A stretch of 64,000 nt of DNA from Lota lota (Eukaryota; Chordata; Actinopteri; Gadiformes; Lotidae), in assembly GCA_026745465.1 (NCBI GenBank), contig JACYXH010000115.1, forward strand, positions 1,568,501 to 1,632,500, written 5' to 3'. Positions 1 through 64,000 of the stretch are shown here, one piece after another (position 1 is the stretch's first letter; each line of letters begins with the position of its first letter). A model generated the notes under the pieces. That model had not been told where the DNA came from, did no database searches, and saw only the letters and a program-made list of their open reading frames with translations. Made by a program: the position numbers and the translations under genes.

Positions 1-957
1 GGTCTTAACTGGCTGCTTTTAAAAGCAAGCACTACTCACAATTCACTGAACAAAAAGCGATGTTGAATCTATTCCTCTTGGCTGGGGTGGATTCTTAGTT
101 CATCGGCCTGCCTTTTGTACAAGGATGTGAAGTGCACTAAGAGAACAAATAGTGTAAATAAAATGTATGAATGCTGTTATTTTGATTATAACTTGTGTTC
201 ATTTGGCTTTTGTTCTGTAACAGTGTTGAGAATTAAAGACTGCCCTGACTGTTATGTTGTGGGATCTGTTTTTTTTTTTTTTGGATGGCGTCATACATTC
301 AATATTTGATTTTAAACAAGTCTTGTTTGACAGAACAAATAGTCAACATTGATTGCCAAGATCCAAGTCACTTTGAATAGCTTTAATTCCATGTTTCGGT
401 GGATAAAACAGGTTAAATCATCAGGAGTTAAGAGAACAGGTACATATGCACAAAATAACATCAATGTAGTACTTAAATTATAAGATGCTTTTAGTGTGGT
501 ATATTGTTCTGAGGAAGGTGGTGCTTACTGTTGCACATAAAAAAAACACCTCTGTCCCTGAGCAAGACACCTAACCCCAACTGCTCCCGACAAGATGGCT
601 GTTGCCTTGGATGATCAACACCGCCGTCGTTGTATGAGTGTGTATGAAATGGTGAATGTGAGGCAATCATTTTAAAGCACTTTAGGTGGCCAAGAGTTCG
701 AAAAGCCCTCTATAAATGCAGTCCAGTTACCATTAATGATTGCATTATTATTAAAGAGATTACCATAAAGAACCAGATAACTGTCATATTGAGTGAAGTT
801 GAACTCAAATCCAATAATTAACATAACATCTGAAATTCCCCCTTTTACAGTATGATGGGACATGGGAAATTCCCAATCATTTCCCATTTCAAGTGATCAG
901 CCCCTAGCCCTGCCCTGCCCCACCTCTAAATGTGCATGCGGAGCCGTGCGCGCGCGC
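1..957. other. Spacer downstream of receptor gene A, with one dispersed repeat
   Basis: No gene seen. Positions about 545-735 match the pattern of a widespread teleost repeat: a 'ctgtccctgagcaagacac' start, a 'caccgccgtcg' core and a 'gccctctataaatgcagtcc' end. A related copy in the opposite orientation lies at 20425-20560. The rest (1-544 and 736-957) is AT-rich and without reading frames or recognisable sites; it should include the 3' untranslated region of gene A, whose stop codon is at 958-960. The repeat call rests on pattern memory and on the second copy in this window. Confidence 0.5.
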
Positions 958-3900
958 TCATGTCTGCCTGACCCAGATGCACCACATGTAGATGATGACC
1001 AGTGCGTAGAAGCTGATGAGCAGCAGGTAGACGCGGAAGAGCAGGAAGTCCAGAACGTAGCCCACGTGGCACCACACGTCCTGCAGCTCACCCTCCTTCT
1101 GCAGGGCGGTGAGGTGGGCTCGTAGCTGCCCCACGTCCTGGCAGATCTGACGTAGCTCCGGTACGTCCGCCACCACCAAGGAGCCTGGGGGGTTGGGGTG
1201 GGGGGAGACGTGTTGGAAATAAGCAGGGTAATAATTATTTTCCACCTAGTAGTACCGTACAGGCAAGGATAGTGTAGAAGTGACTAGGGGGTTTTGACTC
1301 ACAGCTGAAAAGTTTTCGGTTTGAACCCCATTGTCTGTGGCAGACACCCCTGTGCAACATGCCCTGACCCTAATCTGCTCATTAATGACATGTATCTGCC
1401 AAATGATCAGATCATCATAAATCATCACCTAGTCTGGTCTGTAGGTCGCTGCTGAAATTCTGAAGCTAGATTATACTCAATTAGTTAAACATTTCATTCA
1501 TAAAGCATTTCTCATATACAGCTTGTATTTAGTGTAAAACCACCCTCGGTCAATAGGTATTGCATTGATATTGAACTGAATGGAAAAAGACTACAATGCA
1601 ACAAGCTCAAACATCATCCGTAGCCAAACCCGGATGTCAATAGCAGGGGGGAAAAAACAAACCTGGTCTCTCAGCCCCGATGCTGGTTTGCTGCTGGGCG
1701 GGTGTGGACAGGGCCGTTTGGACCACACAGATTCCTGCATCGCTCTCAGGCTTGTCAGGTTTGTCATTGGATGGCAGGGTGGCGGAGCGGATCTCCTCCG
1801 GCCAGCGGTAGCAAATGAGGTTGGCGATGTGTTTGAGGACCAGCACCCGCACCCAGCGGGGGACCTCTCGGTACTTCATGGAGTTGTGGTGGAGCACGTT
1901 GGTGATGATGACGGTCTCCAGCAGACTGATCACCATGAGGGCCAGACACACCGAGAAATATATACCTGAGAGGGAAGGCACAGTGAAACATCCCAGCCAT
2001 AGATCATAGGATGTACATTAGACCCTATGTTTTGGTTTGGGACGTGTTTTTGTTCCATTTTCATTCATGCCTCATGAGCTTGTTGTTTTGTTGGGGAAAG
2101 AGGATGAATTGAAAGCAGGTGGAGGTAATTGTTTGTTAATTGGGCCACACCCACATTTGAGTTTTGTTTGGAGGCACACTGCCCAAGATGGCTGCCTGGT
2201 AGAGAGAGAGGAGAGAGATGCAAGGAAAGTAACTTCAGACTTTCAGACTTTCAGTTAAAGTCCTAGTGTGAGGGAATAAAGGACATTGTGAAGAAGACCT
2301 TTGACTTTTGATGTTCATGTTGGATTACTCTTTTTGAATTCATTTTTGGATCTTTCCTTTAATAGTACTATGAATTTCCACATTGGGATTAATGGACTTC
2401 TAAAGCTTCATCCTTGGACACGTGATGGGGTAGGAGCTGTGGAGCTTTTGTTTGTATATTTCTTATTTTTCTTTTGATTAATGGAACGTGGTGTGTGCCT
2501 TCAGTTGAATTTATAATAAGGATAGCCAAACAGTATTGGGTTCAGAACAATACAGTCATTTCTCATTCCACCCCTTTAACAAGAGCACATACAGGGGGCT
2601 ATCCCAATTTGGCCCATACTAACTTGTGAAGATGCTGAGGACATTTCATTTGTTTTCATCATCCCTGGAATACATCTTGAATGACCAGATTCAAGACAAT
2701 AACGATGACCACCCCATCTCAAAACTCCTGTGGGGTCAGGATGTCCTCTAGACTTTAGTAAGGGGTGAACTCCGGGTCATGCCAGGCCCTGGTCAGGCTC
2801 CATAACCGTCTGCCTCGCTCTAACCCTCACCAATGATGGGTGTGCCGTTGGCGGTGCTGGGCAGCAGGTCGTTCATGATGAGCAGGAAGACGGTGTAGCC
2901 CAAGATGAGGGTCATCTTGAAGGAGGCCCGGTCCACGCTGTGCGGGGGCAGGTAGAAGGACAGGATGTCGATGAGCATCAGGAAGGAGCTGGGGATGAGC
3001 AGGTTGACCACGTAGAGCACCGGACGCCGTTTGATCACCACCTGGTCGGGACCAGGAAGGGGAGGTGCATGTGTTCTTGACAGCTACTTCACACTCGTTG
3101 AAGGAGCCCCTTTTCCACCACCACGTGTCAGGGTGATTGGTCATTACAAGCTTTTTGTCAAAATCCAATCAAATAGGTTATATCACAAGTGAGGTTACGC
3201 TGGCTTGTAACACCCTGACCCCTAGTGGTGAAAGGGTGATTTTACCACCAGGGTGATTAGCTATTAAAAGCCAGTGGACACTCACTTGATATTACCTATT
3301 GGATAATTGGACACTTGAAACCAGATACAACAATAGATCATTATTTGTGAGCATAACATTTCCTGATAAGCTAAATAAGGCCACATATATGGTGAAGCTA
3401 ATTAAGTGGAAGCACCGCATCTAATTTGATTTATAGTGGGCTATCAATATAATAAAATTGGCATACCTAATTCACATATGTGCATTCAACATTGTAAAGT
3501 TATAGTGGACAAACACTGCCACATTGCTTGAAGATTCCCTTAAACCCCAGAATAAAATAATTAAACAGGAAGGACCACCTTTTAGCAGGAGAACTTCCGC
3601 CCAGGAAATGGGGTCGGAGACAAGGTATTGTAAAAAGCTAATACATTGGGTTTCATTGGAGCAGATGCGAGGGACGTTGTCTTAACGCACGTCCCACGTT
3701 TGAGCGAGCGTGCGCCGCCAATAGCACACTCCTACTCGGGAACTTGATACATTTTCATCAAAAACAACACAAATGTTCACCAACACGTGAGACCCAGACA
3801 GAACTAGCCTCACAAACATCACTTTTATCAGAACTGCAAAAAGAAGTGTCATCGGGCTTTGCTTGGCCTTCCCCTCTGAGATTATACAGATTTTTGAACT

Positions 3901-6900
3901 GGAGCTTAAATACAAATGGGAGCCGTCTCACCCAGAAGGTGATGATGTCCCACTCGTCGATGCCAAACCGGAGGATGGACGTTTCTCCCAAGATGACCAC
4001 CAGCTCCCACTCCCCGCTGGCCTCCAGGTAGTTCTTGGAGTTACTGGACATCTCCTCAAAGGTCAGGGCCGGACTCACCCTCACATCCTTTACTAGGGAG
4101 GGCGAGAGAATAATTGGTACTGGGGTATAGTGCGGGAACGGGAGGGAGGGAGGAAGTGAGGAGAGAACATGGAAAGAGTACAAAAAGAATGAGGAAGAGA
4201 GTGGATGTTATTCTATGTAACTATAGATTTAACTAGCTATTCATCCATCGGTCCACTGTCACTTGTGTGTGTGCTTGAGGTGTTTCTGGGTGGAGACGTT
4301 ACTGGTGTGCATGTAGGAGCCGAAGGTGAAGGTGCAGTTCTGCACGTCGAAGGGGAAGCTGAAGATCTCCAGGTTGCAGGAGGACACCAGCCGCAGCATC
4401 CGGTCCCAGCGGATGTGACCCGTGTGGTTGAGGTAGACGTAGGGACATCCCTGGGAGACGTCGTCGTCCACACTGGCCACGCCGACCGCGGGGGGGGGGA
4501 TGACACAACGCATTCACTGTCAGTGATTCCCTGATGAAAGCCCTCTATCCAAAGCCACTTACAGGGGATGGCCGAGCCCAGTCAAAGTCAGCATACAATC
4601 CAAATTGGAGTAACTGCACAACGTTTTGAAAAAAGAAAATCAACTGGACAGCGCAGAGCATGGCGATGTGAAAAATCACAGGTGATTTGGAACCAAAAGG
4701 AAAATGGAAAACATGGTCGAGACACCAATTGATAGGAATATGTAAAGGTCTAAACACTATTACTTTATGTCAATGCTTTAGTTACATGGAAATTAAACTG
4801 ATTTCCATGCATTTAAATGCATGCCTGTTACATGTTAAAAAGTTGACTCACAATTCATAGACAATGATGTCTGGAGACCAGAGGTCCTTCACAGGCAGGG
4901 AAATCCTGGTCACACCATCACACTCATCAGGGTCCCACACCAGGAACTCATGCTGCCAGTACTGGTGTGGAATATAGAAGTTCAAGATGGTTAGCAATCA
5001 ACACGAGCATGTATCAAACATATTAGGTTTGTATGACAAAGCTCTACTACTTGCCAATCTCAGCCAAAGAAAGGTAGTGAGAATCTGAGTCTTCTCATTC
5101 TGAAAAAGATAGAAGGGCAAAACAATGTGAATCATTTAGCATGTGACGTGTGAGGGCTGGATCTTCGAATGGCCATTCTGGCTAGAACAATAGTGTCGTA
5201 GCCGAACCATTTAAAGCCAAAACCATTAATTTCCTCATTTCTTTCATATATCTTTATTATATATTCAGGGCTATGAATCACAACCCAATCATGTCCCCTC
5301 ATTGAATTCCTCCCTTGGTCACGCAGTTACTCAATTACCCCCTCAACAAAAACACTCTTTTGTGCATTCACAGGGCACGCAGAGTGCGAGTACCTTTTCA
5401 GATAACTATGTGTACACAATATGTCGAGACAGTATTTGAAATAATACCTCTACAGATCTAGCCTCGTGAGACCATCCAGTTATTCAAGTTTGTGTTTTGC
5501 AAAGAATTGCAGTCTGCCATTGGCTGGGCAACAATTGATTTCCAAATATGGGTGTTGAGTGTTTGCAAGAAGCTCAAGCAAACTTAATGACTAAGTCTTC
5601 TCTCATGCCGAAACTGGTTGGAATTGAAGCAAAAACATATTCTCCTGTGAGAAAGGTTTACTTTTTATTTTTTGGCAGACTGCATCGATCCTTGTTTGTC
5701 ATGAACTAAACCCCTCCCCCAAGCGCCTATTGCACCTTTTTTATTTTTAAATGTTTGGAAGGGGCTTTCAACGGGAATGATGCCAGACTAATCTGCAGAG
5801 AAAAACAGTGTGAATTTACGAGATGAGGATGTTCTCACAAGGCATCTACAGATCAATCTTTTTCAATGAAAAATCCTTCCAATCCATCCAGCGAAGTATC
5901 CCAACTAACCAGAACCAGAATAGGCAAAGGTATACCTATGCATTATCATGCGCTCGATTCAATAGCATTCTCTCTGGGTTGCTTACCACGCCCAGCACTG
6001 CATAGAGGGTAAAGGAAATGTTGGTTATGGTGGGGTTACTGAGGTTCACTGCGGGCCTGAATGGCTTCAGGTCCAAAACATGTTGAAGGGACTCATAGGT
6101 GGGGCCACTCTGGCCCTCTTTACAGGTCAACTTGCTCTGGCAAACCGAGCCTGACACAGAGGGAGAGAGACCCGATGGAAAATAATGAACTAGGGATTAC
6201 GCAACGGCATTGAAGCACACAAATATGAATCATACTTTCTATACTAATACCTAATTACCAATATGTGATTAAGTAAGCATCATTGTACACTTGTTATACG
6301 ATAAAAATCAACTATCATTATTATTATTATTCATGGTTACATATTTGTGTTATCTAAACAGTGCAGTTAATTTATGTGGCTTACTATTCAAATATAAAAA
6401 CTAAAATATTTACCCCATTTATTTTTTTATATATCTGTTTAAACCTTAATGCAGAGGCAATGCAATAGCCTCTGCATGTTGTCATCACTTCAATAAGCAT
6501 TTGTTTTGGTTACCAGGCATACACCAATATTGACTAAGAATTAAGTCTGTCTGCATGTCAGAATGGCCTTTGGTAAATTGCTGTAGGCCCAATTCGATGT
6601 TTTGACTTGGTGTTCAAGTCAAACTAATTAGTATAGCCCTTAAGCACAGTTAGTTTCATAAAATGTGACAAAATAACAAAAATGTACAATATTAATAGAT
6701 TCCTGCTTTTATTCTGTTGTATAACCAAAGTACTTGCAGTATAAACAATGACAAATAAAAGAAATGCAAGGAAAGTGTGAGCGCAAATATTTTTTCATAT
6801 TTAGTATTTTCAAAATAATATAGTATGATTAACCGGGCAGTTATTAAGAGATATTACAAAAACCATAATTAACCACTAAATAGATCAACATTACCTGTCA

Positions 6901-6952
6901 ATAGCAGTGAAGTTAAGATCAGGTTCTTGAAACTTAAAAATGATCTAGTCAT
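958..6952 (-). CDS. 5-HT3-like Cys-loop receptor subunit, paralogue A (9 exons, 482 aa)
   Basis: Membrane subunit of a pentameric ligand-gated cation channel. Coding exons in order: 6895-6952 (signal peptide, [19 protein letters not shown]), 5987-6150, 5055-5099, 4852-4961, 4303-4472, 3932-4092, 2831-3041, 1663-1965, 958-1184; all phases close. The Cys-loop is [15 protein letters not shown]. The exon at 2831-3041 carries M1-M3, including [15 protein letters not shown], with Asp at M2 -1' and Leu at 9', which predicts cation selectivity. The last exon has the amphipathic MA helix and M4, ending WCIWVRQT. Loop B ends FGSYMHT, with Tyr where 5-HT3A has Trp. The 45-nt third exon uses a GC donor (GCAAGT) instead of GT. 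The exon 8 donor (GTTTGT) is weak, so that boundary is the least certain. This is the most divergent of the five tandem copies. Family is certain; orthology to a named HTR3 gene is not. Confidence 0.92.
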
Positions 6953-8415
6953 GCTGGTTAAATGAATCCCATTGTTTTTCTCCCAACTCTTACAAGGCTT
7001 ATAAACCCCCCAGTGCCCCCCCTCCCCCACCCAACAAACACACTAACCATGTTGTGAGGTTGTTTTTTAACACCTCCAGTAACTATTGACCCATTGTATT
7101 TTTTAACACCTCTGCTCAACGGCGTCAAGTCAATTTATTTGTGTAGCCCTTAATCACAGTTAGTCTCTTACTTCACAGGCCCCTTGAGAGCAGAATGATA
7201 TACATTTTAGGACACACACACGCACGCACGCACGCACGATTCAGTAGTGTTTTTTTATTAGTAGGGCAGAATTCTATTTTCATGTTGATGGTAAAGGATT
7301 CTTTTGTGATGAGTTTAACAAGTTTAAATTGCTAAAATATGTTAGTCATCATGTATTATGGGACATATTTGCACGCAAGTACTTTGCAGTTGCATTGAGA
7401 ACATCAAAATCTTTCCTGGCCAGACCTACAAAACGGCTCTGATCAGATTCCGCTAATCAATTGGATGTTGTATGTTGCTTCATTGGTCAAGTCAATTTAT
7501 ATGGACCCAGGGATCAAGAGGAACTTGTTTTGTTAAAACATAGTTATGAGTATAGATGTTGAGTCACCTTCAGTGCGTGAACTACAAGTGAGTATTTACT
7601 TTTTTTTTATAATACCATAAACCTAAAGGACTATTTTAAACTGAAATCTAGATTAGTCTAACTTGCTAGCGTCATTAAAAATGTTTGCAGTAAATGAGTA
7701 TCTGTATTTAAGTTTTTCTAAATATAATCTTGGGGAAACTTGGGGTCTGAAGGGGACAGTGTTTTTCTTATTTCATCCCTCATAGGTTCTACTTTTCACA
7801 TAGGCCTACATACATTGATAAACAATTAGGGCAACATGCAAAATGACTATAAATGGAAAAAACAATGCAGAATGTATGTAGGCTACAAACAGCTTGTTGG
7901 CTTCTCCATAAAAAAATAAAATGTTGGTTGTACTTAAAGGTACAATATGTAACAAATTAAATGTACTAAATCATTAAATGACCGTAATATGACATCAGAG
8001 ATTTATGAAACAGGCCAAGTGGAAATACTGGATTCTCTGACAAGAGAATACATATGTTCTCCGTTCCAGGTCGGAACGTTTGTTTTTGTTTAGGCCTGTT
8101 TCATGATTCACTATTCTCTGAGAACCCTGGGCTGTCGGATATGAAACAAATGGGCAATCAAACGCAGCGTGTTGCAGTCATGGAAGCGAGCAAACAAACT
8201 GGATAAACTGAGATTGTACTCGATTCTACCCGACCTAAAAAGCCTCATCCTCTTTCGAGAAAGCTCCATGACAAGAGCCGTGCTAAAACACAGGTAAACG
8301 TTAGCGTTGCATTAGAAAGATGGAGACCGCTTAGAACCCATAGGGATTTCAGGACGGATGCCACATGAGCTGGTTTATAATTTGCAAACAATAAATAAAT
8401 TGCGAACGTTAAACA
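6953..8415. other. Spacer between receptor genes A and B
   Basis: Holds the upstream region of A and the 3' flank of B. No separate gene is visible. Two partial copies of a teleost dispersed repeat with the core 'gcccttaatcacagttagt' lie at about 6598-6665 (in intron 1 of A) and 7059-7205, and a short CA/CGCA run follows at 7214-7240. From about 7934 to 8300 a block begins 'taaaggtacaatatgtaac'; the opposite end of the same kind of element appears near 22375-22405 ('gcagttacacattatacctttt'), which suggests a miniature transposon family. No clear promoter elements are seen for A. Confidence 0.45.
7059..7205 (+). repeat. Dispersed repeat, inverted partner of 9500-9650
   Basis: About 145 bp from 'aggttgttttttaacacctc' to 'caggccccttgagagc'. 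The reverse complement of 9500-9650 carries the same blocks in the same order: the 'aacacctccagtaac' block, the 'cattgtatttttttaacacc' block, the 'ccttaatcaca' block and 'caggccccttgagagca'. Both copies border a GT/CA microsatellite at the same end, so the microsatellite is probably part of the element. Confidence 0.7.
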
Positions 8416-11946
<3,531 letters not shown>

Positions 11947-12966
11947 TATTTTCCAGTGTTTTAAATCACGGGTTCTCTTAATTCCTACCAATTTCCAAAC
12001 AATTTGATTGGTTTGCTAGCCAAACCAGTCAACCCTTGTTAGTTTACAAGGCAAACTTGAAGTACCGACTTGAGAAAGCTGTCATATTCAACGCAGAGCC
12101 ACTAAGCCACTGGAGTTGTTATCTGTGACGTGATGCATAGCATCACACGTGTTTACTATGTAAAATAAGAATGCATTGGCAAGTATGGTTAGGAAAATGT
12201 CTATAAACTTAAGTTACGGTAATGCTTGAGTGAGTACTGCATTGTGAGTCTACATTGTTGATACATTGTTCAAGAATTAACTTAACATTTAAAATTTAAA
12301 TTATTTTGTAAATTCCGCTCTTTTTTAATTAGAGAATTTCCATCTTTTCTTTTTATTCTCAGTACACAGCCATTTAATATAGGCCAGATCTCAAAGAAGA
12401 GAAACGAATCATGCAATTTTAAGGGACATCAGGTTAAGGAAAGACATTGAGCTGGCTGATCTGGTTATGGTTAAAACAATGCCTCACTTATACACATTGG
12501 GAACATGAGAATTAGACTTTGCATGTTTCTATGTGAAATATTTTGGTTGACAAACAACGTTTTGATAATAGGTGGATGACTCTACCTATTCCTTTTTAAC
12601 AGCTAACAAGCAAAACATTTGATCAGAATCTGACGATGGTGGCTAATGTCTTCAGTACACAGATCGTTTTCATGATCTAAAGTCTGATAACCTAAGTTCT
12701 GTAAGTGTATAAAGGCTACATATAGCTTTTAACCAATAGGAATAACGTGTTTATTTTTATTTTCATTGAATGGTTAAGACCATGTTTTAACAATGCCTTT
12801 ATCATACACAAACTTGCCTTCCGGGCAAATGCTCTTAAAAGCCGGACTACAAACAAGGGCCATAGGGTCTCAAGCAGATTGCTGACGCTATGTGTTTCTC
12901 TGGTGTCTTCTTTTCACGTCTGTTCTGAACACATATTGTGGTGAATGTACTGTAAGCCAATCATTC

Positions 12967-13044
12967 GCCTTACCATGAAGCAACATCAAGCTGAGGGAGA
13001 TGAAGTCAATGACTTTGTTTCATATCCATTATTAAATGAGTCCA
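12967..13044 (-). pseudogene. Relic duplicate of gene B first exon
   Basis: Positions 12967-13044 align with the first exon and donor site of gene B (11885-11960): shared are the donor 'ccttaccatgaa' on the plus strand, 'aacatcaa.tgagg', and the start-codon context 'ccattatt'. In the minus-strand reading frame the copy runs into a stop after seven codons, so it cannot encode the signal peptide. Weaker similarity continues upstream (11956-12190 against 13040-13260), consistent with a tandem duplication of about 1.1 kb covering the 5' end of gene B. Confidence 0.65.
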
Positions 13045-16000
13045 GCATATTTAATCATAGGTCCAACCAATTTCATTTGATGCACACAAGGCAAAAAATG
13101 TTTTCAGTGAAATACATATTCTGTAATACCTTAGAATTGTACAAGCAGTTTGAAATGCTTTCATTGTGTCAATATTTGACTCACATTAGTAATTTTCATA
13201 TTCTGCGTGTCACGTGTCTTCTAGTGATTCGCTGTGTAAAATGTATTTGCATTGTGGAAGACTGCGTTTAGTCCGGTTTAGTCTGGTTTGCTTATGACGA
13301 TAGGTATTGACTGACTGTGAAGGAGACTGGTGCAGGTTTTATTTTGTTAGTAACACAAGCCCTCTTTTCCGCATTACTGCTGCCGAAAAGCTTTTTTCAG
13401 TGTCTCTGATAGGGCTCCACGATTATGACAAAAAGGTTAACTGCGATTGTTTTGCCCGATATTGTAATTGTGATTAATCATTGAGATTGCAATTAATATT
13501 CTGTGGCACCTACTGAACACAAAATAAATAATAATTAAGCAATTGCCAAGTTTTGCCATTTTGATGTTACAAACAAACACAATAAGCTTCACTAGTATTA
13601 TTAAAATGATGCACAAATGGTAGGTTACCAGTGTCACCACCTTCTTGACACTGGCGTTGTTGTTGTACTGCTGCTAGCAGTACAACAGTACCATAACTCT
13701 TTTTAATGTTTCTTGTGTTTATGCATTGAGATAAAGAACCTATATCTTTGCAACCCTTTAGTTGGTGTTGTAGCAAATTAAATGACTGGTGGCTGGCTCG
13801 GATAAAAGGCTAATACAAATGGATATCCGTAGTTAATCTATTTCATACGCTGCAGCATATAAAAGACACAGTTTCAAAGGCAACTCCACGTAGAGCAGAG
13901 TTCTCGAGAAAAAGCGACCTGAATAGAGGAAGGAAGCCCTTTTTGTAGAGTGGAGCAAACAACATCTCAGAGATATCACGAGATGACGCCATTTACTATC
14001 TATAACGGGTTCAATGCACAGTTAAGGCCGGACACCTGGTCTGGGGAGGGGATATGCAGTCAAGGCCGAACACATAACTGGGGAGAGGAGCTTGCTCAGG
14101 AGTTTCTCATATGAGAACCGAGCACAATGCAGGAATACATGAAAACAGGCAGCTGTGGGGAGTTAGATAGTTAAAAAGACAGAGAGGCCACTATAGTGTG
14201 CACATAATCACTTGAACATCAAACCTAATTAATTTAAGCAAGTTGACCTCGGAAAAGGGCCTTGGGTCATTTTCCATCACATTGGATGTCTACGAAAGCA
14301 TTGTGCATATGAGCGTATTCAGTAAATACATAAACATAACATTTAAAAATTGCTGTATTTAAAGTTGCCATTTAACACCTTTGCTCATTTGAGACAGAAA
14401 CCTAAAAACTAAGGGTGACAAAATGACTGTGCTTCAGCAACCCCAAACACAACAGCATTTGGGCATTGTCTTTTCTTTCCTCACTCTCTATTCAAAGTCT
14501 GCTGCTCCGCCATAATAACTCTATTCAATCCCTTGACTATTTCGTAACTGGAAATAAACAACTCAGCAATTTCCTCTATAAACAGCACCTGCCTCGAACT
14601 CACCTGTTTTCTAATCGGGTCCCAAGAGCCATGCTCCCTCCTACCTCTCTCCTACAGACGGCTCTAAACCACTGTTACTATGATACTTGCAAATCCACTG
14701 TATATTGGATTTGTACTCTAAATCAAATGCAATGAATACATTTTTGACTGTGCAAATCGGAATTTAATAGCATTGCAACAAAGTGATCTTTTCTAAATTC
14801 AACACAAGTTATATTACAAAGAGGTTCTTAAGTTTGTGTTCCCGGAAGGGATGGGTCTTCTTTCGTTGTTTTTGATTGTAGTTAGGGATTCTGCAGGTTG
14901 TATAGAGACAGGTAGTTTGTTCCACCTTCAAGGTACCAAATATGAAAATATTCCTAACTGTGAACGACTGGCATGCAGTTCCTCACACTGTTCCTTAGTG
15001 GACCGGCAGGTAGGGTATAGTGTGGGATAGAGGTGAAATGTGGGTAGAGATCCAGTATGACATTAAGAATAAAGGAATTGAACTTGATGTGAGCAAGTCA
15101 AATGAACTTGACCACAGAGAGCTAGTGGAGTGAGATGTAGAGTGGCATGCTTTGTCTGTCTTCTGAGGGACATCAAACAAAGAACTGGATATCATGAGGA
15201 TAACAGCAGTAGGCTAAACCATGCACCTCAATGATGGATCCCTGTGAGGATGTGTACAGCAAGAAGAACCAAGATAACTGATCTTTGCTGCACACTGGTA
15301 TTCACCTATTGTGACCTGGATATCTCTTCCAAGACACCTTGGAGGATCTACCAGAGAGATAGGATTCACAGTCCTGGCGATACCAAGATCAGAGAGAATT
15401 GAGAGGAGGAGCCGATGATGCAGAGTGTCTAAAGCTCCTGAAAGTGGAGTGACCACTTTTGAAGCCAAACAGGATGGGATCCAACATGGTGTTTTGCAGG
15501 TAGAAGATTATCTATTTGGTAAAATCAATAACAACAATCCCTCAAACAGCATGTATGAGGAGACATATTAAGTAAGGCTGGTCTGTAATTGTCTATTTTT
15601 AATGGATTGTGTGATGAATTCGAGCTTAGACCTCTAATGGCGTTTTTCCATTGGCACTTGTAGCCATGCCAAGTCGTGTATGAGACACATTGCCATGCAC
15701 AGAGTATGGCTACATATACTGTATAAGACACAATGGTAATGAAGGTTTGGATAGAAGCGCGTAAGAAGCTTAGAGGGGTCAGTTACGTTTACATGCACAG
15801 CGCAACTTGGAAGCACAAGTATTAGTCAGTAACTTTACAGGTTTCAAATAAAAGAAAGCTGACTAAGTTATCTCTCTTATTGTTGTTGGGTTTAACTATC
15901 TTTCTTAAACCATCTTAACTGTTGTTAGCCTAAAAGCCTTGTTTTTAATATCTGCACAAGTTACCACAAACAATGCAACTTTGAATTTGAATTTAAATGT

Positions 16001-16237
16001 TTTATTAAGGATTTCACCCATTTGACAATAATACATCTTTAAAATGAACATAAATGCAAGCCCTTAATCGTGTATTGGACCTCTAATCAAGAATAATCAC
16101 ACTTTACATGTAAATTGACTCATTAAAAGAAAAACAGGTCAAATGGCTGACGACAGGCTACAGCAGTCTACAAAGAAAATTATGTTCACTAAATGACTTA
16201 AGTGAAAACCTTCTGGGAAACGTTTCTATAGCCTGTG
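13045..16237. other. Spacer between genes B and C, with old repeats
   Basis: No intact gene. Positions 13400-13510 ('agggctccacgattatgac ... gcgattgttttgcccgat') look like the end of a teleost hAT-type repeat that usually begins 'gggctgcacgatta'. Positions 13860-14230 and 14280-14830 hold nothing recognisable. Positions 14830-15480 look like an old dispersed repeat with a retrotransposon-like fragment, listed separately. The AT-rich stretch at 15830-16237 is featureless and should include the 3' untranslated region of gene C. Confidence 0.4.
14830..15480 (-). mobile_element. Degenerate repeat with a possible LINE reverse-transcriptase remnant
   Basis: On the minus strand at 15400-15440 the translation reads DTLHHRLLLSILSDLGIA, which fits the non-LTR reverse transcriptase consensus around the first catalytic aspartate region (AFDTVxHxxLLSxLSDLGI). 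The frame then loses similarity, and the plus-strand part at 14836-15060 resembles the tail of a common fish repeat ('gattctgcag ... tttgttccacc'). I see no full domain, no active-site FADD box and no clear ends, so this is at most a decayed fragment. Confidence 0.4.
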
Positions 16238-19200
16238 TTAGTTAACCCACAGATAGATCATAGTTATAGAACTGACTGATATGAAGAGTGTGTAGAGCCC
16301 AAATAGAAAGCGATCAATGATGAATGCCACCTGGCTCCACTCCTCAGTGTTCTGGTCGCCACTCAGATGCTGGTCCACCTGCAGCCGGATTGCCCGGAGG
16401 TCTCTCCCCAGCTTTCTCAGCTCGCCTAGGGTTGTGTCTTCCACCTCTAGGGGCATTGGAAGATTCTTACCAACTTTGTTCTCCTCCCTTACAGCATTGG
16501 GATACATATCTATATTGGCAAGATATGTCAAGAAAAACGTTTAGTTTGTCGTTTTATTTTGGGTGTTTGTCCATTGATATAATCAAGGATTCAGTCTGTC
16601 GATATAATCATAACTTAGCCTAACAACACCATACCTGTTGAATTGTCTTTTGGTGGCTTTGGAGGCAGACCAACACAACATCCCAGGGTTTGAAGGACAA
16701 CTACTCTTACCCAGTGAGGGACAGGAGCAAAGAGTCTGGAGCCTGAGTGGAGGTTGGTAATGAGAATTGTCTCCAGCAAGCTGCCCACCATCAGCATCAG
16801 GCAGATAGAGAAGAAAACATCTAGGGATAAATAGGTGAGAGTGTGAGAATTGTGAAAATTTGAACCTCCCACTGAACAAAAGAGTACTACTGACTTATGA
16901 GTGGTATGGTGTCGCCAGTGACTGGCAGCAAGTCATTCATAAGCAACAAGAAGACGGTGTAGCCTAAGATGAGGGTCATCTTAAAGGCAGAGCGGTCCAC
17001 ACTCTGTGGGGGTAACAGGAAGCTGAAGAGGTCCACTGTGATCAGGAAGCAGCTGGGAATTATCAGGTTGACCACATAGAGAGCGGCCTTACGCCTCAGA
17101 CTGATCTATGGGTTCAAAAAGAAAAAGACAGTTCTAAGTCGGGCCATTTAAGATATTATCGTTATATAACTAGTTCCTTTAATTTACCCTGTTCACCAGG
17201 AAGAAATACATCGTTTTACCATTTGTAATCATAACTTAATCATTTGATTATATTAACATATAAATAGTAAACATACGTGAAATTTGACCTCATCAAATTT
17301 AAACTCAGCATGCGTTTCTTTATAAGCAGTGATATCTAGTAGGTGCCACTCTCCTACAGTGGTCATCGCTTCCACTGTATCCTTCAGAATATCTTTTATC
17401 GGTCTGTTTAGGTCAACCCTGATGTCCTTGGCTGACAGGTTGAGCAGAGCATTGAAAAGGAGAAGAGAGCACAGGATGTTATACAACTGTACACCAAAAA
17501 TGCAACTATAATCTGAAAGAATAACCATACTACCAGAATGCAACCATAATCACATGAAATCACAAGCCTGCATAGTTTGTACCAGAGCATCCTTTGAGTA
17601 AAATTTAAAAATAACAAAAAAAGTCAAAATGTAGCTTGAAAACAAAGGCAACAATGGCATATGGCTTACTCTTTTCTTTTTGGAAATGTGAAGAATATCT
17701 GTTTATCTATGTGGTGTCTTACTTGTGTAGCTGTAGGAGTTGAAGGTGAAAGTGCAGTTCTGGATGTCAAAGGGGAAGGTGTAGATGTTCAGGTTGCAGG
17801 AGCTAACCACTCTGACAGGGCTGAAGTCGTAGATCATGCCATTAGAATGGACTTGTACATAAGGCACAAATGGGGCTGTGTTTTTAGCCACACTGTAAGA
17901 CAGCAACAAAAAACAATTTCCACCTTGTTTGAGAAATGTTTACATCTTTAGATATGATCAGTATTACCATGTTAGGAATTTATATCAAAGGCCTTGTATT
18001 GTACAAAAGGGTCACCACTTTTACATTGAGATTTGATTGGTCAGAGAAGTAATAGTGACTTAGGAAAATGAAGGAATATTCCTTAATTTAATATACATTT
18101 TTCAACTACCAAGGTTCACATGAATATATGAGTTGGGATGATAGCAATGGAATAGTTCAGTCAACATTGTGTAGATCATTGGAGCTTACCACCCAGTGAT
18201 GACGATAAGTTAAATTATGTGTAATTTACTCTTTCAGTGGTTTTTTCCTTTTAAAATGGATCGGGCCTTACCTTAAGGGTCAAACAACATTAAACAATGG
18301 GAACATTTGAGCCATTTGTTTTGTCTCTGTGTTTCACGCTTAATTATTGCTGTTGTAAATGGATCTTACATTTCATTGATGACAATATCTGGTACCCAGA
18401 ACTTGCTTCTAGGTAGCGAAATCTGGTCTGTGCCACACTGCTCTGGATCCCAGCTGATGAACTCATTCTTCCATCCCTGGAACCACAAACTATTTCATGG
18501 ATTTGGCCTATTGGCAACTAGCAGCAAATAGGTGTTTTAACTTTCAACAATGGATTTCAATACAACATAAAATTGTGTTTTTTACTTTAACAGAAATATC
18601 CAGATAACACTGGCTATTTATTTTGTTTTGTTTTTATACTTACAATGTGTTGCCAAATATAAGTTGTCAAGAGTTGAGCCTTTTCATCCTGAAAAGAAAA
18701 AATGTTATTGCAAATGATGTGTATCAATCTTTAGTAGCCAACTGTATGTAAAATATGAATCTCTGGCTACAAAGGTGCAGAGATATAAAGGGCTTTATAT
18801 CAAAATGTTGCTTAGATCCAAAATACCAGTTTCATACATAGTCATATTCTACTTTAACATTTGCTCACTTTCACATTCAAATAAAGACCACATGGTCACA
18901 GTCATTATACCAACCCAGATTTATATCCAGGGAAATCAGTTAATTCATTTGTGTGTATATATATATGTTATATATATATATAACGGGGTGGGTTATATAT
19001 ATATATATATTATACGTTATTATTATTTTATAGTTTTAAAACAACATACCACTCCCAGAATTCCATACAGGATAAAGGATACATAGACATTTGTGTAATT
19101 ATTTATGTTGCTGACAGGTCGTATGAAGCTTAAATTAAAGACCGGTGATAGTGCTTCCAGGAGTGCAAGAGTGGTGGATTTAGAACAGTTCAGCAGAGGG

Positions 19201-19785
19201 TCCGAGCACTGAGCTGGGAACAAAATAATTAAAACGTTGGCAAATGTTTACTTGGCAAATCTAGTTTGTGTCGTATGTGAAATTATACTGAATGAATACC
19301 CCAAGTAGACTACGACAATCAAATGTGTTTTTAAATGATTAAATTATTATAGTCAATTCATGTTTACTTAGACACATTCAAGTTGTCAAGATTTAGCTCC
19401 ATCATAATCCAGGAAAGATCTTGAAAATGTTTTAATATGGATTCAAACTACATAACAGATTTAAATAGCATTAATAATATAACATGTATTCTATGGTTGC
19501 CGAGGAAAGAAATTTAATAGATTTTATTTGTAATGTTTTTTATTTGCAAATAACACATAAAAACATGTACTCACCTTGTGTGACAGAGAATATGATGAAA
19601 ACCATGGTCAAAAAAGACCTGTCAGATAGCTGAAGATTGAAGAATTTGTGTTAACTACAGAAAAAAACAAGCAATATAGAATTTCATATAGCAACAAACA
19701 AGTCAATATAACACTGTGGAACAACCACAACTTCCTTAATAAGATCTATACTCTTAACCTGCAATTTAAAGTGTTTGGCAGCCAT
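16238..19785 (-). CDS. 5-HT3-like Cys-loop receptor subunit, paralogue C (10 exons, 463 aa)
   Basis: Exons: 19759-19785 (MAAKHFKLQ), 19575-19629 (rest of the signal peptide, [18 protein letters not shown]), 19050-19213, 18644-18688, 18370-18476, 17723-17892, 17277-17431, 16895-17105, 16635-16820, 16238-16509; phases close. The extra first coding exon is shared with D and E only. The Cys-loop is [15 protein letters not shown]; loop B ends FNSYSYT (Tyr for Trp). M2 is [15 protein letters not shown] with Asp -1' and Leu 9'. The MA helix reads [20 protein letters not shown] and continues [18 protein letters not shown] non-coding 5' exon probably ends at 19964 with donor GTAGGG, and a TATA-like stretch lies at 20018-20028. 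An AT palindrome lies in intron 3 near 18955-19018. This is a complete, apparently functional copy, upstream of which lies the cytokine receptor gene. Confidence 0.92.
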
Positions 19786-19963
19786 TGTCTTGCAATTCTC
19801 AGCTCTTCCTCTGTGTCTTGGTTCTACTGAAATATATATAAAAAATAGAAATCATAAGAATATCACAACAGAATGTTGTGAATTTACAATCATTTTGTAC
19901 AATTGATTGTGCAAAATGTAGCTACAATTGACTAAATCACCGAAACTTGGGTAAAAACCCTAC

Positions 19964-20210
19964 CTGGTTGAAATGCTCTTGCAGTTTTGTAATTTGCAGT
20001 CACAAGAAAGATATGTACATATATATAGCATTATTCTGAAGCGTGACTTGAAAAACCCACTTGTACAAATCAAGTGGTTTGTCCTGCAGAGGGCTACTTT
20101 TCCTATCGGTTGATAAATACAAAGTAGGGTGTCAGACACATTTGGTAGTTACAGTAGACCAGAATGTAGCTAGCAGATGGTGAAAAACTACCACAACGGT
20201 ATCAAATTCC
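19964..20210 (-). promoter_or_regulatory. Core promoter and non-coding first exon of gene C
   Basis: The block is shared in order and spacing with gene D (35340-35550) and gene E (48755-48990). It contains a TATA-like run at 20018-20028 (minus strand GCTATATATATG), followed downstream by a short transcribed stretch that ends in a donor site at 19964 (CAACCAG then GTAGGG). Upstream of the TATA at 20057-20080 is the dyad CCACTTG-N7-CAAGTGG, which contains two E-box-like CANNTG cores. Transcription start is inferred to be near 19990; no other evidence of activity is available from sequence. Confidence 0.6.
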
Positions 20211-20424
20211 CAAAATCCAGAAACATGCAGCTGTGTTTGGGGTTGGCATCACACATGTGTAGACACCCACACACAAGGCCACTCTGCTCTGTCCTCTTTG
20301 GTTCAGACCCTGTGTAATGTGTGTAATATTGGTGGTTTTCATCACCTGTAATTCAGTCTTCACTGTTGATGTTGCTGCTCTGTGTGAAAATGACCATGGA
20401 GCTATAAGGTGAACATTCACTCTT

Positions 20425-20560
20425 AAGATGGTAAATGGACTGAATTTATATAGCGCTTTTCAGTCCAGCGGCCACTCAAAGCGCTTTACAATGATCAACT
20501 ACGTCCTGAGCCACTGCTGCCCACACACTCTTCAGAAGTGAATGGGTCTCAGCAATTATT
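20425..20560 (-). repeat. Teleost dispersed repeat (inverted relative to 545-735)
   Basis: Begins 'atggtaaatggactgaattt' and 'atatagcgcttttcagtcc', then 'ccactcaaagcgctttacaa', the usual end of a repeat very common in fish genomes. It is the reverse-complement family member of the copy at 545-735, whose end reads 'ccctctataaatgcagtcc' and 'agttacca'. Confidence 0.65.
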
Positions 20561-22882
20561 AATTGACTAATTATGCCCCTTTCCATCCATAATTCCAATT
20601 CACTGGTTTAGTTTGGATGTCCAAGCATTACTGACATTTCTCACTCACTGACATAATAGCCATATAACATAACAACCCCAAACACATTTATCTGATTACA
20701 TCCTGCACTAACGTTACAGCTGTGTATTCCTAATGACCAATTATTTAGGAGACTGAAGCCCTTTCTCAATCAGCGTCCTTGTCTGTACTTGTGTTCTTGT
20801 AGACTTGTGAAACGGCATCAGTGGCGGCCAAGTACTCTACAGTCTGCATCTAGCCAAGTACACTCCAAATTCCCGGATGTGTTCTTGCTCTACCCATTTT
20901 ATGGAGGATGCATCGGGAGGTGACTTGTGTGGCCTTTGGTCAGCTAAGTTTCCCAGAACGCATTTCGCCACAACCAGCGGCAACGGCGAAGGAGAAAACT
21001 CACAACGATCCATTTTTGTCGTATTTCCTTTTGTCTGAAGTCGAATTTTGTCATTCATTCACCAACGTCCACAACAACAACCTTCCACACACTTTTACCC
21101 GCCACTAGCTTTTTTAGATGTAGGCTACAGATATTGGAACACTCAAAAATATATACATATTTACATTAATATATTTTTTAAATGAAAACGAAAAGAGGCA
21201 GTGTTGTGTTTTTAAATCATATTTCCTTTTTATTGGGTGAGGCAAGCTGAGATGGTGACCTCAACGAGTACGCTGCTGTTCCAACTGCAGAATGACTGTA
21301 CCGTGTCCTCCCGTCCTCGAACTTGCCAAGTCCGAACTACCAAGTACAGCAAGCCCAAACTTGCTGTACTTGGTATTGAGAAAGGCCCCGAGACCCTTAC
21401 AATGACATCACTGGCATGGCCGATATTATTCACCTCAAGTAAACCATGCTGAAAGAAGAGGTTACTGCCAAAGGGTATATATATTGAGACCTGTATGCCT
21501 CTTCAACATTATACTGATGAACTAAATACACATCTTAGCTTTGGATTTGCTGATAATAACTTTATTGTAGATCTTTTATTGTAGTTTAATGTAAGACCAC
21601 ACATAACACTCGTCTACAACACACAAGAGACATACACAGCATGTCCAGCTGAGGAAGCTCCAACACTATCTTTTGTATCCTGTTTTAGACGCCAGTACAT
21701 TACATGAGCAGACTATTCTCTAAATTCCAAACCACCAGCGACCGGATTGCATATATATACTTTATATAAGGTGACAGTGTGCATACCCACTCTTATCATG
21801 GTGTAACAGACACATAGCCATTAATAGTAGCTTAACATATTTAAGAATAAGTCACTTTTAATCCTTCACTATACATATGTACCCATGTTACAGAGCCACA
21901 CAACCCTAAATGCAGCACCATTCATTATCTGAAAATAGGCATAGAGGCATCCAGGGTCCAACTATCCTATCGGTCATCCACGTCCTCAGCTCATTCTACA
22001 CACCGGCAATTACCTCATCATCAACCTATGTATTTAAACCCATGCTTCCCATCCACTCATCGGCAGATGTTTAGCTGTCACTACACGTCATCAAAACTCT
22101 CGGCCGTTTAGGATTACAGTACTTCTCTAAGGTTTGCCGTCGCTAAGTATTTTTGACTACTCAAGTTTTTCTGTTTTCCAGTTCCACGTACTGGTTTCCA
22201 TCTTATCTGGTTTCCTGCCTGCCTATCCGCCTGCACTGCCAACATTCCCGTTCAGTTATTCATTTTTGTGATCAAATCAGATTACCGTCATTCACGTAAT
22301 CTGATTTTTATCAGGATTTAGGTATTAAACTCGGACCGTAACAACGCTGTTATTGATTTGAATTAGTGCCCCCAAGCGGCAGCAGTTACACATTATACCT
22401 TTTAAATGTAAGTTATTATCATCATCATGGCCTCATATCCTTAATGCAGAATCGTAAGATGCAAACAGTCCACTTATGCATGGCAAACCTGTTTCATATT
22501 GTCATCCAATTGTTCCATCTTGATGTACGTTTTTAATGAAAACAAGTTACAGTACACATTTTATTTCTCGTTTATAACAGTGTCATTATTTATATTTATA
22601 TTACAAGTGTTTTGTGAAAAAATATATAGTGCTTTATAGTTACAAAGGTGCATATTGTATTTTAGAAAACAATTTAAAGTCAACTGTACAAAACCCAACT
22701 ATCCTGACAAACGCACGCGCACACATACTTCATATTACAATTAACTGAACATAACCATTTAGAAATGTAAACCCAAACATTTAGCTTCCAATTGGTCCAA
22801 GCTTTGTGCGCTTGCACTCACTTCAACATAACTTAAAATCTCTTTACATTAAGGTCCATTAAGTCATTGGTTGCAGACATAA
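20561..22882. other. Spacer between gene C and the cytokine receptor gene
   Basis: No gene. Positions 20750-21110 are unique DNA without a supported frame. Positions 21706-21806 are repeated at 40508-40605 ('gagcagactattctctaaat' onward), showing a second dispersed repeat family. Positions 22375-22405 hold the end of a miniature-transposon-like repeat ('ttacacattatacctttt'). The AT-rich 22400-22880 is probably the 3' untranslated region and flank of the cytokine receptor gene; no strong polyadenylation signal could be fixed. Confidence 0.4.
21706..21806 (+). repeat. Short dispersed repeat, copy 1 (other copy at 40508-40605)
   Basis: About 100 bp, beginning 'gagcagactattctctaaat' and continuing through 'accggattgcata' to 'cccactcttatcatggt'. 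The copy at 40508-40605 has the same blocks with a few substitutions and a small length difference in the AT-rich middle. The family is not recognised. Confidence 0.75.
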
Positions 22883-25800
22883 TTAAACACTATGATAATC
22901 ACTAATAATGATTAGCTTGTGCTGATCCGCAGGCAGAAGAGAAACCTTGTTGGCTTGAGTTTCCAGAAGACCCTGGACTCCTTGAGTAGTTGGGGGTAAG
23001 GTGCTTGCTCCATCTATGGCTCTTTGAGGCATTCCAGTGAAGAGAGTCTCAGAAACATTGTCCGGCTGATCTCTGGGCCTACTGCCGCTCGCCTTTGGAA
23101 TGAGCACTCCTGGTCGCCCCACCATACTTTTGAAGACTTGAAAGTCATCGTCCACGGAAACCAGGCTGCATGCAGGGGAAGGGCACGACTCTTCACAAGG
23201 ATTTGAATCACAGACTTTGAAAGACTGTTTCTCCTCACCAGAAACATGTTTCATCATGCTGGACTGATCAGCTGCTCGGACTAGGAGTGCCTCTTTCAAG
23301 TTCTCACCAGACACAGAGGAGCCAAAGCCACTCAGGATGGAGGAAGAAGTGGTGTCACTTGAAAAAGAGCTGTAAGAGAGGTCTACCTGCAGAGCATCTG
23401 TTTGGGACGAGCTCCCTGAATCGGCGTTCCAGGACTGATACGAAAAATCTGTTTTCATATGGGATGAATCGAGTCTACTTACTAAAGGCTGCCTCTGTCC
23501 AGTCATCTGGAAAATAGGCACCTTAGAATCTGGACTAAGGTTGTGCGATACACCCCACAACATGCTGGGATTGTAGAAGGACTCACTAAGATCAGCAAGC
23601 GGGTTGGCAGCGCTTAACCCCTGGGTCCCAGAAGGAGGAGCCATGAAATATGTCATGTTCTCAAAGGTGGACAGGCTGGAGGTCCCAGCGACTGGATAGT
23701 AACTAGTGTTGCTGTGGGCAATGAAGAGCCAGGGAGCTGTGGAGAGCTGGGGGAAGGCCATACGCAGGGCTTCCTCCACATTGGAGATGACGTCCAAGGA
23801 GACCTTCTGAGAGTAACCCAGAGACGATATGGCGCTGTCAGCTCCAGCACTTTGAAGGGAATTACCACCGCTGCTTCTGTCCCTGGAAGATAAACCAGGA
23901 GATGGAAGACAATTTGTTATGTTGCAAGTCATTTAATCGCGCCACATCATCACTGTGACTGCCGTATTTTTCATAAATAGTTTCTTGGACTTCAGTGCCC
24001 TTATGCACAGGACAGTGAAGAATGTGTTGAAACAAAAAAGGGCCATCCCCTAGAAGATAATAAACCTGCAATATTAACCCACCATGTTTTTTCGCCGTCT
24101 TCGTCGTCTTTACGGTGGTCAACATAGACAGAGTGCAGGGGGACTTTCTCCGGGATTAGCACCTGTGAAATGGTCAGCAAATCCCGTTTTACATCACATG
24201 ATGATTTTTAAAAGATTTGGCCTGTTAAAGGTTCATTGAGTAGAATTTTATAGCAACTAATGGTGAGGTTGCAGATTGCAACTAACGTCACCCCTCCCTT
24301 TCCAACGACTGCAGTGGCCTGTACTTACACAATTACCTATATTGTGTAAGGTGCCAGCAGTAATTTCCGTTTTGTGAAAAGACAATATTCATTTTAATCG
24401 CACCATGGTCACTATATGTTGTAGGAAATGGTGGAGGTAACAGCCTATTTGTTATTTATGTTTCACTACACTATTTTACACTTGGTTTAAAAAGCGAAGC
24501 TCCATTATTATTGAATCCTCTAAATACATATCTTCATAGGCTATACGAGGCGCGTCCAAGAGAGGGTTAAGCCTCTCGGACACTTACTAGTACAACGCCA
24601 CGGGCTGTGTGGATGTGTGGAGCTCTTTCTGTGCAGCAGTTCATGTTGCTGTCCCCCCCCCACCCCACCCCCCCCCCCCCCCCCCCCACCCCCCCGAGAG
24701 AGGGTTAAGCTTCTATGACACTTATATATACGCCACGGTGTGTGGCACATTTAATATACAACATCACTTATAACTCTCTTGCACAACAAAATCACAAATG
24801 GGTTGTCACAGGGGTGAATTTAGTATCAAACTGTGAATTTTTAATTACTTCGACGTTCAACCTACCGGTTGCAATGGACTGGCTCAGTGGGGAAAAAGTA
24901 ACACATTTTGTCCAGTTGCCAGGGCAGTTCATATTCACTTATTTGTTTTGGACTAACCAAGATACAACTATGGGAGCTGCTAAGCACTCACTTGGAATAT
25001 AGTAGATGGTGGTAGTTTTGGAAAGCGCGTACACCACGAGAGGGGGTGAGTTAGAATGAAAATAATGGTTCTTTTACATGTGGACATAGACAATGTCAAC
25101 AATTATCCTAGAGTCTTAACAAACAGGCTAAATCCTTTTAATAATCAAGACCAAAGCCAAGCACCACAAATTGACGAATTAAACAAGAACTGACATTTTT
25201 CTAACTGTTAAAAATCAAACCCCTTTTGGGATAAGTCGTAAAGATGTATTTATAAGTTAAAGGCAGTAACTTGTATATCATTACAAAGTAACTTATGTCT
25301 TCACATGGAGTAACTAAGACCAGAAAAATAAGGTAAAACTTATTTATTTGCATCGATATAAAGCCATGTACCTTGTGCTCTCCTGGGACCATAACTAAAA
25401 TGGTTGAGTTTTTATAGTTGCCAAAGCTATCCCACCAACTCTCTTTAAACCTGGAGACAAATACAAAAAATATAATTGAAATTAGAAAAATAAAAACTGT
25501 CTGACATCATGGCACTAGTTACTGCAAGGAGGAGGTCTCACCGTGTGCAGAAAAGGAACAGGGAACTGGTGGCGATGACCGCAACAACACACAGACTCAG
25601 AATGATCACCACCCTAATACTTCCAGAGGACACAGCTGAAAAAGTACATGTATATATCATATATGAGAAAAACATCCGAGCCTTTTCACGGTCTCCAACC
25701 ACTAGTTTATACAATTTCTTCATTAACTAGAGAGAAATGCTCAATTTACTGCATTTATGTAACTTGTTTGATACCACGACTAGGATGCACCGATTAAAAA

Positions 25801-27859
25801 AAAAAAAAAAAGTGCAGATGCTATCCGATAATACTCAGTATATGCCCCTAGACTCGGTTTACGGACAGCTGGATAGGTGGAGATAGAGAGGGATGGAACT
25901 GAGAACAGCAGGAGTAGCAGAGCAGACGGTAGCCTGAAAGATGGGGACCAGAGGTAGAGGGGTTAGATCTTACGGGTGGTGAATCGCACGTTGTCACTAC
26001 TTTCGCTGTTGGATGAAGAGGAGCTCCTCACGTTGACCAGGTACTCCGTATCCGGATCCAGCAACTTGCCCAAAATCTGATATGACTTCATAGCCGAAAC
26101 GTTAACTTCCTGGCAGAGAAAGACCACAGCTTCAACGGCATGGCGCAGAAGTAAATATTAGTCTAGGATTCATCTACAGCTTATGTTAGGCTCCAGCCAA
26201 CACTTTGTCTAACCAAGACATGCTGCACAGAATTAACTCCCACCACCACAAGAATCAAAACCTTTACCAATTATTCCAAATACACCCTAATAGATCAACA
26301 ACACATACATATGTGGCAATTCCACAAATAGCAAACTAGTATTGCATTGAGTCATTTCTATTTTTGTAATACTACTTTTTACAGGAAATTCTGCCTTTCA
26401 GTAAAGAGACAGAATTAAGTGATGAAATTAGAAAGTTATTGACATGTAGGCCTTGAACTGGGGACTCTGGTGTTAATGGACATACCGTGCCTTTCTCTCC
26501 TTCTTTGTGGTAGGTCAGCAGCACTTTCAGATCAAAGGGGGGGTCATCATATTGTGTGTCCCACGTCACCAGATAATTCTCATTTTCTTTTGTCACCGAA
26601 GTGAGTTTAGGGGCTTTGGGTTTTACTGGGGTAGGGATTACACAGAGACAGGCCATTAAAGTGCAGGTAGGGGTTAAACAGTGAATACAGAAACCGGTCA
26701 TTAAGGAGCAGCTAGGAGTAAAGCGAGCGTAAAGCGAGACAAGCTTATAAACAAAAACAAGTAAATGGGGAGCTGTGGGTTTTCTTGATCAAAAGTACTA
26801 TAACGATTAGATTTCTCAACCGATTTCCATGAGTCATTTTCCTATTCATTTTAAATCATTATATATAGCCATATTTATTATAAAATACATCTTTTTTTTT
26901 TTTACTCCACGTAGATCATTAACCCTTGAATTAAAACGAATCATTGAAATCGGTTGAGAAATTTAAACGTTAGTGTTTTTAATCCAGAAAAACCGCCGCT
27001 CCCCCGTTTCCATTGGAGAGTTTGCCTCTCCAATATGGCGGCTACTGTCAATGGAGTATATGTCGATGGGTTAGACAGTACAGACACCGGTCATTATGGA
27101 GCAGGTAGGGGTTCCCAAAATTCGGGAAACATTGGGAATTGACTTTTGCAAGCTAACGGTTTGCTTAAACTCACTGTTTTCGTCAACTGCGATGCTTTTG
27201 TATTCCACTAGATCCCCAGCTTTCCACAGCGTTGTATTGTGACTCTCCCCCAGAACAAACCTCATAAGACCATGTTAAAGTTAGAAACATATTCGATATT
27301 GGTTGTTCAACAGATGTTTGCGATTTGTAAAAAAAAAGGATCATTACCCATTAATGTTCAACGAGCAACTGCATGTCCCCGTCCGAACTTTGTCCGGTGT
27401 TAAATTGCAATTGCTCTCACTGCAAAGTGAAGTAAAGCACACTATTTCATATTTGAATAACTTTAAATAGCCTATTAACTATTCAATTACAAACCAGTGT
27501 TTCTACGTTTCTTTGCATTTCATATTTACAAAACGATGCATTAATAATTACGTGCGTCTGCTGGAGAAATACACTCTGGTGTTGATGCTATACTCGGCAC
27601 AGTTCGTTTCCTCGGGTGGGGGACCGAACCGACAGAACATCAGCCTATCGTAGTCGTTGGTGCAGTGAAGATTGCGCCCCGTGTCTTCAAAACAAAAGCA
27701 GGAAATTGTTAAAAGTACGCGAAATAAAAGCACAGCCATCTCACTGAGGTGGTTTCAAGGGAAGCATTTTCTCTTACCGTGTGTTGCCAAAGAAATACTG
27801 TTCAGAAGGAAAACGCCCATGTAATAGCTGAAACCAATAGACAGCATATGTAACGCCAT
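22883..27859 (-). CDS. il4r: Class I cytokine receptor, best fit interleukin-4 receptor alpha (9 exons, 609 aa)
   Basis: Single-pass receptor chain predicted to bind IL-4/IL-13-type cytokines and signal through JAK-STAT. Exons: 27778-27859, 27552-27684, 27175-27260, 26486-26625, 25974-26109, 25542-25635, 25372-25450, 24083-24162, 22883-23882; all phases close. The signal peptide starts MALHMLSIGFSYYMG. The first domain has LHCTNDYDRLMFCRF and NCAEY, matching the CxxDY...C(E/R)(W/F) pattern of IL-4R alpha. The second fibronectin domain starts IKPKAPKLTSV (human VKPRAPGNLTV). The membrane segment is VVIILSLCVVAVIATSSLFLF, followed by FKESWWDSFGN, which matches human KKEWWDQIP before Box 1. The long last exon is a Ser-rich tail with several tyrosines (SLGYSQK, DFSYQSW, DLSYSSF) and ends SDYHSV. 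There is no WSXWS: the site reads SSSSSNSESSDN. An alternative ATG at 27739 lacks an intron and fits less well. IL-21R or another common-gamma partner cannot be fully excluded. Confidence 0.78.
24650..24696. repeat. Poly-C tract in intron 8 of the cytokine receptor gene
   Basis: C runs interrupted by single A residues (plus strand), flanked by two near-copies of 'gagagagggttaagc' at 24562 and 24696. The flanking pair suggests a short tandem duplication around the tract. On the minus strand this is a G-rich stretch able in principle to form a quadruplex. Confidence 0.85.
26797..26978. repeat. Palindromic miniature element in intron 3 of il4r
   Basis: The left arm at about 26800-26836 ('aacgattagatttctcaacc', then 'gatttccatgagtcatt') is mirrored by the right arm at 26939-26976, whose reverse complement reads 'aacgtttaaatttctcaacc' and then 'gatttcaatgattc'. 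About 100 bp of AT-rich DNA with a T tract lies between the arms. Long imperfect inverted arms around an AT-rich core are typical of a miniature inverted-repeat transposon. A hairpin RNA is possible but the loop is too long for a normal microRNA precursor. Confidence 0.6.
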
Positions 27860-28629
27860 TATTGTTACACCGAATTCATTTACATGAGCTTGTGTATAAT
27901 CTTAATTTACCGTATAACTAGTATCCGCTCCATAGTCCACTAAAAGTATTGAGTTTACCAAAACAGAAACCCCTTTCGGGGCGGACACAATCCTTTCAAG
28001 AGTGTCCGTTGTGTTTCGACATCTAACTGGAAATGCTCCTCCTTTCTTTCAGTGGAGGCTTGCGTCACATTTCCTTTAAAACATGAATCATCAGCACTGG
28101 ATGAACATCAACAACCACAGAACAAGTTTGGCTTGACCCACCGAATCTGAAACAACACTTGGTGTCGCACCTCTTTGAGAGCAGGCATTGTGTTGTTAAT
28201 CATTCCTGGCGTACATGAGGCCAGGGGCGGTTCTAGGACTTTTTAACTTGGGTGGCAAAGTGATCTAGAGGTGGCCATAATGCGTTGTTTGTGTTTGCAC
28301 AGCGCGCATTAATATTCTAATAATAGGCTGAAACATAAATTAATAGGCAACATGCATACACAGAATTGTTGATGGTCAGTATCCTATTTTGCATAACCTT
28401 TATACTCAAGTAGGCAAACATTAACAATGAAAAATAAAGACCTTTTTTTCTGAGCTAATTTACAAAAGTTAGGGCTATTAAGTAGTCAAATGCTCTAAGC
28501 AAACATCTGAACAAAAATGCCTTAGAGAAACCCTGACTTCTATCTTCCTCTAAATAAACTCAAAATGACTAATCTGAATTATGTTATATACCATACATTA
28601 TAGCATGCTGTGTATTGTAGGGTGTAGGG

Positions 28630-28980
28630 TGTAGCAAAGTCCAGCTACACGCCACCTAGGTGGCTGCCATACTCCACCTAGGTGACTTTTCTTGGGCTCC
28701 TCCAAACAAAGGACACAGGGTGGTGATGTTAAACCGGTTTATTGCCACGGTTGAGTATAATGATACAAACAGATGGTGATCCATGCTGCCATATAGGAGA
28801 TCTCTTCCTGAGTGTGTGCGGTGATGGCTGGTTTAACCTGTGCACACTGATTGCTCAATGTGCAACCTCACCCAGCTCCAGACTCCAATCAGTCTGACTC
28901 GGGCCAGGTGAGGCTGCTTAAACCAGCCATCATCCACACACACTCCCACATACCCCCAACACCAAATTTAGGCTGGGGAG
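28630..28980 (-). repeat. LTR-like repeat, copy 1 (truncated)
   Basis: Read on the minus strand it ends ...GGACTTTGCTACA, contains the polyadenylation-type signal in GGCAATAAACCGG, and includes the 'ccacctaggtgg' palindrome twice near that end. It matches the repeat at 41203-41535 almost base for base over most of its length, and matches the interrupted copy at 36568-40357. The far end stops after 'ctccccagcc', so about 55 bp present in the interrupted copy are missing here. Confidence 0.7.
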
Positions 28981-29100
28981 ATGTAATGTATACATTTTTC
29001 ACACCGGCAAAAATAATGCATGCTTGCTTGTAAAAGCCCAATGTTAAATGTATAGCTACTATAAATCTCTCGCGTGAGTGAGAGTGAGTGACATCACCAC

Positions 29101-30005
29101 CTTAAAGAGGACGTATTATGGAAAATGGCTTATTCCTGGCCCCTCTACTTGTTCCACACCTTAACCATGACTTATGTTTGTTCCGAACAGGATTGATAGA
29201 ACAGGCCGTTTGAAAATCCCCCAGCGTTGATGTCATGGCCAGGGGAATGAGCATTACCCAACCCCTCAGTGAATAACCACCCCCATTCCAAACACAGCAG
29301 AAGTTCTGCTTTGAGCCTACTGTAAGCTTAACCCTTTTACAGTCTGCCGTGTGTGAATAAGAAACATATAACATATTATATAAAAAAACATTCAGTGCTA
29401 TTTTTACCCCATGGTTTTTACCATATAGCCTATGGTTTATACCCATACATTATAGGCCTACAAATCCACAACTAATAAAGCTTAATTGCAGGTTGTGATC
29501 CTGAATGTCCAGGTTGAGAAAATACAGAAGTTGACTGTGCCCGGTACAGGAAGCAATCCTCCATAAAATGAAGGTAACGCTAACAATTTATTTATCGACT
29601 GATTATCCACTTAGTCTTCCTTTGTATGGGAGTCCATATAAAGGGAATTTGCTGACGCACTGACGACAACAGCGTCTTCTAGTAATGTCGATATAATAAC
29701 CAAACTCCATCAGCCTCCATATCTAGCTTTGTTTGAGGGTGTGCTAAACTAGCCATGAGGCAGGCCTTATTCAAATGTGTTCCCTAGAGAAGTCAACAAG
29801 AAAATTGAAGTAAAGGCTCACTGCAAACAAGCAAGCAAACAAACAAGTTTTCGGCATTTCAGGAGAGGCGTTTTCTGTGGGAGAGAGTAACTCCCTTTGG
29901 CGTGGACTTTGAGGTTTGTAACTTAGCAGAAGTTTTACATGGGGAAAAAAAGCTATTTAACACAAAAATAAAAGGAAACACGTGATAGAACAGGACCCCT
30001 TTAAG
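29101..30005. mobile_element. Non-autonomous terminal-inverted-repeat element, about 0.9 kb
   Basis: Starts 'cttaaagaggacgtattatg' at 29101 and ends 'atagaacaggacccctttaag' at 30005. The reverse complement of the end, 'cttaaaggggtcctgttcta', matches the start at about 15 of 20 positions. These termini resemble a fish repeat that begins 'aaagaggtcctattatg'. There is no long reading frame, so it would need a transposase supplied elsewhere. Target duplication is not clear. Class assignment is inferred from the termini only. Confidence 0.6.
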
Positions 30006-30589
30006 CAACAAGTTCTGCCCTTATTTAGGACATTTTGTGTGTGTGTCAGGGGAGAGAGGAGGGGCTCCTTTTGCTGATCTTTCTTAGGGCACCATAAGGC
30101 TAGGGCCGGCTCTGGGTGACCATATGATGCTATAAAGAAGTGGGGATCTGTTGAAAGGTTACATTAAAGCCAGTCTAGCAAGCTATACAACTTTTTCTGT
30201 TATGTTCAATTAAATCAAGGTTATCAAACGCATGGTGATAAAATAGTTTTATGGGTTACAAATAAACTCAGACCCTGCCCTATTTCCCTCCCTTGTTTTC
30301 ATTTTTAAATAATTAATAACAACAATAAAACTGACCTGATATAGGCAAATAACAAAACAAAATTACTCAAAATATATTCTTTGTAATCAATCAAATTTGA
30401 CATTTTTAATAGCATAGCATTTATTAAACAAAAACTGATGCTTGTAATGGTGTATTGAACCTCTCATCAGTAACAATCATACTGACTAAACTCACTCAAA
30501 TCAATCGACTATAAGGAAAGAATACCTAGAAGACTACAAAAGGTGCACACTATATAACATATGTTGAACCCTTCTGTAAATACATTATT

Positions 30590-33500
30590 TTATTGGCTGT
30601 ATGAAAAGGCCCAGATACAGATCAAAGCTAAAAAGCTGACTATTATGAAGATGGTATAAAGGCAAAATAGAAAGCGATCAATGATGAATGCCACCTGGAT
30701 CCACTCCTCAGAGTTCTGGTTCCCTCTCAGCTGCCGGTTCACCTGCAGCCGGATTGCCTGGAGGTCTCTCCCCAACTTTTTCAGTGTGTCTAGGGTTGTG
30801 TCTACCAGATCTTTGCCCTGTGGAGGATTCATGAAAATGGCGCGCTCCTTCTCCACTGCAGCATTGGGATTCACATCTGTATGGTAATACAGGTCTTTCA
30901 TGTTTAAGTATATGCATTTTCTGCACTAGGTGCCATATCCATTACTTTTTGATTGAAAACGGGAGATTTGTCAAGACAAATGCAGAACTAATTCGTCATG
31001 TTCTCATTTTGTATTTTTTTTGTTTTGTTTTGCGTGCTTAAGTCTATGGAAATAATGATAAACAGGAACATGGAACAGTCAATTCTAGCCTAACACACCC
31101 CATACCTGTTGAATGGTCTTTTGGTGGCTTTGGAGGCAGACCAACACAACATCCCAGGGTTTGAAGGAACACTACTCTCACCCAGTGAGGGACAGGAGCA
31201 AAGCGTCTGGAACCTGAGTGGAGGTTGGTAATGAGAATTGTTTCCAGCAAGCTGCCCACCATCAGCATCAGGCAGATAGAGAAGAAAACATCTGGGGATA
31301 AATAGGTGAGAGTGTGAGTATGCTGGTTACTTTTCAGTTCAAGCAATATAAGTCGATTTTTCACCTCCCACTGAACAAAAGAGTACTACTGACTTATGAG
31401 TGGGATGGTGTCGCCAGTGACTGGCAGCAAGTCATTCATAAGCAACAAGAAGACGGTGTAGCCTAAGATGAGGGTCATCTTAAAGGCAGAGCGGTCCACA
31501 CTCTGTGGGGGTAACAGGAAGCTGAAGAGGTCCACTGTGATCAGGAAGCAGCTGGGGATGAGCAGGTTGACCACATAGAGAGTAGACTTACGCCTCAGTC
31601 TGACCTATGGGGTTTACAAAAAGATAGTTCTAAATAGGGCCATTTGAAACATTATCGTTATGTAACAATTTTCTTTACTGTACCCAGTCACCGGGAAGAA
31701 ATACATAATGTTATATTTTCTTATCATGACTATAACATTTGACTCAAACATACGTGAAATATGAGCTCATCACTTCCATATGGTGGTTCTGCACTTTGTG
31801 TTTCTTTATGAGCAGTGATGTCTACTAGCTGCCATTCTCCTACAGTGCTCATCACTTCCATTGAATTCTGCAGAATTTCATTTATTGGAGTGTTCAGTTC
31901 AACCCTGATGTCCTTGGCTGATTGAGTAGAGCATTGCATAGAAGAAGAGAGCATTGGATGTTACAAATGTATCCCTTCACCCAAAATACACCAACCATAC
32001 AAAAATACAACTATAACCAGAAAGAATAACCCAACTACCAGACACAACCATAACATATTATCTCGAGAGCTGCCCTCATCTTAAGGGCAATAAATATTCT
32101 TGTAGTTTGTTTATCCTTCGTCCCAGTGCAATTCGTCACCGTGTCAAGTCACAAGCCTGCGCAGGTCGCAGCGGAGCATAGGTTTAGTAAATTGTAAAAA
32201 AAAGAAAGAAAAAAAAGTAAAATCCAAATGTAACACGATCAACGATCAAACGATCAAAATGGAATGTTGTTTTTGTGTGGATTCACTGCTCACTAACTAA
32301 CTCGTTGGAATCGAGAGCTGGGTTGATTGACAAAAGAAAGGCACGGTGCTACTCGTTTGACGCTGGGTCAGAGGAAAATAAAGGTATTTCCCTAAAAGTA
32401 CATTCCTTTGACTTACCATAGTCAAATTACAAGGAAGGCTGCACGACCGTGACCAATTGGTAGTCTCGCACTAGATAATCCACACTGAGGAAAACTACTG
32501 ATATGGCATATGGGTTACTCTTTTCTAACTGAAATGTGGAGCATATTGGTTTATATATGTGGTGTCTTACCTGTGTGCATGTAGGAGCTGAAGGTGAAAG
32601 TGCAGTTCTGGACGTCAAAGGGGAAGGTGTAGATGTTCAGGTTGCAGGAGCTAACCACTCTGACAGGGCTGAAGTCGTAGATCATGCCATTAGAGTGGAC
32701 ATCTACATAAGGCACAGCTGGGGCTGTGTTTTTATCCATACTGTAAGACAGCAACAAAAACATATTTGCACTCAGTTTGAGCAGTGTTTACATCTTTAAG
32801 TACAAGATTAATATAATAATGTTTGGAATTTACATCAAAGGTCTTGTCTTGCACATTGGTCAGGGAAGTAACAGTGATTTAGGAAAATAAATGAGTATTA
32901 GAAATGTTTCAGCTCCCAATGAATCCATGAGTTGGGACAACTGCAATGGAATAGTTCAGTCCCCAATGTGTGCATCATAGGATCTTACCACCCAGTGATG
33001 ATGATACATTTACTTATGTGTGATTAGGTCTTTCGGTGGCTTGGCCCTTGTTAAGACAATCAGAAGATTTGAGCCATCTGTTTTGTCTCTGTGTTTCACA
33101 CTTAATCCCTGCAGTTGTAAATGGATCTTACAATTCATTGATGACAATATCTGGTACCCAGAACTTGCTTCTAGGTAGCGAAATGTGGTCTGTGCCGCAC
33201 TGCTCTGGATCCCAGCTGATGAACTCGTTCTTCCATCCCTGGAACCACAAACTATTTCATGCATTTGGCCTATTGGCTACCAGCAGCAAATATGTGATTT
33301 AATTTCAAATAATGAATTAAATTTGGGGTTTCACTTTACGGAAATATCCAGATAATGACTGGCTATTTCGTTTCCTTGGTTTTTATACTTACAATATCAA
33401 GCCAAATGTAAGTGGTCAAGAGTTGAGCTTTTTCATCCTGAAAGAAACGTAAATGATGTGTATCAGTCTACAATAGCCAACTATGTTCTGAATATGTATC

Positions 33501-35153
33501 TCTGGCCTTTTGTGCTAGAAAAAAGCACATGGTTCTTAAATAATAATACTTATTATTATTTAAGTTCATAAGTGAAGTTCATAAACACAATATACCAACC
33601 CAGGTATCTATCCAGGGAGATCAGTTAATTCATTCTTCATTCAAAATGGTGTAAATAGGTTTAAAACTAAACATACCACTCCGAGAATTCCATACAGGGT
33701 AAAGGATACCAAGACCTCTGTGTAATTAGCCATGTTGCTGACGGGTCGTATGGGCTGTAAGTCAAAGACCGGGGACAGTGCTTCCAGGAGGCCACGAGGG
33801 TTGGGTTCAGAACAACTCTTCCCCTTTTTCTCAGCTTCTTCCACCACTTTAGTCACCACTGCCTTCTCTGTTACAGCCGCCGCTAGATCCACCACCGTCT
33901 TCTCCGGTACATTCACCACTTCAGTCACCACTGCCTTCTCTGTTACAGTCACCACTGCCTTCTCTGTTACAGCTGCCGCTAGATCCACCACCGTCTTCTC
34001 TGTTACATTCACCACTTCAGTCACCACTGCCTTCTCTGTTACATTCACCACTTCAGTCACCGCTGCCTTCTCCAGTACATTGACCACTTCAGTCACCGCT
34101 GCCTTCTCCAGTACATTGACCACTTCAGTCACCGCTGCCTTCTCCAGTACATTCACCACTTCAGTCACCGCTGCCTTCCCCAGTACATTCACCACTTCAG
34201 TCACCGCTGCCTTCTCCAGTACATTGACCACTTCAGTCACCGCTGCCTTCTCCAGTACATTGACCACTTCAGTCACCGCTGCCTTCTCCAGTACATTGAC
34301 CACTTCAGTCACCGCTGCCTTCTCCAGTACATTCACCACTTCAGTCACCGCTGCCTTCCCCAGTACATTCACCACTTCAGTCACCGCTGCCTTCTCCAGT
34401 ACATTGACCACTTCAGTCACCGCTGCCTTCTCCAGTACATTCACCACTTCAGTCACCGCTGCCTTCTCTGTTACAGCCGCCGCTGGATCCACCACTGCCG
34501 TCGCCACTACAGTCACCACGTTTAAGGTCTTTTGTCCAAGACCTTAAACAAACAAAACAATAAAAACAGCAACCAATAAACAAATGTTGGCAAATGTTTA
34601 CTCCACAATAATGCATTCTCTAGTTTGTGTCATATGGGAATGAATACATACCCCAAGTGGACTATGACAATCAAATGCTTTTTTTAAATTAAGCATGTCA
34701 ATTAATATGAATTTAAAGACGAATTCAAATTGTCAAAATTTGCTGTCCATCATAATACAGAAGATTTCTTGAAAATGTTTGAATTGAATAGGATTCCGCC
34801 TATTTAACAGAATATAAATAACATTAACAATCACATTTTGCAAAAATACAACATAATAACATGTATTCTATGTACTATTTCAGCAAAACCTGTATGGTTG
34901 CAGAGGAAAAACATTTGATAGATCTCCCTTAAATAAGATTTAAATTGTAATGTTTTTTTGTTTCCATGTACTCACCTTGTGTGACAGAGAATATGATGAA
35001 TACCATGGTCAAAAAAGACCTGTCGGATAACTGAAGATTTAAGAATTAGTGTTAACTACAGTGTTAACTAACAAACAAGTCAATGTTACATTGTGTAACA
35101 ACCACAACTCCCTCATCATGATCTATACTCTTAACCTGCAGTTTGACAGCCAT
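30590..35153 (-). CDS. 5-HT3-like Cys-loop receptor subunit, paralogue D, with N-terminal minisatellite (10 exons, 702 aa)
   Basis: Exons: 35136-35153 (MAVKLQ), 34976-35030 (signal peptide [18 protein letters not shown]), 33677-34542 (866 nt; 164 nt in C and E), 33393-33437, 33132-33238, 32571-32740, 31754-31917, 31394-31604, 31106-31291, 30590-30876. All phases close. The large third exon places about 230 extra residues, mostly [12 protein letters not shown] repeats, between the signal peptide and the conserved start of the ligand-binding domain ([19 protein letters not shown]). Its acceptor is TTTAAG preceded by a T-rich tract, a little weak but in phase. The rest is a normal subunit: Cys-loop [15 protein letters not shown], loop B FSSYMHT (Tyr for Trp), M2 [15 protein letters not shown], last residues WAFSYSQ. 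It lacks the usual CSDPL...C segment of C and E. Normal length elsewhere argues for a functional gene. Confidence 0.9.
33863..34462 (-). repeat. Coding 36-bp minisatellite in exon 3 of gene D
   Basis: Fourteen units that include VNVxxK (consensus [12 protein letters not shown], 12 residues) plus two [12 protein letters not shown] units and one short unit. The first eleven units (34462 downward) are nearly identical; the last ones diverge (VTEK and VPEK variants, and VVT for AVT), as expected of an array that expands at one end. Two units, the third and the eighth, share the variant LGK, and the surrounding base variants repeat in the same order, which points to a duplicated block of five units (180 bp). 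No unit has a frameshift or stop. Confidence 0.95.
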
Positions 35154-35339
35154 TATCTTGTAATTCGCAGCTCTTCGTCTGTCTTGGTTCTAATGAAAAT
35201 ATATTATTAAAAAGAAGAATCATAAGAATATCACAACATAATGTCGACATTTTAGTAGTCAATTGATTGTACAAAACGTAGATAAAGTGAACAAAATCAT
35301 AGAAACTGGGATAAGATACCTACCCAGTTTAAATGCTCT

Positions 35340-35550
35340 TGCAGTTTAAAAATTGCATTAACAACAAAGACATATATAGTATTATTTTAAGCTAAGCGTG
35401 ACTTGAAAACCCCACTTGTACAAATCAAGTGGTTGGTGCTGCAGAGTGCTACTTTTCCTATTGGTTGCTAAATACAAAGTAGGGCTTAAGACACATTTCG
35501 AGAGTTTCAGTAGACCAGAATGTAGCTTGCAGGTGTGGAAAAGCTACCAC
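35340..35550 (-). promoter_or_regulatory. Core promoter block of gene D
   Basis: Same arrangement as in gene C: a TATA-like stretch at 35371-35379 (minus strand ACTATATATG), the dyad CCACTTG-N7-CAAGTGG at about 35411-35434, and further upstream the conserved 'agtagaccagaatgtagct' block at 35509-35527. The inferred non-coding first exon ends near 35324 before a GTAGGT donor. Function is inferred from conservation among three paralogues. Confidence 0.55.
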
Positions 35551-37153
35551 AACGGTATTAAAGTCACAAAACCCTGAAACATGCAGCTGTGTTAGTGTTA
35601 GGGTCGGCATCACAAATTTGTAGACACCAACAAGTGAGTCCGCTACAAAATTTGTAGACACCGATAAATAAGTCCACTACAGTGTTTGTATGCTCTTGCA
35701 GTGTCCATGTACACAACGTAATCCATAAAAGAGGAGTTGATGATTAAAGTCGTGTTCACTTGGGACAAGTTTGGAGAGTGTACCCACCCACAGTTATTAC
35801 CATAACAGTGAGTTACATTTAAAGCGTGACACTGACCTGAATACCTGCCCCACTATAACCTTGGAGATGGCTGGAGTGAACACTGTATGCAATGAGGTGT
35901 ATCTGGACTGGCATAATCCTGTATACTCCCAGATACTCCACAGATAATCGGATGTATCCGGGAGTACTCCCTGACATGTACAAGTTTGGGGTCCTGCCTC
36001 CTGTTTGGTGCTTGAAAGAAAACACACTGCATTTCACACCTTGGGCCACGAGTTGCCATGGTGAATAATCCGTTGGGGGTGAATAATCCCCTGGGGGTGC
36101 TTGCAAGAGAACATTTGCATTTCACACCTAAGGCCACAAGGTATTCTACAATTGGTCAAAAGTCTTACCTTGGATTGGTGGCACAATGTTTTGCCCCTCC
36201 TCTAAAACCCCTCCTCATTGCTCCAGTGTGTTGTAGGTATATTATATAGATAGTCTGACAAACAAAAAGTATTTTTTAATACTTTTATTAGACATCAATA
36301 AAATACAGTATAGAATCAGACTCACTTCATTTGCGAAGGTACATTAAAGGCACTATACTGAGCGTGCAGGGTTGAGGGTTGGTTTAGGGGAGGGGAGGTG
36401 AAAAGGGTGGGAGGGAGATCCTTTGTGATTCGAATTGCAATTTAACTGTCCTGGGAGTTTGGGGTCAACAGGCTTTTGTGGTCTCCTTTGTGAATCTATC
36501 TGCACCAACTCCTGTATGGTGATTCACAACATATTCACAATATCTTTGGTCTGCGTCCAGTCTATTCTGTAGCACCCCACACAGTGTAGACAACTCTGTG
36601 CTACTCTGTTCTCCCCAGCCTCAATTTGGTGTTGTGGGAGTGTGTGTAGATGATGGCTGGTTTAAGCAGCCTCGCCTGGCCTGAGTCTGACTGATGAACA
36701 AGGCTGGGCTAGATTTTCGGCGCCAGTTGGCTAGGCTAGGATAATTTTCTCATTTCAGTGGAGTTGAGGCTAGGTCAAGCTCTTGGGAAAATGAAAGGAG
36801 AGAGTTCGTGAGAAATCAGCTGCGTACAATTCTTGGAGCTAAAGAGAATAGACGTGAGCTCGGGGGCTCACTGTCCGGAGCGGGGAGTGGAAAAAACTCT
36901 GTCAAGATGGCAGGGACGGAGAGTGACGGTGGCGAAAGTAGTATGTTGTTGAGTGAGGAGGAAGAGAGAAGGGAGGGTGATTGGAGCGAGGTAGTGAATA
37001 GAACAAGGAAGGAGAGTGGTAGGAAAAGGAAAAAAGAGCATACTGGCACTAGTGAGTCGGATAATGATGGGAGAGACGTTGGGAGGAGAGGTCAGAACAC
37101 TAGAGTGACTAATATGGTGGTAAGATTTGAGGAAGAAGGGGGAGTGAAGAAAT

Positions 37154-38413
37154 TTGATTCAGCATATGATACAATACAAGCAAGCTCAGGCTGTAGTGCG
37201 GAGGACAGTGAGACATGCAAAAAGGTCACATTGGAGGAATTATTGTGATACAATTGGTAGCACAACGCAAGTGGGTGAGGTGTGGAGTATGATAAAAAAG
37301 ATGGGAGGTGATAGAAGGGAGTGGAGTTATCCAGTTCTGACTGAAGGGGATGTGACAGCAGTAACTAATACGGAAAAGGCAGAGTTGATGGCAATTACAT
37401 TTGTTAAAGTGCATAGCTCGGATAATTTGTCTGTAGATGAGAAAAGAGGCAGAGGAAAAATGAAAGCGGACAACGAGGAGGCTCTATGCAGGAAAGTTAA
37501 GTGTGATGGTGATGGTCTGAGTGTCCCTTTCAGTATGGGGGAATTGAGGAAAGCACTGGATAAGTCGGGTATGACCGCACCTGGTAAAGATGAGGTTTGT
37601 TATAGCATGATAAAGCATTTAAATTCTGATGGCCTGGAGAAATTATTGTTGTTATTAAACAAAGTTTGGGAGGAGGGTTACATGCCAGAGAGTTGGAAAG
37701 AGGCGCTGATTGTACCAATAAGGAAACCAGGTAAAGATCCAAGTAGGCCTGGGAATTATAGGCCAATTGCATTGACTTCACACATTTGTAAATTAATGGA
37801 GCGTATGATAAATGAGAGGTTAGTACATTTAATTGAAAGTAGAGGCATGATGGCAGCTTATCAAAGTGGTTTTCGGAAAGGTAGGAACACTATGGATCCA
37901 GTGGTGTGTTTAGAGGATGAAATAAGGAAAGTCCAAGTAAATAAAGAGACAGTGGTTGCAGTGTTTTTTGATGTTGAGAAAGCCTATGATATGCTATGGA
38001 TTGAGGGGCTGCTAATAAAGTTACATAAGATCGGAGTTGGGGGGAATATGTTCAATTGGATAGTGGATTTTTTGGATAAAAGGACCATTCGAGTGAAGAT
38101 AGGTTCTGAGGTATCCAGCATGTTTGTTGTTAAAAATGGGACACTTCAGGGGAGTGTAGTGAGTCCGATGCTTTTCTCTATTATGATAAATGATGTGTAT
38201 GTGAATATTCCGATGGACATAGGTAGATCACTGTTCGCTGATAATGGAGCTATGTGGAAAAGAGGGAGAAATATTGACTATTTGATTGAGAAAATGCAGG
38301 ATGCAGTTACGCGAGTTGCAGACTGGGGAGCACAATGGGGTTTTAAATTTTCAGTGGAAAAAACTAAAACTATGTTCTTTACAAGGAAGAAACTCCATGG
38401 ATATATAATCTGA
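37154..38413 (+). pseudogene. LINE ORF2 part 1: linker and reverse transcriptase, active site mutated
   Basis: 419 codons open. Reverse transcriptase motifs are easy to see: PGKDPSRPGNYRPIALTS, AYQSGFRKGRNTMD, the first catalytic Asp in VFFDVEKAYDMLW, GTLQGSVVSPMLFSIMIND, then FADNGAMW, where the usual box is FADD; the second Asp is Asn. The frame ends at a stop at 38411-38413. A single-base length change near 38400 separates it from the downstream part, which continues with the expected sequence in another frame. Both defects make the copy inactive. Confidence 0.88.
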
Positions 38414-39975
38414 CACTATATGGAAATGATTTGGAGAGAGTTGATACTTTTCGTTTTTTAGGTGTGTATTTTGATATGAGACTGACATGGAAAGAACATG
38501 TTAGACAGGTAGTTAGTAAATGTAAAAAGGTGATCAATGTTATGAGGTGTCTTACAGGGTTGGAGTGGGGGGCTGATTTTACGTCAATGAAGTATATCTA
38601 TAAAGTCTTAATACGATCGAGGTTGGATTATGGTAGTATTGTATATGGATCTGCAGCTAAATCTGTACTGTCTGATCTGGATGTTATTCAGGCTCGTGCT
38701 CTGAGGATTTGTTTGGGGTCGATGAAAACTGCTCCAGTTTGTGCTCTGCAAGTTGAGACAGGTGAAATGCCGTTGTGGCTCCGTAGGAAACAGCTTATGG
38801 CCAATTATTGGATACATTTAAAAGGTCATGATGAATGGCATCCTACAAAGAGGGTATTGAAGAATTGCTGGGAGAAGGGTAAAGAGCGAAAGGGAAGTTT
38901 TGGATGGATAGGCGAGGAAATAGCAGAACAGATGAAAGTACAAGGAATTGAGTTTTGCTTAAATGTTCTGTGGCCTGTTATGCCAGCCTGGATGCTGAAT
39001 ATTGCTTGTGTAGACCTGGAGTTGCTGAATATCAAGCGCAGGAATAAGACCGTAGACATAGTTCAAGAATATTACGACTATAGAGATAGAAATTATGGTG
39101 GTTATGTACAGCTTTTTACTGATGGCTCGAAAGATTTACTGACAGGAGCAACGGGGGCTGCAGTGGTGATTCCTAGTTATCAGACTGGAGTCAGTAGGAG
39201 AACTTCAGACTATTTAAGTGTGTATGCAGTTGAAATGCTTGGACTTTTGTTAGCTGTAAGATGGGTGGAAGAGGTGATGGTGCGCAATGTTCTCATTTGT
39301 AGTGACTCAGTGTCAGCGCTGTCGAGTCTCAAATCAGGATCGGCCAGGAATCACCAAGAACTTGTGTATGAAATTTTGTTTATAAATTCAAGGTTCGTTG
39401 ATCAGGGTGTGAATGTGGTGTTCATGTGGGTCCCTGCTCATGCAGGAATACCAGGTAATGAACGAGTGGATAAACTGGCAAAGGAGGCTGTTAAGAAGGG
39501 TAATGTAGAACTGAATACTAAACTATCAAAATCAGAGGGGAAAAGCATTGTGTGGGAAGACATTTTCAAACAGTGGCAACAATATTGGGATGGTGGAAAT
39601 AAAGGGAGTAAATTGCATATGATTCAAGCTAAAGTAGGCCAAGGAGGGGTGAGTTACAGTGGGTTTAATCGACAAGATCAAGTAATTATCAGCAAACTGA
39701 GAATTGGACACAGTAGGTTAAATAGTACACTTTTTATATTGGGAAAATATCCGACTGGCTATTGTAGTTTGTGTGAGGAAATGGAGACAGTGGAGCATGT
39801 CTTGATGTCATGCAGGAAATATATTCGAGAAAGAGGGGTTATGTTTGCTGGATTACGGAAATTAGGTTTAGTTGGACTCAGGATTACAGATGTCCTTCAT
39901 AGTGGAGTTATTGTTAATGGAAGGAAATATTTATTTGCATTTTTGAAAGGCACTGGTCTATTTAGGAAATTGTAG
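38414..39975 (+). pseudogene. LINE ORF2 part 2: thumb, RNase H and Cys-His motif
   Basis: Open to 39975 in a frame shifted relative to the reverse transcriptase. It begins with the conserved TFRFLGVYFD segment. RNase H follows: QLFTDGSKD (first Asp), AVEMLGLLLAVRW (Glu), LICSDSVSAL (Asp), VPAHAGIPGNERVDKLAK (last Asp and surrounding His). Near the end GYCSLCEEMETVEHVLMSC is a Cys-x2-Cys...His-x4-Cys motif typical of the end of I-type ORF2 proteins. The long intact frame indicates that the copy inserted fairly recently. Confidence 0.88.
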
Positions 39976-40507
39976 TGTAATGTATTGGTATGAATAAATA
40001 GATAATTGGTAATCGTCTATAGGAGGCAGTAATGCAACGACATGGATGCCAACTGCCGTTAAAACTAAAAGAAGAAGAAGAAGAGTCAGACTGATTGGAA
40101 TCTGGAGCTGGTTAGGCTGAACACCTGTTGCACATTGAGCAATCAGTGTGCACAGGTTAAACCAGCCATCACCACACACACTCGGGAAGAGATATCCCAC
40201 ATGGCAGATCTCTTCCTCAACCGTGGCAATAAACCGGTTTAACAACAACAACAACACCACCACCACCCTGTGTCCTTTTGTTTGGAGGAGCCCAAGAAAG
40301 GTCACCTAGCTGGAGTATGGAAGCCACCTAGGTGGCGTGTAACTGGACGTTGCTACAATGCTCAATACTATTGAGGTGAAAGACCTCGCCAGACAATTGA
40401 TCAACAGGGAAGGGAGGCACGGCATCATTGTTCAACTTGCAGGAGAGGCTAACCTTGCCATCATCAACTGTGTTGGGAAATGGCCTGGGTCAGTCCATTT
40501 TAAGAAA

Positions 40508-40605
40508 GAGCAGACTATTCTCTAAATTCCAAACCGCCAGATACCGGATTGCATAATATTAGGTGGCAGTACCTACCCACTCCTATCATGGTTGATGACA
40601 CCTTT
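40508..40605 (+). repeat. Short dispersed repeat, copy 2
   Basis: Same orientation and blocks as 21706-21806: the shared 20-bp start, 'ccggattgcata', and 'cccactcctatcatggt'. It follows closely on the end of the LTR-like repeat, with about 150 bp of unrecognised DNA between. Confidence 0.75.
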
Positions 40606-41202
40606 TCCAGTGAACACAGCCTCACAGACATGCTACGACTATGAATGGGAGTGGAGTGCCATTCACATTACAATGGCGGTAGCTGTATAGCGCCAGCGTG
40701 TGTATCATTGCTATCAACAGAGAGAAGCACTATGCCGGATAAAATTGCTGTGCCCTCCATTGTGGCATGCAGAGTTCCGTTTTTTTTTTTTTTGCAGAAA
40801 GCTCAAATAAATTCAACTCTGAGACTTTTGTGCATAACCTCGAAACAGGCAAACAATCAGCTGTTCCACCTCGCCTATCAAACATGGTATATGTTGCTTG
40901 GTTACCGGACCGTTACAAATTATTTGGTTGATCTGTCTGTTTCAAATGAACAGGAATTGAGTGCCTGGAGATTTTTTTGTAGAGATAACATACATAGCAA
41001 ATTAAGTAACCCTCCTGTATTTTACAAAAAGCTGCCTCGTTTTCTTCTGCATGCTCTGTGGGCGATTGTAGTGTGAATTGGCATTAAGACTGCCTGTATC
41101 TGTAGCTTTTCCTCTTAATGAAAGACTCAGTGCGAGATGCTATTGTATTTTGTTACTTTTGAAGTTATTATATTACATATGGACAAGTGACTATTTTGTG
41201 AC

Positions 41203-41535
41203 TGTAGCAACGTCCAAGCTACACGCCACCTAGGTGGCTGCCATACTCCACCTAGGTGACTTTTCTTGGGCTCCTCCAAACAAAGGACACAGGGCGGTGA
41301 TGTTAAACCGGTTTATTGCCACGGTTGAGTATAATGATACAAACAGATGGTGATCCATGCTGCCATATAGGAGATCTCTCTTGAGTGTGTGCGGTGATGG
41401 CTGGTTTAACCTGTGCACACTGATTGCTCAATGTGCAACAGGTGTGCAGCCTCACCCAGCTCCAGATTCCAATCAGTCTGACTCGGGCCAGGTGAGGCTG
41501 CTTAAACCGGCCATCATCCACACACACTCCCACAG
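41203..41535 (-). repeat. LTR-like repeat, copy 2 (truncated)
   Basis: Nearly identical to 28630-28980 over about 330 bp, including the 'gccacctaggtgg' palindromes, the 'accggtttattgcc' block and the 'tgcacactgattgctcaatg' block, which is followed here by an extra 'aggtgtgcag'. It stops after 'cactcccacag', earlier than copy 1. It lies about 0.85 kb from the split copy and in inverted orientation to it. Confidence 0.7.
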
Positions 41536-43345
41536 TGACAATGCTTCAATCATGTAACCTGACGCGCCAGATGGTTTGTTACACAGAACCATCTGGGAAG
41601 TTGTCCTTGGAAACAGTTTAAAAAAAAAAAAGGGCAGGCCCTTTAAAAAAATACCATCTGTATATCTGTGTGATCAATCACCTTGATCACGTAGATCCTT
41701 ATAGGATGCTGATTGGCCCAAACCACTGTGGTTCGGCCGCATGCCCATTACTTGAAGCCTGGCCAGATGGATTCTCGCGTGATCGTGATCTTGCGATCTT
41801 ACGTTTGACCTTTTTTGCTAGCCTGATTTTGATGTCAGGTTGAGCTGGCCCAAGTTCTTTGACTTGAAGATTCTTCCCCAAAAGCTGTCCTTTTTAAATG
41901 GATTTTGAGTAAGAGATCTTATTGAATTTTGGTGCGGCTGAAATCCTGTGTCTTGAGTACCCGCGTTAATCATTGTAAATGTCAATAACGTCAGGTGTCT
42001 GTACTCCACAACCAACTGAATCTGCTTGGGGCAATAAATTAATTGCCCTTTAGGCATCAGATTGGAGGATGCGGCATGGCGAAATGTATGTTGCTATGGG
42101 CATGTCTTGTGTCTGCCATTGGCTGCGCTTCTGCACTGACGGGGCGATGTTTATCGACCCAGAAGAGATATTGAGAGGGAGAGGATGAATATATTCGCAA
42201 ATTTACCCCCAAACATAATGATTTGAATTGTGTATATTGCACATTGTTGTGCATTTTATTCACACACATACTTAAAATAAGTTAGTATTGTCTATTTAAA
42301 AGAAAAGTATTTTAAAAAGAAAAAAATGAATTCCACCAGAGAGGGCTGAGCCCTAGCGCTATCTTTTGGCAAGCCACCGCTGCTAGCATCCATACAAAAA
42401 TGCAAATGATTATAACAAACCAAACATATATATGTTGCAGTTAATGTGTTATGTTGTAGTTGATTTGCTCACAAGACACAGCTTCCCTTATCCATTGCAA
42501 GGTTTTAATAGTAATGTTTGAAGATTTTATAGTTTACACTTTTTTTTTTGCTTTTTTGAGAACGTAAAGGTGCCTTCACTCAGCACACTTGGCTACCAAG
42601 AGAGACCAGTCATTTTAATTTAATTAAAAAAATTAAAATGCCCCCCTGGGTCAAGAAATCTGATACAAGCCTTTCCTCTTCTAGGGTTGGTTCTAGCGAT
42701 CGCTTGGGTGTTGTCATTGGTGGCAAATGGGGGTAAACAAGCTCCTCCTATGGTGGAGCTTAAACTATTGCACCACCCTGCAATCATTTGCATGTCTCAC
42801 CAAATATTTTCCATACAGCATTACTATCTTAATCTTGAGTTATCCTATCTCTACATCGCATGTTGCCATTTTTCGTCGGGCTTAATGGTGAATAATCTAC
42901 TAGCAACACCTGTGCCTGCTTCTCTTAGGCCCCGCCTTTTCTGTTTCTCAGGATCGCACATACCTCACTTTTTCATTGACTTTCTGCTTTCTTACTCTAT
43001 TTCATTCTTTTCTGGGATATTGTTTCTAAGATTCTACAAAATACGAATGGCTAAATACCTTTTAATACGTAATACGTACATTAAAATTGTATTATGATGA
43101 TCATATTAACCACACTCATAGGGAAGTTATTTGTTTGTAAGGGGGTTCATTTTAGTTTTTTTTATAAACAGGCTCTATTCTTAGGCTTTTTATGCACTCT
43201 TAAAAAACGGTTGTTTACTTTCCAGATTAATTATGAATTATGATGTTATTTTATTTTTGTAGTTGTTAGTTATAAGTACAATAATTGAATAGAAGCAGAA
43301 TAATTCACACACACACATTTATATATATATACATACTGTTCTTCT

Positions 43346-43348
<3 letters not shown>

Positions 43349-43393
<45 letters not shown>
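43349..43393. repeat. (CA)n microsatellite
   Basis: Uninterrupted CA run of about 45 bp, followed at 43440-43475 by a CT-rich stretch. It lies in the spacer downstream of gene E. Confidence 0.97.
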
Positions 43394-43396
<3 letters not shown>

Positions 43397-44094
43397 CATG
43401 CAGTGTGGTGCAATGACAAGCCCTGTAACCAGTGCAATCTCTCTTTCTCTCTCTCTTTGTTGTTCTCTCTCTCGTTCACACAAAATGCGCTCATGCCAAG
43501 TTGTGTGAAGTAGATCTGCTGCTTGAATGACACACAGAGGACCCAAAATGTACTTGCATTTTTGATAAACGATATGTTATTTTCAAGGGCTTTAATGCAT
43601 GATCGGAAGGACCTATGAACAGATCCTGGGCTTTTTTGTTATTATTCGTATTTTTGTAAAAAGAGACGAAAATAGATCCTGGGCTTTCATAAAAATGTGG
43701 GGCTATAGCCTCGGACGCCCAGGCCTAGCGATACCCATGTGCAAAGCTAAATGGAGCTAACTCATATCATACTTGAAGATTCCGCCAACACCCAAGATAG
43801 TATAGAAGTTGTTATAAAAGGCTCATACACAGGTCATTAACAAACAACACAACTGAACACCTGATATAGGCAAAATACATTTTATTAAGTACAACCCCAT
43901 ATGACAGGTACAGCAGTTATACAACATACTAAATCCAAGCCCAAACCTCTAATCAATAGATATCCACACTGACTTAATTGACTAATTGAAATAGATCAAA
44001 GTCAAATAATCTGTAAATATGAAGAAAGACTACAAATAAGGTTAACACAAATGATATTCATAATATTGAAAATATCTCAAAATACATTGTTCTA

Positions 44095-44160
44095 TGAATG
44101 ATAAACCCAGAGATAGATCATACAGCTGACTGATAAGAAGCAATCAATGATGAATGCCAC
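44095..44160 (-). pseudogene. Relic fragment of a receptor last exon downstream of gene E
   Basis: Positions 44103-44160 ('aacccagagatagatcatac ... gcaatcaatgatgaatgccac') match the end of gene E at 44299-44386 with an internal gap of about 25 bp. On the minus strand this corresponds to [10 protein letters not shown] and the M4 segment with a deletion, so it cannot form a membrane helix. It is the remains of a partial tandem duplication about 0.2 kb from the intact exon. A nearby repeat of 'tgactaaattactcactaaa' and 'gaaagcctac' against 43970-44040 supports local duplication. Confidence 0.65.
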
Positions 44161-44281
44161 TGACTAAATTACTCACTAAAATAAATGGACAAATTATCTT
44201 TAAATATGAGGAAAGCCTACAAAGAAAGGCAACACAAATGATGTTCTAAATGTATAGGTGAAACCCTTCTGAGAAACATTT

Positions 44282-47038
44282 TTATAGCCTGTATGAACTA
44301 ACCCAGAGACAGATCATAGTTATACAGCTGACTAATAGGAAGAGGACGTAGAACCAAAACAGAAAGCGATCAATGATGAATGCCACCTGGACCCACTCCT
44401 CAGTGTTCTGGTCCCCACTCAGATGCTGGTCCACCTGCAGTCGGATTGCCTGGAGGTCTCTCCCCAACTTTCTCAGCTCTGCCAGCTGAAGGGCCGTTGG
44501 AGCATTCTTACCCAATTTGATCTCCTCCATTACAGTATTGGGATACACATCTATATTGGAGAGATGTGAAGAACAAGATGGAGTTTGTCGTTTGTCTATT
44601 AATATAATCAGTTCATTTTTTCCCCGTCTGTTGATTTAATCATATCCTAGCCTAACAACACCATACCTGTTGAATTGTCTTTTGGTGGCTTTGGAGGCAG
44701 ACCAACACAACATCCCATGGTTTGAAGGAACACTACTCTCACCCAGTGAGGGACAGGACCAAAGCAACTGGAACCAGAGAGGAGGTGGGTAATGAGAATT
44801 GTCTCCAGCAAGCTGCCCACCATCAGCCCCAGGCAGATAGCGAAGAAAACATCTGGGGATAAATAGGTGAGAGTGTGAGTATGCTGGTTACTTTTCAGTT
44901 CAAGCAATATAAGTCGATTTTTAACCTCCCACTGAACAAAAGAGTACTACTGACTTATGAGTGGTATGGTGTCGCCAGTGACTGGCAGCAAGTCATTCAT
45001 AAGCAACAAGAAGACGGTGTAGCCTAAGATGAGGGTCATCTTAAAGGCAGAGCGGTCCACACTCTGTGGGGGTAACAGGAAGCTGAAGAGGTCCACTGTG
45101 ATCAGGAAGCAGCTGGGGATGAGCAGGTTGACCACATAGAGAGCGGACGAACGCTTCAGTTGGATCTATGATGTGTTAAGAAAAAATACATTGTTTAGAG
45201 TATGGACGATTACGTTTTTTGTAAGCAAAAACGTATTTTGTTCATCAATCCTTCATTGTACACCAGTTTTATTTTATTTTATTAACTTTATCTAATAATA
45301 TCATTTTATTATTCCTTTAGTTATAAACAATGTTCATAAACATACGTGAAATATGAGCTCATCATAATTCGATTCATTAAAGATTCCTTTATAAGCAGTG
45401 ATGTTCATGAGCTGCCACTCTCCTACAGTGCTCATCACATTCAATGAATTCTCCAGAATTGAACTTGCTGAGACGTTCAGGTTCATCCTGATGTCTCTGG
45501 CTGAAAGGTTGGGTAGAGCATTGAAGAAGGAAAATAGAGCAAAGGAGGTAACAAATGTGTCGAAATACAGTCATAAACTAACTATACAACTGTATTGCCA
45601 AAAACACAAATATCCAAAATACAACGATGTTCCTATAATGCTACAAAATGATGACCAATATAACAAATACTCCCAGAATACAATCATGTCAACAAAATAA
45701 ACGGGCAATCAAAGTGCCTGGAAAAATATACATAAATGTTTTCAGGCAGGATCACCATCCACAATATTATCACTATTCGACTATCAACGGTTTTTCATAT
45801 TTTCACAGTTTTTAAGAAGTTTGCCCCCAGAACAACAGAAACAATCGACAACAGTGCTTTGGTACAGCATATGATTGGAGCCTATCTACAAATACATTAC
45901 TGAATAAATACAATGTTAACCAACATATATGCACATGATAACAATAACAATGGGAAATGGTAATAACACATGCCTACAGGTTTGTTACTTTAAATATCAA
46001 GTCATTTTGGCTTTTACTTTGAGTAAAGATAATGCAGCGTCCACTTTTTGTGAAACCGCAATTTTTCGGGAGTCATTTGTTTTTGTTTTGTCTTACCTGT
46101 GTGCATGTAGGAGTTGAAGGTGAAAGTGCAGTTCTGGATGTCAAAGGGGAAGGTGTAGATGTTCAGGTTGCAGGAGCTAACCACTCTGACAGGACTGGAG
46201 TCGTACATTATGCCATTAGAATGGACAAGTACATAAGGCACAAATGGGGCTGTGTTTTCATCCATACTGTAAAAAAGCAACAAGAACATATCCCACTGTG
46301 TTAGAGATCAATATAATGACTTTAGGAGTGTGCATGCCATTGCAAAAAAAAAAATAATAACAACAGGAGCATTGGAAAAAGCAGCAACATTTTGTTGCGT
46401 GAGAGAAAAAAAACATCTCTGGCAACACTTGACCTAAATACCTACTTTTACATTAAGCTTGTATTGGTCAGAGAAGTAGAATCGATTTTCATTGAAAAAA
46501 TTATGCATTCGGTTTTATGTCACATCATGATTTGTGGAGTAAGGATGTTTCACAAATCAGACTTTAGATTAATATCTCAAGTCTAATAGATTAATATTTA
46601 AGTCTGATAGCAGACAAGCTAAATTCTGTGTGAACGGGGAGTTTCACTTTCTTTTGCTTCATATTTGTTTCGACCAATCACGTGGCTGGAGGCCGGGAGC
46701 TGTAAGTGCGTAATTGGCGAACACAAATACGGCCAGCAGTAGTTAACTGCAAAAAGGTGTCTGTAAAGGTTTCAAATCAGCGCTGTGTAGACTGGCCACT
46801 GTAGAAATACACTTATTAAATTAGACTTCTGAAAGCTTCGCCACTCACGCCCCATGATATTTCTTTGGTAGAATATCCCTGTAATGAAACAAGGAACAAG
46901 GCGTAACTCTACCCATGCATTTTATGGTTTCCGGCCCAGGCCTTGTGCCGTCTCCCCCCAGAAGTTCTGCTATAACATAATAGGACTGCTAGATCCAAAA
47001 TTAGGATGACAGCAATAGCATGGTATATGTCTTAATTG

Positions 47039-47076
<38 letters not shown>

Positions 47077-48558
47077 TAATCATTGATGCTTACCACCCAG
47101 TGACCATTCAGTGGTATGTCTCTTCTTAATGGGAATTGCCTTACCTTAAGGTTCAAACAACATCAGACAGTAAGACGATTCGAGCCATCTGTATTGTGTG
47201 TGTGTTTTACACTTAGTTATTGCAGTTGTACGTGGATCTTACAATTCATTGATGACCACATCTGGTACCCAAAACTGGCTTCTAGGTAGCATTATCTCAT
47301 TAGTGCCACACTGCTCTGGATCCCAGCTGATAAACTCATTCTTCCATTCCTAAATGACAGATTTGAATACAATATGCAATTTGTGATTTTACGTTACGTG
47401 AAATATTCAAAACAATATATATTTTGTTCCCTTGGTATTTATACTTACAATTTCAAGCCATATATAGGTATTCAAGACTTGAGCTTTTTCATCCTATACA
47501 AAAAGAGTAAAACAAATGGACAAAAAGTATTTTCGCCATAGCATTTGATGTATTAATGTTTTACATTTGAAGGTTTCCATAAGAGTTGAGAATACAAAGG
47601 AGAGATCATCATTCAAAATGTTCTTTCTTATATTCTATCTTCTTACAATTGTTGTAATAGATTTAAAACTGAACATACCACTCCCAGTATTCCATACAGG
47701 GTAAAGGATACAGTGACTTCTGTGTAATTCTTCAAGTTGTTGACAGGTCGTATGGCCTGTAAATTAAAGACTGGTGATAGTGCTGCCAGGAGGCCAGAGG
47801 GTGTTGGTTTAGAACATTTCTGTAGAGGGTCCAAGCACTGAACTGGGAACAAAATAAAAAATAACAACAATAACAGCGAATAAACAAGGGCAAATTATAA
47901 ATATATAATTAATACACCTAATCATCCATTGGACACCAAAAGATTTTTCAGGATGGATTTGCCCCACAGCTAACCAACTTAATACCCTGCTCCCTTTGTA
48001 GATATAAAGGACAAATTTTAAGGTAACAAAAACACAACGGTTCAAATTTTCATGGGATTATACACTAATAAATACAGTCTTATGAATATTAAATTAAATT
48101 TCTGCCAAGTCCATTCTGCTAAATGCCACTTATTATACACACTGCACCTTTACAATTATGTAAAAAATACAATATAACAATGCACTATGTTATGTCTCAG
48201 CACACCTCGTAGGGTTGCTGACAAACTGGACACCATATTTTGACAGATCTCCCTCAGTACAAATTGTTGTTTCAATCTGTTTTAATTTTATAAAATCATC
48301 AATTTTATAAAATTATAAACATATAAAGACATACAAACACTAGTTTCCATGTACTAACCTTGTGTGACAGTAAAGATGATGAAAACCAGAGTCTCAAAAG
48401 GCCTAGCCAATCGCTGAAGATTCAAGAAGTAGTGTTAACTACAGAAAACTAATTAAATATAGAATTGCATATAACCACAAGTAAATATTTCAATGTTTAA
48501 CTGCCATAACTAACTCAACATGATCTATAGTGTTAACCTTGAATTTTAGGGCAGCCAT
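44282..48558 (-). CDS. 5-HT3-like Cys-loop receptor subunit, paralogue E (10 exons, 460 aa)
   Basis: Exons: 48538-48558 (MAALKFK), 48359-48413 ([18 protein letters not shown]), 47679-47842, 47449-47493, 47243-47349, 46097-46266, 45346-45500, 44955-45165, 44667-44852, 44282-44550; all phases close. Cys-loop [15 protein letters not shown]; loop B ends FNSYMHT (Tyr for Trp). M1-M3 is almost identical to that of D, including [15 protein letters not shown], whereas the loop C exon differs strongly ([19 protein letters not shown] against [20 protein letters not shown] in D). The intron between exons 8 and 9 differs from that of D at about one base per hundred, pointing to recent exchange. The last exon ends WVSSYRL. 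It has its own TATA-like promoter upstream. This appears to be a functional copy. Confidence 0.92.
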
Positions 48559-48754
48559 GATCTTGCAATTGCCCGCTCTGTGTTCAGTTGTCACTATGAA
48601 CCAGTTTTGTCTTTGTCTTGGTTTCTAAAGAAAACATATTGAATGTATTATACAAAGAAGGGTTGCTTTGATATTTTAACATGAGAACATACACATTTTG
48701 TCTGTACAAAATTCAGCATTAATCTACAAAATCCACAAAACGAAGATAAAATAC

Positions 48755-48990
48755 CTTGAGTTGAGATGTATTTGCAGGTTTAAATACTGCACGCGCAACA
48801 AAGATATATATATATATAGTAATATGAGCTGAGGGTGACTTGAAAAACCCACTTGTACAAATAAAGTGGTTTGTGCAGGCTGATACTTTTCATATGGGTT
48901 GGTAAATACAAACTAGCTTCAAACAAATCTTGTTATCTCCTGTATACCAGAATGGGCCTCACAGATGGTCAAAGGTCACCACAACAGTAT
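48755..48990 (-). promoter_or_regulatory. Core promoter block of gene E
   Basis: A long TATA-like run lies at 48803-48820, with the dyad region at about 48848-48872. Here one arm is degraded: CCACTT(G)TACAAATAAAGTGG, so the second E-box-like core found in C and D is lost. The inferred non-coding first exon ends at 48755 with a GTATTT donor, weaker than in C. Conserved upstream DNA continues to about 48990. Confidence 0.5.
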
Positions 48991-50288
48991 CAAATTCCTG
49001 AAATATGCATGCAGATGTGGTTGATTGGTCTGCAGCGCAGATCTCAACACAAACAAGCTTTTTCTCCATGCAGTGTTACACAACAGACCACATACAAGTC
49101 ATGTTAAAAAGGGGAACAATTAAAGCAGATCACAGGCTCGTTTTGAAAAGAAACAGGCAAACATTTGATCTTGGCCACAACCTGGCCAGGAGTTAAGGTG
49201 TAACCCCTCAAGGTCTATTCATCAAATATACTTTTTATATCAATTTCCCTAAAAAGATTTGATATGCCCCAGTAATATACTCTAAACCTACTAACTGACT
49301 GACAGCCAGCCCAAACACTACAAACAAACTGTTGCATACGGTTGTGCTGCTCGGGATGGTTGTAGCATCAGCAGCGGAGGCAGGTTAGCTGCTTTATTTT
49401 CATCTTGTAAGGTAGCTTTCAGACTGGGATGGATTTGTTAAGAAAACAAATGTTGTGCCATGCGATAACTTCAACTTAACACACAACTCGCCCTAATAAT
49501 CATTTAGAATATTGACATTTTAATTTCCTTCCCAACCAAGAAATGAAATCAGATGACATCTAATTGATAACTTTAATAATCAATGATTCAAACTGTTAGT
49601 AAAATACATTTCGATTATTTAAAGCCGGTAAAGCATTGCCTTAGTAGAACCTTAACAGACAACTGGACTTTCACAACTTCCTGATATTGTGCAGCATGAT
49701 GATTAGGAGGCAGATGCAACAGTAGACGGTAAAGATTGAAATGATATGTACAGCGAGAAGGGGCGATGGCCAAGAACTGACCCTTGTTGCATCACCTTGA
49801 CTCATCTGTGCACAGTCCGAATGATCAGAAATCAGAGAAGGTAGACAGGAGGAGCTGATGGCTCATGGTGCCTAACTGATCACTTACCCAAGCCTACTTA
49901 CATGTTGAGTGTTGCATCTAATAAGTGCTGTGTTCACATTGAGTGTTGCATCTAATGAAGAACAGAATAAGAATAAGTTCTGTCAACCATCGCACAAGGT
50001 GCGTCCGATGGCTCCATTCCAACCCAAAAATTCTCTAAGCTTCGATTTTCGATGGTGAATGCCAGTGCCAATTCACCACTTTCCCTCATAAATTATGACA
50101 TGATTCTTGTTTTCAATGTACGACGAAATGGTCCATTTCAGTTACATAGGTTTAGTGATGAGAGGCGAGGGAGAGGGAGGGACTTTCGAGGGAGGATAAC
50201 CGTTTTCCGTTACATGTTACATTCTCTTTCCCAAATGAAAGAAAGTTGGAAATGTTGGAAAAGGATTGTTTATCTATGTGGTGTCCTA
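48991..50288. other. Spacer upstream of gene E
   Basis: No gene or recognisable element. Positions 49200-49700 are AT-rich. Positions 49760-49870 contain a stretch ('agaaggggcgatggccaaga ... catctgtgcacagtccga') vaguely like the old repeat at 15230-15420, but I could not establish similarity. Two near-copies of a 'gttcacattgagtgttgcatctaatgaa' type segment lie at 49905-49955. Confidence 0.35.
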
Positions 50289-51240
50289 CTTGAGTGGATG
50301 TAGGAGTTGAAGGTGAAAGTGCGGTTCTGAACGTTAAAGGGGAACGTGTAGCTATTCAGGTAGAAGGCACTGACCACTTTGAGGGGCACGTAGTGTTTGA
50401 TCTTGCATTGAGGTCATGCACATAAGGTACATTAGGGCCTTTGTTTTGCTCCATACTGTAAGCCAGCAACAAGAGCATATTTCCACTGTGTTAGAGAAGT
50501 GTTTTAAAGGTTACTTACAAGATCAAAATAATTATAATACTTGGAGTGTGACTCAATTACAACACAAGTAAAATAAAAAACATCAAGGCAGTTTAGAGAA
50601 TTGGAGAGAGCCAGCAATTTGTGTTTTACAAATAAATATTTGCTGTCTGTTACTATTTGCAATAGGACCTACGTTTACATTGAGCTTGGATTGTTGAGTG
50701 AAGTAGAAATGGTTTAGAAAATTAAATAAATCATTTTAGATTTTTTTTGAAAAACATTATGAAGTTTTGATGTAGTTTTGGGTTTTGTCCAGGAGATATC
50801 ATTATCGCCCTAGTTTCGTTATCTCAACTATGTTCATTTGTTCATTGTGTTGACTATACTTCTTGTCATGTCAGTGTTCTCTGGTTCCATTTGTCTTTTT
50901 GTCAACTATTTGTACTACGGTTAGGTGGTAACCACTATATTTGCATGTGCATGTATGTCAGAAATTGGGTCTGAACTCTTTTTTGAGTTGAGATGATTGC
51001 AATGGAATTGTACATCCCACATTGTGTACATCCCACACCTCACTTAACTTAACTTACGATTGGGTTTCACCCTTGGGTGGTTTTTGCCCTCTACTTTGAG
51101 CCATCTTTTACAGTGCCTCTGTGTATTACACTTAAAGCTTGCAGATGTAAATGTTTCATACAATTCATTGATGACCTCATCTTGAACCCAAAACTGGCTT
51201 CTTGGTATAGTGTTATCTCGTTTGAGCTGAATTAACACGC
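50289..51240 (-). pseudogene. Relic of a sixth 5-HT3-like receptor copy
   Basis: Two exons are recognisable. Positions 50289-50455 match the Cys-loop exon of C-E (SYTFPFNVQNRTFTFNSYIH), but one frame shift lies near the middle and both Cys-loop cysteines are lost (Cys to Phe and Cys to Arg). Positions 51162-51240 match the loop A exon (QFWVQDEVINEL) and have lost the start of the exon. Weak similarity to the 5' intron continues to about 51340 ('cttcattcaaaatgttg', compare 33633). No membrane exons remain on the downstream side. It cannot encode a receptor. Confidence 0.85.
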
Positions 51241-52734
51241 CTCTTAAACTGTAGCAATACAGCAGTTAATTTCACAAAGTCATTACATCAACGCAGCTTA
51301 CTTCAGAAATAAGCTGGGAATAAGCTCTTCATTCAAAATGTTGTCTCATGTCCACGCCATGCAAGTGGCCTATCTATGTTCGCGTGTTACAAAGCTAGGT
51401 TGCAAGTTAAGAATGGAATGGAGTTTTGCAATATTTTGGATTGAACCTTACTGTTTTATTTACTTAAGCCCAAAAAAAATTCCACCCTGTGTAAGTCAAG
51501 TGTGCCAAAGCTGGGTTGCAAGAAGAGTTTGGAAGTGATTGAATAAACCTGATATGAGATATGGGAGAAACATGACAGAAATTCAAAATCGAAATAAATT
51601 GTGGAACCCTTATAGTTTATTTTTGCCCCAAAATATTTTTTCTCCAAACGTCCACCCTGTCTTAGTTCAAGTGTGCCTCCCAACCGCTTGCTCCCATCTG
51701 GTCCATGCTCCCTGCTGCCGCATTCCAACTATCCTGCTGGCTGGCTCCTCCTCGGCTGACGCTCGCACCTCCTCCTGAATTATGGCCCTCCTAACTTTCA
51801 CCTTCACCTCGTCATAGGGTGGTACTTATTATAGAAATAGATAACTTATATGGATAAGAGTAAGTGACTCATAAGAACACAAGACATTGGGAATTCAACT
51901 TGGTTCCACTGGGAGTTGAACACACTAGCGACTACACTATTATATTAGTCTATTACAGAGATAAAATACTCTTTTCATGCAACTCATAATTAATAGCTTT
52001 AATTATTGAAAAAGTACAATAAAAACATGTACATTTTCTTGGCAATTATACTACTATTACTGGCCACTGTCAGACTTGAACCCAGAGTCTGCTTTTGCTT
52101 ATGAGGCATGAGAGCTCACCATTCAGCCTCCTCCTTCTTGTTGAGATCATCACATCTTTCTCCTCTTCAGTGGCCAACACATGTTTATTTGCAGTGTCTT
52201 AAAAATATACAAATACACATTTTACTTAGTTATAATTACTTATTAATGACCCTTTATGGTCATCTGTTGATTTAACAAGTCTCCAATAAGTCAAGTGAAC
52301 AGACTTGATAGCGTATTGGCTAGTGGGTTGGACCAAATATAATAATAATCATAATAATATAATAATAATAATAATAATATTATGGGGGGGAGGGGGGGGA
52401 GGTGGTGCCAAATCAAAGAAAGTAACATAATAAAACAAGTCTTCCTAAAAGTAGAGGCAACTAGAAATGAATGAAAACAAACCTTCCTACTCTCTACTTT
52501 AACAAAAATACAGGGTTGGCACACACCGCTAACCTAGTGTATTTAACAGAGAAAAACCTACGTGATGCACATGGAAAGGGTACCCCAAACCTACCTAGCC
52601 CTCTCCCGATAAGGGAGAACATAAAGGGACAGGAGAAGTTGCATAAACAAACTAACACAAGATCAGAGCTAACTCTGTGGCAATGGCAAAATGCTAGCCC
52701 CTTCCAACAGGAAATGCACATTTATATATCCTCA
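51241..52734. other. Spacer between the receptor relic and the SEA-like gene
   Basis: No gene. Two partial copies of a 'agctgggttgcaag' segment lie at 51392 and 51509 (a 'gtgttacaaagctaggttgc' and a 'gtgtgccaaagctgggttgc' version), giving a local duplication of about 120 bp. An AT-rich (TAA)n-like stretch at 52340-52382 is followed by a G run. The rest is unremarkable. Confidence 0.4.
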
Positions 52735-55036
<2,302 letters not shown>

Positions 55037-55078
55037 CCCTGCGCATTTGTAAGCTGAAGAGCTCGAGGTGTCTTCATC

Positions 55079-55218
55079 TGGACAATAGAAATGTTTAGCG
55101 GAAGTCTGTTTAAGGTGTGTTGGAAAGACCGGTTAATCTGCATCACTTTCTTTAGCTAGACAACAGAAATGTTTAGAGGAAGTCTAGTTGAGATGTGTTG
55201 GAAAGACTGGTTAACCTG
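55079..55218. repeat. Two-copy tandem repeat upstream of the SEA-like gene
   Basis: A unit of about 78 bp whose first 60 bp read 'acaatagaaatgtttagcgg ... ggaaagaccggttaatctg' is repeated once as 'acaacagaaatgtttagagg ... ggaaagactggttaacctg'. It lies 40-180 bp upstream of the predicted start codon, hence in the promoter or 5' leader. Each copy has an 'aaccggtctttcc'-like element on the gene strand. Confidence 0.8.
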
Positions 55219-55482
55219 CGAGTTCATCAACCCTAAAAGACAAATCCCACCAGACTAGGACTCTTCACATCGAAAACATTCGGAGATGCCAACCAAATGT
55301 TGAACCCTATGGAAGCGTTACATTTTTTTTCTGTAGTGGCAGTAATGCACTTCCGTAGAACCCCAGTGATAATGTTGGGTACAGGTGTTTGCGCACAGAC
55401 CCAACAAATGCTAACAAATCAACATTGGGCCAGGGTGCCATACCTGTTGTGTTGGCTGTTGTCACAGGAATGGATGGGTGTT

Positions 55483-55598
<116 letters not shown>

Positions 55599-55695
55599 CT
55601 GAATGACACACATTCTTGAGGTGGTGACTTCTGTTTATACAGTGAGATCTTCCTTGATCGACATTGAGGGAAATGTTGTTGACTTAGGAGCCCAG

Positions 55696-55803
<108 letters not shown>

Positions 55804-56432
55804 ATGTTTGCCCTGATTGGGGCAAGGATGATTAAGCCAGCCATCAGCAACACACCCTCCACATATACTTTCTTGTATTGTTAGGATTACAGTTGATCGA
55901 AATGATCTTAAACGCTAGCAGATGTATCCCACTAGATGGCAGTGTCTGCCTATTGTAAACGCTGTGTGCCACAGTGCGTTATGTGTTTAGCCTAAAATGC
56001 TGTGAACTCGAACGCCATATGTTGCACGGATGCCAATGCATAGTTTCTTTCATGAATTTCCAAACTAAATGAATAATAAGAGAAATAGACATACAGCCAG
56101 AATAAGCACCACCAATGGAAAAATATCACTGGGAATGAACAACCACTGCGTCACCTGCTGTTGTTTCATGATATTACCTTTTATTTGTTTGTGTTTGTTG
56201 ATCTGTTTACTAATTGTAACGCATACATTTTAACCACAACAACGTCACTGACAATGTGGGAGTGGTTTCCAAGTTCCCGTGTTCTATCTCCCTCACAGCA
56301 AAATAATGAGCAGATAGTTAGAAACATGTATGGGACCGCAGATTGAAATGCTATTATTGACATTTGTACCTCATCTTGACCAGAAATTTTATTTTTATTT
56401 TAAACTTTATTTGATTGAGAAAAGTTAACACA

Positions 56433-56436
<4 letters not shown>

Positions 56437-56523
<87 letters not shown>
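56437..56523. repeat. (CT)n microsatellite
   Basis: Uninterrupted CT run of about 87 bp, in the same orientation as 55699-55800. Confidence 0.98.
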
Positions 56524-59030
<2,507 letters not shown>

Positions 59031-59229
59031 GCATATGCAGGTGCCCGTGTGTGTTTCTCACTCACACGCTCACATATGCAGAACTACACCCACATCAACA
59101 CTGCTGATAAGCTGCAAACGTCTAGAGCGGGGCTTTTGTTTTTGATTGGCCGATATGATTTTGATCGTGCTCAAGTGCTGAGCCACTGCCTTGTAAACTC
59201 CACAGAGAGACCAGGCCTGACCTGGTCGC

Positions 59230-60029
<800 letters not shown>

Positions 60030-60423
60030 CCCTCTAGCGCGCGGCCACACTGAAAAGGCTACAGTGTTGTTTTGTTGTGTACAAGAGGGGATTTGGTTCT
60101 CGTCCCTTTTTAAAGCGGCGCGGTCGAACCGCGACCGCGCCGCGCCGCGCCGCGCGGAGGTCCGGACACTTTGTCTCGCTCGAGGGGCCCGGGCCGAGAT
60201 GAAGTGAGGCAGGAAGCGCCGGCGCCCTTTCTTCCCGTGGCCCCGCTCCTCTGGAGGGGTGAAAAAGATTATTGTCCGACATATCGAGAGAAGAAGAGAG
60301 GAAAAAAAGACACCCACAAAAAAAAGAAAATACATATCAAAGTCGGCGGGGAGGGTGGCCGGGATTGAGCTGAGTAAAAAAGCGGCCGGGGAGTCGAGGG
60401 TGGTGGTGGGTGGGGGTGGGGGT

Positions 60424-60458
<35 letters not shown>

Positions 60459-60560
60459 AGCGGACACATGGTGTGTGTGTGTAGCGGTGTTGTGCGGCGG
60501 CCACACGCAAGCCACGGCGCGTGGGAGTCGATTGAATTCTCATGGGGTGCGTGTCTGGGA
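60030..60560. promoter_or_regulatory. CpG island with poly-G tract
   Basis: CpG dinucleotides are dense, above all at 60115-60235 ('gcggcgcggtcgaaccgcg', 'cgcgccgcgccgcgcgg', 'ggaagcgccggcgccc'), in marked contrast with the CpG-poor rest of the window. A G run of about 34 bases lies at 60424-60457 and can form a quadruplex. Such an island normally marks a promoter. No first exon or splice donor can be tied to it with confidence, so any transcript would lead outside the window. Confidence 0.5.
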
Positions 60561-60938
60561 AAGACACTGTTTCTTTCTCTCGCTCTATCTCCCTGCTTGT
60601 GTCTCTCTCTCTCCCCCTTCTGAGAGCGTGTGGTCGGGACTCATGTGAACACACAGCCTACATAAAGGCCCTCTTCATCTTTCCCGGTACTTCGGCATCC
60701 TGACGTGAAAGGGGACATTCATCGGGCCCTGCAGACGGACCCTCCCGCTCCAATTTATCGGTTACTGACAATTGGCCCTAACTGGGAGCTTGTGGGAACC
60801 CAGGTGCTCATCGTTATGTTGTGGTGCTCTGGGACGCATGGGAGGAACTGGACGCTATCTGCAGGAGCCACACACGCGCACATATGAGCGCACACACATC
60901 TGGGCGCACACACACAAACGCTCACATACGCATGCACG

Positions 60939-60983
<45 letters not shown>

Positions 60984-60991
60984 ACATGAGT

Positions 60992-61048
<57 letters not shown>

Positions 61049-62099
61049 GACAGACACATTAGCACACACATACTAAACACGCAAGCATGCACACACGGAC
61101 ACACACACACATGCATACATTCATACAGACATGCATACAAACAACACACACCAGTGCAAAATATTTCTCACTTGGCATTCGTTTTGCCAGACCGTAGCAC
61201 AGCATCCAGTGACAAATAACTATTTGTCCTCTTCATAGTATAACACTTGTGTGCACACAGACTTAGTTATTCTGTCTTGCGTTTACAGCCGTCTTCCTGA
61301 TGCCCTTGAGTGAATTATCATCATCAAATCTGATTATAAACAGCTTTTAACTTGGAAACGCAAGAGAACTGTTGTTTGAGTTTTAGGTTTCGTGTTCAAA
61401 GCGAGTGAGCCATATCAGACACAGCGGATGAAAAGAAATAAAGCTTATAATAAATAACGACAGTCTGTAGCTAACAGTATCGTATGAAAACCACATCCCC
61501 CCCCCCACCCGCCTGCCGCCAACCCCTGGAACCAACCCCTTGAACCCCCACCAGAAATCCCCCCCCCCCTGCCACCCAATGGGTTAGCTTCCTGTTAGAA
61601 GTGTTTTTAGAAGTGACACAAATAGACACATTCATGGCCAGATCAAAAGACAGTTCCTGTGGTTCGCTGAGAAAAAGTGGAGGAGTGGGTGGTGACGCTG
61701 TGGTGGGGAAGGGGCTGTGTGTTCGGTGTTTGCATTTTTCCTCTCAATAACCCTTTTAGACACATGAAACCGACACCCGGACCGGGACATAAAAACAGAC
61801 ATAAAAACATAGAAACAGACAGATAAGACAGCCAAACCGCATTCACACACGCACACACACGCACGCACACACACCCACGCACCCACACCCACACACACGC
61901 AGACAAATCCGACGAACGGACATCAGCGTCCGTGGCGGTCGAGGCGCGTCACCGGTCCTGGTCACGTGGCCAACGCAGGATGAACACGTGGAAAAAACGG
62001 AAGCAAACAAAAGTCTTCTTTATGGGAAGGCTCGACGCGCCGGCCTCGTCATCCTTAGAGATGAACCGAGGTGGTGAGGGCCTTTAGTTCGCCAACGAA
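60561..62099. other. Gene-free stretch with CA repeats
   Basis: Positions 60660-60860 are unique, GC-balanced and look like conserved non-coding DNA ('ttactgacaattggccctaa'). Positions 60880-61140 are CA-rich with a pure CA core at about 60945-60975 and 60996-61042. Positions 61140-61640 are unique AT-rich DNA. Positions 61495-61580 have C runs, and 61845-61905 a CA/CG-rich stretch. No coding region is supported. Confidence 0.4.
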
Positions 62100-62134
62100 G
62101 CGCTCGCTAATGTTCATTAGACCACCCCAGGGGG

Positions 62135-62255
62135 TGGCTGGGGGGGATGGGGGGGATGGGGGGTGGGGGTGGGGGTGGGGGGGGGGATAACATGGGACAT
62201 GGGGAGGGTGTTGTTGTGGAGTGGAGTGGAGTGGAGTGGAGTGGGGGGGGGGGGC
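62135..62255. repeat. G-rich tract with (GTGGA)n
   Basis: Repeated GGGGT runs (62140-62186) followed by five GTGGA units at 62215-62240 and another G run at 62242-62254. Several consecutive runs of four or more G on one strand give strong quadruplex potential. Confidence 0.9.
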
Positions 62256-62543
62256 ACACCTTTGTCTTTTTAACATGGTCTCCAGGAGCGAGGGCCCGAG
62301 AGACATTAGACATGGCTGACCAGAGCAGAATGTCGGTGGAGAGGGACGCTGGGTGGAGAAGAGAAGGCACACAGGAGGAGATCTCGTCCGGGCTGATAAT
62401 CTCTTGTAGTTCTGGCGCCTATGGGGGGTCCTAACCATACCCACCACCACCACCACACAACACACAACACACACTCTTCCTTTCTCCACTGCTTGGATGC
62501 CTCTCTAAGCTCCTTTTTTCAAATTACATTTATTGCATGAGGA

Positions 62544-62566
62544 CCCCCCCCCCCCCCCACCCCCCC

Positions 62567-62620
<54 letters not shown>
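62544..62620. repeat. Poly-C then (CA)n microsatellite
   Basis: C run with single A interruptions at 62544-62569, continuing directly into about 50 bp of CA. A GT run lies 130 bp further on at 62755-62783. Confidence 0.97.
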
Positions 62621-62621
<1 letters not shown>

Positions 62622-63167
62622 CGGATATATATATAGATGTATGCATTCCCATCATCCCTGTACCCCCCACTGTCACGGGCCACAATTGAAGAGCACCCCC
62701 GGATAAAAGTGCCCCTAATACGCATATAATCAATGTTTCATTGGTGTGTGTTTGTGTATGTGTGTGTGTGTGTGTGTGTGTGTCGGCTTTTCATTAGCTG
62801 GTGAATCCCGTTTCAGAGAGAAGTACGAGAGACAAGAAACTTAACTCCACACCCCCCCCCCCCCCTCCTGTTTTCTCATCCACCCACGGGCCCAGGAACA
62901 CACACACACTCACACTCACACTCACACACACACAACCACACACACACACGCGCACACACGCACACACTTTTCACACACCGCCTGCATGCCTTAAACATAG
63001 CCAATATCAATGCTAATGAAAGGAGGAGGAGGAGTGAAACCAGGAGGAGAATCAAACACCTTGAATCAGCTCGTCCTGGTGACCGGAGAGAGTCGGTGCT
63101 TTAAATTGCAGGCGGGGGGCATTTTGTAACAGCAGGAACTATAAACGAGATCGTTGTTGTTTCTCAA

Positions 63168-63192
63168 GGGGGGGGGGGGGGGGGGGGGGGGG
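63168..63192. repeat. Poly-G tract
   Basis: About 25 consecutive G residues on the plus strand, followed by a unique stretch to 63298. Confidence 0.97.
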
Positions 63193-63298
63193 TATTTACT
63201 CCACAGAGCAACAGCACATTACAACCAGTCAACCACCGACCAATGCGAAACCACAACCCACCCCCACTTTTGTTAGTGAGGCAGGAGGCAAAGAGTTT

Positions 63299-63828
63299 GT
63301 GTGCATGAGTGTATGTGTGTGGGTGAGTGTCTGTGCATCTATGGGTTAATGTGGAAGTGTGTGCATGAATATGTCTTTGTGTGTGTGTTAGTTTCTGTCT
63401 GTGCATGAGTACGTGTGCGTTTGTGTGTACTTGAGTATGTATGTGAGTGTGTGTGTGTGTGTGTCTGCATGAGTATGTGTGTATGTTTGTGTGTGTGTCT
63501 GCAGGAGCTTATGTGTGTGTCTGCATGAGTATGCATGTGTGTGTGTGTCCCTGTATGAGTATGCGTGTATGTGTGTGTGTGTGTCTCCATGAGTTTGTGT
63601 TTGTGTGCGTGTGTGTGTCTGCATGAGTGTGGGTGTGTGTTCCTGCATGAGTATGCGTGTGTGTGTGCGTTTCTTCATGAGTCTGCGTGTGTGTGTGTGT
63701 GTGTCTGCATGAGTCTGCGTGTGTGTGTGCGTATGTGTGTGTGTGTGTGTGTGTCTGCATGAGTCTGCCTGTGTGTGTGTGAGTGTGTGTGTGTGTCTGC
63801 ATGAGTCTGCGTGTGTGTGTGTGTGTTG
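63299..63828. repeat. Complex GT minisatellite
   Basis: A GT-rich array in which GT runs alternate with 'ctgcatgagt' or 'ctgtatgagt' at intervals of about 25-40 bp, giving more than a dozen imperfect units. Frames through it (His-Thr with ADSCRH on the minus strand) are by-products of the array. After it, 63829-64000 is unique DNA with no visible gene. Confidence 0.92.
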
Positions 63829-64000
63829 AGTGGTGTGGCAGGCGATAACACCTGGGCCAGCTGTTAGCTGTAAAGCAGAGTGCTGTGAGGGGTCATAAAG
63901 CACCTTGCTGGCTGCTGCTGGATGCTCTCTTCCTCAACCAGATCTCCAGCGAAGCCCCTAAAATCACTTTACTGCATCCTCCATTCATTAGCCTGCCTTC

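Follow-up and report, generated by a model that had tools for sequence, protein, structure and literature searches.

In the burbot (Lota lota), one of three neighbouring 5-HT3-like receptor subunit genes (C, D, and E) carries in exon 3 an in-frame tandem repeat of 36-bp units, situated at the predicted splice acceptor of intron 2 and before the conserved start of the ligand-binding domain (LBD). With a confidence somewhat above even, we regard it as a recent, length-variable coding repeat that was exonised via an acceptor at 34542 and is carried as a tolerated passenger, some of the mRNA skipping it via a second acceptor at 33780. All positions refer to the window, i.e., the whole analysed stretch of 64,000 nt.

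Gene D and its paralogues

Gene D was rebuilt from a reading of the minus strand and a tblastn placing of paralogous exons. It extends on this strand from 35153 to 30590 and comprises ten exons and nine introns, each of the latter GT...AG, with a resulting open reading frame (ORF) of 702 residues:

35136..35153, minus strand: gene D exon 1, start codon, MAVKLQ; GT donor; similar exon in C and E
34976..35030, minus strand: gene D exon 2, remaining signal sequence, ends in phase 1; AG...GT; peptide identical in C
33677..34542, minus strand: gene D exon 3 (predicted), 866 nt; array and conserved start of the LBD
33393..33437, minus strand: gene D exon 4
33132..33238, minus strand: gene D exon 5
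32571..32740, minus strand: gene D exon 6, Cys-loop
31754..31917, minus strand: gene D exon 7
31394..31604, minus strand: gene D exon 8, M1-M2
31106..31291, minus strand: gene D exon 9, M3
30590..30876, minus strand: gene D exon 10, MA helix, M4, stop
19050..19213, minus strand: gene C exon 3 for comparison, 164 nt, array-free
47679..47842, minus strand: gene E exon 3 for comparison, 164 nt, array-free

The rebuilt gene upholds the lengths of exon 3 given in an earlier reading of the letters alone (the sequence-only reading), i.e., 866 nt in D and 164 nt in C and E, the excess of D amounting to 702 nt or 234 residues. Its statement that the phases match both neighbours holds as well: exons 1 and 2 total 73 nt (phase 1), exon 3 contributes 866 nt, and exon 3, read on the minus strand, contains 35, 19, and 0 stop codons in its three frames, of which the stop-free frame fits the phase-1 end of exon 2 and continues unbroken into the conserved part of the exon. 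Openness alone is weakened evidence for coding, because a stop-free 36-bp unit remains open at any copy number; informative is that only a single frame of the three is open and that this frame suits the exons on either side. On the plus strand, two frames over exon 3 are nearly open (1 and 4 stops); these were not accepted as coding.

Concerning the receptor itself, signal sequence, LBD, Cys-loop (13 intervening residues, read directly from the ORF), and membrane region are all intact, as the sequence-only reading had it, and Pfam recovers Neur_chan_LBD (1.7e-39, 135.9 bits, cut-off 26) and Neur_chan_memb (1.7e-21, 78.0 bits, cut-off 28.1). The closest solved relatives are 5-HT3A sequences (best E 8.4e-86), which fill the first 16 places among 60 PDB sequences listed out of 348 matches. 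According to the gene model, D is an intact 5-HT3-like subunit gene. Its loop B reads SYMHT, as against SWLHT in 5-HT3A. The loop-B Trp is a marker of the serotonin-binding principal (A-type) 5-HT3 subunit, and because D possesses Tyr at this position, it may not be a principal serotonin-binding subunit.

Divergence among C, D, and E is low (dS 0.13-0.17 in aligned blocks), which suggests recent duplication or gene conversion. Protein identity to D is patchy across exons 7-10 (exon 7, 56-58%, and exon 10, 54-58%, in C and E; exon 8, 93% in both; exon 9, 95% in C and 86% in E), and this patchwork suggests gene conversion within the cluster. In 284 aligned codons of the three genes, the D-only changes comprise 10 synonymous and 8 nonsynonymous ones (E-only, 10 and 20; C-only, 5 and 9, respectively), and because of this proportion gene D is, as judged from its codons, not decaying. 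The reading of D as a pseudogene was rejected, the ORF being intact and the D-only changes lacking nonsynonymous enrichment.

Elsewhere in the window, a LINE-like element on the plus strand is situated between D and E (36745-39975), with two overlapping ORFs in different frames (RVT_1, 4e-31, in ORF 37151-38413; RNase H, 2.3e-12, in ORF 38371-39975). The remnant of a further 5-HT3-like gene lies on the minus strand at 50285-51211, where exons 5 and 6 are matched in part and the pieces of exon 6 fall into two different frames. Between C and D, a multi-exon gene on the minus strand (about 22883-27900) exhibits fibronectin-like segments and a membrane segment; from its look we take it to be cytokine receptor-like, and Pfam found no domain in its long ORF 22883-23932. 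The region 53272-64000 is dense in long dinucleotide repeats, perfect or nearly so (AG x 88 at 96%, TC x 64 and GT x 57 at 100%), a density as expected of a cod genome.

The repeat array

The array consists of a homogeneous core and two degenerate flanks:

34469..34516, minus strand: degenerate 5' part of the array, 12-bp grain
34037..34468, minus strand: homogeneous core, twelve nearly identical 36-bp units (copy number as assembled, the array being known from one sequence)
33829..34036, minus strand: degenerate 3' part of the array, 12-bp grain, in frame

Tandem Repeats Finder calls the array independently (34004-34468, periods 72 and 108, scores 846 and 860; period-36 row, 33854-34499, score 151), which, together with the 0 stops of the open frame, confirms the in-frame 36-bp minisatellite described earlier; among C, D, and E, it is confined to D, as the sequence-only reading had stated. 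The 12-residue unit given in that reading is the encoded unit of the core in another register. The range 33863-34462 assigned to it by the sequence-only reading covers most of the array, but not its full extent from about 34516 to about 33829 (around 700 bp).

Self-identity of the core is 96.7% at a lag of 36 bp and has its maximum of 98.0% at a lag of 180 bp; because the best identity falls at the latter, a block of five units is copied inside the array, which suggests turnover. The core units differ by a G/C third-base variant in six units, an A/G variant (E to G) in two, and an altered final codon in the last, i.e., by one synonymous substitution, one nonsynonymous substitution, and one codon, and a signature of purifying selection sought among these differences was not found. 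The three 12-mers of each unit are mutually alike (7, 9, and 7 of 12 positions, a sum reached in one of 10,000 shuffles), and the degenerate flanking units hold a strict 12-bp step with zero frameshifts when exon 3 is laid out in frame. In the window outside 33750-34560, no other copy of the 36-bp consensus was found at up to 12 mismatches, while two places match at 13 and 14. With a unit between 10 and 100 bp that is a multiple of 3, arranged in tandem within the open frame of a predicted exon, the array has the sequence properties of a putative coding minisatellite.

The 240 residues counted from residue 1 of exon 3 are acidic (net -14) and valine-rich (78 residues), and the array contains two NVT glycosylation sequons. 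The Pfam matches of the array to LED_rpt (33.1 bits, under the cut-off of 59) and MgtE_N (27.8 bits, slightly over the cut-off of 25.9; best stretch 54-133) are probably repeat or composition matches. AlphaFold2, run on exon 3 alone and without alignment, yielded a mean pLDDT of 42.5, with means of ten-residue blocks up to 63, and placed regular strands (about ten residues per 12-residue period) at low confidence. A confident fold is absent from this model, and none is claimed; equally, the array exhibits no recognisable or confidently folded extra N-terminal domain of the DeCLIC type. The earlier proposal of a long repeat arm facing neighbouring cells finds no support in this prediction. The unit of antifreeze glycoproteins consists of Thr-Ala-Ala/Pro tripeptide repeats, and the unit of the array is of another kind.

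Relatives

Among the matches listed, the closest orthologue or paralogue models to D are gadiform. The D orthologue of Arctogadus glacialis (P0056, 84.6% identity over 423 residues) is array-free in its model, the signal sequence running straight into ALSPVFDL, a join that corresponds to the AG at 33780 in the window. The Gadus morhua model P0085, also array-free, starts with KHLLSCSEP and is missing exons 1 and 2; this start resembles that of the old exon (PLLNCS in C), with no array. Both cod orthologue models are incomplete at the 5' end. Since the units are near-identical at both 36 and 180 bp and the array is unseen in these two models, it would appear to be young. The tolerated expansion is the better-supported half of the earlier interpretation.

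Array proteins were found neither with the whole 702-residue D query among the 120 listed of 588 matches nor with a 487-residue query among the 120 listed of 861. A query with the array only (residues 24-272) gave a single match, P0121 (E 0.2), among 7996 candidates of about 386-1228 residues; this protein of 416 residues has an unrelated domain, and its unfiltered alignment to the array (38% over 135 residues) was taken as a low-complexity match. Seven array motifs were sought in all 176 fetched proteins, none of which carries any of them; this includes P0069, which was rejected as an array relative despite a long alignment over the array region. Across the gene models and listed matches, the array is thus likely absent in relatives.

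A public burbot model (P0156, unnamed protein product) is identical to exons 6, 7, and 8 of E (56, 52, and 70 residues) and continues with part of E exon 9 (21 residues), part of D exon 9 (33), and C exon 10 (16 + 73, with one differing residue between them); it is without D exon 3. Such a chimera of the neighbouring paralogues E, D, and C would be a sign of annotation trouble in a tandem cluster or of a recombinant allele.

Splice sites at intron 2

Four features bear on the start of exon 3:

34543..34544, minus strand: predicted acceptor AG (TTTAAG), directly after the T-rich tract of intron 2; phase 1; score 7.3
33781..33782, minus strand: alternative acceptor AG (GAAG/CACT), phase 1; would bypass the array; score 3.4; join as in the Arctogadus model
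33835..33836, minus strand: possible relic of the ancestral acceptor, AG/CTGAG versus AG/CTCAG in C; pyrimidine tract gone; score -8.9; weak similarity
34520..34549, minus strand: perfect 12-bp inverted repeat with a 6-nt loop, spanning the 34542 acceptor; stable predicted RNA hairpin

Acceptor and donor scores derive from an approximate matrix with unfitted base frequencies and serve for ranking only; on this scale, the acceptors of D, C, and E (n = 13, including 34542) range from 3.3 to 11.0. The acceptor at 34542 (7.3) ranks above all in-phase AGs between 34506 and 33834 (at most 2.4), and 4% of the 3686 minus-strand AGs reach its score. The site at 33780 (3.4, reached by 18%) lies among the weaker acceptors of D (3.3, 4.1, 4.4, and 4.6); the exon starting from it would be 104 nt long (phase 1), and an equivalent AG/CACT is found in phase in C (3.5) and in E (7.8). 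A join at 33780 would cost the subunit the larger part of the predicted first helix (PRGLLEAL). Within the array lie donor-like sites that, at 5.9-6.4 on the same matrix, exceed several real donors of D, such that splicing inside the array is possible, with a shifted frame if they are paired with in-phase acceptors.

The stretch AGTAAACATTTGCCAAC is common to intron 2 of D and C and is followed in both by a T-rich tract, which is longer in D and ends there at 34543. Because stretch and tract are shared, the tract of D appears to lie in its original place; AGTAAACATTTGCCAAC was aligned by MAFFT, the last stretch up to the acceptor was compared by eye, and, the acceptors themselves being left unaligned by MAFFT, the matching of that in D to its counterparts in C and E is a by-eye reading. 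After the array, AG/CTGAG at 33834 was aligned with the exon 3 start of C (AG/CTCAG), a short similarity; a start at this site would leave 158 nt, i.e., two codons under 164.

The fold of the 101 nt around 34542 (-29.6 kcal/mol, z -3.46) was equalled by one of 200 shuffles, and the 12-bp inverted repeat could mask this acceptor and could act as a splicing switch. Situated exactly on the predicted acceptor, the inverted repeat is possibly a template-switch product.

Proposed origin and alternative explanations

The simplest account of this arrangement would be that a minisatellite with a 12-bp grain arose at the acceptor end of intron 2 and grew there, separating the T-rich tract from the former AG at the exon edge; the spliceosome would still bind the old tract and take the first AG beyond it (34542), a choice that would draw the array in frame into exon 3. 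Unequal exchange or slippage could later have homogenised and lengthened it. The product would be secreted via its normal signal sequence and, after signal cleavage, carry around 230-250 extra acidic, valine-rich residues directly before the first helix of the LBD, outside the membrane and at the top of the pentamer. The subunit would most likely tolerate this length-variable passenger, and part of the mRNA probably omits the array by means of the other in-phase acceptor, 33780. How the insertion came about, that the array varies in length, and that it is probably tolerated more than selected are what we infer here.

That the array is included in at least some D mRNA is predicted, with a confidence moderately on the positive side. 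The fit of frame and phase on both sides, the score of 34542 with its T-rich tract, and the loss of most of the predicted first helix upon use of 33780 were counted in favour of inclusion; the position of the AAG acceptor within a perfect hairpin, the join of the Arctogadus model, the public burbot model P0156, the lack of array proteins among the matches examined, and the donor-like sites inside the array were counted against it. From the earlier claim that about 230 residues are added to the mature subunit, the array, its frame, and its phases therefore stand, whereas the inclusion itself is predicted only, given this hairpin and the second in-phase acceptor.

The principal alternative is that the array in effect remains part of the intron: splicing to 33780 would bypass it together with a conserved Cys, the subunit would be of normal length, and the open frame would be a by-product. 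We consider this unlikely, though deserving of serious attention, since the site is in phase, is comparable to the weaker acceptors of D, recurs in phase in C and E, and corresponds exactly to the join of P0056, while its competitor lies within a predicted hairpin. However, P0056 is a deposited gene model and no proof (of the pipelines described in its likely source paper, some draw on RNA data and others do not), the acceptor at 34542 has the higher score and the T-rich tract, and the 33780 product would lose most of a helix that is important for assembly in related receptors (PMC4786271). An assembly artefact, with the length of the array due to a collapsed, expanded, or misplaced repeat, is the least probable of the explanations considered; tandem repeats do lead to errors in assembly and annotation, as worked through for Atlantic cod in PMC6868369, but the whole array is short in relation to long reads, and graded degenerate flanks, in frame on both sides, are unlike a misjoin.

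Another alternative, in which the array is under selection as a functional extracellular module, a stiff or sticky arm altering receptor assembly, surface residence, or cell contacts, might draw on the frame maintained across all degenerate units, the two glycosylation sequons, and a low-confidence strand pattern that fits the 12-residue period; yet the array is young, homogeneous, and unseen in the relatives found, its core-unit differences lack a signature of purifying selection, and the predicted fold is not confident (mean pLDDT 42.5), so that such a module is improbable. Even more doubtful is a specific combination in which a length-polymorphic, strand-forming arm of about 230 residues would sit atop the pentamer, the choice of acceptor would be gated by the hairpin, and repeat number would tune assembly or surface properties.

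Cys-loop subunits are sensitive at their N-terminal edge, where surface expression is reduced by some short tags (PMC4786271). For a4b4 nicotinic receptors, the same paper reports that three insertions into the first helix lowered surface expression to 33% or background, and that insertions just before this helix ranged from little effect to about 20% surface expression; because of the latter, the long array itself may, by analogy, also be costly for the D subunit. If the array is included, this natural subunit and its array-free paralogues would offer a test of how much extra mass is tolerated atop the pentamer, and would show concretely how a minisatellite located at a splice acceptor can turn coding; if it is skipped, a plain intronic repeat of little interest is left.

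Comparison with known systems

Neither this array nor such an extension of a 5-HT3 subunit was found among the matches listed in the open-licence PubMed Central literature. With teleost 5-HT3-like (HTR3) subunits, gene D shares signal sequence, LBD, Cys-loop, membrane region, and the exon pattern of the neighbouring genes; it differs from them in a minisatellite of around 230 residues before the first helix and in having Tyr instead of the loop-B Trp. Bacterial channels of the DeCLIC type are likewise pentameric channels with extra mass on the N-terminal side of the LBD; the additional domain of DeCLIC, however, is structured and calcium-sensitive, whereas the array of D is a young low-complexity repeat with no confident fold (PMC9897478, PMC12664993).

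In-frame repeats are also known from gadiform coding DNA. For Atlantic cod, PMC5241972 gives tandem repeats in 17,800 coding regions of 7,372 genes, 12% of these repeats overlapping an indel; haddock and cod have far more coding trinucleotide repeats than the other fishes compared, and codfish STRs are enriched in signal-transduction groups (both PMC5894186). These sources stress di- and trinucleotides, whereas the unit of D measures 36 bp, lies at a splice site, and would make a long N terminus of a channel. The gadid antifreeze glycoprotein genes are alike as repetitive coding DNA overlooked by automatic annotation, according to PMC3441883 and PMC6868369; in contrast to these, the unit of D is not of the Thr-Ala-Ala type, and it extends an existing channel instead of forming a free protein. 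Since cod genomes are extreme in tandem repeats, coding sequence included, an in-frame repeat in a burbot receptor is of a known kind, while its size is unusual, and so is its location, both at a splice acceptor and on the sensitive N-terminal margin of a Cys-loop subunit.
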